Below are positions 1 through 64,000 of a DNA stretch of 64,000 nt, in pieces. The first letter of the stretch is position 1; each line of letters begins with the position of its first letter. This DNA is from Agapetus fuscipes (Eukaryota > Arthropoda > Insecta > Trichoptera > Glossosomatidae). A program made the position numbers and the translations under genes. The stretch spans positions 1,798,001-1,862,000 of the forward strand of contig OX637354.1 in assembly GCA_951799405.1 (NCBI GenBank), written 5' to 3'. The notes below the pieces were generated by a model. That model saw nothing but the letters and a program-made list of their open reading frames with translations. It made no database searches and was not told the origin of the DNA.

Positions 1-403
1 AAATAACAACACATGAGAAAACGACACGTGACGGAACATCACAATGACATACCTATAACAGAACATCTGATATCTCTTCATGTGCGGTTTATGGTATGTT
101 CTGTTGAAGGTATTTGATATTTTATCATGTGATGTTTTGTCTTGTGATTTTTTGATATTGTGATGTTTTGTCATAGTGATGTTCTGTCATGTGTCATTCT
201 GTCATGCGTTGTTCTGTCATGTGTCATTTTTCAGGAGCTAGCCCACAAAACATCCCGAGCAAAAGTCAATTTTATGTTTAATTTATTAAGATTTAAAAAT
301 CTATCACTAGAGTTCCTTTCAGTGTGTTGATAGCTGTGAGGGTGCACTGTTATTAGGGTATATATACATCAGACTTATTTATTTTAAATTACAAATGATA
401 AGA
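1..403. repeat. PNKP intron with degenerate short tandem motif
   Basis: The stretch lies upstream of the first PNKP exon in the window, so it is probably intronic. Between about 110 and 235 a 14-17 base motif of the type GTTCTGTCATGTGTCATT recurs with many mismatches. A related motif recurs near 47400-47430. I see no coding signal in the remainder to 403. Confidence 0.4.
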
Positions 404-845
404 GAGTGCCGTTTTTGTTTGTGTCACACCTCAAGGGCCCTCTCCGATCATGGATAAGACTTTATAAAAAGTGTTGGGTGCTCCACGAAACACATCCACA
501 GATTTGAAGTTCTTCACTCCGGGTGGCAGTCTGTTCCACTGTACCGCACCCGCAACACGGAAAGCGCAGTCTGAACCAAATTGATCGCACCATCGAGTGT
601 CTGCCTCCTCACACCCATCTCAACAGGCGAAACATGTCAGTCAGATAAGGTAGAGCCAAGCCATTGATGGCTTTATATACCATCACACAAACACGGTAGA
701 TCATCCTCTCCGGGAAACAAAGCCAATGTAGTTTTGTTAACAGCGGAGTGATGTGAACGAATTTGGATATCCCGAATATGAGCCTTGCTGCCACATTAAA
801 CACAGATTGAAAGCGATTGAATGGGAATCGAAACGAAGGGTTACC
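404..845 (-). mobile_element. CR1/jockey-type LINE 3' fragment
   Basis: Read on the minus strand, the segment gives the C-terminal tail of a LINE reverse transcriptase: the pattern RFQSVFNVAARLIFG, then HITPLL, LHWLCFPER, VYKAINGLALPYL, and after a break FRVAGAVQWNRLPPGV. This series is typical of the thumb and C-terminal region of CR1/jockey-like elements. The 3' end carries a motif (CTCAAGGGCCCTCTCC on the + strand) that marks further copies at about 4600-4800, 5660-5790, 17990-18030, 23700-24160 and 30545-30600. The copy is 5'-truncated and stops a few bases before a PNKP exon acceptor. Confidence 0.7.
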
Positions 846-905
846 TGTTGTGCACAAAAAAATAAGTAAGAGATGAAATGATGATGATATTTTTATTATT
901 TGTAG

Positions 906-1223
906 ATCGCCGCATACGACATGGACGGCACACTTACAAAAACAAAATCGGGAAAAGTGTTCCCTAAAGACATTTACGACTGGCAGATTGCCTTTCCCGA
1001 AGTGCCCGCAAAACTCAAGTCCTACCACGCTTCCGGCTACAAAGTGGTCATCTTCACCAACCAAGGGAGCATCGGCAAGAACAGACTGAGGATCCAAGAC
1101 TTCCAGACAAAGCTGCAGAGTATCATAGATAAGATAGGGGTGCCCATACAGGCGTTTATATCTCCTGGACATCATTTCTATAGGAAACCTTCTACAGGGA
1201 TGTGGGATACACTTGTGCATATG
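906..1223 (+). CDS. PNKP: PNKP exon: HAD phosphatase core
   Basis: The acceptor is ATTTGTAG before 906, and the exon is 106 codons in phase 0. It holds the HAD nucleophile motif YDMDGT, SGKVFP, the second HAD motif IFTNQGSIG, and YRKPSTGMWD, all in the spacing known for PNKP phosphatases. The donor that keeps the next exon in frame is ATG|GTTGGT. A better-looking GTAAAT four bases on would bring in a stop, so the weaker site is preferred. The exon needs upstream coding sequence, which is outside the window. Confidence 0.92.
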
Positions 1224-4200
1224 GTTGGTAAATTTTTACAATAAATGCAACTATACAACTAAGCTACACATATAGTGTAACTTCTTGCCTGCGTTAGCCC
1301 CGAAGAGGTCTCATGTGGCGATTCGGGACATATTTATTTTTACAGGTAAGGGGGCCAGCCACACCAACCACTTTAAGTTGAAGTGGGGGTTTCCCAGCTC
1401 CCAGAGGAGCTGGTTCTCATTTCTTGTGAAGGCTGAGTACACCTTGAGATTAAACCCTTGCTCTCGGTATGGAATGCAAGCATTCTACCAATCTACCTTT
1501 TTACGAGCTTGGTTTTCGTCGCTACAAAGCGCCAATTCTCAAGCAAGACCCAGTTGCTGTAAGGCTGGATGGACCTTTGATGATCAGTCATTGGTAAAGG
1601 TTTATGAATTGTTCAACCCAGCGAAGAGCAAATTTGAAAATATAAATGGTATATTTTTTTGTGCTCCGCCGGGATTCAAACCCACAACCTTCCATTCACA
1701 GTCCGAAGTGTTACCACTGAACTACGGACCCGTCACAGTTACACAGTTATTGCACAGTTGTGACACAGTTAAAAAAAAAATGGATATTAGACGAACTGTC
1801 ATAAGAGAACTTACATTATTCTCTATACCTCTAGTTAGCTACGTCACTAACAAAACATTGAGAATACTGTAAGTTCTCCTATGACGATTCGTCTAAAATC
1901 TTTTTTTTTTTAACTGTAGGTATATTTATTATACTTGTAAAAGACACATGGTAGTTCGCGCTTACAAATTCGCCACCCCTAGCGGAATGGCGACAGAGTT
2001 ACAGTTACAGTATTTACATACCAACCTATGCGTCAATCTCTTTTCAGAAAAATGACGATGTAGAGATCGACATGTCGGCCAGTTTTTACTGTGGAGATGC
2101 GGCGGGAAGGAAGAAGGACCATTCCTTTGCTGATCGGCTGTTCGCCGACAATATAGGAATCCGGTTCATGACGCCAGAGCCACATTTCTGTGGCGCTAAA
2201 GAGGCGCCTTTCAACCGGCCGTCCTTCGAACCCAAACTCCTCAATAAAGACGTCAAAAATGACAATCTGGTCATTGATAAACAGGAAGTAAGTAAATAAT
2301 GCAAAGAGCATCATGCTCTTTCAAAGGCAGTGCCTTCTTATATTACAGGCTATTTGTCTGGGCTGGTCGCCATCCTCTTGTAAATACTTGTTGAGCTAGC
2401 CATTTGTCTCTGCTGGTCACCATTATCTTGTAAAGGCAGTGCCTTGTTGTGTTAGTCATTTATCTGTACTGGTCTCTATCCTCTTGCAAGCCTTGCTACT
2501 TTTGGTGTTAGCCATATTGCTGTCTTAGTTCTTGTTTGCCGTATAGACCATTCAGCTAATTTTACATGAGCAATGTTTGCATGTGTACTGGACCAATGTG
2601 TCTTATGAAAACATGAAATTGATTAAAAAAATATTTAAAACAACTCTCACATTATCGAGTTTTAAGTTTTTTCTTAGCTCAGATTGTGTAGAATTTGATT
2701 CTCAAGACAACTGCATTAAAAAGTCATATTTGACAGAATTGGTCTATACGGCAAACAAGAACTGGGGCAGCAATGTCTCTCGAAATGACAGTTTATAAGT
2801 CGGTCATTTGTCATTTTACTGTCATTCAAATTTGAAGAATGTGTCATTTTGAATGACAGCTGTCAATTTGTAATATAATTAAGTATTAACCATTAAAATA
2901 TACTGTGAAACAGAATAATAGACTCCTTGACTGATAGGTTGGTACGAGGCTGACCACCCGCGCTGTAAAAATCGGTTCACTTTTGCCAATGCCACCCCGG
3001 TTCAGGGAACGGCGGCAGGAGTTGCAAGGTTTATGTTCATGTGAGGTTTTCTTTATTTGTATCCACACATGCAGAATGTGTAGGCGCGAACCTACATGTG
3101 CTGTAGGCATGCATTTCATATGAGCCTAAATGATAACATATCCTTGCAGCTTAGATTATAGATTATAGATAGTAAAGTCATATGTCAAAAAGAGACATAA
3201 ACATGACGGTTGCCTGGAAACTGATTATAACAAGACCTTGTTTGTACATTGAAGCTTTCACGGCCGGTACTTGTTGACACAACAATCACTTTTTTCGGGC
3301 TATGTAGCCGTGGTCTGGTTGATTCATTCCGGACAGTTTCGCCCATTGCTCCGATATACATTCGCCTATTGCTCCGATGATAATGCCCATCGGAGCAATG
3401 GGTGAAACTGTCCGGAATGAATCAACCAGACCACGGCTACATAGCCCGAAAAAAGTGATTGTTGTGTCAAGACCTTGTTTGTTTTCTTTTTCGGTGCGCA
3501 AACTGGCTTAGAATAACTGTAACTGTATCCAGCCGCCATTCTGCTAGGAGTAATCAGCACCTCCGCAGATGTTTCTTCACTTTGTTCTACCCTGACACAC
3601 TTCTTACATTTCCTCGACATTCATCACCCTCTTTGTGATGTTTTTGGGATGTCTATTGTGGATGGGGGATATCAATTAGACGAACAGATGAGTCTTGGTT
3701 TCAAATAGATGTATTATTCCATAATAGTGTTTACAAGGCGAGAGACAAAACCAGACTGCCTAGTGAAGCAATAATAATCTCTACCTACTAATATTATATA
3801 ACCATAACTCTAATAATATTATATTACAATAATACATTACCTTATATGATATTTACCTACTCTAAATAATCATATTATAATTATACATTACACTCTTCTA
3901 TTTTTCTGACTACAGATTCCCGTTATTTGCAATCTTGCTTATTTTATCAATCCATTCTTTCCTCAGTGTCCCACATGACAAAATTTCCAGACATAATGTC
4001 CACCGACATAATTTTGACCGACAAAATGTCTACCGACATAATTTTTTTTTTTTAAGAAATCCTGTGCCGGAGGCACCCTAGATTCTAAAACACTAGGGGT
4101 CTATGACACTTGTTGTAGTGCCGCAGAGGTGTATGAGCTTGGTCGTCGTTACAAAGCGCCAATACTCAAGCAAGACCCAGTTGCTGTAAGGCTGGATGGA

Positions 4201-7059
4201 CCTTTGATGACCGGTCATTGGTAAAGGTTTATGAATTTTTCAACCCAGCGAAGAGCAAATTTGAAAATATGAATGGTATATTTTTTGTGCTCCGCCGGGA
4301 CTCGAACCCACAACCTTTCCATTCAGAGTCTGCAGTGTTACCACTGGGCTACGGACCGGACATAATGTCCACTGACAAAATGTCCATCGACTAAATGTCC
4401 ACTGACAACATGTCCACCTGAAAAAATGTCCACCAATAGAATGTCCACTGACAAAATCTCCATTGAAAAAATGACCATTGACAAAATGTCCGACAAAACG
4501 TCCACCAACATAATATAGCGCCTTTGGAATGATTTAAAATCATGAAAAGGCGCTATATAAATTTAGAATTGGATTGTATTGTATAACAGGCTTATCTCTT
4601 TTAAATTGCACATGATAAAAGAGCGCCGTTTTCACACCTCAAGGGCCCTCTCCGATCACGGATAAGACTTTTTGAAAAGGTACGTCTTGAGAGCTCCGCG
4701 AAATATACCCACAGATTTGGAGTTCTTCACTCCGGGTGGCAGTCTGTTCCACTCCACCGGACCCGAAACACGGAAAGCACAATCTCCAAATTTTGTCTGG
4801 ATCTGACGGTGCGTAATAATGCGATAATGTTCACGGATAACATGTCCGCTGACAAAATGTGCATTGTAAAAATCAGATGTATTATTTTATGATTTTGAAT
4901 ACATTTTTTCGGTAAATACTTTGTTGATGCGCATTTTGTGGGTGGACATTTTGTCAGGTGGACATTTTGTCAATGGACATTCTTTCAGGTGGACATTTTG
5001 TCAATGGACATTCTGTCGTTGGATATTTTGTCAATATACATTTTGTTGGTGGACATTCTGTCTATGGACATCTTGCCGTGGAGCCAATGTAGACATACAT
5101 AGCTAAGGTAATGGTGATTCACCCAAGGCCCACCCAGGGCTGTCGAGCTTTTTGTCATGATGATGAATGCTATTGTTGTGTTGTTTTCAGATCCTGGTGC
5201 TGGTAGGTTTCCCGGCCAGTGGCAAGTCCTCCATCAGCAAGCAGCTGGAGAAGTCCTCTAGTGGTCGGTACCGCGCCGTGTGTCGGGATGTCCTTGGGGC
5301 CTGGCAGAAGTGTGTGTCTCACGCTGGGACATTATTACAAGTCTGTATCATCAACTTCTGTGTCCAATTTAGGTTAGATTTACGCTCGTTAGACAGATGT
5401 GTAAAATTACTTAAAATATTTTTTTTGTGAAATAGCTAAGCAATCCACGGTGTCTCCAAGTCTTTACTTTTAAGAAAATTCAAGACCCAAACTCAGGCCC
5501 GCCGCACAGAGTCAGGATAAGATGGGAGTCACAGGACTTACGACCTGGCTCTGGTTGATTAAGGGTTGGTTGGTTAAATAAATAACCAGATATTTATGCA
5601 AACTGTTAGTTAGAGAATTTCAGTGTCCTTGAGGTTTCGTTGGCTTCTTCGCCAACGTCATCACTCCAAATCTATGGGCATATTTCGCGGAGCTCTCAAG
5701 ACGCACCTTTTCAAAAAGTCTTATCCGTGATCGGAGAGGGCCCTTGAGGTGTGACACACACAAAAACGGCGCTCTCTTATCATTTTTTTTTTTTTGTGCG
5801 CAATAGGTTTCCCTTTTTACAGCGCACTCTCACAGCCATCAACATGCTGGGAGAAATTCTAATGCTAGTTTTTTAAGTTTACTTAAATTGCAATCAAAAA
5901 TGTATATTTTAGACTCGTTTATGAGTTTTACACTCCGAGTCACAGAATGTTGCGCAACGACATCAGTCCGGCTTTTCGGCACATGAAACAGGTCACATCC
6001 TCGCCCACGGCTGTAGTCGTCAGGCACATATAGTCTGTAACTCTCTAACAGGGTGGGACTGTCTATTAAGCCGTTGATGACTTTATGAGAGAGCACCATA
6101 AGGGAACCGTTGCGCCTGGTTTCCAGGCTCCTGAAGCCTGTGCAATTAAAAATAAATAAGCCTGATATATATATATATCAGGAGACACATCCTTGTTTGG
6201 CGGAGGACAATGATGAACTGAGTTTAAGAAGCCGATGAAATGTTGAAAACACTGAAATTCTCTAAGTAACGGTTTGTATAAATATCCAGTTACTTGTTAG
6301 GTTTAGGTTGAAATTACCGTCGTTTGACATATTTACAAAAATAATAACTACACAGTTAAGATTGATTAATCGGATATTAGACGAACCGTTATAAGAGAAC
6401 TTACATTATTTTTGACCTTTCGTTAGCGACGTAGCTAACGTTTTCAAGAGACACCCTCTCTGCACGACGACTGAGGATGAACTCAGTTGTCTTGTACCTA
6501 CTCGAAAATAATTCCATATCCGAAACCTAAATAAAATTATTCCAATATCTGTATCCCTATTCATGTAACATCCCTATTTATAATTTATATTTTCAGAGTG
6601 GCAACAGTGTGATAGCTGACAGCACCAACCCCGACAAGGAGTCCCGCTCCCGCTGGGTGGAGCTGGCGAGGAAGCACCAGCTGCCCTGCCGCTGCGTGCT
6701 GCTGGACGTGCCCATGCACCACGCCCTGCACAACAATAGATACAGGCAGCTCACTGACACCACGCACGCTCACGTCGCCGACATGGTCTTTTACACATAC
6801 AGGTCTAATTTATTGTTATGATGTTGGATAAGAAGCCAACGAAGCGTCGAGAACACTGAAATTCTCTAAGCAACGGCTCGTATGCGGTTATTTATTTAAT
6901 TTAAGTTATTTTACAAATGCAGTTTCTGTTTCCAGGAAGAAGTTTGAAGAGCCCAGCCTGGCTGAGGGATTCACAGACATCGTGAAACTGAAGTTTATTC
7001 CTCAGTTTGATAACGAAGACCAAGAAAAATTATACTTCAAACATTTGTTAGAGAAATAA
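906..7059 (+). CDS. PNKP: Polynucleotide kinase 3'-phosphatase (3' five exons; 5' end outside window)
   Basis: PNKP repairs DNA strand-break ends: its phosphatase domain removes 3' phosphates and its kinase domain phosphorylates 5' hydroxyls, for single-strand-break repair and end joining. Model: join 906-1223, 2048-2287, 5191-5340, 6597-6802 and 6936-7059, with phases 0, 0, 0 and 2 agreeing at each junction. The order is HAD phosphatase (DMDGT nucleophile motif, IFTNQ, YCGDAAGR), then P-loop kinase (GFPASGKS Walker A, DSTNPD, HNNRYR, EPSLAEGF). About 345 residues are seen, covering everything after the FHA domain, which must lie before position 1. Introns are filled with SINE, LINE and MITE copies. 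No stop or frameshift interrupts the joined frame. A polyadenylation signal follows at 7096. Confidence 0.93.
1252..1505 (-). mobile_element. tRNA-derived SINE, family 1
   Basis: The minus strand begins with a tRNA-like head (box A of the type TAGCTCAGTTGGTAGAG, box B near GGTTCGAATCC, here diverged), followed by a conserved body and a tail ending CACTATATGTGTAGCTTAGT. Other copies in the window: 15772-15862, 18795-19118, 19119-19425, 22470-22712, 23183-23448, 23466-23695, 36325-36380 (head only), 47512-47590, 54917-55140, 55852-56145, 56484-56555 (head only), 57742-58066 and 59160-59285. It lies in a PNKP intron. Confidence 0.7.
1506..1740 (-). mobile_element. tRNA-derived SINE, family 2
   Basis: On the minus strand the head reads GTAGTTCAGTGGTAACACTT with a B-box of the type GGGTTTGAATCCCGGCGG, which is a tRNA-like polymerase III promoter. 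The body then includes an AT-rich segment and CTTACAGCAACTGGGTCTTG. Other copies: 4046-4360 (-), 17963-18270 (-, as part of a composite), 22990-23175 (+), about 24165-24230, 27789-27915 (tail part) and 58070-58145. Confidence 0.65.
1766..1916. repeat. Short inverted repeat, MITE-like
   Basis: Left and right arms about 50 bases long are imperfect inverted copies (ATTAGACGAACTGTCATAAG against its reverse complement near 1880-1905), each with a run of A or T at the outer edge. One arm of the same family recurs at about 6370-6450, inside the next PNKP introns. No ORF is present. Confidence 0.5.
2048..2287 (+). CDS. PNKP: PNKP exon: end of phosphatase domain and linker
   Basis: The acceptor is CTCTTTTCAG and the donor GAA|GTAAGT, with 80 codons in phase 0. 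The exon encodes SFYCGDAAGR, the HAD motif carrying the acidic metal-binding residue, then FADRLFADNIGIRF and TPEPHF, then a linker to the kinase domain. The linker is shorter than in mammals, and the order of motifs matches PNKP. Confidence 0.92.
2288..2520 (+). repeat. Degenerate ~65-bp tandem repeat in PNKP intron
   Basis: A unit with the core CATTTGTCTCTGCTGGTC and CTCTTGTAA recurs about three times with substitutions between 2330 and 2520. It shows no coding pattern. Confidence 0.4.
2521..2770. mobile_element. MITE family B (TIR AGTTCTTGTTTGCCGTATAG)
   Basis: The termini are inverted copies over more than 22 bases (AGTTCTTGTTTGCCGTATAG against CTATACGGCAAACAAGAACT), and no ORF lies between. 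Better-preserved members elsewhere start CGCTSCCC and have 4-bp target duplications (see 20936-21191 and 31683-31937). Other copies: 7124-7672 (interrupted), 17459-17712, 27334-27600, and 53812-54290 (interrupted). Confidence 0.7.
2916..3170 (+). mobile_element. RTE-LINE 3' tail repeat (family A)
   Basis: Consensus landmarks are GACTTATAGGTTGGTATG, GGCTGACCACCCATACTG, CAATGTCACCCCTGTTTC, AGAGTTGCAGGGCTTATGTT and an end in GCAGCTTAGATT with AGATT repeats. It is the commonest repeat in the window. Junctions at 8695-8998, 48670-49150, 53055-53470 and 53905-54243 show that it forms the 3' untranslated tail of an RTE-like LINE. Further copies: 8440-8695, 14985-15245, 15289-15770, 22211-22465, 26030-26272, 29007-29272, 35216-35460, 35461-35660, 47590-47842, 48900-49310, 50866-50989, 51805-52035, 54670-54910, 56870-57090, 57125-57382 and 58155-58415. 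Confidence 0.7.
3274..3470. repeat. Near-perfect palindrome (fold-back element)
   Basis: Two arms of about 82 bases pair with a single mismatch around a loop of about 33 bases. The outer ends are TTGACACAACAATCAC and GTGATTGTTGTGTCAA. A 15-base direct repeat (CAAGACCTTGTTTGT) lies at 3231-3245 and 3468-3482. No coding sequence is present. The near-identity of the arms suggests recent origin or ongoing arm correction. Confidence 0.8.
3500..3970 (-). mobile_element. RTE-like LINE 3' fragments
   Basis: At 3519-3625 the minus strand matches the C-terminal end and 3' terminus of the window's RTE-like LINE (the GGTGGCCAG/CTGTAACTGTA end, with M-x-EEM and EVC codons). At about 3925-3970 a second short piece resembles the IANEW/WIDQ-coding segment. 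From 3640 to 3920 I see only AT-rich sequence. Confidence 0.5.
3975..5085. repeat. Dispersed 14-bp repeat (GACAAAATGTCCAC-type) with SINE and LINE pieces
   Basis: A 14-base motif (GACAAAATGTCCAC and variants) recurs at 3975-4045, 4358-4510, 4840-4865 and, inverted, 4930-5085. Between the blocks lie SINE family 2 (4046-4360, -) and CR1-like LINE 3' fragments (4500-4800, -). The same motif makes up the 28-bp minisatellite at 16856-17365. All of it is intronic to PNKP. Confidence 0.7.
5191..5340 (+). CDS. PNKP: PNKP exon: kinase Walker A
   Basis: The acceptor is GTTGTTTTCAG, with 50 codons in phase 0. It encodes ILVLVGFPASGKSS (Walker A P-loop) and the segment CRDVLGAWQKCV, which matches the family's RD-x-LG-x-WQ-x-C pattern. 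The donor CAA|GTCTGT is weak at +3 to +5 but is the only GT that keeps the frame into the next exon (LLQ then SGNSV). Confidence 0.92.
5341..6596. mobile_element. PNKP intron with LINE remnants
   Basis: A CR1-like 3' end lies at 5660-5790 (+). A second LINE fragment at 5839-6115 (-) encodes a jockey/CR1-type C-terminal piece (VINGLIDSPTLL, then VPDDYSRGRGCDLFHVPKSR, then DVVAQHSVTR). At about 6185-6300 is a short repeat with GAAAACACTGAAATTCTCTA that recurs at 6840-6890 and 60205-60245. At 6370-6450 is one arm of the inverted repeat described at 1766. The rest is unremarkable. Confidence 0.55.
6597..6802 (+). CDS. PNKP: PNKP exon: kinase domain
   Basis: The acceptor is TATATTTTCAG and the donor ACAG|GTCTAA; 206 bases, leaving phase 2. 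It encodes SVIADSTNPDKESRSRWV (the family's D-x-TNPD catalytic and substrate segment), LPCRCVLLDVP, HNNRYRQLTD and MVFYTYR. These match the lid and base-sensing regions of PNKP kinases. The exon is GC-rich compared with its AT-rich surroundings, as expected for coding sequence. Confidence 0.94.
6936..7059 (+). CDS. PNKP: PNKP terminal exon
   Basis: The acceptor is TTCTGTTTCCAG, and the split arginine codon AG|G is completed. It encodes KKFEEPSLAEGFTDI, the conserved C-terminal PNKP motif, and ends FKHLLEK with TAA at 7057-7059. The end position fits the C-terminus of animal PNKP within a few residues. Confidence 0.94.
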
Positions 7060-7095
7060 ACAGTGAGGTCGGAACACTGCAAGCAAACCCTTGAC

Positions 7096-7101
7096 AATAA
7101 A
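7096..7101 (+). terminator. PNKP: PNKP polyadenylation signal
   Basis: AATAAA occurs 37 bases after the stop codon. A MITE begins just downstream at about 7128, so if this signal is used the MITE is outside the mature 3' UTR. A second AATAAA near 7899 lies beyond the MITE. Confidence 0.6.
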
Positions 7102-7123
7102 ACTTTGAATGTGGTTCAACAGA

Positions 7124-7680
7124 TGTCATTGCGCCCCTTTAGTGCTTGTTTGTCTTTATTCATCAGAGTTTATTTCAAATGAGCAATGTTTGTATATGGG
7201 GCTGTCCATAAATTACGTCATTGATTTTGGCTGATTTTCGACCCTCCCCCCCTTACAATCATCCTATAGTCATTATCTAATGACCCCCCCCCCCCTCTTG
7301 CTGTAATAATGGATGAGCTTAATAATGTTATATTACTTACATACTATTTTGTATATTTTGTAGTAATTGGTATTTACAAGAACGACGTCACTTTTGGTAC
7401 TCGTACATCATTTGCCATCATCCGCAGACCAGACTCCCCCCCCCTTAATGCGAATGACGTAATATATGGACAGCCCCTATGTACTGGACCAGTGTGTCTT
7501 ATGAAAACTGGAAATTGATTTTTAAAATATTCAAAACAACTCTCACATTATCGTGTTTTACATTTGTTATAAGCTCAGATTGTGGAGAATGTGATTTTTA
7601 AGACAATTTCATTGAAAGGTCATCTTCGAATCAAATTGTGGATAAGCCAAACAAGCACTGGAAGGACAATTGGGTAATGG
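7124..7680. mobile_element. MITE family B copy interrupted by MITE family C
   Basis: Outer element: family B ends (CGCCCC...AGTGCTTGTTTG and CAAGCACTGG...ACA) with ATTG on both sides (7124-7127 and 7675-7678), a 4-bp target duplication. Inner element: 7198-7477, described in its own entry. Order of insertion: B landed first, then C inside it. Confidence 0.7.
7198..7477. mobile_element. MITE family C with 3-bp target duplication
   Basis: The termini GGGGCTGTCCATAAATTACG and ATATATGGACAGCCCC are inverted repeats flanked by TAT (7195-7197 and 7478-7480). Other copies: 31085-31358 (flanked TAA/TAA) and 50213-50500 (flanked ATA/ATA). C-runs near each end give the CCCCCCC tracts. The AT-rich 3-bp duplications and GGG start would suit PIF/Harbinger, but no transposase is present to confirm the class. 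Confidence 0.75.
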
Positions 7681-7989
7681 GGTCGGGACATTGAAAAGGG
7701 AGCAAAAATAAACCTCGTCATTCTACCGGATTCCTTCCAAATTTGACCAACAGATGCGCTTGTCTCTCATCCATACAAACCTTTTTTATCTGTCAAATCT
7801 TTTGAAGGGGAAACCTTAAACTTGTTTTTTATATTGTTTATTTATTTCTTTTTTATGTACAATTTAGATTTTGAATTCTTTTGTTGACATTCCATGAAAT
7901 AAAAATTAAATTTTGAAAAAATATATTTGGGGTGGCATTAGTCACCCCTAAGGCGTTTCAATGTGTTGAATGATATGCTTCTAAAAATC

Positions 7990-8220
7990 GCAACTAAGCT
8001 ACACATGCAGTGTTACTTTTTCAGTGGAGGGGTCGATGGTATGGTATGGATGGACCAAATTTTCGAAATAGCAAATGAATGGGATATCCAGAGTCATAAT
8101 AAAAGGAGAGCTTGTATGAAAAAGGTTATGGCTCTGGATGAAATGAAAGAAGTATGCAAGGATCGAAAGAAATGGCGGTTGATCTGTAATGCTGGCGGTT
8201 AAAGCTGAGGCTTTTAAATT
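7990..8220 (+). pseudogene. RTE-like LINE C-terminal fragment
   Basis: Encodes WMDQIFEIANEWDIQ, KRRACMKKVMALDEMKEVC and KKWRLICNAGG with a stop, the C-terminus of an RTE-like LINE polyprotein. It is truncated at its 5' side. The preceding 7680-7990 is PNKP downstream sequence in which I see nothing else. Confidence 0.75.
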
Positions 8221-8439
8221 AAAAAAAATATGTTTTGTTCTTTTTTAATTTTTTACTGTTTAATTGTTTAGAGTTTATCCCCCTATAATATAAAATGCAA
8301 CGGCCTCCCCATACAAAATAGTTGTGCGTTAATGGCATTCAAACTGAAGAACTCCTGAACAGATGCACGTCATATTCACAACAAATATTGTTCAGGACTT
8401 GGGATGTGCTTCCTCATCATTAGTAGATTTTAAATTGTT

Positions 8440-9010
8440 GTCTAATCTAATCTAATCTAAGCTGCAAAGATATATATCATTTAAGATTTATACTAAATGC
8501 ATTCCCACAAGCAGATATGTATAATTTCGCGCTAACACATGCCGCATGTGGACCTACAATATAAAAACCCAATCTCAAATGAACATAAGCCTTGCAACTC
8601 TTGCCGTCCTTCCCTGAAACAGGGGTGACATTGGCAAAGTGAACCAATTTTTATATTATGGGTGGTCAGCCGCATAACAACCTATAAGTCAAGGAACATA
8701 CATGACAAATTACATTTTTTAAAATCAAAGAATAAAAATAACAATATATACATGGACATAAAAAACTAAATCATAAAAACAAATTCACTTTAACAAACCC
8801 TAGCCGCCAACATCACAGATCAACCGCCATTTCTTTCTATCCTTGCATACTTCTTTCATTTCCTCCAGAGTCATAACCTTCTTCATACAAGCTCTTCTTT
8901 TATTATGACTCTGGATATTCCATTCATTCGCAATTTCGGATATTTGGTCCATCCATACCTTTCTCGGTCTTCCTCTACCACGACATCCATCGTTGTTTTT
9001 TAAATAAATA
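8440..9010 (-). mobile_element. RTE-like LINE, 5'-truncated copy with its 3' tail
   Basis: On the minus strand the order is C-terminal coding end (8800-8998: GRPRKVWMDQISEIANEW to KKWRLICDVGG and stop), then about 100 bases of AT-rich 3' UTR, then the family A repeat (8440-8695) ending in AATCT repeats. This is one of four places showing that family A is the tail of this LINE. Confidence 0.75.
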
Positions 9011-9289
9011 AACATGATCAATCACAACACCTTTTTATGTAAAACCTATGCGAGAAACAAAACTCATTTTGACATTCGAATTTCAAATAAATTGCCAGCA
9101 CTTCAAAGTTGCCATCGTTGCCATTGCCAAGTCGATTCTTTTTCGGTTGAATTCCGTTGAGTACCTACCTATATTCTTTATTTATTTCAAAATTATACTT
9201 CAACCAGTTATAACAAGTATTTTTTAGAAATAATGACGATCGATTAGGTCAACTTTTTATATGAAACCGTACTTATTGCGGCATTTAAT
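9011..9289. other. Intergenic, nothing recognised
   Basis: AT-rich sequence between two repeat blocks. I see no ORF pattern, tRNA-like box or inverted repeat. Confidence 0.5.
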
Positions 9290-10555
9290 TTTTTTAAAGT
9301 ATTATTACAATATACAATTTAAGTTGCATAGACGCATTAACATTTATAATTCATATTCAATGCACTCCTCTTCGGAGACACGAGTGAGTTTGCGCTTACA
9401 AATGCTGCATGTGTATTTACAAATAAAAATTTCAGCCTCTCATGACCATAAGCCCTGCAACTTTTGCTGACCTTTTCAGAAACAGGGGACACATTTGTTA
9501 AGTGAACCCATCTATGCGATATGGGTGGTAAGCCTCATACTAACCCTTAAGTCAAGGAATTTGAGTTTGAAAAATCCTTAAACAACGGTAATCTTAATTT
9601 ATAATCTAAAGTTGCAAAAAAAGTTATTTGATGATTCAAATTGAACGCACGCCCACAAACTGGCAAATGTCATTTCACGCTAACATATAGTTGGGGCGCT
9701 TGATTTTTTTTAAATATTAGAATATATAATCTAAGTTGCACAGATACAATAACTTTTATAATTCATATTCAATGCATGCCCCCCTGGAGACACGAGTGGG
9801 TACGCGCTTATTAATGCTGCATGTGAACTTACAAATTAAAAATAAGGCCTCTAATGAACATAAATCCTGCAACTTTGGCCAACCTTTTCAAAAACAGGGG
9901 GAACATTTGTCAAGTGAACCATTTTTTTCGATATGGGTATTCAGGCTCATACTTACCTATAAGTCAAGGATTTGAGTTTGAAAAATCCTTCAACAACGTT
10001 AAATTTAATTTATAATCTAAAGTTGCAAAAAAAGTTATTTGATGATTCAAATTGAATGCACGCCCACAAACTGGCAAATGTCATTTCACGCTAACATATA
10101 GTTGTGGCACTTGATGTTTTTAATTTTAGAATATAAATCTAAGTTGCATACATACATTTTATAATTCATATTCAATGCATGCCCCCAAGCAGACATGAGT
10201 GACTTTGCGCTTACAAATGCTGCATGTGTAATTACAAATAAAAATTTCATCCTCTCATAACCATAAGCCATGCAACTTTTGCCGACCTATTCAGAAACAG
10301 GGGGAACATTAGTTAAGTGAACCCATTTATGCGATATGGGTGGTAAGCCTCATACTAACCCTTAGGTCAAGGAATTTGGGTTTGAAAAATCCTTAAACAA
10401 CGGTTATCTTAATTTATAATCTTAAGTTGCAAAAAGAGTTTTGATGATTCAAATACAATGCACACCCACAAGCTGGCAAATGTTCTTTCACGCTAACATA
10501 TAATTGTGGCACTTGATGTTTTTAATTTTAGAATATAAATCTAAGTTGCATACAT
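9290..10555 (-). repeat. Tandem ~410-bp units derived from the LINE 3' tail
   Basis: Three consecutive units (starting near 9300, 9720 and 10130) each contain a diverged family A tail plus a spacer with TTTGAAAAATCCTTAAACAA and GGCACTTGATGTTTTTAATT. The series resumes after the LINE at 14158-14770. This looks like a mobile-element tail that has become a small satellite array. The last unit (10148-10555) is identical to 14158-14565. Confidence 0.7.
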
Positions 10556-13500
10556 TGTCTTGTCTTGTATCCTGCCGCCTTTCCTCTAGGGGTGGCCAGT
10601 ACCTCCACACAAGTGCCTCCACTTGACTCTGTCCTTGCATACTTCTTTCATCTCATCTAATTTCATCACTCTTTTCATGCATGCTCTTCTCTTGTTTCCA
10701 CTCTGTAGATTCCATTCATTCGCAATCTCATTTATCTGATCAATCCATTGTTTCCTAGGTCTTCCCCTTCCACGCTTACCTGTTACATTCCCTTTATACA
10801 CTCTTTTTGTCAGTCGGTCTTCATTCATCCTTTCAATATGTCCAAACCATCGCATCACACTTCTTTGAACTTTCACTTTCACGCTTTCTTTTACTCCGCA
10901 TTCATTTAGAACCCATTCGTTTCTCACTCTATCTTTCAGTGTTTTTCCTGTCATACTTCTCAGATGGGCCATTTCTACGGTGCATACCTTATTTACTTCT
11001 CTTTCATTCAACGTCCATGACTCGCTTCCATACATCAGGGTCGGCAACAAAATACAATTGTGTACCGCCATTTTCATTTTCTTTGGTATCCTTTTATTCT
11101 TCGCTATTCTACCAAACGCTCCTATCACGCATCTTCCTTTGCTGGCACGCTTCTCTAATTCTTTCGTCATCTTACCATTCGCCTCAAACTTACTTCCTAA
11201 ATAGTCAAACTCATTCACTACTTCAACTTTTATTCCATTCAAATTAATTGTAAGTTCCTCACATACTTCATTCCTGTCAAAAACTAATACTTTTGTCTTA
11301 TTCGCATTTACTTTCAAGCTATTCTTACAAAATGCATCATTTAGTTTGGTTAACATCGTTTGGAGTTCCTCCGCCGAGTCAGCTAAAACTATAGCATCAT
11401 CAGCATAAAGAAGTACTCCAACTCTTGTTTCACCCACTTTCACTCCGCTCTCTGATATTCCAGCTTCTTTTATGCAACTGTCCATGATTATATTAAACAA
11501 CCATGGACTCATCACGCAGCCTTGCCTCACTCCCTTATATACATCAAACCAGTCACTATATCTCCCATCCACTCTTACACATGCCGAACTATTTTCATAG
11601 ATGGCACGTATCACATTCAGAAGATTATCATTCACACCGTACTTCCTGAGAACATTCCACAGCATACATCTGTCCACCGAGTCAAAGGCCCTCTCGAGAT
11701 CTACGAATGCTGCGTAGACCACCCTCCCCACAGCCAGATGTTTTTCAACAATCTGTCTGAGAGTAAAGATTTGGTCCACACAACCTCGTCCTGGCATAAA
11801 GCCAGATTGAATATCAGAGACCCTGTGATCGGTGGCCATTCTCACTTTTTTTATGACAATTTTGCATAAGACTTTCCCAGGTATACTAAGGAGACCAATG
11901 GGCCTGAAGTTACGGCAGTCTTTCTTGTCCCCTTTACCCTTGTAAATAGGGACAATGACCGCCTTTCTCCAGTCCATCGGTACTACCCTGTCTTTCATAC
12001 ACATCTTGCATAATTCAAACATCCACTCTACCACATATTCTCCTCCTGCCTTTAACATCTCAGCATTCAATCCATCCATACTTGCAGCCTTTCCATTCTT
12101 CAGCTCTTTTATGCTTGCTTTTATTTCCTCTTTCAAAATATCCTCATTACTTTCATTTGTAGGGTCACATTCATATAAATTTCTTTCACCCTGTCCTAAT
12201 ATTTCTTCAAAGTATTCTTTCCATCTATTACATACATCATCTTCATCCCACAGCAAGACTCCCTGCGCATTCTTTATGCCCGGAGTTGTTGCTCCCACAC
12301 TTTCGTTATTATTCCGAACCCAACTCCAGAACATTTTTTTGTTGGTGTGGAAGTCCTGCTGTGCCTTTTCATTATTTTTCTTCTCTAATTCCATCTTACT
12401 TTCATACACAAGCTTTTTAGTATTCATTTTTGCCCTTTTATACATCATTTCCAAATTTAAATTACCTTTATCTTTCAACCATTTCATATACGCTTCCTTC
12501 TTTTGCTCTACTGCTTCTTTCACTCCATCATTCCACCAGGCATCACCTTTTTTCTTACCAACATTTGTTTCTCCGCATGTCATCCTAGCAGATTCGGTCA
12601 GTTCTTTCTTCATCATTTGCCACACTTTTTCCACACATCCTTCATCTTTCATTTTTTGTAGTTCATCCATATTTAATCTTTTGGCAATCTCACTTTGATA
12701 TTCATCTTGCACATTGTCATCGTTCAAATTTTCCACTTTTATTCTTTTCATTCTTAACAATATTTTTTTCTTTCCTTTCTTACAATCCCCTACCATTATT
12801 CTCGCGCATAACAAATAGTGGTCTGTGCTGAGTTCAGCTCCACGGTACACTCTTGCATCTCTCACATATCCTCTCATTCTTTCATCTACGCATATATAAT
12901 CAATAATTGTTCGATTGCCTGCCCTATTTTGCCATGTATAGAGATGCAAGTCTTGGTGTTTAAACCAGGTGTTTGTTGCAAAAAGTCTGTGTTCTATACA
13001 TGTATTGACAAGCTTTCGTCCATTATTATTCATCCTTCCTCTACCACTCGGACCCACAACCATTCCGCAATCATCTCGTTTCATACCAGTCCATCCGTTC
13101 ATATCTCCTAATAAGATAATTCGTTCATTCTCATCTTTCATTCTTAGTACATTATTTACACTCTCCCAGAATTCATCTCTTTCTTCTCTGCTATCAGATT
13201 CTACTGGAGCATAACACGCTACCATTAGAATTTTCACACGTCCTAATCTCATTCTTACCAACAGAATCCTAGGACATATTCTTTCATAATTACTTACACA
13301 CATTTTAGCCCGTTCGCTCAAAATTACTCCCACGCCTTGTCTCTTATATCCATCCTTAATTCCACTCCAAATAAAATACTCCTCATTCTTCAATACCTTT
13401 TCTCCATCCCCGATCATTTTTATTTCAGTCACGCACATCACTTGTATTCTTCTCTTTTCCATAATATCAGTAATTTCATTCTCTTTACAGTCATTCCATT

Positions 13501-14157
13501 CTCTAACATTCCACGTTGCAAATATCCATTCTTCCTGTTTCACATACTTCCTTTTACACACACTTCCATTCCTGACAGAATTGTCAGCTTCAACACCTCC
13601 GCAGAGGCCATTTGACACTTCCTTCGATTCCGGGCGGTGGACATTGTCAGCTTCCACGGGCCCCTCCTTGTCTGCAGCTGTCCCCGGGTTTCTGCGGTCA
13701 TTGCGGCCGCCTCGTCTGCCTCTTGGTCTTCTTTTAACTCCTCTGCACAAGTTATTCTCACGGATAGTTTTAAATGTTGAATCACTTATTAAATATGTTG
13801 AGTCTTTAAGTGCAGAGAGTTCTTTTGTCGAGTAGATTTGAATCGTTAAATTTGCTTTATTCAATTTTAAATCAAATGACACTTATTATTGTTTTAAGTT
13901 CGAGTGGGTAGTTTAATTTGGATAACTTTTGCTCACTTGGTACTTGTCACTCTATTATTTTATTTAATAAAACATGATTCACATAATTAATTTAAAAATT
14001 AAAACATTACAATGATTTTAAAAACACAAGAACACAGAATTAATAATAGTCCGACTGCAAAAATTATTTATAATAATAAAAAGCGCGGAGCTCTCGAGAT
14101 ACAGCGCGTCGCCATTGGCGCCAGCGACAAGAATGATACAAGAATAATGATACAAGA
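10556..14157 (-). mobile_element. RTE-like non-LTR retrotransposon, nearly full length
   Basis: A 3602-base insertion between two identical 408-bp copies of the surrounding satellite unit. The 5' end is at the right (14157), with about 275 bases before the ORF. The 3' end at the left finishes with a short ACAAG-type repeat. One uninterrupted reading frame fills most of it. Short fragments of the same family elsewhere: 3500-3660, 19620-19705, 27950-28380, 31588-31682 with 34501-34545, 45370-45750, 55247-55380, 56756-56800 and 59308-59360. Confidence 0.85.
10586..13882 (-). CDS. LINE polyprotein: AP endonuclease and reverse transcriptase
   Basis: The frame is open for 1098 codons. Residues about 121-360 form an APE-type endonuclease (ATWNVR, TEIK, CYAPVE, LLGDMNGW, IIDYICVDE, TDHYLL). 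Residues about 580-880 are the reverse transcriptase (KGKGDKKDCRNFRPIGLL, GFMPGRGCVDQIF, AAFVDLERAFDSVD, GVRQGCVMSPWLF, LLYADDAIVLADS). The C-terminus has the WFGHIERMNEDRL tail and the GRGRPRKQWIDQI segment usual in RTE-like elements annotated as craniofacial-development-protein-2-like. It makes DNA from its own RNA at a nicked target. The first codon after the upstream stop is GTG, and no ATG occurs before residue 141, so the N-terminus may be lost or use a non-ATG start. No internal stop or frameshift. Confidence 0.85.
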   Translation of the reverse strand: MSFDLKLNKANLTIQIYSTKELSALKDSTYLISDSTFKTIRENNLCRGVKRRPRGRRGGRNDRRNPGTAADKEGPVEADNVHRPESKEVSNGLCGGVEADNSVRNGSVCKRKYVKQEEWIFATWNVREWNDCKENEITDIMEKRRIQVMCVTEIKMIGDGEKVLKNEEYFIWSGIKDGYKRQGVGVILSERAKMCVSNYERICPRILLVRMRLGRVKILMVACYAPVESDSREERDEFWESVNNVLRMKDENERIILLGDMNGWTGMKRDDCGMVVGPSGRGRMNNNGRKLVNTCIEHRLFATNTWFKHQDLHLYTWQNRAGNRTIIDYICVDERMRGYVRDARVYRGAELSTDHYLLCARIMVGDCKKGKKKILLRMKRIKVENLNDDNVQDEYQSEIAKRLNMDELQKMKDEGCVEKVWQMMKKELTESARMTCGETNVGKKKGDAWWNDGVKEAVEQKKEAYMKWLKDKGNLNLEMMYKRAKMNTKKLVYESKMELEKKNNEKAQQDFHTNKKMFWSWVRNNNESVGATTPGIKNAQGVLLWDEDDVCNRWKEYFEEILGQGERNLYECDPTNESNEDILKEEIKASIKELKNGKAASMDGLNAEMLKAGGEYVVEWMFELCKMCMKDRVVPMDWRKAVIVPIYKGKGDKKDCRNFRPIGLLSIPGKVLCKIVIKKVRMATDHRVSDIQSGFMPGRGCVDQIFTLRQIVEKHLAVGRVVYAAFVDLERAFDSVDRCMLWNVLRKYGVNDNLLNVIRAIYENSSACVRVDGRYSDWFDVYKGVRQGCVMSPWLFNIIMDSCIKEAGISESGVKVGETRVGVLLYADDAIVLADSAEELQTMLTKLNDAFCKNSLKVNANKTKVLVFDRNEVCEELTINLNGIKVEVVNEFDYLGSKFEANGKMTKELEKRASKGRCVIGAFGRIAKNKRIPKKMKMAVHNCILLPTLMYGSESWTLNEREVNKVCTVEMAHLRSMTGKTLKDRVRNEWVLNECGVKESVKVKVQRSVMRWFGHIERMNEDRLTKRVYKGNVTGKRGRGRPRKQWIDQINEIANEWNLQSGNKRRACMKRVMKLDEMKEVCKDRVKWRHLCGGTGHP

Positions 14158-14770
14158 ATACATACATTTTATAATTCATATTCAATGCATGCCCCCAAGC
14201 AGACATGAGTGACTTTGCGCTTACAAATGCTGCATGTGTAATTACAAATAAAAATTTCATCCTCTCATAACCATAAGCCATGCAACTTTTGCCGACCTAT
14301 TCAGAAACAGGGGGAACATTAGTTAAGTGAACCCATTTATGCGATATGGGTGGTAAGCCTCATACTAACCCTTAGGTCAAGGAATTTGGGTTTGAAAAAT
14401 CCTTAAACAACGGTTATCTTAATTTATAATCTTAAGTTGCAAAAAGAGTTTTGATGATTCAAATACAATGCACACCCACAAGCTGGCAAATGTTCTTTCA
14501 CGCTAACATATAATTGTGGCACTTGATGTTTTTAATTTTAGAATATAAATCTAAGTTGCATACATACATTTTATAATTCATATTGAATGCATGCCCCCAA
14601 GCAGACATGAGTGAGTTTGCCCTTACAAACGCTGCATGTGTAATTACAAATAAAAATTTCAGCCTCTCTTGACCATAAGCCCTGCAATTTTGCCGACCTT
14701 TTCAGGAACAGAGAAACATTCGTTCAGTGAACATTTTTTTAGGTATGGGAGGTCAGCCTCATACCTCATG
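14158..14770 (-). repeat. Satellite unit identical to 10148-10555, plus next partial unit
   Basis: 14158-14565 reads the same as 10148-10555 at all 408 positions I compared, at offset 4010. The array continues into a more diverged partial unit to about 14770. From there to 14880 I see nothing. Confidence 0.8.
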
Positions 14771-14879
14771 CTTCATACAAGATACTCAGAACATGAAAGA
14801 ACTAAATAACCCTTTTACCGCAATTTTTTTTTCAAATTACTTCTTAAAGCATTTAATTACTATGAAGGAGGTGTGAGGA

Positions 14880-14962
14880 AAAATTATTGCGAAGCCAGAC
14901 TTACACTGCCCGAAGGGCCTAGCAGACAACCGTGCGCAGCACGGTCAGTCTGCTAGTTTGTT
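14880..14962 (+). mobile_element. Helitron-like 3' terminus
   Basis: Sequence GAAGCCAGACTTACACTGCC and GAAGGGCCTAGCAGAC leads into a GC-rich hairpin (CCGTGCGCAGCACGG) and ends CTGCTAG, matching the hairpin plus CTRR end of Helitrons. A related minus-strand terminus lies at 28431-28500. No Rep/helicase coding is present. Confidence 0.5.
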
Positions 14963-15288
14963 TTATATATTTGATTGTATTAATTGCTTGTACTCCTTGA
15001 CTGATAGGTTGGTATGCGGCTGACCACCCATACTGTAAAAAATGGTTCACTTTGCCAATGTCACCCCTGCTTCAGGGAAGGTCGGCAAGAGTTGCAGGGC
15101 TTATGTTCATTTGAGATTGGGTTTTTTATATTGTAGGTCCACATGCGGCATGTGTAAGCGCGAAATTGTGCATGTCTGCTTGTGGGAATGCATTTAATAT
15201 GAATCTCAAATGATACATATCTTTGCAGCTTAGATTTAGATTTTTAGGTCGCATGTGGCGAGCAGAACTTATTTATTTTTACAGATTT

Positions 15289-15770
15289 CCTTGACTTATA
15301 AGTTGGTATGAGGCTGACCACCCATACTGTAAAAAATGGTTCACTTTGCCAATGTCACCCCTGTTTCACAGGCGCGTGCATAGAGTGTAGGCAAATACAT
15401 TTCAGAATAAACATTTTCTCCTATTCCCTTCAAATAACTCATTTGAAATTGACTGACGTGCTAACGATGGCTCCAACTGAACTCAAATATTCAATTTTAA
15501 ATCTGAATATCAAGCTTAAATGCGTTTTTAAACATGTATTGCCTACCTATCAGGCGTTTGTGCCTGTATAGGATGCACGCCCCTGCTGTTTCAGGGAATG
15601 TCGGCAGGAGTTGCAGGGCTTATGTTCATTTAAATTTGGATTTTATTTGTAAGTACACAATCAGCATTTGTAAGCGCGAACTACACGTGTTTGTTTGTGG
15701 GCATACATCTGAGAGCTTTAAATGAATATATCCTTGCAACTAAGATTATAGATTATAGATTATTATAGGG
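15289..15770 (+). mobile_element. Family A copy carrying a nested hAT-type MITE (15369-15585)
   Basis: The repeat is interrupted at CCCCTGTTTCA by a 217-base element with ends CAGGCGCGTGCAT and ATGCACGCCCCTG. The 8 bases CTGTTTCA are duplicated (15361-15368 and 15586-15593), the hAT signature. A relict of the same MITE lies at 48487-48600. Confidence 0.75.
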
Positions 15771-15862
15771 GGCTGGCCTTCCGCCAACCACTTCAGTTGC
15801 AGCTCCGGAGGGGGCTGGTATTTATTTCTTGTGAAGGCTAAGAAACCTTGCGGGTGTCATGA

Positions 15863-16736
15863 AAATCAATTGAACTGGATGGATATACGTCCAGACCCAT
15901 TATTTTAATCGGTGAAGTATTTGCTCCCAGGAGAGGACATCCAAATATTTTTTTTTTAGTTCTTTTGATATCTGTCAATGCATTTTACAATTCTGAAAAT
16001 TAAAATAATACCCTGTTAAATAAATTAAACACTTTTCTGCTATGTGCAGTATTTTTATTAGTATCTTCAATAAAAACAAAGGTAAGTATATACCTTGAAT
16101 ATAGATAAGCTTATAAAAAACAAGGACTAAAAATATTTAATAAATAACAAAGACAATATTTATAGTGCCATTTTGTGATAAATCAATGCAAGGGCACTAA
16201 ACATCTCCAAAAACAAACATGTCTTCAATCCCAACCTAAACGCACTTGCACTCTCTACAGCTCTAAGCTATTATTTATATCACCTGCTTGTGGGCATGCA
16301 TTATATATGAAGCTTAAATACCAAAGTCCTTGTTTTTTACTTTATGGAATAAATCTTAAATATTAATAAGGTACATTGTTAAATAGGTACATACATGTTA
16401 AACATTCAGAAAATTTATATGGAGAAAACGTTAACCATGAACTCGGCACAAATTGCATAGACAACAAAATTGTAATGTCACTGGGAAAAGGTGCTAGGGG
16501 AATGACAAACAAATATTTTATTCCTGGTTGACAAGGCTCTTAGTCACATGGAAGTGTGACGTTTGCCCGCAGATAAAAATATTATATTTTCAAGTTTGTG
16601 TCGAGTCCAAGAATAAAAACACATTTAGGTATTTATGATTCAAAAGATCAGGCTAGTTATCTTGTTTAATATCAGCTGAAAAAAAGATTCCGTTATATTC
16701 AAAACAAGATTTTTGTTGTCGTTGTTGTTGGTATCA
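15863..16736. other. Intergenic, little recognised
   Basis: A loose inverted repeat (AAAAAACAAGGAC near 16112 and GTCCTTGTTTTTTA near 16327) may mark an old MITE of about 300 bases. The rest is AT-rich and has no coding pattern. Confidence 0.3.
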
Positions 16737-16789
16737 CTGCTAACAATATGGCTGGGTTCCTTGACAAGATGACCATAGACAGAATGTCC

Positions 16790-17370
16790 AATGACACAAT
16801 GTCCACGCGACAAAATATACACCGATATAATGTCCAAACAAAATATCTTCCAACATAATATCTAGACAAAATGTCCACTGACATAATATCCAGACAAAAT
16901 GTCCACTGACATAATATCCAGACAAAATGTCCACTGACATAATATCCAGACAAAATGTCCACTGACATAATATCCAGACAAAATGTCCACTGACATAATA
17001 TCCAGACAAAATGTCCACTAACATAATATCCAGACAAAATGTCCACTGACATAATATCCACTGACATAATATCCAGACAAAATGTCCACTGACATAATAT
17101 CCAGACAAAATTTCCACTGACATAATATCCAGACAAAATGTCCACTGACATAATATCCAGACAAAATGTCCACTGACATAATATCCAGACAAAATGTCCA
17201 CTGACATAATATCCAGACAAAATGTCCACTGACATAATATCCAGACAAAATGTCCACCGACATAATATCCAGACAAAATGTCCACTGACATAATATCCAG
17301 ACAAAATGTACACTGACATAATATCCAGACAAAATGTCCAGCGACATAATCTCCAGACAAAATATCCACA
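16790..17370. repeat. 28-bp minisatellite
   Basis: About 18 head-to-tail copies of ATAATATCCAGACAAAATGTCCACTGAC-type units (28 bases; divided, ATAATATCCAGACAAA and ATGTCCACTGAC). The block is highly homogeneous, with one 14-base half-unit irregularity near 17050. The flanks, 16790-16860, carry more diverged half-units. Long minus-strand open frames rich in Cys, Trp and Ile are by-products of the period and not genes. Confidence 0.9.
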
Positions 17371-17458
17371 CAACATGGCATATAGTAGAACCAAATTGTA
17401 TAAGTTATGTTTAATTTTAAATATTTTAGTAAATAGTGCCTTATTTCAAACAGCCATT

Positions 17459-17712
17459 TTGTGCCCCCAGTGCTTGTTTGGCTTATCTACCATTTGATTC
17501 AAAAATGACCTTTCAATAAAATTGACTCAAGAATCACATTCTACACAATCTGAGCTGAGAAAAAAACATGATAATGTGAGAGTTGTTTTAAATATTTTTT
17601 AAATAAATTTCCAGTTTTCGTTAAGACACATTGGTCCAGTACACATACAAACATTGCTCATGTGAAATTACCTCTGATGGACATAAGATAAACAAGCACT
17701 TTAGGGGGCGAT
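17459..17712. mobile_element. MITE family B copy
   Basis: Ends GCCCCCAGTGCTTGTTTGG and AACAAGCACTTTAGGGGGC are inverted, and ATTT flanks both sides, fitting a 4-bp duplication. No ORF. Confidence 0.7.
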
Positions 17713-17962
17713 TTACTTCTTAGGAGTATTAAGGTACATTTTTGCATAAAACATTTCAAGTCTAAGTTTTTTTTAATTTCAAATGCTACTACAAAGCACC
17801 TTTAATATAGATAAAATTTACATTTTGATATACAGTAAAAATGAACAGGTAAAATTTTACATTTTACAATATCAGAAATAACAAAAAGGCCGCGTTTATC
17901 ATAACAATATTTTTATATCGATACCTTAAAGGTAAAACTAAATGAGTGACGGATAAAGCTAA

Positions 17963-18400
17963 TAATAATAATAATAATATAAGGATGATTTATTTGGTGA
18001 GTGCTGTTTTTGTGTGTATCACACCTCAAGAGCCCTCTGCGAGCTTCGTCGTCGCTGTAGAAAGTGCCAATTCTCAATCAAGACCCAGTTGTTGTAAGGT
18101 CGGATGGACCTTTCAGTGTCCGGTCTTTGGTAAAGGTGTATGAATTTTTCAACTCAGCAAAGAGCACATTCGAAATATAAATGGTATATTTATTGTGCTC
18201 CGAAGGGATTGGAATCCACAACCTTCCATTTACGAGTCCGAAGTGTTGCCACTGGACTACGGACCGGTCCAAGATGCGGACGACACGCGGTGTACCTGAG
18301 CGGTAACCCATCCAAGTACTATCCGCGCCCAATGTTGCTTAACTTCGGTGATCTATAGGAACCGGTGCTTTCAACATGGTAACGTCGTTGACGTTGACGT
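17963..18400 (-). mobile_element. Composite SINE: 5S rRNA head, tRNA-like part, CR1-LINE tail
   Basis: On the minus strand the order is a 5S rRNA-derived head (18392-18275), a tRNA-like unit with SINE-2 A and B boxes (18270-18190), the SINE-2 body, then a CR1-type 3' tail (GAGGTGTGATACACACAAAA) and a TTA-repeat end. It interrupts family E cleanly, and CTAA is found on both sides (17959-17962 and 18401-18404). That argues the whole chain moved as one element. Confidence 0.65.
18275..18392 (-). pseudogene. 5S rRNA-derived sequence (head of SINE)
   Basis: The minus strand shows 5S landmarks in order: ACCATGTTGAAAGCACCGG, GATCACCGAAGTTAAGCAAC, GGGCGCGGATAGTACTTGG, ATGGGTTACCGCT and CACCGCGTG. 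The length is about 118, close to the 120 of a real 5S gene. Changes in the GTTCTCGTCCGATC segment (here GTTCCTATAGATC), and fusion to a SINE body instead of a T-run terminator, mark it as a derivative and not a functional gene. Confidence 0.8.
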
Positions 18401-18794
18401 CTAACATTGGTTTCTCAGATAAATGCACCTTTTTCCTTATTATCTATGAGAAAAAACACTAAAGAAGTCTGAAAATCCTGTAGTTAAGAAGTTTTTCATG
18501 AGCACTTCCTTATAATTAGTTCACTTACTATGAGAAGTTACACCCAGTGAAACGTTTTATCCACGATTTCTCAAATCAGTGAATCAGCACTTATTCAGTT
18601 TTACCGTTAAGGTGGCGATATAAAAAAGGAGTAAGTAAGGTGAAATATTAAATTTCTTATCCGAATAGTAGGACGGCAACATCAATAGGATTTCCAAAAT
18701 TTAATTTATTATTAAAAACATGGTTAAAAGAGACAAATAACATACAGTCAAACATGGTTATAGTGATCACGGAAATAGCGAACTCACAGGTATA

Positions 18795-19425
18795 AAACGC
18801 AACTAAACTATACGTATAGCGTAACTTCTTGCCTGCGTTATCTCCGAAAGGGTTGCATGTGGCAAATCGGGTTCTATTAATTTTTATGAGTAAGGGGGCT
18901 GGCGCCATGCCAACCACTTCAGTTGAAGTGGGGGTCTCCTAGCTCTCGAGGGGGCTGGTACTCAAGTCTTGTCAGAACTGAGTAAACCTTGCCAGTGCTT
19001 TATTTTGGTATTGATATAAATACCGAAACGGGAAATCATTTCCGGCACCCTCGGTGGAGATCGAACCCTTGCTCTTGGCATGCAATGCAAGCATTGTATC
19101 AACTTTACTGTATTTTAGGTTGATAGCTCAGTTGGTAGAGTGCTTGCATTCCATGCCGAGAGCTCGGTTTCAAATCAGAATGAAGGTCTCAGAAATTATT
19201 TTCCTTTTCGGTGTTCATTCCAATACCCAAAATAAAATATTAGCAGGGTTTACTCAGCCTTCACAATAAACGAGTTTCAGTCTCCTAGAGAGTTGTGAAA
19301 CCCCCACTTCAACCGAAGGGGTTGGGGTAAGGGCGGCCCCCTTACCTGAAAAAATAAATAGGTTCACTCGACACATGCGACCCTTTTGGGGAAAACGCTG
19401 CAAGGGGTTATACTATATTCTTTAT
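18795..19425. mobile_element. Two SINE family 1 copies head to head
   Basis: A minus copy (18795-19118) and a plus copy (19119-19425) meet at their tRNA-like heads. The plus copy reads GATAGCTCAGTTGGTAGAGT then GCTTGCATTCCATGCCGAGA (box A region and anticodon-like arm) and ends in the conserved tail. The pair could form a long hairpin transcript. Confidence 0.7.
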
Positions 19426-19439
19426 AACCGACCTTTGAC

Positions 19440-19810
19440 TGTATTGTATTTTAATTTGAAATAAATATGTAAGTACTAGTCCCTAGTCTAGTATGTGAGA
19501 TCTCCAATTTTTTTTACATAAAAAATTCTGCATTTTTTACATCACTTGACTTCTATACGTAGAAATTCTAGCAGTTTCTCAGGCACCTGTGAATATATCA
19601 CCCAAACCTATTCTCCTTAAGAATTACCGCCATTTCCTTCTGTTCTTACATACTTCTTTAATTTCATCCGAGTCATAACCGTCTTCATACAAGCTAGTCT
19701 TCACTTAATAACGTAGATACCTGTTTCTGGCAAAGCAAAAATATGTTGGTGGAAAGCATTATTCTTCATAAATTTATTCTAAAAAAAAAAAAAAAAAAAT
19801 GGGTATGCAG
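19440..19810. mobile_element. LINE and SINE scraps
   Basis: At 19620-19705 (-) is a short RTE-like LINE C-terminal piece. At 19720-19800 (+) is a SINE family 3 tail (ACCTGTTTCTGGC... and an A-run). The rest is AT-rich. Confidence 0.5.
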
Positions 19811-20040
19811 CAGTGGCGAAGGGTGCCATACAAGCCGATTCCCATCGGTTTCCCGTTTAAAATGAGGCAAAAATGATAATAAAGTAGACTGCATGGTTTC
19901 AATGGGGAAAAAATACGTATTGTTTCCTTGGTTTTAAATGTATTTTTTTACTTTGTGCCTATATTTTTTAACTACTTTGTTGCATCATTTTAAAAAGGGA
20001 AACCGATGGGAACCGGCTTATGTGGCACCCTTCGCCACTG
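19811..20040. mobile_element. hAT-type MITE (CAGTGGCG ends)
   Basis: Termini CAGTGGCGAAGGGTGCC and GGCACCCTTCGCCACTG are inverted, with further arm pairing over about 44 bases. CAGTGGCG is a usual hAT end. I do not see a matching 8-bp flank, so the duplication has been lost or the boundary is off by a few bases. Confidence 0.65.
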
Positions 20041-20157
20041 TTTTGTAATTATTTCTTTAGAATTCATTTAAATAAGAAACAATGATACATTTCTTGTTAC
20101 TGTTAATACCTGTTTCTGGCCAACCGAAAATAGATTTATAATTCATTAAAAACTCCT

Positions 20158-20480
20158 TGATGTCGGTGTTATGGCCGAGGGTGTCAAGTCACTATTCTTG
20201 GCTAGCATATTTGGAACAGAATAAAGTTGGTTCCAATCACACCTGGTCCATTGATCGTAACTTCGACCCTGGTTCAACAGATGCCATAGCATGCAAACGA
20301 GCTTCAGCTTTCACATGAAGACAACTGGCCAGGCAATTTAGGTTGGTGAATAGCATTACTCTTTAAAACTTAAAAAAAACGAGCTTTGTATAGTGTTTAA
20401 GTCGGTGTTATGGCTGAGGTAGTCAAGTCGCTATTCTTGACTAGCGTATTTGGAATGGAAAAAGTGGGCTGTCGGTTGTA
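20158..20480 (+). mobile_element. SINE family 3 (tRNA-Leu/Ser-like head), two copies
   Basis: Head GTCGGTGTTATGGCCGAGG then GTCAAGTC resembles the A-box region of class II tRNAs (TGGCCGAG). The body ends AACTTCGACCCTGGTTCAAC followed by GTTGGTGAATAGC. The second copy, from 20399, is truncated and abuts the transporter terminal exon. Minus copies lie at 25480-25680 and 56270-56455. Confidence 0.55.
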
Positions 20481-20552
20481 TAGGTGTGGAGATCACTCGT
20501 CGTGCACGCTAACCAGCTGCTGCAGGTGCTCGTCGCTGTCGCTGCCCAGCTG

Positions 20553-20689
20553 TCACCTGGCTATGTAGACGGTGTCCAGGCGGGGCAGGCCGGGCGGGGG
20601 GCGCGTGCCCAGCAGGGGAGGGGGACGGCCGCGCCTGCGCAGGCCCGAGGACAGCGACGACGTGGAGCGACGACCGTACATCAGGAGAC
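20553..20689 (-). CDS. Transporter terminal exon (C-terminal tail)
   Basis: The acceptor is GTGTTCAG. It completes a Gly codon and encodes LLMYGRRSTSSL, which aligns with the end of the last membrane helix, then an Arg/Pro-rich tail ending LDTVYIAR and TGA at 20553-20555. The frame stays open past the TGA for 19 more codons to 20493, with a plausible acidic sequence (see findings). The annotated stop is the first one. Confidence 0.8.
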
Positions 20690-23600
20690 CTGAACACAAT
20701 GCATCATTTAGTTAGCAAGATGTACGTTACATTTCATAGATTCATTTTATTACATTGTTATGATTTTAGTTGGGTTCTTAAACTGCAATTTATTTTTCAT
20801 GATTTATTTTACACAATGTTGGTTTACAATGTACTGATTTCTAGCTCTTGCTTATGGACTTCACGGCTCAATGTTGAATGGACTCTGGTCTTTTACACAA
20901 TTACGGTCCAAATATATAGCGTCTAATCGGACGCCTCTTCGCTCCCCCAGTTCTTGTTTGCCGTATAGACCAATTCTGTCAAACGTGACTTTTTAATGCA
21001 GTTGTCTTAAGAATCAAATTCTACACAATCTGAGCTGAGAAAAAACGTAAAACTCGATAATGTGAGAGTTGTTTAAATATTTTTTCAATCAATTTCCTGT
21101 TTTCATCAGACACATTGGTCCAGTACACATGCAAACATTGCTCATGTAAAATTAGCTGAATGGTCTATACGGCAAACAAGAACTAAGGCAGCGTCTTGTA
21201 TATATTCCAGACCCTTCTACAGTGAACCACACACTTCTGTCTTGTTCCATATTATTCTAGTTACGCATACCAACAACTACGAGTACACGCACAAATAATA
21301 CACATTGCTCATGTGAAATTACCTCTGATGACATACGACAAAGAAACAACATAATAAGTAATTAATATGATGACTTATAAATAGGGACTGGAAAATAGTG
21401 GTGTTATTTTTTGGGAAATTCGCGTTTTTTTTTTTTTGGGAAATTCGCGTTATTTTTAATCGAAAACAGGGAAATTCGCGTTATTTTTCATGATAAACGG
21501 GGAGATTCGGTGTAATTTTTAGGGTTGATTTGATCAAATGAAGGTTCATTTAATTGCAAAACAAAAGATATTACTAATATTCACAATTTTTTTTATAAAC
21601 AAATGTACCTTAAGGGTGTATGATTTCATTTTAATATGAATTTATTTGCCCGTCACGACCACCTATTATCCAGTAGCCGCGAAAATGCATCAAATCCCGC
21701 GTTTAGCTTTGAGAGTTCGTCGGTAGGAGATCGTATTGTATCTGAACCATTTTGTGGTTTTTTTAGCAATAAAATAACATGAAAGCGAAAGCGAAGCGAA
21801 GTTATACATTAATTATTACAAACAAGCATTTATTTTATTTTATTTACATACAAATACAAAAAAAGGCATTCATTTTATTTGTAAACAAATTTACAACAAT
21901 TCACTTTCGTTCGTGTTAACAGATATATCCAAGTATATAAGTAAATAATTATTCACCCTGTACCGATTACTCAAAAATGCAAAGAAACTGGCATAAGGTC
22001 TCTAGAGAGCGTTTTACATTTCACAGAATTGGAATAAAACGCTACAATTCAGTTTACACTATAGTCACACAGAAGCACACACGTGTGTGCCCTGTATTTT
22101 TTACATTGCATATTTTATCAAAGTGTAGACTCCAGTGGTTGCAGACCTATACAAGTGTATTAAAATAAAATATGAAAAAAATAAATATATATTTCATTTT
22201 CATTGTTTATCTTGACTTATAGGTTGGTATGAGGCTCACCACCCAAACTTTAAAAAATGGTTTACTTTACCAATGTCACCCCTGTTTCAGGGAAGATCAG
22301 CAAAAGTTGCAGGGCTTTTGTTTATTTGTGGACTTGATTTTAATATGAAAATGCGCATGCACGATTTGTAAATGCGAACTTACAAGTGTATTTTTGTGAG
22401 CATGCACTTAATATGAACCTTAAATGTTAACATAGTTTTGCCACTTAGATGATAGATTATTCATTGTGATTATGTCACAATGACTCACTTGATAGAGTGC
22501 TTGCATTCCATGCCGAGAGCTGAGGTTCGTATCCCACGGAGGATGTCAGAAATGATTTCCCGTGTCGGTGTTTATTTCAACTCAATAATAAAATACCGGC
22601 AAGGTTTCTCAACCTTAACAATAAATGAGAACCAGCCCCCTCGGGAGCTGGGACACCCCCGCTTCAACTGAAATGGTTGGCGTAAGGCCGGCTTCCTTAC
22701 CTATAAAAATACAACTTTCATTTTTCTTTTCATCTTCGTCTCCTAAATGTTATTAAAGTTAAAAAAAGGTTTCATAGTACTGCGTAGCCAAGGAATGTTT
22801 GTTGAGGCCGTGACTGCGTATGTGTTCAGTAAATATGCCAGTGTGTGTGTGCTCATGGACTTCACCCTGTGCGACGGAAGACAACGCATCCAAGTGCTAT
22901 ATATGCCTGTATAGTATATTCTTTTATACCATTGGATGTGTACATTGAAATAGCAACATGAAGTTTTTTTTCTAATAATTCAACTAAGTGATGGAATATA
23001 TTCTAAGCATAAAAGCAGCACAAAAAATATACCATTTATATTTTCAAATTTGCTCTTCGCTGGGTTGAAAAATTCATAAAACTTTTACCAATGACCGGTC
23101 ACGAAATTTCCATCCGGCCTTACAGCAACTGGGTCTTGCTTGAGAATTGGCGCTTTGTAGCGACGACGATCAAGCTCGTAAAAAGGTCGATAGCTCAATT
23201 TGTAGAATGCTTGCATTCCATGCCGAGAGCAAGGGTTCGATCTCAAAGGTTGACTCAGCCTTCACAAGAAATGAGAACCAGCCCCCACGGGAGCTGGAAA
23301 ACCCCCACTTCAACTCAAAGTGGTTGGTGTGAGGACGGCCCCCTTACCTGTAAAAAAAAATAGGTCCCGAAGCGCCACATGCGACTCCTTCGGGGATAAC
23401 GAAGGCAAGAAGTTACACTACATGTGTAGCTTAGTTGCGTTTTTATATAATTACCCACTGATATAATATAAGGGTGTCAGAAATGATTTCCGGTTCGATG
23501 TTTATTTCTAACCCAAAATAAAATACCAGGAAGGTGTACTCAGCCTTCACAAGAAATAAGTACCAGTCCCCACGGGAGCTGGAATGCCTTCGCATCAACG

Positions 23601-26600
23601 AAGTGGTTGGCGTAAGGCCGGCCCTCTTACCTATAAAATAAATAGGTTCCCTCGCCACATGCGAAGCCCTTCGGGGATAACGCGGCAAGAAATTATTATT
23701 TATTTAACACCTCAAGGGCCCTCCTAATCATGAATGAGATATTTTAAAAAGGTGCCGTTTCAGTGCTCCCTTAAAAATGCCAACAGATTCCGAAACCCTC
23801 ACTCCGGGTGGCAGTCTGTTCTACTCCATCGGCCCCGAAAACCGGAAAGCGCGATCCTCAAAATTAGTGCGTATTTGACGGCGAGGCTGCATCAATCTAA
23901 CAGCTTGACACCCCGCTGACCTAAGTGTCCGCCCCCTCACACTCACTTCAACGGGGGAAATATGTCTGCCAGATATGATGGAGCCAAACCATTTAGGACT
24001 TTAAATACCATCAAACACACACGGAACCCTCTCAGGGAAACGAAGCCAATGTAGTTCTTTCAACAGCGAAGTGATGTGAGAGAATTTGGACATCCCGAAG
24101 ATCAGTCTTGCGGCCGCATTCAAAACAGACTGAAATCTGTTCAGTTCAGCATTAACCACTAGACTAAATTACCGGCCTGAAAATTTCAAATTGCTCTACG
24201 CTAGGTTCAAAAAATGATTTCAATTCAACAAAAAAGGCCAGCCAGCAGAATTCTTTCCAGCTAAATCATTGAGCTAAATGAATTTCACTTTGAAATTCAA
24301 ATAAACTTTCATATTATTCATGTAATGGAAAAAAACTTATCAGAATACTATAAAGTCGTGTGCAGCTCTCCGTACAATTCATTTCATCTGATTGAATGAG
24401 CTTTCGCCATTTCGTTAAACTTTGCAAACTGTTTTTATGTACGTACGTATTATACCACCATAGCGTTTATGTATATACTCCACACACAATATAAGAGAGG
24501 GCTGACTCGAGCATCTTCGGCAATATACGATGATACACGAGTGTACCCGAAGTATGAAATGTAGCAAATACAGCGCAACCAAAAAATGTATGGAATCTTG
24601 AACAGCAACTCTATCAGCAGTTCATCTACCGACCGCAGGTGACGCTAGCGACCGGGTCAGTTTTTGTATGGAAATCTTTATTTTTCCAGGATAAATAGAA
24701 ATCGGGGGAGAAAAAATAAAACAAGTATTGCATTACAAACATAAAAAATATCACTTCAAATCCTAAAAAGAAAATATACCTTTCAATTGCAAATTTACCT
24801 ACACGATCGTATGCAAAATTTGAGTACTTTTTAAATAGCTGTAAAAAATCAATGAAAAGTATAAAAAAATAATTTTCATCTAGAAAAAATAAAACTAATC
24901 AAAATAAATGTTTTGAAATAAAAAAAAGTTAGGAATTATTCATAACAACAGTGGAAATCTCCATTTAAGGTATCTCCGTAAATAAAATTATTTTGAATTG
25001 GCATTTTATGGGAAAAAATACCTAATTTTATGTGTTAATTTAATCTGGAAAAAAAATGCTACCTTACAATTAAAAATATGGGCTATTTTGGTCATCAAAG
25101 TTGGGCGCGCTGACCTCTCAATCACCCTTACGAGTAGGTACCTAACTTACAAAAAGCCATTGATTGAAAAAAGTATTAATATTTCAATGACACTCCGAAT
25201 ACCCTGCAATATTCTTTTAAAATATTTAATTTTTGTGCATTTAGTCTCTAGATTAAGGTTATCCAATTTTTCAAGGGATGTTGGCTTTTATGAAAGCCTC
25301 AAGTTGTGCTCTTGGCTAATCCAGCAACAGCTTCACTCCTTGAAGTATTTTCCTTCATTGATGTCACAATTCAAGTCTGCTTGGATGATCCAGGACAGTT
25401 CTGCTTATCATTATTTTTTTTTAATAAAATAGGTTTGTGGATAGGAATGCAATTCACCATCCTACTCTGCCTGGCCAGAAACAGGTATTAAGATCATGAA
25501 TTAATAAATCATTATCTATATGAATTATTAATTTATAATTACCCAATAATATATGTTGAACCAGGGTCAAATTTATGGTCAAATGACCTAGGCGGGGATC
25601 GAACTCGCGTCTAGCGTTCTTGCGTGTTTCAACGTTGAAAGATCAGCCCACTTGCCCCCCTCGGCTATAACACCGACCAATTTTCCTGTGCTTTGCACTT
25701 TGCAAAGGGTTTTCGCAGGAATATTTTCTTTCCCACAAGATCGTTGCGTTGTAAAAGCGACACATGACAACGTTCTCGCACAATTTCTACCAAAAGTACG
25801 AAAATTCGCGATATTTGCGTAAAACCTCAAATTTCGCGTTATTCGCGTAAAAACATCAAAATTCGCGAATAAATTCGTTTTATCGCGATCGCGAAATTTT
25901 CCAGTCCCTACTTATAAATGAAAAAAAACAAACAACGATGACAATAAAATTACATAAGACAAACAAGCACTAACGGGTTATTATTGTGCTGAGAGTGTTG
26001 GTCTCTCCATGGGGCTTCTATAAAAATAATCTATAATCTAAGCTGCAAGGATATATTCATTTAAAGCTCTCAAATGAATGCCCACAAACAAACACCTGTA
26101 GTTCGCGCTTACAAATGCTGAATGTGTTCTTACAAATAAAATCCAAAACTCAAATGAACATAAGCCCTACAACTTTTTCCGACCTTCCCTGACACAGGGG
26201 TGACATTGGCAAAGTGAACCATTTTTTACAGTATGGGTGGTCAGCCTCATACCAGCCTATAAGTCAAGGAAGGGCTTGAATTGTCCATTTTAATTATGTG
26301 ACCAGCCCACTGCCCTACTTTGATGGAACTGATCACACGGGGCTCTCTGCAGATATCAGAGTAGATGTACCTGCTCCAGTGAAGAGGAGGATGGCGGGCC
26401 AGGCGTCGGCCAGCAGAGGCACTCCCAGCAGGGCTCCCAGGGCGCAGCCCAGCACACAGCGCAGCACAGAGGGGGTGGAGGGGCGCGCAGGCTGCCACCA
26501 GCAGCATAGGCCTCCTGCCACCACCACTGGGGACAGACAACACTCATTACATGGGAGTCAAAGATGAAGAGGGAGATTGTATCTGCTGATGGCTATATTG

Positions 26601-29600
26601 AGCACATTTTTTAAAGCCTAGGTAAAGCGCCATCTGGTAATTTAGAACTTTTTTCTCGGTGAGTAAACACGAGTCTTGCATGAAACTGCCATCCTTAGCA
26701 ACCAAAAACAACATGTGTTATTCTTAACTGAAGATGATTGAGAGATCGAAAATGTTTGTATTTATTTATTAATTAAAATAAAATGAATAATATTGTGAAA
26801 ATATAACAGTGTTTCATTAGAATTTGTATAAAGTTTAGTAGAAATCAATATTTGTTTGCATTTTCCCTAGCAACCTGGACGGGTGACGACACAATTTTGT
26901 ATATTTTAATGTATGTGTGGATCTGATTCACAAAATACAAAAGAATGTGCGGTAACAAACTTATACTGACAATAATTAAGTACCAAATCCTTATCAGGAA
27001 CTGCAGCATCTATTGCTATCTACACCACTGCGCTCTGCCCTCACTGCTGTCAACAAGGTCATAGTGCCCAAAAGAGCGAACACATCAAATTTTGCAGACA
27101 GGAGCTTTGCGGTGGCCGGGCCGGTTGCCTGGAACAATTTGCCCATCGGTGTTCGCGCGAACCAGCCTACCACCACCTTCAGAAAGGGACTGAAGACACA
27201 CTTTTCTCCAGAAGCCATGGTGCCCTTGAGATGGTCCTGGACCATTAAATGGCGCCACAGGAAAGAAATCATCCATCATCATCATCATCATCATTGACAC
27301 AAAATGACGTTTTTATCAAAATAAAAATGGCATTTCGTCCCCTAGTTCTTGTTTGTTTTATGTCCATCAAAGGTAATTTCACATGTGCAATTTCAATGTT
27401 TGTATGTGTACTGGACCAATGTGTCTTATGAAAACTGGAAATTGATTTTTAAAATATTTAAAACAACTCTCACATTATCGTGTTTTACGTTTATTTCTTA
27501 GCTCAGATTCTGTAGAATGTGATTGTAAAGACAATTTCATTGAAAGGTCATCTTTGAATCAAATGGTCGATGGAGCCAAACAAGCACTGGGGGGACGATT
27601 AGGTACAGAAGTGTTTACCTGGAAGAGCCACGAACACGACGATGGGCTGCGAGGTGGCGGCTCCCGTGGCCATGACAAAGCTGAATGTCACCACGATGAT
27701 GGTCCCGGCCGTGGCCCTCTTGCCTGACGCTGCAGTGGGCACGCCACATGTCAGACCACCGTTGGTCTCTGGTGTGGAGGAGACCACCTACAAAAATAAT
27801 AATATTAGGATGATTTATTTGGTGAGCGCTGTTTTTGTGTGAATCACACCTCAAGAGCTTGGTCGTCGCTGTAGAAAGTGCCAATTTTCAAGCAAGACCC
27901 AGTTGCTGTAAGGCTAGAACATCAAAACAAATACAGAATACAAAATTCTAATTTAAAACCCTAGCCCTAGCCGCCAACATTACAGATCAACCACCGTTTC
28001 TTTCTGTCCTTACATATTACTTTCATTTCATCCAGAGTCATTACCTTCTTCCTACAAGGTCTTCTTTTATTATGAGTCTGGATATTCCATTCATTCGCTA
28101 TTTCAGAAATTTTGTCCATCCATACCCTTTTTCGGTCTTCCTCTACCACGACATCCATCTATTCTTGCAACATATAGGTAAGTACTTTCTTCTTCAGTCT
28201 TTCATCATTCATTCTCTCCATATGTCCAAACTATCTTAACAAACTCCTTTCACTCCGTTTTTTCCCATTTATACTTCTTAAAAAGTCCATTTCAACAGTA
28301 TGGACTCTACTAATTTCACTATCATTCACCGTCCAGGATTCACTTCCAAACATCAAGGTGGATTGCAAGATATCAATATATTTTTCTCATTAGCCCATCC
28401 CTATGAGGACATATTCACATTATATAATATACTAGCAGACCAAACCGCGCTCTCGCACGGTTGGCTGCTAGGCCCTACGGGCAGTTTGAAGTCCGGCTTC
28501 GCCAGCACACTTTACCCCTGCTCTGATTTTTAAAAGATCCATGAGAACTGACCAACAACAACAACAAAAAGTGGACAGTTTTACGGTAGAATCCCAGGCC
28601 TGATTGTGCTATTTTCTATTGTTGTGCAGGTGCTGAAGTCTTTATCCTGCTTTTTATTTCTGCTCTTTATTTTTCTGGTGATGGTTTATAATGATGCTCG
28701 ACACGATCATTATCAATTAAGTGTATAACTTGTCTTTTCTGCTCTTTTTCGTTTTGCTGGTAATAGTATCTTAAGCGTACCTGTGTTGCTTGCAATTGTC
28801 TTATAGTGGCATGAAACATGACTGCGTTTGCCATACGGCATTGTTTTGTTGGTACTGGTGCTTTTGTTTTTAGATAGTTCCAGCTGCTCTTATTGTCATG
28901 AAATGCCTTCAAACTGCTCGTCCTGCTCTGAATTATCTTTTGACATCTTTAAACTGCTTGTGATACTTTTCACGATATTTTAGTGTCTGATACTGCTTGG
29001 TACCTGAATCTAATCTAATCTAATCTAATCTAAGCTGCAAAGATATATATCATTTAAGTTTTATATTAAATGCATTCCCACAAGCAGATATGTATAATTT
29101 CGCGCTAACACATGCCGCATGTGGACCTACAATATAAAAACCCAATCTCAAATGAACATAAGCCTTGCAACTCTTGCCGTCCTTCCCTGAAACAGAGGTG
29201 ACATTGGCAAAGTGAACCAATTTTTACATTATGGGTGGTCAGCCGCATAACAACCTATAAGTCAAGGAACCTGAAGATACCTTAAAATGCCTAAACTCAC
29301 AATCTACAAAAAATCTAAGTATGGGAAAACGTTCGACCCATCGACAGAACTCTAAGAAAAAAATGACTTTTGAAAATTAAAAAAAAAAAAACTTTTTAAC
29401 TTTTTTCATTTTTATATATAAGACACTTTGTATGAAATTTTACTTTTTAAATATTTGTTCAAAGAAATTTGCCGTAGAAAAAAAGTTTCTTCCAACATTT
29501 ATGGGGTTTACTAAAATGCATTTTAAATTCGAGTATGAGGCCTAGACATTCAAAATGGCCGCCTGCAGAGCAATATATTTTTTTAGTTTGTATGACGGGT

Positions 29601-32600
29601 ATGCAAAATATACACTTGGTGTAATTGTCTGATTACATATCTTTACATTTTGAAAAATTAGAATTGTAAATGTATCATCAAAATAGTTGATTTTTTTACT
29701 TATAAATTTGACTTTTTGGTGAAAATCAGGTTTTTCAAAATTTTGTTGGAAAAAAATTGTCATTGAAAAAAGTTTTCTTTCAAAAAATGTTAGCATTAGC
29801 TAAACAAACTCAATTATTGAAAATAAACTTTCATAATTTTAAAATGGACGCCAGCAGACCTCTGAATATTAGAGAAACCAAAAAAAATGTATGGCAGCTA
29901 CTCTTAATCCTTCATGTATTTCGTTGTTCTTTTAAAAATATTGAAGTCTGTTTATGTTTAGATAGCATGCCTAATTTCAATGTTCCAACTTTATGCATGC
30001 GCCCGTTGTGCCACCTGAAAGTTATTATTTTTTATTTTTTTCTATGTAGGTATTTACAAATTTAGTTTGAAGAATTTACTTTTTGCGAAAAAGTTTCTTC
30101 CAAAAGTTGTTAAAATTACTAAGAGACATGACTGTTTCGAACATCAAGCCTGTAAATTCAAAATGGCCGCCAGCGGCAAGATTTCAATTTTCAGTCTGTA
30201 TCGCAGGTATACGAAATATGCACGTGACGTCATCCGGACCCTGACAGTTGTTTAAGTTTGAGCATTTTATGGGGGTATGCAAAATAACAGCATCGTGCTG
30301 CGAACGGTCTGGGCGCCTATAGTGGTACAAATATACAAACAAACGGACAAACAAACGGACAAACAAACGGACAAACAAACAAACACCAAAAATTCTGGAT
30401 ATGAGGTTAAGTCCAGTCCGTCAATAGAAACACTTGTTGGAAAAACATTTTTGCAAATTCGAAAAAAACAGACGCAAATACCCTCTCCTTTTTTATATAT
30501 AAGATATATATTTGAGGATAATTTATTTAATTTAATTAATAAATGACAAAAGAGCGCCGTTTTTGTGTGTGTCACACCTCAAGGGCCCTCTCACATTGTG
30601 AGAGAGAACAGTTTACCGTGATCTTGTCCTTGTACTCCTTGACGACAGCGTCTATATCGGTGGAGGAGTCTCCCTCCGTGCTGGAGGGCTGCTGATGCTG
30701 CTCCTCCGCCCCCGAGGGCTCCGAGTGGTCAGACTCTGGCGCGGCTGAGCGGGGAGAGGCGTATTCGTCCAGCAGCAGGCATTCCCGCTCCTCTGTCACA
30801 CACGACACCTCTGGAAATCATTCAATAATATCATTGTACAAGAGTGGTATCAAAATGAAGATATTGAAAGGTGAATGGTTTGTGTACTGACATTGTGAAG
30901 ATTAATTTTAAATTTACCGCCCTATGCATATGAATGTACGCGATACGCTGCAGCGTCAGGTAAGAGGGCCACGGCCAGCACCATCAGTGTGGTGGCATTC
31001 AGCTTTGTCATGGCCACAGGGGCCGCCACCTCGCAGCCCATCGTCATATTTGTGTCTCTTCCAGGTGAACACTTCTGTACCTAAGGGGCCGTCCATAAAT
31101 TACGTCATCGATTTTCGACCCCCCCCCCTTACAATCATCCTATAGTCATTATCTAATGACTTCCCCCCCCTCTTGCTGTAATAACGGATGAGCTTAATAA
31201 TTAATAATGTTATATTACTTACATAATATTTTGTATATTTTGTAGAAATTGGTATTTACAAAAACGACGTCACTTTTGGTACTCGTACATCATTTGCCAT
31301 CATCCGCAGACCAGACTCCCCCCCCTTAATGCGAATGACGTAATATATGGACAGCCCCTAATGCCATTTTTTATCATAACATGAAAATAGATGCTGCCGC
31401 TTGTAATAAGGATTTTTCCTTCCTTGGTAGTTATTTATTGGCGTATAAGCTTGTTACCGCACATTCTTTTGCAGTTTGTGAATAAGGTCCACATGCAAAT
31501 TGACACAAAATTGTGTAGTCACCCAACCGGGTCTAATCTTATCTCATCTAAGTTGCAAAAATATGTAACATTGCAGATTAAAGAGGTATGGTGTGAACAA
31601 AGCACTTTTGGATGCGATATGCCCCATCTATCTAAATAGCAGGGCGTGTGTCAGGGTGGATGGAGAATACAGCGAGTACTTTAATCGCTCCCCTAGTTCT
31701 TGTTTACCGTATACGCCAATCTTGTCAGATATGACTTTTTCATGCAGTTGTCTTATGAATCAAATTCTACACAATCTGAGCCAAGAAAAACCGTAAAACT
31801 CGATAATGTGAGAGTTCTTTTAAATATTTTTGAAATAAATTTCTTGTTTTTATAAGACACATTGGTCCAGTACACATGTAAACATTGCTCATGTAAATTT
31901 TTCTCAATGGCGTATACGGTAAACAAGAACTAAGGCAGCGTAATGTGTACAAGGGTGTGAGATAGGGTTGCATAATAAGGTGGATCGAAATCGTTTTTTT
32001 GGGAATTTCGATTTCGCGTTATTGATAAAAGCTGCTCTATATCAATACAAACAATAAATTGTACTACCATTAGGTCGAAATATTTGATCTTATACTGCCC
32101 CAAAGACTCGAAAAGTTAATAAAAATCATAAAAACTGCCATATACTTAACTTTTTTTTTTGCTTATTAAGAAAAAAAAAATTGAAATATAATGAAGTTCA
32201 AATTTAAGCACAAAGCATGATTCTCTATAAATGATAGAAAAAAGACCCTTTTATGGCAAAAAAAATGAAAAAATGGCAATCAACAGAAGTCTAGAAAAAA
32301 GTGATTTTAAGAGAATTGGTAATCTTTCTTTAAATCGAAAAAAGGCATTATTTGTCGTGATTCCAGGTTTGTTTTAATGAATCCATCTCTTTTGATAAGA
32401 CCGCATACAGCAGCTGAAGTTTCTGTTACAATTTTTACTAATTTTTCAGTGGCTAACGTGTAGCAAGGAAAATGGAAATGGCTTGAGATTAGTTCGTCAA
32501 CACGCAGTGGATTTTCTGAACAACGTGATGTTAATTCACCGTTCATAAATTTTGTAACAGGGGGCTTGGTGACATAATTTTCGTGCCAGTTTATAAGGTT

Positions 32601-35600
32601 TTTTATAATTGTTTGCATCAAAATCAAGTTTTGGCCGATCGTAGTTCGAATTCTCAAAATTGTTTCCTGTCGCGTTTAAAAATTCTTCATAAGGCTAGAA
32701 CTCATAAAAAAGCAAAGCAAGTAAGATGTTTTTTGGATGATTGAAATATCCATTTCTCTGTATAACAGGATGTAGTATCTGCTTAAAATTATCTGTCAAA
32801 TATCGCGACAGCTAGATTGTCTTGTGTAAGTGTCTAGCACCATTAATGCAATGTGGTTAGTTTTGATGTAAGACCACATAAGAGCATCCACTTTCATTAT
32901 ATAATTGATAATATTAACAGCTTGTCAGATGGTTAAAAAAAAAGAACATAAAGCCGTTGTTTCCTGTGAGCCATCTTGAATGCACTAGTTTTCCAGTGTT
33001 TCTTTTTAATAAGCTTTGAGAACAATATCCAGACTTTATAGTTATTCTCCGTCCAATAGGTAGATCAAATTGGAAAGTTAGAAACGAGACTATTGGAAGC
33101 TCTTCACAACTTTTTAATACCTTTTCTATGGGTTCAGAGTATCTTCTTGGTCCACTTGTACAACCATTAATATACTCAAATAATTGGCGCGGCAGTTCGT
33201 TGGCATGGAGTTGACAAATACACCACTGCAGCGGTTTTACTAGATATTTTAATTTTTTTTTAATAAATTTACCAATTCCATCTGTATTAACAATAGTTCT
33301 ATCACGTCCGATTACAGCAAAAAGGATGACATTGATATCTTTACTAATTAAAATATCCATAAATTTTCTTGTTATGATTGCTGCTTTTTCAGTGCTTAAA
33401 GAAATATGACCAATGTACTGTGACCTTGCGTCCTTAAGTAAACTAATATGCTCCTCTTTAATTATATTTCTCTTATGATCCACTATATTAAAGGTTTTTT
33501 TTTACGTCCATCAAAGTATAAACCCAAATCTTAGTAATCAGAATCAATGGTCACACCGCTGAACTTAGTTCTCTGCTTTTCACGGGCTCTTCTAATTTTA
33601 TTTTGATCGAAAACTTTGGATAAATTGTCTGAAATAATACCAACGCTTTGTTGCCAAAACAAGAGCAGCTTCAGCCTTATTGAAAATGTCAAATTTATCC
33701 ACAGGTTTTTCCAGTATGCCAAGGTCAATAATTTTTAATGAATATGAATACGAAGTTTGAGGTAGCGTTCTCTGAAGTGCTAGTTTTTCTATTACTGTTG
33801 AGACTGGTTGTTGAGAGACATCAGTTGATAGGTCAGACAGATTTGGCAATAAACTTGTAGCTTTTTCTTCGTATGGTTCATATTTCTGTTTCCGGTTCAG
33901 CTTTTTTTAAATTTCCCGCAGCAGTTTTCAAATCAACACTGCTTATGATCATTTATCTTTTGGTTCTTTGATCAATCAGAATATTTTTCAGTTATCGGTA
34001 CTTTAAGATGTTTTTCATAGTTAAATGAAGCCAATCTGTTGCATTAACACGCTGAAATATCAAAAATACACTTAGGATCTCTCGCAAATTTGTATGCGCA
34101 AAAAATATGAGTAGCGTACAACTATAGTTACATCTCTGAGAGCACCGAATTGGTGACGCGCGTCTGCGCGGAGTAACAAAGTTAGGGGGTGCCTCCATCC
34201 ACCCCTCTCAAATTACAACATACCAAACACGTAATAATAACTATTTCATTCATTTTAAAGAAACAAAATTTTATTTCGTTTGATTTTATCTAATACTTGA
34301 TTCTTAAACACAGGGGTAAAAATGAGCAGTTTTATGTATTTTTGTAATTTTTCTGATGACTTGGGGCAGTATAATTAATTAATATTTTGATAAGATTTTT
34401 TTTTATATCAGATACTCACCCCATAGAGCAACTGTTCTGCACAACGCAATTACGAAAAAATGATTTTTAATTTTTTCCATACATACAGCGATCCACCTTA
34501 TTGCATAATGAGCCCATGGTTAGGTATTCAATATAATGCTGGTAATGCAGTTACCTTTGAGTGGCTTGTGTGGATCCTGCGGCTGCGCCTGCCTCACCGA
34601 CCTGGGGAGGAACCAAAGCCCCGCGGCCAGCCTGGCGCCCCTGCTGGGCCCCGACAGTCTCTTGTAGCGCGTGTCGGAGCCCCCCTCGGCGGAGACGGAC
34701 TCCTCGGGCTGGGAGCGCAGGTGCAGCAGGGCGGCGGCTTCCCCCGACCAGGCGAGGGCTTGGCAGGCGCATGTCAGCTTCACCAGGTGGATCATCGGGC
34801 AGGCAAACGCGAGGATAGCGGCCAAGCTACCTGGAATCAATCAAGAATACTTCAAGAGATTTTCACATTACAATATCAAAACCTCAAAGGTAAGACTAAA
34901 TATGTGACATATTAAGCTAACATGGGTTTCTCTGATAAATGCACCTTTTTTCCTATTTTCTACGAGGGAAAACACTGAAAAAGTGTGAAAATCCTTTAGC
35001 TAACAAATCTTTCATGAACACCTCCTTAGATTTAGTTAATTTATTATGAGAAGTTACACACATAAAAGGTTTTATCTACGATTCCTCAAATCCATGAATC
35101 CCCGCTTATTGAGTTTGACCTTTATGGTGGCGATATACAGAATGAGGTCTGCTCAATTGTCCATGGAAAAAAAGTTATGTGTCACACGACGGGGTTTTAA
35201 TGAGGCTGGCCACACTAATCTAAGTTGCAAAGATATGTTACATTGGAGATTCACATAATGTACATGCATTCTCACAACCAGGCACGTACAAGTTCGCGCT
35301 TGCACATGCCTCATGTGAACCTACAACATAAAAACCAAATCTCAAATGGACATACACCCTGCAACTCTTGCCGTCCTTCCCTGTAACAGGGGTGACATTG
35401 GCAAAGTGAACCATTTTTACAGCATGGGTGGTCAGCCGCAAACCAACCTATAAGTCAAGGAACACATATTGTAAAAATGGTACACTTTACCAATATCACC
35501 CCTGTTTCAGGAAAGGTGGCAAAATTTGAAGGGCTTGTGTTCATTAGATTGTTTTTATTTTGTAAATAAACATGCTGCATGTTAACCTTAGCCTGAGCTT

Positions 35601-38600
35601 ACCCGTGTCTGCTTGTCGGGGTGCATTAAGTATTTATCTTTTTAATACATCTTTGTAATTAAGATTATCTCCTTCTTCTTACTCAGCCTTTCTCAGTCCA
35701 ATCCTGGACGTAGGCCTCCTCCAACCCTCTCCATGTTTGTCTATCGGCTGCTGTGTCCAGTCATCCTCTGCCTGCAGTTCTCTTAATGTCGTCCAGCCAC
35801 CTCAGTTGGGGTCTCCCCACTCCCTGCTTGGACATCCTTGGTTGACACTGGACATTTCTTTTCGGCCACCTGTTGTGGTCTTGCCTTACGACGTAACCAG
35901 CTCAGCGCCACTTTAATTTATGTAGATTACAGATACAATATAGTAGTGGCCCCAGGTGTGAGCCTTGTGGTACACCACTTGATTTAAAGAATGTTGTCAT
36001 TTGTCACCTGCACTGAAGATGGCTAGCACCTGGCTGCCGGTGGTGGAGCTCTCGTACGCTATTACCCTGGTGAGCACCCGCCACTCCGGGCTAGCCATGA
36101 GCAGCAGCGCCTCCACGGCCAGCGGCAGCAGCTCCGTCATGGTCAGCGACAGCGCGATGACGGTCAGCGAGGCTATGGCCGGCCGTGCCCAGGCCGGCGG
36201 GTGCGACTCAAACACTTGGATCAGCGGCGCGGCGGACTCACTGTATTCCCTGCAAATTAAATAATAATATTACCCTTTTAGAGGAGGATGCAATACACGA
36301 CTACTCATATAAATATATACAGATTTCATAGTAGCTCTCAGCATGGAATGCAATCACTCTACCAACTGAGTTATCGACCGGACTTGAAACTAAGAATTGT
36401 GAAGATTGCCAAGTATTTTTACAAATAAGTTCATATGGTTGAGGGACTGATGATTTAACTACTGTTCTGTTGTATTTTAACTAACCAAGTAGGGCACACT
36501 TAAACCAGTCCTCACATTTGCCTCCGAAACCTGGACACTGACCAAGCGTGACCAATGCTCGCTCAACGTCTTCCAAAGGAAAATACTTCGACCTATTTAT
36601 GGTCCAATAAAGGACGGAAACATATGGCAAAAAAGATGTAACTCCGAACTGTATAAGCTGTACCAGGACGCTGATGTAATCCGCTCAATAAAGGTCGACA
36701 GACTGCATTGGCTGGGGCACATTCAGCGAATGGACCATCGGAGCCTGGAGAAGACGATTGTGATGACGAACCCGGAGGGACGCCGGACAGTGGGAAGACC
36801 ACGTTCAAGATGGCTGGATGGAGTGGTGGCGGATTGCCGTGCAGTGGGAATGTGGGACTGGAGGAGGAAGACGTTGGATAGACAGCGCTGGCAGCCGTTG
36901 CTGAGGGAGGCCAAGACCCACCCCGGGTTGTCATGCCAATGATGATGATGATGAAGCAGGGCACACTTGAGTCTGCGGCTTGTTGTCCCAGTAATTATAC
37001 AGGTGAGTATGTCATGTATGTGTTACTTGTGCAGGGAGATGAGGCTGTAGACAGTAGTGATGGCTGCCATGCATGTGAGGGGCAGCACCATCAGCAGGAC
37101 ACACTTGAGTCTGCGGCTTGTTGTCCCAGTGATTATACAGGTGAGTATGTCATGTATGTGTTACTTGTGCAGGGAGATGAGGCTGTAGACACTAGTGATG
37201 GCTGCCATGCATGTGAGGGGCAGCACCACCAGCAGGACACACTTGAGTCTGCGGCTTGTTGTCCCGGTGATTATACAGGTAAGTATGTCATGTATGTGTT
37301 ACTTGTGCAGGGAGATGAGGCTGTAGACACTAGTGATGGCTGCCATGCATGTGAGGGGCAGCACCACCAGCAGGGCACACATGAGTCTGCGGCTTGTTGT
37401 CCGAGTGATTATACAGGTAAGTATGTCATGTATGTGTTACTTGTGCAGGGAGATGAGGCTGTAGACAGTAGTGATGGCTGCCATGCATGTGAGGGGCAGC
37501 ACCACCAGCAGGGCACACATGAGTCTGCGGCTTACTGTCCTTGTGATTATACAGGTAAGTATGTTATGTATGTGTTACTGGTGCAGGGAGATGAGGCTTT
37601 AGACAGTAGTGATGGCTGCCATGCATGTGAGGGGCAGCACCACCAGCAGGACACACTTGAGTCTGCGGCTTGTTGTCCCAGTGATTATACAGGTGAGTAT
37701 GTCATGTGTGTGTTACTTGTGCAGGGAGATGAGGCTGTAGACAGTAGTGATGGCTGCCATGCATGTGAGGGGCAGCACCACCAACAGGGCACACTTGAGT
37801 CTGCGGCTTGTTGTCCCAGTGATTATACAGGTGAGTATGTCATGTGTGTGTTACTTGTGCAGGGAGATGAGGCTGTAGACAGTAGTGATGGCTGCCATGC
37901 ATGTGAGGGGCAGCACCACCAGCAGGACACACTTGAGTCTGCCGCTTGCTGTCCCAGTGATTATACAGGTAAGTATGTCATGTGTGTGTTACTTGTGCAG
38001 GGAGATGAGGCTGTAGACAGTAGTGATGGCTGCCATGCATGTGAGGGGCAGCACCACCAGCAGGACACACTTGAGTCTGCGGCTTGCTGTCCCAGTGATT
38101 ATACAGGTAAGTATGTCATGTGTGTGTTACTTGTGCAGGGAGATGAGGCTGTAGACAGTAGTGATGGCTGCCATGCATGCGAGAGGGGCAGCACCACCAG
38201 CAGGGCACACTTGAGTCTGCGGCTTGTTGTCCCAGTGATTATACAGGTGAGTATGTCATGTGTGTGTTACTTGTGCAGGGAGATGAGGCTGTAGACAGTA
38301 GTGATGGCTGCCATGCATGTGAGGGGCAGCACCACCAGCAGGACACACTTGAGTCTGCGGCTTGCTGTCCCAGTGATTATACAGGTAAGTATGTCATGTG
38401 TGTGTTACTTGTGCAGGGAGATGAGGCTGTAGACAGTAGTGATGGCTGCCATGCATGTGAGGGGCAGCACCACCAGCAGGGCACACTTGAGTCTGCGGCT
38501 TGTTGTCCCAGTGATTATACAGGTGAGTATGTCATGTGTGTGTTACTTGTGCAGGGAGATGAGGCTGTAGACAGTAGTGATGGCTGCCATGCATGTGAGG

Positions 38601-41600
38601 GGCAGCACCACCAGCAGGGCACACTTGAGTCTGCGGCTTGTTGTCCCAGTGATTATACAGGTGAGTATGTCATGTGTGTGTTACTTGTGCAGGGAGATGA
38701 GGCTGTAGACAGTAGTGATGGCTGCCATGCATGTGAGGGGCAGCACCACCAGCAGGGCACACTTGAGTCTGCGGCTTGTTGTCCCAGTGATTATACAGGT
38801 GAGTATGTCATGTGTGTGTTACTTGTGCAGGGAGATGAGGCTGTAGACAGTAGTAATGGCTGCCATGCATGTGAGGGGCAGCACCACCAGCAGGGCACAC
38901 TTGAGTCTGCGGCTTGTTGTCCCAGTGATTATACAGGTGAGTATGTCATGTGTGTGTTACTTGTGCAGGGAGATGAGGCTGTAGACAGTAGTGATGGCTG
39001 CCATGCATGTGAGGGGCAGCACCACCAGCAGGGCACACTTGAGTCTGCGGCTTGTTGTCCCAGTGATTATACAGGTGAGTATGTCATGTGTGTGTTACTT
39101 GTGCAGGGAGATGAGGCTGTAGACAGTAGTGATGGCTGCCATGCATGTGAGGGGCAGCACCACCAGCAGGGCACACTTGAGTCTGCGGCTTGTTGTCCCA
39201 GTGATTATACAGGTGAGTATGTCATGTGTGTGTTACTTGTGCAGGGAGATGAGGCTGTAGACAGTAGTGATGGCTGCCATGCATGTGAGGGGCAGCACCA
39301 CCAGCAGGGCACACTTGAGTCTGCGGCTTGTTGTCCCAGTGATTATACAGGTGAGTATGTCATGTGTGTGTTACTTGTGCAGGGAGATGAGGCTGTAGAC
39401 AGTAGTGATGGCTGCCATGCATGTGAGGGGCAGCACCACCAGCAGGGCACACTTGAGTCTGCGGCTTGTTGTCCCAGTGATTATACAGGTGAGTATGTCA
39501 TGTGTGTGTTACTTGTGCAGGGAGATGAGGCTGTAGACAGTAGTGATGGCTGCCATGCATGTGAGGGGCAGCACCACCAGCAGGGCACACTTGAGTCTGC
39601 GGCTTGTTGTCCCAGTGATTATACAGGTAAGTATGTCATGTATGTGTTACTTGTGCAGGGAGATGAGGCTGTAGACAGTAGTGATGGCTGCCATGCATGT
39701 GAGGGGCAGCCCCACCAGCAGGGCACACTTGAGTCTGCGGCTTGTTGTCCCAGTGATTATACAGGTGAGTATGTCATGTGTGTGTTACTTGTGCAGGGAG
39801 ATGAGGCTGTAGACAGTAGTGATGGCTGCCATGCATGTGAGGGGCAGCCCCACCAGCAGGGCACACTTGAGTCTGCGGCTTGTTGTCCCGGTGATTATAC
39901 AGGTAAGTATGTTATGTATGTGTTACTTGTGCAGGGAGATGAGGCTGTAGACAGTAGTGATGGCTGCCATGCATGTGAGGGGCAGCCCCACCAGCAGGGC
40001 ACACTTGAGTCTGCGGCTTGTTGTCCCAGTGATTATACAGGTGAGTATGTCATGTATGTGTTACTTGTGCAGGGAGATGAGGCTGTAGACAGTAGTGATG
40101 GCTGCCATGCATGTGAGGGGCAGCCCCACCAGCAGGGCACACTTGAGTCTGCGGCTTGTTGTCCCGGTGATTATACAGGTAAGTATGTTATGTATGTGTT
40201 ACTTGTGCAGGGAGATGAGGCTGTAGACAGTAGTGATGGCTGCCATGCATGTGAGGGGCAGCACCACCAGCAGGGCACACTTGAGTCTGCGGCTTGTTGT
40301 CCCAGTGATTATACAGGTAAGTATGTCATGTATGTGTTACTTGTGCAGGGATTTTTTATTTCAAAAAATGGTCAAAGTAATATAGATTTGACTATTTGTA
40401 ATGATAAAGGCTTTAAACATTTTACTGATTGGAACATATCAATGGAAGAGAGTGCATCTGATCATAATTTTATAACATTGAATTATCTCCTTACTGCTAA
40501 TTCCAAGATTTGTCACAACATGAACATAACATGGAGATACTTAACAAATAAAGCTAAATGGAATGACTTTGAAAAAGTATTAAAAAAATGTACAAAAGAT
40601 TTAATTGGTCAAGATACAGATGATGCATTTTGTGCTTATTTAGATGAAATAAAAAATGTAAACTTAGCTACAGACAAGATTTTTAAGATTATTAACACAG
40701 CCTGCGATAAATGCATACCTAAAAAACATTCCAATTTCAAGAAAGTAAAGAGTAAACAACCCCCTTGGTGGAGTAATGATTTGGATGAATTGCGTAAGGA
40801 AGTGAATAAAATACGCAGAAAATACCAAAAGACCAAGGATACCAATATTAGAAAAAGAAGAAAAAATGAATGGTACTTATTAAAGAAAGAATATGAAAAA
40901 AAAATTAATAGTTCAAAGTTGGCATCATGGAAATCATTTTGCGAAAATATTCATGTGAACCAGCCTTGGCAAGCTTACAAGATTGCTTCTGAAAAAATAC
41001 TGCCGCTCCCGACACTGTCAACAGTCAAAAAGGATAATAATACTTACACTATTGGAATGAAGGATACTCTGCAATTCTTAATGGAAAAGTTCTTTCCGCT
41101 TGATAATTATGCAACTGATAGTGCTGACAGCAAGGTATTGAGAGAATTGAGTACACATGATTATATTGCTGAGGATGATCTGGAATTTACGCAGGATGAG
41201 GTATATTCTGTAATCAAAGACTTTAACCCAACAAAAGCCCCAGGACATGATCAAATTAATGCAGATATACTTATCAAATACTTTGCTGTTTTCCCTAAAA
41301 CTTTCACCATGATGTATAATATGTGCTTAAAACTAGGAAATTTTCCTGCAAAATGGAAAAAATCCTTCGTCAAAGTTATTACTAAACCAGGAAAGGAAAA
41401 CTTATTTGACCATTCTAAATTTAGACCGATCAGTTTACTATCAGTAGCTGGGAAGGTATTAGAAAAGCTTTTGATTAATAGAATTTTGTATCACATGCAC
41501 AACAATAATTTTTTAAGTGATAAACAATTTGGATTTAGACCTCAAACCAGCACAGTAGATGCTATTTTTAAAATCAAAACAATGGCTGAAAATGCTGTTG

Positions 41601-44600
41601 ATGCTAAGATGGATGTGTTAATTATATCACTTGACGTCAGGGGAGCTTTTGATGCCGCATGGTGGCCGGCCATATTGGCACAGCTTCGTATTAAAAAATG
41701 CCCAAAAAAGTTATTTAATTTGACAAAAAGCTATTTCTATAATCGTTCTGCGGTTATAAAAAATAATAATACTTCTGTTAGTAGACGATGCACATTGGGT
41801 ATTCCGCAAGGGTCTTGTTGTGGTCCAGGTTTTTGGGATATCATGTATGATTCCTTGGTTTCAATGGATTTTGGTCTGGATAGAGAGGTTGTGGCATTTG
41901 CGGATGATTTTGTGATCATAGTTTTTGGAAAAAATGCGTTAGAAATTCAAATAAAAGCAAATACAACACTGTTACAAGTAAGTAAATGGGCCAATTTAAA
42001 TAAAATTACTTTCGGAACAGATAAATCAAAAGCATTATTTATGTCTAACAAAAGAAAAAAAAATATTCCTAAAATATTTTTGGGATCGGAAACAATTAAT
42101 TTGGTTGATAGTTTGAAATATTTGGGAGTGACGATCGACAAAAAAATGAACTGGAATCAACACATTGATAACATGTCCCAGAAGACTGTGAACATAGCAT
42201 ATGGCCTAAGTAAAATGGCCAGAAATACGTGGGGCTTAAAACAAGAAGCTCTGGACCTCATTTACAAAGGAGCTATTGAACCAATGCTCACTTATGCGGC
42301 TCCTTGCTGGGCCATGGCTATTGAAAACAAATACAACAAAACTAAACTCATTCGGGCACAAAGATTAATTTTACTAAAAATTATACGTGGTTATAGAACA
42401 ATTTCTTATGAGGCTGCTTGTGTTTTGGCTAACAAGGTTCCAATTTGTATCAAGATTCAAGAAATTACAAAATTATTTATGATTAAAAAAAATCTAATTC
42501 CTTGTACTTATAAACTTGAAAAACCATTGGAATATCATGAGTGGCAACATCCAGCAACATTTAAATTTCTTGTAAATTTTGATTTAACAGATATTAGTTT
42601 TAATTACGAAATATTTACAGATGGTAGTAAATTGAATGGAAAAGTTGGATGTGCTTTTGTAGTTTTTAGAAAAACAATGGAAATAAAAACAAGTAAATTT
42701 AAATTAAATGATATATGCTCTAATAACCAAGCAGAGCAAATTGCTATTGAAAAGGCGTTGGAATGGGTAATAACTAATACATGAAGGAATATCAAATGAA
42801 AAAATTATCATTAAAACGGACAGTAGAATTACTTTAGAATCTTTCAATAATATTAAAAATAAGCAACCCATTATTTGTAGACTTCGAAATTTATTAAATT
42901 ACCTGTCAAAAGATAATATGGTCAGACTGTCGTGGATCAAAGCCCACATTGGAATCTCGGGCAATGAAAGAGCCGACCAATTGGCCAAAGAGGCCACGGA
43001 GATCCATGATGGATCTGCCATTTATTGGGAGATTTCACTGGATTGCATGAAGGGGGTTTTAAAACGAGAATCTCTACATTCTTGGGAGGAAGTATGGGCT
43101 ACTACAACCAAAGGTGCCCATACTAAAACCTACTTCCAGACTATAGAGAACCGTAGGGGGGTGAAAAATTTGTGTTTGGATTTTAGTATTACACAGCATT
43201 TGTCAGGCCATGGTAAATTTAGGGAGTATTTAAATCGCTTCAAAATTGTAGATAATCCAAATTGTAGTTGTGAAGATAATATCATTGAAAATTCAGACCA
43301 TATACTTTTTTTTTGCAAAAATTATGACAATGTTCGGATACAATTTTATATAGAATGTATAACACTATAAGGATTGCCTTGGCCACCTCCAAAATATGAA
43401 ATTTTACAGATTGAACTTAGACATTTATTTTTCAAATTTATACATAGAGTTGTTTTAAATGGGTAAATATAGCTTCAAATATAAATTTAATTCTTAGATA
43501 AAGATAATAGAGTGTAGTGTATAACAAAAAAAAAAAAAAAAAAAATGTATGTATAATTATTATTTTGTAAAATTTTATTTAAAGTGTGGTATACTATTAT
43601 AAGTGGTACACACGAATAAACTCCCCCCCATTAGGGTTACTAATGGGATGAATAAAAAAAAAAAAAAAAAAAAAAAACTTGTGCAGGGAGATGAGGCTGT
43701 AGACAGTAGTGATGGCTGCCATGCATGTGAGGGGCAGCACCACCAGCAGGGCACAATTGAGTCTGCGGCTTGTTGTCCCAGTGATTATACAGGTAAGTAT
43801 GTCATGTATGTGTTACTTGTGCAGGGAGATGAGGCTGTAGACAGTAGTGATGGCTGCCATGCATGTGAGGGGCAGCACCACCAGCAGGGCACAATTGAGT
43901 CTGCGGCTTGTTGTCCCAGTGATTATACAGGTAAGTATGTCATGTATGTGTTACTTGTGCAGGGAGATGAGGCTGTAGACAGTAGTGATGGCTGCCATGC
44001 ATGTGAGGGGCAGCCCCACCAGCAGGGCACACTTGAGTCTGCGGCTTGTTGTCCCAGTGATTATACAGGTGAGTATGTCATGTGTGTGTTACTTGTGCAG
44101 GGAGATGAGGCTGTAGACAGTAGTGATGGCTGCCATGCATGTGAGGGGCAGCCCCACCAGCAGGGCACACTTGAGTCTGCGGCTTGCTGTCCCAGTGATT
44201 ATACAGGTAAGTATGTCATGTATGTGTTACTTGTGCAGGGAGATGAGGCTGTAGACAGTAGTGATGGCTGCCATGCATGTGAGGGGCAGCACCACCAGCA
44301 GGGCACACTTGAGTCTGCGGCTTGCTGTCCTTGTGATTATACAGGTAAGTATGGCATGTATGTGTTACTTGTGCATGGAGATGAGGCTGTAGACAGTAGT
44401 GATGGCTGCCATGCATGTGAGGGGCAGCACCACCAGCAGGGCACACTTGAGTCTGCGGCTTGTTGTCCCGGTGGCTGGCAGAGCAGCGGGGAAGGCGTAG
44501 GTACACGTGGCCGCTGACATTATCAACTGGAAGCAGACACACCAGATTGTCAACAAATGCAATATACATTGAAGAACTTTGTGTTACAAGCATCAAAGTT

Positions 44601-47600
44601 GTTCAAGGCCATAAATACGGCACATGTCGACTGCTCCAAGGAAGACAGCACTATGTCAAAAAATATAGTTTTGCAGGAAAGCCAATTGAATATTAATTAT
44701 TCCATGGAGTACTCTTTTTAACATTAATTTATTAACTAATTTAAAAGAGATAGAGACACGGCTGTCATCTAGGAATGAAGATAATGATTTGTTACCTTCA
44801 GAAATGGAAATAAGTCAAAAACCTTAATTTCGGAGCTACTTCCTTCTTCCTTGGAGCAGTCGATGTGTTATGTAATAAAATCTCTAATGCAAAAAAATAT
44901 GAACTCATACAAATATGGCATTATTGATTATATGCTTGGGATGTTTACACTTAGAAAATCAGAAGTTACTGACATCGTAAAATGTGTGGCAGAAGTGGTC
45001 GTGAACAGTCTGTTGCGGACGCAGCGAGCTTCAGATATTTCATGTTAAGCCAATGAAGGTCCTTCTTAGGGCAACCACTTAAAGTGCGATAATTGCGGCG
45101 ACCTCGGTATGTGTAATGTGAAATGTGGACCCTTTAATAAAGAAACACTTCAACTTCAGGGTCCACCATCACAAATACCGGGGGAGCTCTTAGTTTAGCA
45201 ATTATTTGATAAAAATACAGATTTTGTCTCGTTTGTGCGGACACTCCCACGCCACCTCCCTAGTTTTCGTTCCCATCCCTATCTGTGAGAATTCCCGTTA
45301 TCCTTTGTCCCGTTATCCCTATTGTTTCCTAGAATACAAATATGCGTACTGTAACTGTAACTCTGTCGCCATTCCGCTAGGGGTGGCCAGAGCCTCTGCA
45401 GAGCTGCCTCCATTTTTTCCTATCCTGACATACCTCTTTCAATTCCTTTATATCCATCACCTTTTTCATGCATTTTCTTTTTTTATGCTCACTTTGTATA
45501 TCCCATTCTTTCACAATCTCCTCAATCTGATCACTCCATACTTTTCTCGGTCGTCCCTTCCCTCTTTTTCCTTTCACACTTTCTTTGTATACATGCTTTG
45601 TCAGTCTATCATCATTCATTCTTTTCACATGCCCAAACCATCTCATAACATTCTTTTGTACTTTGACTTTCACATCCTCTTTCAAATTACATTCTTTTTT
45701 TACCCATTCATTCCTAACTCTATCCCTCAAAGTTTTTCCTGTCATGTTCTTTGAAATAAATCACTTGTTCTCCGACTTCCGACTTCTTACTACAACTCTT
45801 CGCTTTCTTCAGAACTTCGACCTGCTACTCTTCCGGACCATCTCTTCACATCTTTGATACGACATCGACCCGCCGCTTTGCCCCCTGACATCGAGATTTT
45901 GGAATTATTGGAAAGGCAGCTGCCTTACAACCAGCTGACCGAGGAACAGTGAAGAGAAGACGCGGATCCAGTCCACTCGTGCCTGTAGAGCGTCAGCTAC
46001 ACAGTCAGATCAATGACCAAAGATGGACCAAGAGGAAATTGGAGTGGAACCCTCTTGAGGACAGAAGAAGGAAGTAGAGGAAGACCTAACTAATATGATG
46101 GTTGACTGACATAAAAAGGATTGCCGATGGCTGGATGTCGAAGGTTCAGGATTGAGATGTCTGGAAATAAATGGATGAGGCCTATTTGTAACAATGGATG
46201 AGATTGGCTAAATAAGTAACTAAGCAGGTATATTTCATTCCAGCTGAAAGCAGATTTGAATAAGGTGGAAATGTGCTTATCAACAAGACAATATGGTTAG
46301 AATGCTAGGGTGGTGTATACCCCGTTCCATCCGTCTGGCAGGTAGCCCTCCTGGCCCCAGGAGCTGGTGTCTGCAGCCACACTGCCCGCCGTCACAAACA
46401 GGACAACAGCCGACAGCACAGAGGTCAGCAGGATGGCCGTGAATGTTGAGTTGTTCTACAAACAAAACAATGGCAGATACAATTAAATGTGGTGCAGTAC
46501 CTATGCGTTCTACAAATAAACAAGGAGAAATCAACAAGGGGAAATCAACAAGATATTGTTAATGTTGTAAAACATTTTTACTTGTGTGAGTGTGTCTGTG
46601 TCTCTATAACTAGATGCAGTACCTACCCTGAGTACGAGTTGCAAAACTTGAGTAAAGTTTACGGAAAGTATTAAAGAGTGGTTTTCCCCAAAATCTGCCG
46701 TTTTTGTTTCTTTGAACTTGATCTTCTTCATCACTGTAATTCTTTTGCTAAGACCATAAAGTGTAAGAAACAAAAATGGCAGATTTTGGGGAAAATCACT
46801 TTTTAATACTTTCCGTAAACTTTACTTTACTCAAGTTTTGCAACTCGTACTAAGGGTACCTACAGGTGTTCAAATAATAATTATACTTGTATTTGATTTT
46901 TAAAAACTTTGTAGAACCAATTTTTTTAATGAAACACTGTTTTATTTTCACACTACTATTAAGTTTATTTTAGAGATAGTAAATAATTTTTAATTTATCA
47001 ATTAAAATAAAATTTATATAGAGTAAAAATAAAACAGTGTTTCATTAGAATTTTTGGTTCTATAAAGTCAGTAGAAATCAATCAATATGAATTTTCACAG
47101 TGTTAATACACAAACCAAACAAAATATACTTGTATTTGTTGGATTGTGTGAGCATTCATTAGTTTGGTATAAATATATTATAATAATTTATTTATTTTTT
47201 AGGATTTAAATTAAAATACTGTTTTATATTTTCACATGCACAATTATTTATTTTTATTTTACAAACGTTTTCGATCTTTAATCATAGTCAGGTATAAAAT
47301 AATTGAAATAAAAGTCTTAATGGTACATACCATAGAGTATATTTTTTTTATGGATTTTTTTTTTCAAGCATTAACAAGTTGACTTCAAACCACAAATAGC
47401 ACATGAAAAAACATCACATGACAAAACACCCAAGCCAACACAAACATTTATTTTGCTTCTACACGCCTATGCGACTCCTTCGGGGATAGTGTGTTCTTTA
47501 TGTGTCGTTTTGTGTCCGGTCGATAGCTCAGACGGTAGAGTGCTTGCATTCTATGCCGTGAGCTCGGGTCAAATCCCGTCGAGAGTGTCTAAATCTAAAT

Positions 47601-50600
47601 ATAAGCTGCAAAGATATGTTTAATTTGAGATTCATATAAAATGCATTCCCACAAGCAGACACGCATAATTTCGCTCACACATGCCGCATGTGGACCTACA
47701 GTATAAAAAAACCATTTTCAAATTAACATAAGCCCTGCAACTCTTGCCGACCTTCCCTGAAACAGGGGTGACTTTGGCAAAGTGTACCATTTTTACAGTA
47801 TGGGTGGTCAGCCGCATACCAACCTATAAGTCAAGGAACAATGGTATCAGTCTATTTTCAGTAAAATAATTTCTAGCCCACAGATATCAAAGTCAATCGG
47901 GGCTATTCTCAGACATTTTAGTCGTCGGTTGAGCCCACGCTTTGACAAACTAATGATGCCTAGGCTGAAAGTTCCATCCCCACGGTAATTCTTACCTACC
48001 AAATTTTGGTAATATTTTTATGAAGACTAATCAGCTGTTCACTTGCGACCATCTTGGATTGACAGATCTTCATACAAATGCATTATTAGTTTGTCAAATC
48101 GCGGGCTCAACGGGCGACTAAAATGTCTAAGAATAGCCCTGAATGGTTTTACATGATGAGCAATAACTCACCTCTAGTCCGCACATGAACATGACACAGA
48201 CTACAGCAATAGCAGCCACGGCTATGGGGTCAGGCCAGGGCTCCGCGGCGCTCACCCCGGCAGCCTGGGGCTCCCCAAACAGCCAGTGGCGCGCCTTGCC
48301 CGCGCTCAGGGCGTCCAGGGTGCCCCCGAGGGCGCGCGCCCCCCCGGCCAGGGCTCCGAGACGGCCGAGGAGTCCGCCCCAGCAGAGGCAGAACAGGCCC
48401 GCGCTGCTGGGGCGCCGGCCCGGGGTGGAGGCGCGGAGGTCTGTCAGGGCGCGGCTGCAGGTGCCTGAAACGTAAATAAAATATACATTGTACAGGGGCG
48501 TGCATCCCATATAGGCACATGCGCCTAATAGGTATAGGCAATATATGGTACAAAACGATATTCAAATTTAAAATTCACAATTTAAGTTCGATTGGATTAA
48601 TTCATTCCTTGACTTAAAGGTTGGTGGGAGGCTGACCACCCATACTGTAACAAATGGTTCACTTTGCCAATGTCACCCAGAGTCATATCCAGAGTAATAA
48701 TAAAATAAGAGCTTGTATGAAGACGGTTATGACTCTGGAGGAAATGAAAGAAGTATGTAAGGATAGAAAGAAATGGCGGTTGATCTGTGATGTTGGCGGC
48801 TAGGGTTTGTTAAAGTGAAAATGGTTTTATGATTTTTTTATGTCCATGTATATATTGTTATTTATTGATTTAAAAAAAATGTAATTTGTCATGTATGTAC
48901 CTTAAATTATAGATTGTTATGCGGCTGACCACCCATACTGTAAAAAAATGGTTCACTTTGCCAATGTCACCCCTGTTTCAGGAAAGGACGGCAAGAGTTG
49001 CAAGGCTTATGCTCATTTGAGATTGGGTTTTTATATTGTAGGTCCACATGCGGCATGTGTTAGCGCGAAATTATACATATTTGCTTGTGGGAATGCATAT
49101 AATATAAATCTTACATGATATATATCTTTGCCGCTTAGATTAGATTAGATTAGACCCTGTTTCAAGAAAGGTCGGCAAAACTTCCAGAGCTTATGTTCAT
49201 TTTAGATTTTATTTTAATTTGCAAGTACACATGCAGCATTTGTTAGCGCGAACTTACACGTGTGTTGTTGTGGGCATGCATTTAATATTAACTTCAAATT
49301 GATTACTACTAAACTTTAAAAAAAAAATCTAATGAATCACTGTTTTATTTACACACTTTTATTCATTTTATTTTTATTAATAAATTCAACCGTTTTCTAT
49401 CTCTCGATCATCTTCAGGTTTTCAAGGGCCTGTTGCACAAACCTCCAATCAATATTTGATTGACACATCAAATTTGATTGCTCAATTCTGGTAAGGACCT
49501 CGGTTAAATATTTCTCGGAAGTGGGTTATAATGTGATGGAAGTGGGTTATAATGTGATGGAAGTGGGTTATAATGTGATGGAAGTGGGTTATAATGTGAT
49601 GGAAGTGGGTTATAATGTGATGGAAGTGGGTTATAATGTGATGGAAGTGGGTTATAATGTGATGGAAGTGGGTTATAATGTGATGGAAGTGGGTTATAAT
49701 GTGATGGAAGTGGGTTATAATGTGATGGAAGTGGGTTATAATGTGATGGAAGTGGGTTATAATGTGATGGAAGTGGGTTATAATGTGATGGAAGTGGGTT
49801 ATAATGTGATGGAAATGGAACAGGAAATAAGATGTATATATACATACATAAGCTGATTTACGTATATGCAACCAAATTTGTAATTCGTTTGGGGACATGG
49901 GCGTAACCAGGAAGGGGCAGCGGGGTGCAGCTGCCCCCCCCCCTGGAAGTAAAAAATAACCTAAATAAACATGTGTAAGCATGAACTTACATGTGCCTGC
50001 TTTAGGCCATTCAATGTTTCATAGATACACAAATACTTATTTAATTGTCATTTTTACTGTAGCTGTTCTGGGAATTTTGTTTTTCGTAATAATTTCATGT
50101 TTAAAAATTTCCTTTTCATTTGGCTCGCATCCAAAAAGCAAAGTCTCTCTCTTTTGGAAACCTATTGATTATATTCATTATTTAAAGGCCCGGTATTTTC
50201 AACGTTAGCATAGGGGCTGTCCATATATTACGTCATTCGCATTAAGGGGGGGGAGTCTGGTCTGCGGATGATGGCAAATGATGTACGAGTACCAAAAGTG
50301 ACGTCGTTCTTGTAAATACCAATTTCTACAAAATATACTAAATAGTATGTAAGTAATAAAACATTATTAGTTATTAAGCTCATCCATTATTACAGCAAGA
50401 GGGGGAGGGGGTCATTAGATAATGACTATAGGATGATTGTAAGGGAAGGGGGGGGGTCGAAAATCGGCCAAAATCGATGACGTAATTTATGGACGGCCCC
50501 ATAGCGACTTTACACTGAATGAAAATGACGCACTTACTTAATTATGTCGCACTTAATCGTATATATAACCTACGTAGTTTCATAGTTGAAAATACCGGAG

Positions 50601-53600
50601 TGTTTGTGAAGATAGACAATTTATAGGATGTAGAAAGTTTGTTAAAAAACTAAGGTGACATTTTAAATGCCTTGGAAAGGTTCTTTTCCATTTTGTCCCA
50701 TTCAAAGGGCAACTCTTCGATCTCTCAGATAAGGGATGGGCGATATACAGGGTGACTGGTAATTCGACCTATTCCTTGAAAGGGGTTATACTAGAGTCTA
50801 TTTGCAACATTTTTGACCCAGTTAACTAGGGGTCGAAAATCACTAATTTTTTAGTTATTTCAATTTGTAGGTTGTTATGCGGCTGACCACCCATAATGTA
50901 AAAAACTGGTTCACTTTGCCAATGTCACCCCTGTTTCAGGGAAGGACGGCAAGAGTTGCAAGGCTTATGTTCATTTGAGATTGGGTTTTNNNNNNNNNNN
51001 NNNNNNNNNNNNNNNNNNNNNNNNNNNNNNNNNNNNNNNNNNNNNNNNNNNNNNNNNNNNNNNNNNNNNNNNNNNNNNNNNNNNNNNNNNNNNNNNNNNN
51101 NNNNNNNNNNNNNNNNNNNNNNNNNNNNNNNNNNNNNNNNNNNNNNNNNNNNNNNNNNNNNNNNNNNNNNNNNNNNNNNNNNNNNNNNNGACGGTGTCAG
51201 GGTTCTCCATTCCGGATGCAAGGGCAGACAACTAATTGCCCTAGAAACTTTAGAAATCCACAAACATAAAAATTCCAATTCTTACAATTTGGTCAATGTC
51301 CAAATTCCTGCTGCCTCACCTTTGTTATTAACTAATTGTGCTTCTTTATCGTGACTTATTAATTTGATTTCTCTACGGTTTTTGTTTTGTCAATTTTTTA
51401 ATATTGTAATTATAATATGTGTCATCTCATTATTGTACCTATTTCTCATAAATTATTATTTTTATTTAGATTTCTCTATGGTTTGTTGTTTTATCAATTT
51501 GTTATATCATTATATAATATTGTAATTATATTATGTGTCATTTCCTTATTGTACCTATTTGTCGTACCTAAATCATTATTTTTATTTTATTTCTCTATGG
51601 TGTTTGTCTTGTCAATTTTTGTAATTTAGTATCCTCTTGATAATGACGTAAATAAGTCGAAAGTACTTGAGGTGGAAATAAATACTCAATTTGTGAAAAT
51701 AAAACTCTGTGTTTTTTATAATTTTTTATAATTATTTATAAAAATGAATTTTCACTGTGTGAATACACAAACTTTAAAAAGTCTTAAATATTTATCATTA
51801 TTTGTAGAACCCATACTTTAAAAAAATATTTCACTTTACCAATGTCACCACTGTTTCAGGAAAGGTCAGCAAAGTTTCAGGGTGTATGTTCATTTAAGGT
51901 TTGGATTTTGATTTGCAAGTAGGTACACATGCAACATCTGTAACCGTGAACTTACACGTGTCTGTTTGTGGGCATGCATTTAATTTGAATTTTAAATGTT
52001 GATATATCTCTTTGCAACTTAGAATATACTAGATTATAGGATTGTTATGTTTAGATTGAAAGGTATCAGGATACTTACATCCGGCTAGCTCTCATCAGCA
52101 TCACTCTCAGGGCGTGGGGTTCTTTCTTTCGGTTGCTTACTTGTATTTTGGGAAGGGTTTATAATTAAAAGATAAGTTTAACATGAACAAATAAGGGTTT
52201 ATTTACTTTAGTAATATGGGGGAAAAAGGGGAAATAAGGGAAATAAGGGAATGGCTCAACCTGCACTTAGTCACTAAAACACTCCCTACTCTGTTGACCG
52301 GAGTTCCGAACTGAAGGCCTAGGGCAGCGCCCCAGGCTAGCGGCGGCTCACGAGGCGGACGCCTCCACACGTTGGAGCCCCTGGGTGGGCGCTCCTATGC
52401 ACTATGTCTCCTATGCCTCTGATCCACGAGGCGGGTGCCTTGCTGACAGGAAATCCAAGTAGATGGGGAGGAGGGAGCTCCATTGTTATGCCCCCTCTTG
52501 CACCGCTTGTTGCTTGGTCGCCGACGTCTTAATCGGTTGACATCTTGCCGGGAACTAATGAGCGACGGCCCGATCAGATCACACGGCGCAGTTCGGCCGC
52601 TTTCGTGACCGTTCGACTCCGTTCGGCCCACAAAACACACTGAACACTTGGAGATTGTTTTTTATATGTTATTTTAAAATAACATAACAGGATACACTTC
52701 TTTATTGAGGGTTAACCCATCTTTCATCAGCCAAATTGATAATCCCTTAGTCTGATCTGCGCTGCCAAGTGGACTCCCAACTCAAGTTATTTGAACCGAC
52801 ATCGATTTGTGAAGCCTGCCAAGTACGCGGCAAGGAATTCTTATACCACCACTTACAGACTTCTAGGTACCGCCTACTCTATGAGCTACTTAAACGAGAA
52901 TTACAATAATTTTAAGCCTATTGAATATTATATATATTTCATGAATGTCCGGTCAATAGCTCAGTTGATCCGTTATAAGAAATGAGAAATACCACCTTCT
53001 CCATCTTATCATACAGGGTAAGATTGAGGGGAGAAGAACTCGGGGGCGCCGAAGGACATCTAAATATAGACTGCAAAGATATATATCATTTAAGATTCAT
53101 ATTAACCGCATTCCCACAAGCAGACATGTATAAGTTCGCGCTAGCACATGCCGCATGTGGACCTCCTACAATATAAAAACACAATCTCAAATGAACATAA
53201 GCCCTACAACTCTTGCTGACCTTCCCTGAAACAGGGGTGACATTTGTAAAGTGAACCATTCTTTACAGTATGGGTGGTCAGCCGCATACCAACCTATAAG
53301 TCAAGGAATACGAACAATCAATTACATCCAGTTATACAAACAAACACTAGAATATCTACAAAACATCTATAAAAATGAAAATTGATTCTTGGCCTTAGCC
53401 GCCTACATTACAGATCAGCCGCCACTTTTTTCGGTCCCTACATACTTCTTTCATTTCATCCAGAGTAACATCGTGGCTGAAAAAACTGCAACAATTGTTC
53501 AACAGAAGCTGCAATTCCCTGGTCAAAAAAGCGATGATGATCGCCGATCTTCGATAGAAGTGGCGCAAAAAGAAGATGAAGAAGTTAATATATCTCATTG

Positions 53601-54564
53601 CCCATTATGTGGAAGAAATAAACCGATTTTTGCATTTTGAGGAACATCAGGAGTTCGGCTCCGATATACATTCATACGAACCTTGAAATATGTGGCTCGA
53701 TCGATCCAGGAATTTTTCGCCATCCAATTTGACTGCTAAACTTAATGATATAGGTAAGGGGCTATTCTTAGACATTTTAGTCGCCCGTTGAGCCCACGCC
53801 TTGACAAACTAAACAACTCCCGCATTATCGTGTTTTACGTTTTTTTCTCAGCTCAGATTGTGTAGAACGTGATTCTTAAAGCAATTTCATTGAAAGGTCA
53901 TCTAATCTAATCTAACTTGCAAAGATATGTAACATTGGGGATTCACATTACATGCATTCTCACAAGCAGACACATACAAGTTCGCGCTTGCGCATGCCGC
54001 ATGTGAACCTACACGGAAAAACCAAATCTCAAATGTGCATACACCCTTCAAATCCTGCCGACCTACCCTGAAACAGGGGTGACATTGGCAAAGTGAACCA
54101 TTTTCTACAGCATGGGTGGTCAGCCGCATACCAACCTATAAGTCAAGGAACATATTATACAACAAATAACATTTTAGATATAAACAAATGGATAAACATT
54201 AAAATCAAATACAAAATACAAAATTCTAATTTAAAATTTACAATCATCTTTGAATCAAATGGCAGATAAGCCGAACAAGCACTGAGGGCGGGGAAGATAA
54301 AAAATAAGGGCAGTAGGGGTAATTTTCGGGAAAGGAGGCCCCGAGGTTTTTCTTGCACCAGGGCTCCCAGAGGGGTTAATCCGGGCATGACTGGGGGGGG
54401 CGATATATTTGGTTGTCTCACCTCCTATGGCAGCCGTGATGGCGGCTATGGGCAGGGCCGGCAGTAGGGCGCGGGAACTGCTGGCGGCGCCCAGGGCGGA
54501 GAGCCACAGTACGCCCAGCGCCAGGCGGGAGCACCAGCCCGGGCATCGCATGCCGACACCTAGC
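20553..54564 (-). CDS. SLC7 cationic amino acid transporter, CAT-4-like (ten exons, 5' end not identified)
   Basis: A multi-pass membrane protein of the APC superfamily; relatives carry cationic or other amino acids across membranes. Model (minus): 54564-54422, 48464-48172, 46455-46321, 44526-44369, 36249-36008, 34830-34555, 30810-30617, 27787-27619, 26526-26371, 20689-20553. All internal sites are AG/GT and all nine junction phases agree (1,0,0,2,1,1,0,1,1). About 632 residues are covered, near the size of SLC7A4. The hydrophobic segments and loops line up with CAT-4 in order, including the long hydrophilic loop before the last four segments. Family signatures in TM1 (GSG/GAG-x-YV) and after TM6 (EE-x-x-NP) are not present, so this is a divergent paralogue that may not transport the usual substrates. 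Exons are GC-rich in AT-rich introns. Confidence 0.82.
20936..21191. mobile_element. MITE family B copy with TCTT duplication
   Basis: Ends CGCTCCCCCAGTTCTTGTTTG and CAAACAAGAACTAAGGCAGCG (each read in parts) are inverted. TCTT is on both sides, defining a 4-bp target duplication. The element sits in the last transporter intron. Confidence 0.8.
21382..25910. mobile_element. hAT-type element of 4.5 kb, riddled with insertions
   Basis: Ends TAGGGACTGGAAAAT and ATTTTCCAGTCCCTA are inverted and are flanked by CTTATAAA on both sides (21374-21381, 25911-25918), an 8-bp duplication as in hAT. Subterminal AATTCGCG motifs recur near both ends (21400-21540, 25790-25890). Inside are family A (22211), SINE 1 (22470, 23183, 23466), SINE 2 (22990, 24165), a CR1-like LINE end (23700-24160) and SINE 3 (25480). 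I recognise no transposase; 24300-25480 has short frames, the longest 24998-25432 (144 codons, +), that match nothing I know. Confidence 0.75.
23700..24165 (-). pseudogene. CR1-like LINE C-terminal fragment
   Basis: The minus strand gives the same FR-x-AG/RLPPGV and LHWLRFPER pattern as the copy at 404-845, with frameshifts. It is nested in the hAT-type element. Confidence 0.65.
26371..26526 (-). CDS. Transporter exon: membrane segments before the C-terminus
   Basis: The acceptor is TCTGTCCCCAG and the donor GCAG|GTACAT, phase 1 on both sides. Translation gives VVVAGGLCCWWQP, then RPSTPSVLRCVLGCALGALL and GVPLLADAWPAILLFTGAG. These align with the penultimate and last helices of CAT-4 proteins (family: PLIPALS and the last-helix GLxxYxxYG). 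Two other frames are also open but give no membrane-type pattern. Confidence 0.8.
26527..26999. other. Transporter intron, little recognised
   Basis: At 26800-26860 is ACAGTGTTTCATTAGAATTT, a motif also found at 46945 (inverted), 47035 and 49330, so it is probably an old MITE arm. Nothing else is seen. Confidence 0.35.
27000..27300 (+). pseudogene. CR1/L2-like LINE C-terminal fragment with CAT-repeat tail
   Basis: Encodes RSALTAVNKVIVPKRANT, FADRSFAVAGPVAWNNLP and TTFRKGLKTHF, the usual C-terminal pattern of CR1/L2-like reverse transcriptases, followed by stops and a (CAT)n tail. It is 5'-truncated. Confidence 0.75.
27334..27600. mobile_element. MITE family B copy
   Basis: Ends CGTCCCCTAGTTCTTGTTTG and CAAGCACTGGGGGGACG are inverted. 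Flanks ATTT and ATTA are one base short of a perfect 4-bp duplication. It ends 19 bases before the end of the next transporter exon (27619). Confidence 0.65.
27619..27787 (-). CDS. Transporter exon: segment after the long loop
   Basis: The acceptor is ATTTTTGTAG and the donor CCAG|GTAAAC. It encodes VSSTPETNGG, then SGKRATAGTIIVVTFSFVM and ATGAATSQPIVVFVALPG: one membrane helix and the start of the next. The acceptor is directly next to the tail of a SINE (27789-27915). A partial inverted copy of this exon lies at 30946-31083. Confidence 0.78.
27789..28400 (-). mobile_element. SINE tail and RTE-like LINE fragment
   Basis: 27789-27915 is the 3' half of the composite/SINE-2 family with CR1-type tail and TAA repeats, touching the exon acceptor. 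27950-28380 is an RTE-like LINE C-terminal piece (WMDKISEIANEWNIQ, KRRPCRKKVMTLDEM, KKRWLICNVGG) with frame breaks. Confidence 0.65.
28401..29006 (-). mobile_element. Helitron-like 3' terminus and flanking sequence
   Basis: At 28431 the minus strand ends ...GGTCTGCTAG after a hairpin-prone GC stretch and CGTAGGGCCTAGCAGCC, the counterpart of the terminus at 14880. The rest to 29006 may be its interior. A minus-strand frame of 81 codons (28667-28912) matches nothing I recognise. Confidence 0.4.
29281..30262 (+). repeat. Three diverged ~300-bp tandem units
   Basis: Landmarks GAAAAAAGTTT(T)CTTTC/TCC (about 29475, 29763, 30088) and AAAATGG(C/A)CGCC (about 29553, 29842, 30160) recur with a period near 300-310. 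The units are strongly diverged and show no ORF pattern. Confidence 0.55.
30325..30395 (+). repeat. 12-bp microsatellite
   Basis: ACAAACAAACGG is repeated about four times in direct tandem. The surrounding 30262-30545 shows nothing else. Confidence 0.8.
30545..30604 (+). mobile_element. CR1-like LINE 3' end next to an exon donor
   Basis: The sequence GAGCGCCGTTTTTGTGTGTG and CACACCTCAAGGGCCCTCTC is the CR1-type terminus. It lies 13 bases inside the intron from the donor of the transporter exon at 30617. Confidence 0.65.
30617..30810 (-). CDS. Transporter exon: acidic cytoplasmic loop
   Basis: The acceptor is GATTTCCAG and the donor CACG|GTAAAC. The 64 codons are hydrophilic (EVSCVTEERECLLLDEY, then a Ser/Glu-rich stretch, then DIDAVVKEYKDKIT). 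It corresponds to the long variable loop between helices of CAT-4 proteins. Its assignment rests on phase agreement, position and composition more than on conserved residues. Confidence 0.72.
30946..31083 (+). pseudogene. Inverted partial copy of the transporter exon 27619-27787
   Basis: The + strand encodes ASGKRATASTISVVAFSFVM then ATGAATSQPIVIFVSLPG and continues through the donor into about 20 bases of the same intron start (AACACTTCTGTACC). It lies opposite to the gene, inside the intron upstream of 30810. It begins within the exon with no acceptor, so it is unlikely to be used. Confidence 0.8.
31085..31358. mobile_element. MITE family C copy, TAA duplication
   Basis: Inverted ends GGGGCCGTCCATAAATTACG and ATATATGGACAGCCCC, flanked by TAA (31082-31084, 31359-31361). 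It directly follows the inverted exon copy. Confidence 0.75.
31359..31587. other. Intron with a family A scrap
   Basis: 31530-31580 carries a short family A end (ATCTAAGTTGCAAAAATATG). Nothing else is recognised. Confidence 0.4.
31683..31937. mobile_element. MITE family B copy, TAAT duplication
   Basis: Ends CGCTCCCCTAGTTCTTG and CAAGAACTAAGGCAGCG are inverted over more than 30 bases, with TAAT on both sides. It is nested in an RTE-like LINE fragment, which fixes the element ends exactly. Confidence 0.8.
31976..34500 (-). mobile_element. 2.5-kb TIR transposon with 8-bp duplication, unclassified
   Basis: Ends TAAGGTGGATCG and CGATCCACCTTA are exact inverted repeats, flanked by TTGCATAA on both sides (31968-31975, 34501-34508). 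The interior carries a decayed minus-strand protein (see next entry). Eight-base duplications occur in hAT, P, Merlin and others; I cannot place it. It lies 47 bases from the donor of the transporter exon at 34555. Confidence 0.8.
32300..33900 (-). pseudogene. Decayed transposon protein of unknown family
   Basis: Minus-strand frames at 33849-33531, 33483-32914 and 32657-32307 read as one broken protein. The central 189-codon frame has LQWCICQLHANELPRQLF, NGCTSGPRRYSEPIEKVL, a CEELP motif, and KLVHSRWLTGNNGF. I have a general memory of this motif order in repetitive proteins of aphids and cnidarians but cannot name a family. At least two frameshifts or stops separate the pieces, so it is not expected to be active. 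Confidence 0.6.
34555..34830 (-). CDS. Transporter exon: middle helices
   Basis: The acceptor is TTGATTCCAG and the donor AAAG|GTAACT, phase 1 both sides. It encodes GSLAAILAFACPMIHLVKLT, matching the CAT segment before and through TM8-9, then a hydrophilic Arg/Ser-rich stretch with VSAEGGSDTRYKRL. Three long overlapping frames in this GC-rich exon are shadows. Confidence 0.8.
34885..35150 (+). repeat. Repeat family E, uninterrupted copy
   Basis: Matches 17925-17962 plus 18401-18640 in order (landmarks AGCTAACATGGGTTTCTCTG, TATGAGAAGTTACAC, GGTGGCGATATA). It is the empty-site reference for the composite SINE. Confidence 0.6.
35663..35935 (-). mobile_element. LINE 3' fragment, second RTE-like family
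   Basis: Landmarks CAATCCTGGACGTAGGCCTC and GGCCACCTGTTGTGGTCTTG, followed by ACGACGTAACCAGCTCAGCG, recall the coding end of insect endonuclease/RT elements of a different subfamily. It is frame-broken. Confidence 0.45.
36008..36249 (-). CDS. Transporter exon: helices 7-8 region
   Basis: The acceptor is TTAATTTGCAG; a split Lys codon is completed from the previous exon. It encodes EYSESAAPLIQVFES, then ARPAIASLTVIALSLTMTEL and LLPLAVEALLLMASPEWRVL, ending AIFSAG before GTGACA. The order (acidic start, two hydrophobic spans, MA/LF-type loop) parallels the SLC7A4 segment that follows the VP-x-x-x-LDP loop. Confidence 0.82.
36325..36380 (-). mobile_element. SINE family 1 head fragment
   Basis: Minus strand GGTCGATAACTCAGTTGGTA then GAGTGATTGCATTCCATGC, a tRNA-like head without its body. 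It should not be called a tRNA. Confidence 0.6.
36503..36953 (+). pseudogene. LINE C-terminal fragment, third family
   Basis: Encodes VLTFASETWTLTKRDQ, DRLHWLGHIQRMDHRSLEK, GRRTVGRPRSRWLDGVV, and KTLDRQRWQPLLREAK ending near a (GAT)n tail. This is the C-terminus of a LINE of the same broad type as the RTE-like ones but a separate family. Its tail abuts the start of the 138-bp array. Confidence 0.7.
36954..40350 (-). repeat. 138-bp tandem array, left block (about 24.6 copies)
   Basis: Each unit on the minus strand is the last 101 nt of transporter exon 44369-44526 (from GGGACAACAAGCCGC to CTCCCTGCACAA) followed by the first 37 nt of its intron (GTAACACACACATGAC to ATAATCACT). Units differ by a few substitutions (donor-side GTGAG/GTAAG on the + strand, TGTGTG/TATGTG), and similar variants cluster, which indicates local homogenisation. 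One unit near 38180 has two extra bases. The array sits in the intron after the source exon. Confidence 0.93.
40339..43688 (+). mobile_element. Non-LTR retrotransposon with RNase H, 5'-truncated, inside the array
   Basis: Inserted at 40350/43677 with ACTTGTGCAGGG on both sides (40339-40350, 43677-43688), a target duplication of 11-12 bases. The 3' end has an A-run of more than 20. The ORF starts within the end of the endonuclease and runs through reverse transcriptase and RNase H, so the 5' part is missing. A clade in the I group is likely, because RNase H follows RT. Confidence 0.85.
40351..43370 (+). pseudogene. LINE ORF2 remnant: RT and RNase H
   Basis: Landmarks: endonuclease end SDHNFITLNY; PPWWSNDLDELRKEVNK; RT motifs KAPGHDQINADIL, KFRPISLLSVAGKVLEKLL, KQFGFRPQTSTVDAI, SLDVRGAFDAAWW, LGIPQGSCCGPGFWD and VVAFADDFVIIV; then RNase H EIFTDGSKLNGKVGCAF and NNQAEQIAIEKALEW. 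A one-base frameshift at about 42780 puts the end of RNase H (RLSWIKAHIGISGNERADQLA) in another frame (42918-43370). The open frame begins inside the tandem array only by chance. Confidence 0.85.
43689..44470 (-). repeat. 138-bp tandem array, right block (about 5.7 copies)
   Basis: Continues the left block after the LINE, in the same phase and orientation. The right-most copy runs into the genuine full exon (44369-44526), where the sequence upstream of GGGACAACAAG changes from intron-like (ATAATCACT) to coding (CTGCCAGCCACC). Confidence 0.9.
44369..44526 (-). CDS. Transporter exon: TM6-TM7; source of the 138-bp array
   Basis: The acceptor is TGCTTCCAG and the donor CACAA|GTAACA. It encodes LIMSAATCTYAFPAALPATG, then TTSRRLKCALLVVLPLTCM and AAITTVYSLISMH plus a split Lys. 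CAT family members have AGTASCFYAFVGFD-type sequence with EE-x-x-NP before the next helix. Here the first part is recognisable but the glycine/aspartate and EE-NP positions are replaced. The in-frame codon across the donor is AAG TAA, so failure to splice gives an immediate stop. Confidence 0.85.
44527..45350. other. Intron, not recognised
   Basis: Two short + frames (44460-44696 and 44851-45048) have no family I know. A TTTAATAAAGAAACACTTC segment at 45133 looks like a polyadenylation end of an old element. Nothing else is supported. Confidence 0.3.
45370..45750 (-). pseudogene. RTE-like LINE C-terminal fragment
   Basis: 122-codon open frame: MTGKTLRDRVRNEWVKKEC, VMRWFGHVKRMNDDRLTKHV, GRPRKVWSDQIEEIVKEW and KWRQLCRGSGHP. 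It is the same family as 10556-14157 but a different subfamily. The 3' end carries the ATTCCGCTAGGGGTGGCCAG terminus. Confidence 0.8.
45770..46210 (+). pseudogene. LINE C-terminal fragment, frame-broken
   Basis: After a pyrimidine-rich stretch, broken frames give WTKRKLEWNPLEDRRRK, DIKRIADGWMSKVQD and DEAYLQQWMRLAK (last part 46080-46200), the usual end of another endonuclease/RT LINE. Confidence 0.5.
46321..46455 (-). CDS. Transporter exon: TM5 region
   Basis: The acceptor is TTTGTTTGTAG and the donor ACGGG|GTATAC, phase 0 both sides, 45 codons: NNSTFTAILLTSVLSAVVLF, then VTAGSVAADTSSWG and QEGYLPDGWNG. Aligns closely with the SLC7A4 stretch with SSWLNHTFSAISLL-type helix and the following W-x-x-x-EGGFxPFGFSG loop. 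Confidence 0.84.
46611..46866. mobile_element. MITE with ~90-bp inverted arms
   Basis: The arms carry AGTACGAGTTGCAAAACTTG and TTTCCCCAAAATCTGCC with the reverse complement at 46775-46850. No ORF is present in the short loop. Confidence 0.65.
46890..47515. repeat. Intron with old inverted repeats
   Basis: Between 46905 and 47075, AGAACCAATTTTTTTAATGA and AACACTGTTTTATTTTCAC pair with ATAAAACAGTGTTTCATTAG and TTTTGGTTCTATAAAG, an old MITE. 47080-47400 is AT-rich with related scraps. 47400-47435 holds ACATGACAAAAC motifs. Confidence 0.45.
47900..48139. mobile_element. MITE family F (GGGCTATTCT ends)
   Basis: Inverted ends GGGCTATTCTCAGACATTTT and AAATGTCTAAGAATAGCCC continue through AGTCG and TTTGTCAAA pairing to about 55 bases. 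Half of another copy is at 53757-53812. It ends 32 bases from the donor of exon 48172-48464. Confidence 0.7.
48172..48464 (-). CDS. Transporter exon: TM2-TM4 region
   Basis: The acceptor is TACGTTTCAG and the donor AGAG|GTGAGT, phase 1 in, 0 out. Encodes GTCSRALTDLRAS, FCLCWGGLLGRLGALAGGA, RALGGTLDALSAGKARHWL and PDPIAVAAIAVVCVMFMCGL. The AxALxGTLDxLxxxK segment matches the CAT pattern with ARAWSGYLD. The preceding family motif CYAEFGARVPRTGSAY is only loosely kept here. Confidence 0.82.
48605..49310 (+). mobile_element. RTE-like LINE 3' ends with family A tails
   Basis: A family A start (48605-48670) is followed by an RTE C-terminal scrap (48670-48800, ending KKWRLICDVGG and TAG), its AT-rich 3' UTR, then family A (48900-49150) with AGATT repeats and a further partial copy to 49310. 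The chain shows coding end, UTR and tail in one piece. Confidence 0.7.
49517..49823 (+). repeat. 21-bp minisatellite
   Basis: About 14.5 identical copies of a 21-base unit (AAGTGGGTTATAATGTGATG plus G). Being a multiple of three, it opens long frames on both strands (GYNVMEV or NPLPSHY repeats), which are by-products. The copies are nearly free of substitutions, indicating recent expansion. Confidence 0.93.
49824..50212. other. Intron, little recognised
   Basis: 49895-49945 contains GGGGCAGCGGGGTGCAGCTG and a C-run that look like a MITE end. 49968-50030 resembles a family A scrap. The rest shows nothing. Confidence 0.3.
50213..50500. mobile_element. MITE family C copy, ATA duplication
   Basis: Same family as 7198-7477, inverted relative to it, flanked by ATA (50210-50212, 50501-50503). 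Confidence 0.75.
50501..50865. other. Intron, nothing recognised
   Basis: AT-rich sequence. ATACAGGGTGACTGGTAATTCG at about 50745 may be an old mobile-element end, but I could not find a partner. Confidence 0.3.
50990..51189. other. Assembly gap (200 N)
   Basis: A run of 200 undetermined bases, probably a fixed-size placeholder. It begins inside a family A repeat, so the break is likely due to repeats. Open frames crossing it are meaningless. Confidence 0.99.
51190..51690 (+). pseudogene. Possible Penelope-like element 3' end
   Basis: Directly after the gap a frame reads HSGCKGRQLIALETLEIHK and continues to ASPLLLTNCASLS and a stop at 51354. The KG-x-x-LxxLExLEI pattern followed by NxQ...SPLL resembles the C-terminal end of Penelope-like retroelement proteins. 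The 3' flank holds TAAATAAGTCGAAAGTACTT. Short and partial. Confidence 0.4.
52043..52689. mobile_element. Solo LTR, 647 bp
   Basis: Begins TGTTATG, ends CATAACA, flanked by GGAT on both sides (52039-52042, 52690-52693). GC-rich in the centre, no ORF of note. The TG...CA ends and 4-bp duplication fit a Gypsy-type LTR left after LTR-LTR recombination. Confidence 0.7.
52690..53054. other. Intron, SINE head scrap
   Basis: 52946-52975 has GTCCGGTCAATAGCTCAGTTG, the 5' tip of SINE family 1. Nothing else is recognised. Confidence 0.4.
53055..53468 (-). mobile_element. RTE-like LINE 3' end with family A tail
   Basis: Minus order: coding end (53470-53395, ...RKKWRLICNVGG and stop), AT-rich UTR, family A (53310-53055). 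The coding part stops at 53468, where unrelated coding-like sequence begins. Confidence 0.7.
53468..53640 (+). other. Coding-like fragment, family unknown
   Basis: An open + frame reads VAEKTATIVQQKLQFPGQK, DDDRRSSIEVAQKEDEE and VNISHCPLCGRNKPIFAF with a stop at 53638-53640. The composition is protein-like and the end has a CPLCG-type zinc-ligand pair. It is joined at 53468 to a LINE remnant. It may be part of an unrecognised mobile element or a captured exon. The segment downstream (53641-53690) shares CTCCGATATACATTC with the palindrome at 3274-3470. Confidence 0.35.
53757..54290. mobile_element. MITE F and B remnants split by an RTE/family A insertion
   Basis: 53757-53812 is half of MITE F. 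53812-53900 and 54240-54290 are two parts of a MITE B. The LINE tail between them (53900-54243) is flanked by TCATCT on both sides, which gives the insertion boundaries. Confidence 0.6.
54422..54564 (-). CDS. Transporter exon: TM1-TM2 region, first recognised exon
   Basis: The acceptor is GTGGTTGCAG and the donor GGAG|GTGAGA. It encodes LGVGMRCPGWCSRLALGVLW, then ALGAASSSRALLPALPIAAI and TAAIG. The LGVG opening matches the start of TM1 in CAT proteins (L-LGVG-x-x-x-GSG), but the following GSG/GAG-Y-V signature is replaced. The exon needs an upstream exon ending in phase 2. A perfectly placed ATG is absent here. Confidence 0.68.
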
Positions 54565-54910
54565 CTGCAACCACACAGCGTTATCCACCACCAGCCACAG
54601 AAACACAAGCACCAAACAACTCCAAAGACATTCCAAACTCACGGTCTCTATTTCAATCATGGTGGTGCGTAAATCTATAATCTAAGCTGCTAAGATATGT
54701 TAACATTTAAGGCTCATATTAAATGCATGCCCACAAACAGGCACATGTAGGTTCGCGCCGTTCGCGTTTACACATTCTGCATGTGTGCATACAAATAAGC
54801 AAAACCTCACATGAACATAAACCTTGCAACTCCTGCCGCCGTTCCCTAAACCGGGGTGGCATTGGCAAAAGTGAACCGATTTTTACAGCACGGGTGGTCA
54901 GCCTCGCTAT

Positions 54911-55852
54911 TTATTTTTACATGTAAGCGTGAAAGCCTTACGCGAACCACTTCAGTTGAAGTGGGAGTTTCCATGCTCCCGACGGGGCTGGTACTCATTT
55001 CTAGTGCTTTAACCGTTATTTTATGTTGCGTTTGAAATATACACCTTAACGGGAAATAATTTTTGACACCCTAGGTGGGATTCGAACCCGAGCTCTCGGC
55101 ATAGAGTGCAAGCACTCTACCAATTGAGCTATCGCACCACCATCCAGAGCAACATATAACTCCGAAGACATTCCAAACTCCCCGTATTTGTTTCAATCAT
55201 GGAGGCGCGGAAACAGCTGATCGCTGTACCATACAGTTTATATATGTTACCGTTACTGTATCCTGCCGCCGTTCCACTAGGGGTGGCCGGTACCTCTGCA
55301 GATGCGTCTCCACTTTTTTCTGTCCTTGCATGTCTCTTTCATCTCTTCAACATTCATCACTTTCTTCATACGTAAATACTGTAACGAACGTTTGAGTTCG
55401 TGGGGCTTGCTTGTGTGTGTTTGTTCGCCTCGAGCATAGTCTACTGTGAGTTTTTTTGTGTATATGTACCTAGGCATGTAGTTTGTTAGTGTGTAACTGA
55501 AATAGTGACAAACAGCTAGTATAATGATCAAATAGATGATAGTAGACTGTTCTGGTACAGTCCACTATATAATAATTTAGAATAAGCAAGAATCGTCCCT
55601 TTCGTACCTATATTTTTGAGCCGCAATTGTGTGGAGGCCAGGGCGTTTGAATCATTGTGACGGAAAGCCAGAAAAAGGAGTCAGTACTGTGTAACCGTAT
55701 CTTGTGTGAAATAAAATTTGAAACATAAAAGAACCCAAATAAAATCGTTACAATGCTCTTCTCTTATTCTGACTCAGCAGGTTCTATTCTTTCACAATCT
55801 CACCTATTTGGTCTATCCATTCCTTTCTCGATGAAAAATATAAACAAAGCAA
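54911..55852. mobile_element. SINE 1, duplicated segment and RTE-like end
   Basis: 54917-55140 is SINE 1 (-). The stretch 55145-55205 repeats 54600-54665 (both hold CATTCCAAACTC and TTTCAATCATGG), a local duplication. 55247-55380 (-) is an RTE-like LINE 3' end; 55745-55835 carries another piece of it. 55380-55740 between them, with TGTGTGTTTGTTCGCCTCGA, is an insertion in that LINE and is not otherwise recognised. Confidence 0.5.
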
Positions 55853-58740
55853 ACGCAACTAAGCTACACATATAGTGTAACTTCTTGCCTGCGTTGACCG
55901 GGACCTAATTATTTTTACTGTTAAGGGGGCCAGCCTCACGCCAACCACTTCAGTTTAAGTGAGAGTTTCCCAGCTCCCGACAGGGCTGGTACTCATTTCT
56001 TGTGAAGGCTAAGGGAAAGCCTTGCAGCTATCTTATTTTGCGTTTGAAATAAAAGCCTAAACGGGAAATAATTTTTGACACCCTCGGTGGGATTCGAACC
56101 CGAGCTCTCGACGTGTAATGCAAGCACTCTACCAACTGTCATTTTTTTACATAAATAACTAAACGGAAAATTATTTTTCACACCCACAGCGAAATGACCT
56201 GAGGCTGACCAACCTTACTGTAAAAAATAGTTTAGTAACAATATTTTTTTTTTATAAAAAATAGATTTGTGGAAAGGAATGCAATCCACCAACCTATTTT
56301 ACCTGGCCAGTTGTCTTCATGCGAAAGCTGAAGCTTGTGTGCATGCAACGGTATCTGTTGAACCAGGGTCGAAGTTATCGTCGCGGGATTCGAACCAGCG
56401 TTATCCGGTTCCAAATAACCTGTCTTGATCCCCGCGGCTATAACACCGACGAACGTAATCTACAAACTTATTTTGTAGATTACGGTAGAATTCGAACCCG
56501 AGCTCTCGGCATGGAATGCAAGCATTCTACCAACTCGGCTATCGACCGGACTGTACTTACTAACAATATTATAGATTTTATCTGGTAAAGTGTAATATAA
56601 TAAATGAGCTAGGCCAAACCTACAAAAAATATCGATTTCTCCGCACCCCAAATAGCTGCATTAACCCTTATCACGAAAATCATTAAGCATGTATGTACAT
56701 AGGTAACACCATCATGGTAGAATATCCATTGTTACCAAAATGAGCAATAACTCCATCACTTTTCCGTTATGAGTGGCCAGAGTACCTGCAGATTTGCCTC
56801 GCAACTCGCAATTGAAGACTGCAGGGAAGAACAAGGAATGTCAGTTAATTTCAAGAAAATAATGAGTAAATCTATAATCTAAGCTGCAAAAATATGTAAA
56901 CATTTAAGGCTCATATTAAATGCATACCCACAGACAGGCACATGTAAGTTTGCGCCTACACATTCTGCATGCGTGCATACAAATAAACAAAATCTCAAAT
57001 TAACATAAACCTTGAAACTCCTGCCGCTTTTCCCTGAAACCGGGGTGGCATTGGCAAAAGTTAACCGATTTTTACAGCACGGGGGGTCAGTCAAGGAGCA
57101 GTCAAGGTGCAGCACCATCTATACTAATCTATAATCTAAGTTGCAAAGGTATATTAACATTCAAAGCTCATATCAAATGCATGCCCACAAACAAACACGT
57201 GTAGTTCGCGCTTACAAATGCTGAATGTGTAGGTACCTACTTACAAATAAAATCCAAAACTCAAATGAACATAAACCCTACAATTTTTGCCGGCCTTCTC
57301 TGATACAGGGGTGACATTGGCAAAGTTAACCATTTTTTACAGTATGGGTGGTCAGCCTCATACCAACCTATAAGTCAAGGAATTGTATAATATCCATGGT
57401 TACCAAAATGAGCAATAACTCCATCACTTTTCCGTTATGAGTGGCCAGAGCCCCTGCAGAATTGCCTCTATCTTGCAACTCGCAATTGAAGACTGCAAGG
57501 GGGAGAACAAGGAATGTCAGTTAAAGAAAATAATGAGCTTAAATCAAAATTAGAAATTTGAAATCATGGTTATTACTTACCTGTCACAATGAACCGGAAA
57601 TACCACCATAGATGTAATAGCGACTGTTGTTGCATTACAAATTTTGCAGAGCTTTAGATACGCAAAGATGCCACTAGATTTTACTTTTTTTCTTACGAAC
57701 TTATTTTTGCTGACATTCCTTGTTATTCCCCTGTAGTCTTCAATTAAGCTACACATATAGTGTAACTCTCTGCCTGCGTTATCCCCGTATGGGTCGCATG
57801 TTGTGATTCGTGACTTATTTTTTTACGGGTAAAAGGGCCGGCCCACGCCAACCACTTCAGTTGAAATGGGATTTTCCCAGCTCTCGAGGGCGCTGATTCT
57901 CATTTCTTGTGAAGGCTTATTAGGTACCTACATATTGTCGGTATTTATTTTGGGTTTGAAATAAACACCGACACGGGAAATCATTTCTGACAAGCTCTGT
58001 GGGGAACGAACCTTTGCTCTCGGCATGGAATGCAAGCATTCTACCAACCGAGCCATCGACCGGAATTTTTACGAGCTTGATTGTCGCATCAAAGCGCCAA
58101 TTCTCAAACAAGACTCAGTTGCTGTATGGCTGGATGGACCTCTCTTCTTTTAATAAATCTAATCTAATCTAATCTAAGTTGCAAAGATATATATCATTTA
58201 AGGTTTATATTAAATGCATTCCCACAAGCAGACATGTATAATTTCGCGCTAACACATGCTGCATGTGGACCTACAATATAAAAACCCAATCTCAAATGAA
58301 CATAAGGTCTGCAACTCTTGCCGTCCTTCCCTGAAACAGGGGTGACATTGGCAAAGTGAACCATTTTCTACAGTATGGGTGGTCAGCCGCATACCAACCT
58401 ATAAGTCAAGGAACTAATAAGAACCTATAAGTCAAGGAATAAAAATTATAATAATTGGACAATTTTAGAAATCGCCGATTAGTGGCACTAGCCACCCCAA
58501 GAGCGCTTTTATGTGTTGAAGCTTCTGTTAAACAATTAAACTGCCAACACTGGTCTCTGTTCTCAACTCCAGAGGTAGACTGCTCCAGCAGGATGGACCA
58601 GCCGAACTAAAAGCCCTAAAAGATATATTGACATTTAAGGCTCGCTTGCACATGCTGCATGTGTGCATAAAAAATAAACCAACCTCACATGAACATAAAC
58701 AGTTACTAACATAAATGAAACATCTGAACATTATATGGAA
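55852..58740. mobile_element. Dense SINE and LINE-tail block
   Basis: In order: SINE 1 (55852-56145, -), SINE 3 (56270-56455, -), SINE 1 head (56484-56555, -), RTE end (56756-56870), family A (56870-57090 and 57125-57382, -), RTE end (57418-57540), SINE 1 (57742-58066, -), family A (58155-58415, -), then at 58528-58610 a minus LINE scrap with RAFSSAGPSCWSSLPLELR. At 57581-57609 there is a weak candidate for a first transporter exon (see findings). Confidence 0.6.
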
Positions 58741-59919
58741 ATTTTAACCACTCCTTTCTGTTCGACAAAAGATATTTATAATCTAAGATGCAAAGATAAA
58801 TAATAATTTTAAGTAAGATTCACACTTCATGCTCGCTCACAAGAAAGGTCGTACAAGTTTACGATTCCGAAAACCTCAATCTCAATTGAGTACCTACCCA
58901 TATATTCTGCAGCTTTTGATACCATTCTTTGAATCAGGGGTGGCATCGACTTAGTGTACCTACTTATCATTGCTTGATTTTCTGGTTCCGGGTTTGAAAC
59001 TGGCCGTGAAAGCCTAAAAACATCTACTTATCATTTTTTTATAGTTTGGGTAGTCAGCCTCATACCAATATAAAATAAAATATATTTTTAACCAAAGAGG
59101 TAATCATTCCATCGGTGTTGTTAACAAATAAAAATAATTCCTCTAAGAACGTTTTTAGCAGGGAACCCTCGCCTCTAGTCAAGTGGTTGGCGTAAGGCTG
59201 CCCACTTATTCGTACAAATAGTAAAAATAAACAGGTGCCACCCCTTCGGTACAAATGCGGCAAGAAGTTATTCTGTATGTGCGGCTATGTTGTTTTTAAT
59301 GATTCTGTTACTGTAACTCAGTCGACGTTCTGCTAGGGGTGCCCTGAGCCTCTGCATAGTTGCTTTTACGAGTTTGTAAAGTACCTAAATATATTTTTAG
59401 GAAAAACTTACCTTGTGAAAAATTCAAAATTAAAATCGATCTCTTTGTCATTTTGGAACATGTAGTAGACACTTCACCAAGACAGACACAGGAAATTCAA
59501 ATTTGGAACAAAACAAAAGAACGTCGAATCTTTTGTTTTTTTTTGTTTTATTCAATTTTATTTTCAGAAACGTAAACGTCAAAATCACACATTTTAATAA
59601 TGTAAATTTTCAATGCGAAAACGCACATATCTCAACCGCGAAGTTACAAAAATAACTTATTTGATCAATATCTCACAATCTAACAATTATCACAAATTAC
59701 CAATTCGTTTAGAGGAAAATCAAAAGGCACTCAAAACACAAGTAAATTAATATATCCTTCTCTGTGTTTACTTATTCATCATTAATTTTAACGTTGTTTT
59801 TTTATTATTACTCTCGATTCAGACGCATTGTTATGTAGTTAATGTATAACCTTGTATTATATTTAATCGATAATTGAATATTTTCTTGTTAATGTGGGAT
59901 TATTTATCGTGGAAAGTAA
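58741..59919. other. Mostly unrecognised, with SINE and LINE scraps
   Basis: Diverged family A (about 58780-58960), SINE 1 tail (59160-59285, -), an RTE-like end (59308-59360). From 59360 to 59919 I see AT-rich sequence only; the + frame at 59360-59575 has no family I recognise. Confidence 0.4.
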
Positions 59920-59929
59920 GGAAGTAGTT

Positions 59930-60065
59930 TTCAGCTGTAGGACAATCCGCACTATACGTCTGACGTTAGACAGGGACGCCATGATGCGCGCGTCCCGCTC
60001 GTGCGGAGAAAATGGCGGCTGCGCACAACATCACAATTCCATTACGGCGCAGCATTCGAAATTCA
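59930..60065. promoter_or_regulatory. CpG-rich island, possible promoter or first exon
   Basis: Unlike its AT-rich surroundings, this stretch is rich in CpG (GATGCGCGCGTCCCGCTCGTG). On the minus strand ATCATGG at about 59980 opens a frame beginning MASLSNVRRIVRIVLQ. It could be the promoter/5' exon region of the transporter, or the end of another gene. No splice-donor phase matches the known next exon. Confidence 0.3.
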
Positions 60066-60258
60066 AATTTTCATGCAGTATTATTTTACTAACTTCTCTG
60101 CTTTGAATTTTTGTTAAATTTTTGAAAATAATTTTATGATTAAGCTGTAATCTAAGTTGTAAGGATATATTAAAATTTAAGATTCATATTGCGTGCATCC
60201 CCATAAGCAGACAGCGAAACGTCGAGAACACTGAAAATCTCTAACTAACGGTTCATAT

Positions 60259-60730
60259 TGTTACGAAATTAGGGTTCAATTGTCTTCAAATTAAAAATAC
60301 ACAGGTCTTCTTCAATAGTTATTTATTTTACACAGTTACAAAATTTATTTTCACACTACTTTCTCGATTATTCTACTTGGTTTCGGTTCACTGATCAGAT
60401 CACTTCGATGTGTTTGTGAGTCTCTATGATACTGGCCCGCTCTGCAGGCCATTCGCACCTTTATACTCTTCAGAGCAGTATGATCCAGAACTAAAGTCGC
60501 CAGACGGTTCCAGAGTAATTATTACTTCTCGATGTTTCACGTACTACCTAGACACAACCAAAATCCTACCTACCAATGCAATACAGTATTCCTATAATTA
60601 TAACAAATACCTACTTAGCCTAGAGAATTCTACACTTATACATAATTATCGATCTTACCTACCAATACTTTTGAGGATTCTTATAACTATAACTACCCAT
60701 ACTTATTTCAATATTTATATTTACATAACA
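60259..60730 (-). repeat. 3' LTR, 472 bp
   Basis: Complete LTR, matching 63785-64000 over all of the visible part. In element orientation it starts TGTTATGTAAAT and ends CCTAATTTCGTAACA. The flank at 60252-60258 is TTCATAT; the matching duplicate would lie outside the window. Confidence 0.88.
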
Positions 60731-63109
60731 CTACCCCCCACCTAGACTGTTTCGTCCCGGAACAGTCTTGACTCTGTGTAGGTAGGGGCATGCTGATCCA
60801 CGTCGACACCCTGTGGTCAGGAAGAAGTGGCAGTCCACGGATTTCTCCCCACTGGCTCTCGGCTGCGCTTGCTCGCAGCACACCATGATGCTGATGCCGA
60901 CTCCCGAGAACACTGCTTCAATCATACTCCGGATTATCCGCCAGTCTCGATTAGCGCGGCCGCCACCCATCTTCGGTATTGCCAGACGCGCCTGCTGATC
61001 CTCCAACATGTAGTCACGCAGCTCAACAAGGCCGTCCCACAATGCCTTGTAGTCCTCTTCCAGGTTGCTGGAATCCGGGACAACCAGGCAGTATGCTTGT
61101 TGACGCCCCTTCGGTAGTCTCAGAGCTCTTCCTTGCGGGCTGCTCGAGGGTTGCGGTTCTCCGAATTTGTATCGGAAGACCCGTGCAATTCCTCTAGACA
61201 TATCTAGATCTTCCGGTACACTGCATGCCAGTGTGTGGTCCCCAGTGACCTCAAATAAGTCCTTGTGGACTTCTGTGGTCACCCCATGGCGAATCTTCTG
61301 TCCCTCTTGCACCTTGCTCCAGAACGTCTCAAACAGGGGCGCTTCTTTGGATGCGACGCATTTTTGTACTCTCTGGGCGGGCTGGTCATTGTTTGACCAC
61401 TTTGCTCTTTGAGTTGGCCGGTGGTTATCCTTCATTCGAGCTCCCGCCTCCTTGGTGTTGCTGTTCTTGGACTCCAGGTTGGCGATGGTGTCCTTCGTCC
61501 TGGGCCCCTGCCCAGCTTCCAGCTGCTGGAGCTTAGTCTTAAGCCCCTTGTTCTGTCTCTCCAGGCTCAGCACAGTCTCGTGCAACTCGTCCCTCTCGGC
61601 CTCCGCTGTTCGCCGGACCCTTTCACTGCTGGCCAAGTTCTTCGTCAGCTGCCTGTTCTCCGTCTCCATGACTTTGACCTTTCTCTCGGCATCCTGGAGC
61701 TGTTTCCTCAGCCGTTTGTTCATCTCCATGGTGGTCTCTACATCCTTGCGGTCGTCTTCCAATTTCTCCGGTCCTTGAGACTTTGGGCACCTCGCGCTCA
61801 GGTGTCCTTGCTGGCCACACGTCCAGCAGTGCGCCTTCTGTCTCGTTGGCTCAAGTTGCTGCAGCACTTTTTCTATTATTTCCTCGGTTGTAGGTAGTTT
61901 GACCTCCTCTGCCTTGATTGCACAAACCCTGGCGTGGCCCCTGATGGACTGTTTGACAGCCTCAAATTCGAGAGCTCGGCTTAGCGCCTCGTTCAACGTC
62001 TTTGGAAGAGCCAGCTTCACTGCTTGCTGCGTCTCCCATTCTCTCAATCCGTTCAGGAACTTGTCCACTGCCAAGCTCTCGCAGATGTCATCAGGGAATG
62101 TCGGGTAAGCGTCTCGTACTAGGTGGACGATGTCCATCTCAAACTCCTGGAGGCTCTCGTTGGGCTTCTGCACCCTTGTGTTCAGCTGTGACTTGTACAG
62201 CTGCCCCAGGCACTTGTGGCCATAGCGCATATCCAAGCGCTGCTTCAGCTGCCCAAAGTCACCACGGTTGTCCAGGGGTATGGCCTGCAGAACCCTGAGA
62301 GCGTCTCCTCGGAGCGACAGGCTGAGAACCGAAGCCTTCTTCTGCTGGCTCCAGGCTCCCATCATGGCAGCCGTCTCAAAGAGGGTCAAATACTCCTCCC
62401 ACGACGTCTTCCCGTCGAAGGTCGGAAGGTTGTGCTTCGACAGCGAAGGGTCGTCATCCCCTCTAGTGACCCTGGTTGGAGTTGAGCATCCCTGGTCGGT
62501 CTCGTCGTGAAGGCCGTCTTTGGGGGATATTCTGGTGGACTCCATCTGGCACTTGTCAGCCAGCTCGGCACGCAGACGGTCCTCCAGGCTTGATATACGA
62601 GTCTCCATTTCCCCCTTAAGGGCTGTCATCTTCTCTTCCATTTCTCCTTTCAGGGTTGTGAGATTTCGGGACACCTTTTCCTCCAGATTCCTGGCGTTGT
62701 CAGCCATTTCCACCTTCAGGTCGGTCACCACTTCCTTCAGGTTGGTGGTCATCTTCTCCTCCAGGGTCTTGGCGTTGTCAGCCATCTTCTCCTCCAGGGT
62801 CTTGGCGTTGTCAGCCATCTTCTCCTCCAGGGTCTTGGCGTTGTCAGCCATCTCAGTCTTCAGTCCTGTCAGGTTGCTGGTTAGCTCCTCCTTCATGGAC
62901 TTTGTGATGCTGATATTTAGCTCGTCCAAGGCGCGGTCCCCTCCAGACGCCATGACAAAATATGCCGGGTCTTCGCCTGACTGTTCTAAGGCCTCCATGA
63001 GGCGTGCCTGTAAGGCCGCCTTCCCTCCTGAGGTCTCCAGGTCCCTCTCCAGAAGCTCATTTTTAAGCTCAGTGACTTTGAGGTCCTTGATGTTCACTTT
63101 GGTTGCCAT
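60731..63109 (-). CDS. Gag-like fusion protein: SAP, coiled coil, Gag, CCHC, coiled coil, macrodomain, CCCH
   Basis: 792 residues from ATG at 63109 (AAAAAAATGG context; the frame is open three codons further but without ATG). Residues about 5-40: SAP-type nucleic-acid-binding motif. 60-185: coiled coil with an 11-residue MADNAKTLEEK repeat in three copies. 228-390: retrotransposon Gag capsid (WEEYLTLFETAAMMGAW, GDALRVLQAIP, FGQLKQRLDMRYG, ESLQEFEMDIVHLVRDAYP). 428-441: CCHC knuckle CWTCGQQGHLSARC. 455-530: second coiled coil. 612-745: macrodomain like TARG1/OARD1 (KDLFEVTGDHTLACSV, DLDMSRGIARVFRYKFG, AIPKMGGGRANRDW, RSMIEAVF). 760-778: CCCH finger C-x7-C-x5-C-x3-H. The stop TAG lies in the polypurine tract. 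Gag would form particles; the macrodomain would bind ADP-ribose or a related ligand. The combination in one Gag is the odd feature. Confidence 0.85.
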   Translation of the reverse strand: MATKVNIKDLKVTELKNELLERDLETSGGKAALQARLMEALEQSGEDPAYFVMASGGDRALDELNISITKSMKEELTSNLTGLKTEMADNAKTLEEKMADNAKTLEEKMADNAKTLEEKMTTNLKEVVTDLKVEMADNARNLEEKVSRNLTTLKGEMEEKMTALKGEMETRISSLEDRLRAELADKCQMESTRISPKDGLHDETDQGCSTPTRVTRGDDDPSLSKHNLPTFDGKTSWEEYLTLFETAAMMGAWSQQKKASVLSLSLRGDALRVLQAIPLDNRGDFGQLKQRLDMRYGHKCLGQLYKSQLNTRVQKPNESLQEFEMDIVHLVRDAYPTFPDDICESLAVDKFLNGLREWETQQAVKLALPKTLNEALSRALEFEAVKQSIRGHARVCAIKAEEVKLPTTEEIIEKVLQQLEPTRQKAHCWTCGQQGHLSARCPKSQGPEKLEDDRKDVETTMEMNKRLRKQLQDAERKVKVMETENRQLTKNLASSERVRRTAEAERDELHETVLSLERQNKGLKTKLQQLEAGQGPRTKDTIANLESKNSNTKEAGARMKDNHRPTQRAKWSNNDQPAQRVQKCVASKEAPLFETFWSKVQEGQKIRHGVTTEVHKDLFEVTGDHTLACSVPEDLDMSRGIARVFRYKFGEPQPSSSPQGRALRLPKGRQQAYCLVVPDSSNLEEDYKALWDGLVELRDYMLEDQQARLAIPKMGGGRANRDWRIIRSMIEAVFSGVGISIMVCCEQAQPRASGEKSVDCHFFLTTGCRRGSACPYLHRVKTVPGRNSLGGG

Positions 63110-63444
63110 TTTTTTCAAAATTTACTTCAAAACAAAAATATTTTTAAATTTATTTAATACAAGTTTTGAGTTTTATATATATAGCTGTTTTGAATACGTA
63201 CTTTAGCAAAATAATAATTTATCTGATTACACTGATTGGTAGGTACTGTCTTTTAATATTTATTTTTAAATCACCAATATTTTTAACATAATAATGTCTG
63301 ATAGTACATAATTATTTATTTCGTCTCAAGTCTTTCAAACACACAGGTAGGTACTTAATGTACATTCACACACTTGTAAACGAAGGACAGCTATTCAAAA
63401 ACTTTTTCTCGATGAATCTGGAACGTTCTTTTGTAATATTTTTC

Positions 63445-63477
<33 letters not shown>

Positions 63478-63784
63478 TCACACACAATAATAAAAAAACT
63501 ATGGTCCAATTTGATGACTTTCTCAATGCGGTAAAATAGTCATTATGTTATGTCCAGAATTATGTCCAGAATTATGTTCCATATGATGTTCCAGAATTTA
63601 TAAGCAACTTGCTTTTGCGTCTTTTCTTTTAACAAAAATTTATTTAAACACTTGTTTTCACAAAAGTCAGTTCACACAAAGTTCAATTTGAATAAAGTTC
63701 ATTTTAACACTTATTTAATTTATTTTATTTATTTTTAGACAGAAGATCTTAATTTTTCTTGACAACCCCACACCTGACACCAAT
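63110..63784 (-). promoter_or_regulatory. LTR element leader and primer-binding site
   Basis: Untranslated leader between the 5' LTR and the ORF. At its start (63767-63784) is the primer-binding-type sequence ending ...CACACCTGACACCAAT on the + strand. It includes a run of 26 T (A in element orientation) at about 63450-63475. No other ORF. Confidence 0.65.
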
Positions 63785-64000
63785 TGTTACGAAATTAGGG
63801 TTCAATTGTCTTCAAATTAAAAATACACAGGTCTTCTTCAATAGTTATTTATTTTACACAGTTACAAAATTTATTTTCACACTACTTTCTCGATTATTCT
63901 ACTTGGTTTCGGTTCACTGATCAGATCACTTCGATGTGTTTGTGAGTCTCTATGATACTGGCCCGCTCTGCAGGCCATTCGCACCTTTATACTCTTCAGA
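63785..64000 (-). repeat. 5' LTR, cut by the window end
   Basis: Same sequence as 60259-60474. About 256 more bases are expected past 64000 if the LTRs are equal in length. Confidence 0.88.

What the first reader, a model, noticed from the sequence alone, without database searches (positions are those of the whole stretch)
60731..63109. LTR-retrotransposon Gag fused to a TARG1-type macrodomain and a CCCH zinc finger
Seen: one 792-residue frame with SAP, Gag and CCHC parts followed by KDLF-x-x-x-x-x-x-LACSV, M-x-x-GIA-x-x-F-x-x-x-FG and AIPKMGGG-x5-DW, then C-x7-C-x5-C-x3-H. Known: the first set is retroelement Gag; the second is the TARG1/OARD1 ADP-ribose hydrolase fold; CCCH fingers with macro or PARP-type domains are typical of antiviral ADP-ribosylation factors. 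Inference: the element captured a host ADP-ribose-handling module, perhaps to counter or use host ADP-ribosylation, as some viruses do with macrodomains. I know of no described element with this layout.
Basis: partly seen in the sequence, partly recalled or inferred. Interest (0 to 1): 0.88.

Follow-up and report, generated by a model that had tools for sequence, protein, structure and literature searches.

The report
Jumping genes carrying an ADP-ribose domain
A very young and abundant insect-type retrotransposon makes a capsid protein fused to a domain that in our cells reads or removes ADP-ribose tags, and related elements in the same genome carry that domain in their polymerase polyprotein, in two different places and in both intact-looking and worn-out forms.

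Summary
On the minus strand (63109-60731) one intact 792-residue frame joins SAP, Gag capsid, CCHC, coiled coil, a TARG1-type macrodomain (OARD1, E 1.7e-10) and a CCCH finger, between 472-bp LTRs that are 100% identical in the genome copy. It is no one-off: 150 copies of this Pol-less family (N) were scored in the 618-Mb genome. The module was probably not captured by Gag: an autonomous Ty3/Gypsy family (A, 150 near-identical copies scored) carries the same macrodomain-CCCH at the end of Pol, right after integrase. N shares A's leader, PBS and PPT and is a recombining mosaic with A (macrodomain-CCCH 99.6% identical, neighbouring segments 61-75%). The hydrolase reading fails for this copy: TARG1 S35, T83, K84 and D125 are replaced; D20 and the GxG loop remain. 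A second family (B) also lacks K84 and D125 yet shows purifying selection. A third lineage (C) has an intact-looking TARG1 domain between RNase H and integrase. Best reading: a non-catalytic ADP-ribose-type reader or tether on integrase or Gag, with N mobilised in trans by A. Ligand binding is untested.

The parts
60255..60258 (.). target-site duplication ATAT (one side; the other lies beyond the window)
   Evidence: 4-bp TSD found on the genome copy L002
60259..60730 (-). 3' LTR, 472 bp, TGTTA...TAACA
60731..60745 (-). polypurine tract CTAGGTGGGGGGTAG, which also encodes the last codons and the stop of the ORF
   Evidence: sequence; same in family A copy L012
60731..63109 (-). intact 792-aa ORF: SAP - coiled coil - Gag capsid - CCHC - coiled-coil linker - macrodomain - CCCH
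62984..63091 (-). SAP domain (res 7-42)
   Evidence: Pfam PF02037 E 1.1e-8
62750..62853 (-). 33-bp tandem repeat coding for part of the N-terminal coiled coil (EEKMADNAKTL units)
   Evidence: the 28 N ORFs read are 773-813 aa long
61835..62539 (-). Gag capsid region (about res 191-425)
   Evidence: 57-61% identical Gag homologues
61787..61828 (-). CCHC zinc knuckle (res 428-441)
61394..61771 (-). coiled-coil linker (res 447-572), seen only in the non-autonomous family N
   Evidence: 150 scored of 240 candidates, all 98-100% identical; no match in the fetched A, B, C pieces
61277..61393 (-). pre-macro segment (res 573-611), homologous to the stretch just after integrase in family A, about 74% nt identity
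60875..61276 (-). TARG1-type macrodomain (res 612-745)
   Evidence: PDB OARD1 E 1.7e-10, profile 3.8e-26, Foldseek top eight all TARG1
61076..61081 (-). V677-P678, positions of TARG1 T83 and catalytic K84 (both replaced)
   Evidence: alignment; K84 counts; roles from PMC6397177 passages
60953..60955 (-). A719, position of TARG1 D125 (replaced)
60776..60832 (-). CCCH zinc finger (res 760-778)
63110..63784 (-). 5' leader, 675 nt, similar to that of family A
   Evidence: 98.1% identity to the A leader for the window copy; 97.2% or more in 21 of 22 copies tabulated
63766..63782 (-). primer-binding-site-like stretch TGGTGTCAGGTGTGGGG
   Evidence: position next to the LTR; the A copy read and 22 of 24 N copies have TGGCGTCAGGTGCGGAA; tRNA not identified
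63785..64000 (-). 5' LTR, 216 of 472 bp inside the window, 100% identical to the 3' LTR
   Evidence: the full pair in L002 is 472/472 identical

Best explanation
The window holds one young copy of a Pol-less, Gag-encoding LTR retrotransposon family (N). Shown: N has no room for protease, RT, RNase H or integrase (LTRs, leader and ORF fill its 3,998 bp); an autonomous Ty3/Gypsy family (A) in the same genome has them and carries the same macrodomain-CCCH module directly after integrase; N and A share leader, PPT, LTR ends and, in most copies read, the PBS, and are recombinant mosaics; the macrodomains of A, N and family B lack the TARG1 catalytic K and D, while P0007 and two family C copies keep them. 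Inferred: N RNA is packaged and reverse-transcribed with A's Pol in trans, template switching between co-packaged N and A RNAs keeps replacing N's 3' module, and the macrodomain now acts as a non-catalytic binder, probably of ADP-ribose or an ADP-ribosylated target, with the CCCH finger binding RNA. On A it sits where chromodomains sit in other Gypsy integrases (recalled), so the most likely job is tethering the integration complex or particle to a target, not removing ADP-ribose. Rough confidence by step: anatomy and trans dependence on A 0.9; not a TARG1-type hydrolase 0.85; reader or tether 0.4.
For: Window element: LTR pair 472/472 identical, TSD ATAT, 3,998 bp. N in general: 28 of the best-ranked copies read, 24 with both full LTRs; mean LTR-pair mismatch 0.24%, 6 identical pairs, 18 with a perfect 4-bp TSD and 4 more once a 44-bp U3 duplication is counted. 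Of 150 linker-scored copies (chosen without reference to the macrodomain) 128 have an open frame of 740 aa or more (hand count). Family A: 150 of 150 scored rows (1,416 candidates) 99% identical to P0008, about 106 with a 1,422-aa open frame (hand count). Pieces of one A copy: aspartic protease, RT and RNase H (Ty3-G E 1.1e-88), integrase, then macrodomain-CCCH. That copy has the PBS of most N copies and the same final codons/PPT. Mosaic: 22 of 28 N copies tabulated against A: leader mean 97.3%, capsid 94.0%, NC 61.1%, pre-macro 74.6%, macro-CCCH 99.6%, U3 start 87.3%; L059 has A-type pre-macro (97.4%) and L052 A-type U3 (100%), so breakpoints differ. Catalytic residues: K84 position P in 28/28 N and 8/8 A, R in 25/25 B; D125 position A in 27/28 N (T in one), 8/8 A, 25/25 B; D20, the GIA/GVA glycine and GxG kept in all 61. 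Selection: B macrodomain has 10 synonymous and 5 nonsynonymous variable codons in 25 copies (binomial p 5.6e-4 against an assumed 76% nonsynonymous share); A-B macrodomain 51% aa identity at pS about 0.74-0.75.
Against: No binding, expression or mobilisation was or could be tested. The distal-ribose side chains S35, T83 and D125 are all replaced in A/N, so ADP-ribose binding itself may be lost or changed. Within N the macrodomain shows pooled dN/dS 1.0, and N against A 0.61 for the macrodomain and 0.84 for CCCH; I attribute this to post-insertion drift of very young copies, but it gives no support for constraint on the module in N. N open frames are expected to be mostly intact from youth alone, and the 28 copies read are top-ranked by similarity. 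The A macrodomain diverges from B faster than integrase does (pN 0.34 against 0.14), which fits weak constraint as well as adaptation. The linker's origin is unknown.
Confidence: 0.6

Rival explanations
1. Passive cargo: the module in N is a leftover of the Pol deletion, kept only because template switching with A keeps replacing the 3' end and because the copies are young; the fusion protein's macrodomain does nothing for N.
For: macro-CCCH 99.6% identical to A while neighbours are 61-75%; within-N dN/dS of the macrodomain about 1.0; the ORF runs straight into the PPT, so the 3' end of the RNA carries the module anyway.
Against: The frame through NC, the foreign linker, the pre-macro segment and the macrodomain has stayed open although the pre-macro segment is at dS about 0.86 from A; 128 of 150 linker-scored copies are open for 740 aa or more (hand count).
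Confidence: 0.25
2. Active counter-defence: the lineage took up TARG1 as a hydrolase to strip ADP-ribose that host ADP-ribosyltransferases put on element RNA, cDNA or proteins; A, B and N later lost catalysis.
For: P0007 and two family C copies (L069, L071) match the TARG1 pattern TKx(30,35)Px[IL]GxGxD (pattern from PMC6397177); P0007 and L069 score E about 1e-32 and 1e-22 against human TARG1; TARG1 removes ADP-ribose from DNA thymidine (PMC8501950 passages); RNA-virus macrodomains are a precedent (recalled).
Against: The window's own copy and all 61 A, B and N tails counted lack K84 and D125.
Confidence: 0.2
3. Host gene or domesticated fusion rather than a mobile element.
For: Intact ORF with several nuclear-type domains.
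Against: Identical LTR pair, TSD, PBS-like stretch, PPT and 150 scored dispersed copies; the host OARD1-like exon is a separate locus.
Confidence: 0.02
4. Assembly or annotation artefact.
For: None found.
Against: Many insertions with different flanks and TSDs; a protein from a separate public record, P0008, 94% identical over the module.
Confidence: 0.01

Closest known systems
Human TARG1/OARD1/C6orf130 macrodomain
   Same: fold and alignable length (E 1.7e-10), adenine-contact D20, GxG phosphate loop
   Different: S35, T83, K84 and D125 replaced in A/N; K84 and D125 replaced in B; fused to Gag or Pol and to a CCCH finger
Fish epsilon-like endogenous retroviruses with macro-domain ORFs (Basta 2009, seen only as cited in one passage of PMC4977317)
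   Same: a macrodomain carried by an LTR retroelement
   Different: there an additional ORF of a retrovirus; here in frame in Pol after integrase or in a Gag fusion of a Ty3/Gypsy element, with a CCCH finger; whether theirs is TARG1-type was not seen
Chromoviruses (Ty3/Gypsy with a chromodomain after integrase)
   Same: reader-type domain C-terminal to integrase (position recalled; a reference title on chromodomains directing integration appears in PMC9289625)
   Different: macrodomain plus CCCH instead of a chromodomain; targeting untested
Orchid Gypsy elements with an AlkB-type RNA demethylase (PMC9289625, abstract and passages)
   Same: capture of a modification enzyme by a Gypsy element
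   Different: additional ORF, plant host, enzyme activity shown in vitro there
Non-autonomous Gag-only LTR elements (TR-GAG, plants; search listing only, definition recalled)
   Same: LTRs, PBS, PPT and a Gag ORF without Pol
   Different: animal host; Gag fused to a Pol-type module; recombination with the autonomous partner

Membership tests
Ty3/Gypsy LTR retrotransposon (family A, partner of the window element) | RT close to Ty3 | tested here: met
   L076 piece: RVT_1 E 7e-38; best PDB sequences 4ol8 RT/RNase H E 6e-89 and Ty3-G Gag-Pol 7q5b E 1.1e-88
Ty3/Gypsy LTR retrotransposon (family A, partner of the window element) | order PR-RT-RH-IN | tested here: met
   separate pieces of one copy on C1 (L068, L076, L012): aspartic protease, RT + RNase H, integrase
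Ty3/Gypsy LTR retrotransposon (family A, partner of the window element) | RT phylogeny and clade name | not tested
   no set of animal Gypsy RTs at hand
Non-autonomous LTR retrotransposon (window element, N) | LTR pair, TSD, PBS and PPT | tested here: met
   24 of 28 copies read have both full LTRs, 22 of these 24 a clear 4-bp TSD; PBS-like stretch and PPT
Non-autonomous LTR retrotransposon (window element, N) | no RT or integrase of its own | tested here: met
   no RT, integrase or protease model among 18 Pfam hits up to E 10; two LTRs, leader and ORF add up to the 3,998 bp of the element
Non-autonomous LTR retrotransposon (window element, N) | tRNA that primes at the PBS | not tested
   PBS-like stretch present; tRNA genes not compared
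TARG1-type macrodomain (fold) | sequence homology to TARG1 | tested here: met
TARG1-type hydrolase | catalytic K84 and D125 / pattern TKx(30,35)Px[IL]GxGxD | tested here: not met
   window V677-P678 and A719; pattern met by P0007, L069 and L071
TARG1-type hydrolase | ADP-ribose binding | not testable with these tools
   D20 and GxG kept; S35, T83 and D125 side chains lost
CCCH RNA-binding finger | C-x7/8-C-x5-C-x3-H | tested here: met
   28/28 N, 8/8 A, 25/25 B keep all four ligands; RNA binding untested
PARP/ZAP-type antiviral factor | PARP catalytic or WWE domain beside CCCH | tested here: not met
   no such Pfam hit up to E 10

The most novel reading that the evidence does not exclude
A lineage of insect-type Ty3/Gypsy elements took up TARG1 as an active enzyme at the end of its integrase and turned it into a dead-enzyme ADP-ribose reader that steers integration, as chromodomains do, while a Pol-less parasite of these elements carries the same reader on its Gag. 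TARG1 was also placed, still intact-looking, at the RNase H-integrase junction of another lineage in the same genome, so ADP-ribosylation is a recurrent battleground or landmark for LTR retrotransposons.
Probability: 0.3. Interest if true: 0.87.

Novelty: new variant of a known kind. Interest (0 to 1): 0.74.

Why it matters
TARG1-type macrodomains are scarce: 326 of 22,435 macrodomain sequences matched the pattern in PMC6397177 before curation (passage). Finding TARG1-like domains inside Pol of several families in one genome, at two different places, with one lineage losing the enzyme but keeping the domain under selection, suggests that ADP-ribosylation matters to LTR retrotransposons in a way that the literature listings seen here did not show. 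It can be tested: copies are young, numerous and mostly intact, and there is a natural contrast between intact-looking (P0007, family C) and catalytically degenerate (A, B, N) domains. The N/A pair is also a clean case of a Gag-encoding, Pol-less element that recombines with its likely helper.

Tried and rejected
Protein search with residues 590-792 as part of the whole ORF: nothing; the same stretch as a short query found P0008. Viral contigs: five scans, no relative. Bacterial/archaeal genome contigs: nothing with the macrodomain; one Gag-query hit, in Mycolicibacterium (L001), covers only residues 127-238 (coiled coil) at 30% and is rejected as chance. AlphaFold twice with three sequences: low confidence; not used for residue-level claims. 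A host source for the linker: none among the 150 scored of 240 candidates. Single or repeated capture of TARG1: retroelement domains group together against host and human with 64/69 support only, unresolved, and treekit warned that long branches meet. Family D spacer (L074): the search gives 40-41% identity with family C across RNase H end-macro-H2C2, but it has no PDB match at E 10 and lacks the GxGxD loop, so I do not call it a macrodomain. The label Erysiphe pulchra on P0007: its integrase is about 70% identical to A and B; I suspect animal DNA in a fungal assembly, unverified. Basta 2009 itself is not held. Rows dropped: 6 of 28 N copies without the MATK anchor in the mosaic table (among the 22 kept, L051 and L058 are outliers for leader and LTR because only one full LTR was recognised there); 5 of 30 fetched B loci (L019, L020, L032, L041, L043) without a clean tail; L053 (ambiguous) and L003 (none) not counted as TSD.
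Full report
What is there. The frame reported at 60731-63109 lies on the minus strand and encodes 792 residues without a stop. Pfam finds SAP (7-42), CCHC (428-443) and CCCH (756-778) but no Macro and no Gag model. A direct sequence search of the PDB gives human OARD1/TARG1 at E 1.7e-10 for residues 612-743 and CPSF30-type fingers for the CCCH; a three-sequence profile raises this to E 3.8e-26. Two AlphaFold runs had too few sequences (mean pLDDT 37 and 47), but the eight best Foldseek matches of the better model are all TARG1 entries. The capsid part has five homologues at 57-61% identity, all with SAP and three of five with Retrotrans_gag.

The element. Direct repeats at 60259-60730 and 63785-64000 are LTRs. 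The genome copy (L002) shows the whole element: 3,998 bp, two 472-bp LTRs with no difference, a 4-bp TSD ATAT, a PBS-like stretch after the 5' LTR and a purine tract before the 3' LTR that also encodes the last codons and the stop. LTRs, leader and ORF add up to its length, so there is no room for Pol. The host is an unnamed 618-Mb genome in 148 contigs whose contig C1 begins with TTAGG telomere repeat, so probably an arthropod (that TTAGG marks arthropods is recalled).

Copies. The whole ORF has 65 match rows from 57 scored candidates, 'stops inside: none' in each row. Searching with the linker alone, which ignores the macrodomain, 150 of 240 candidates were scored; all are 98-100% identical and, by my hand count, 128 of 150 have an open frame of at least 740 residues. 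I read 28, the best-ranked (L002-L009, L048-L067), so the sample leans to close, intact copies. In 24 both LTRs were complete: mean mismatch 0.24%, 6 identical pairs, 18 perfect 4-bp TSDs, and 4 more after allowing for a 44-bp U3 duplication; L053 is ambiguous and L003 has none. The copies are very young.

Where the module comes from. P0008, a 232-residue protein from an ENA record, matches the window module at 94% and begins with what aligns to an integrase C-terminus. Searched in the own genome it gives 150 of 150 scored rows at 99% identity, about 106 with an open frame of 1,422 residues (hand count): this is family A. Pieces of one A copy show a Gag of 453 residues much like the window's up to the NC region, an aspartic protease in an overlapping frame, RT and RNase H with Ty3-G among the two best PDB matches, integrase, and then macrodomain and CCCH. 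P0007, filed by its source under Erysiphe pulchra, has the same order: integrase domains (203-372, C-terminal domain to 555), TARG1-like domain (E 1.4e-32 to OARD1, residues 597-733), CCCH (746-769), followed by another Gag, probably a neighbouring copy in a spliced gene model. So the module belongs to the end of Pol, and the window's layout is the Pol-less form.

N and A recombine. For 22 of the 28 N copies (6 lacked the MATK anchor and were dropped) mean identities to A are: leader 97.3 (21 of 22 at 97.2 or more; L051, with no recognised 5' LTR, 68.2), first 200 nt of gag 96.8, capsid 94.0, capsid C-terminal part 89.7, NC 61.1, pre-macro 74.6, macro-CCCH 99.6, first 110 nt of U3 87.3 (in the 100-nt profiles of three copies the windows holding the U3 start read 66-75%). 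By codons, dS between N and A is about 0.007 in the macrodomain but 0.86 just before it. L059 carries an A-type pre-macro segment (97.4%) and L052 an A-type U3 (100%), so breakpoints differ between copies. This is what template switching between co-packaged RNAs would leave (inference). The A copy read has the PBS of 22 of 24 N copies and ends in the same codons/PPT.

Catalysis. TARG1 uses K84 as nucleophile and D125 for release; S35 and T83 contact the distal ribose, D20 the adenine, and a GxG loop the phosphates (PMC6397177, passages). TARG1 K84A could not rescue DarT toxicity (PMC8501950, passages). By alignment the window has P632, V677, P678 and A719 at S35, T83, K84 and D125 and keeps D617 (D20; labelled D615) and G715-x-G717. 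Across copies the K84 position is P in 28 of 28 N and 8 of 8 A, and R in 25 of 25 B; the D125 position is A in 27 of 28 N (T in one), 8 of 8 A and 25 of 25 B; D20, the GIA/GVA glycine, both loop glycines and the four CCCH ligands are kept in all 61. P0007, L069 and L071 match the published TARG1 pattern. In the tree P0007 is sister to B, A and N (97/95), so loss of catalysis within this lineage is the simplest order.

Selection. A and B differ near saturation of silent sites (pS 0.74-0.75 in the macrodomain), yet their macrodomains are 51% identical; integrase is 77-78% and CCCH 47%. Within B, 25 copies (of 30 fetched, of about 48 rows at 44-45%) show 10 synonymous and 5 nonsynonymous variable codons (binomial p 5.6e-4 against an assumed 76% nonsynonymous share). 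So a catalytically degenerate domain is kept, more loosely than integrase. Within N the pooled dN/dS of the macrodomain is 1.0, against 0.145 for the capsid; N against A it is 0.61, and 0.84 for CCCH. The silent diversity there (pS 0.0046) is of the order of the LTR divergence, so I read it as drift after insertion; it neither supports nor excludes constraint. Pooled pairs are not independent, and only 8 A copies were sampled.

A second placement. With human OARD1 as query the own genome shows host-like exons (L070, L072) and family C. Its two copies read (L069, L071) have TARG1-like domains with intact K and D upstream of the integrase zinc domain; in L069 the stretch before it is an RNase H end (judged by its ADALSR-type motif, recalled) (Pfam Integrase_H2C2 E 2.6e-18 and 2.9e-16; L069 against OARD1 E about 1e-22). 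One search lists nine C rows (98-100% or 72-73%, one with a stop; a further row is a broken end of the same copy) and eight rows of a further family D at 40-41% with frames of 1,278-1,285 residues; the D spacer read (L074) has no PDB match and no GxGxD loop. Whether the two placements stem from one capture is unresolved (64/69).

How it probably works. A's Pol supplies RT and integrase in trans to N (inferred from shared ends and mosaics). The module after integrase is placed like the chromodomain of chromoviruses (recalled), and with the hydrolase residues gone the likeliest role is a binder, perhaps of ADP-ribosylated chromatin, DNA or capsid partners, with the CCCH finger touching RNA. The intact-looking domains of P0007 and family C could still be hydrolases that clear ADP-ribose from element products. 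None of this was tested.

Known or new. Captured domains in Gypsy elements are known (AlkB in orchids, PMC9289625, abstract and passages), and macro-domain ORFs in fish retroviruses are mentioned in PMC4977317 (one passage). The listings of the searches aimed at this question showed no TARG1-type domain in Gag or Pol of a Ty3/Gypsy element; most listed papers were not opened, and subscription papers were not searched. I file it as a new variant of a known kind.

Noticed in passing
L069, L071 (G000:C21:11274489-11274863; G000:C147:118681-119055): Another Pol lineage (family C) with an intact-looking TARG1-type macrodomain between RNase H and integrase
   Followed up: partly
L074 (G000:C30:2595720-2596560) and L075 (G000:C5:18113450-18114290): Related elements have a spacer of roughly 150 residues at the same RNase H-integrase junction with no detectable macrodomain; the L074 spacer may be a decayed one
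   Followed up: partly
L027, L026 (family B): Family B copies in which Gag sits close to integrase or its remnant and the macrodomain-CCCH: separate internal Pol deletions that kept the module
   Followed up: partly
window 62750-62853 and the 28 N ORFs: The N-terminal coiled coil holds 33-bp repeats, and the N ORFs read vary from 773 to 813 aa
   Followed up: partly
five family A rows with open frames of 1834-1861 aa: Some A copies seem to have Gag and Pol in one open frame instead of two overlapping ones
   Followed up: no
window 36955-40351 and 43677-44473: 138-bp tandem array (24.6 and 5.8 copies, 97% match), open as a repetitive protein-like frame and interrupted by a frame that looks like a non-LTR RT (by eye) and one with RNase H (E 3.4e-10)
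   Followed up: partly
window 10586-13882, minus: Open 1098-codon frame (stop to stop) of a non-LTR retrotransposon: RT E 4.8e-36 and a weak endonuclease match
   Followed up: partly
window 18275-18392, minus: 5S rRNA gene or copy (Rfam 79.4 bits, full length)
   Followed up: no
window 53000-60000: Cluster of dispersed repeats, some with stretches that look tRNA-like by eye (ARAGORN found no tRNA), perhaps SINE-derived
   Followed up: no
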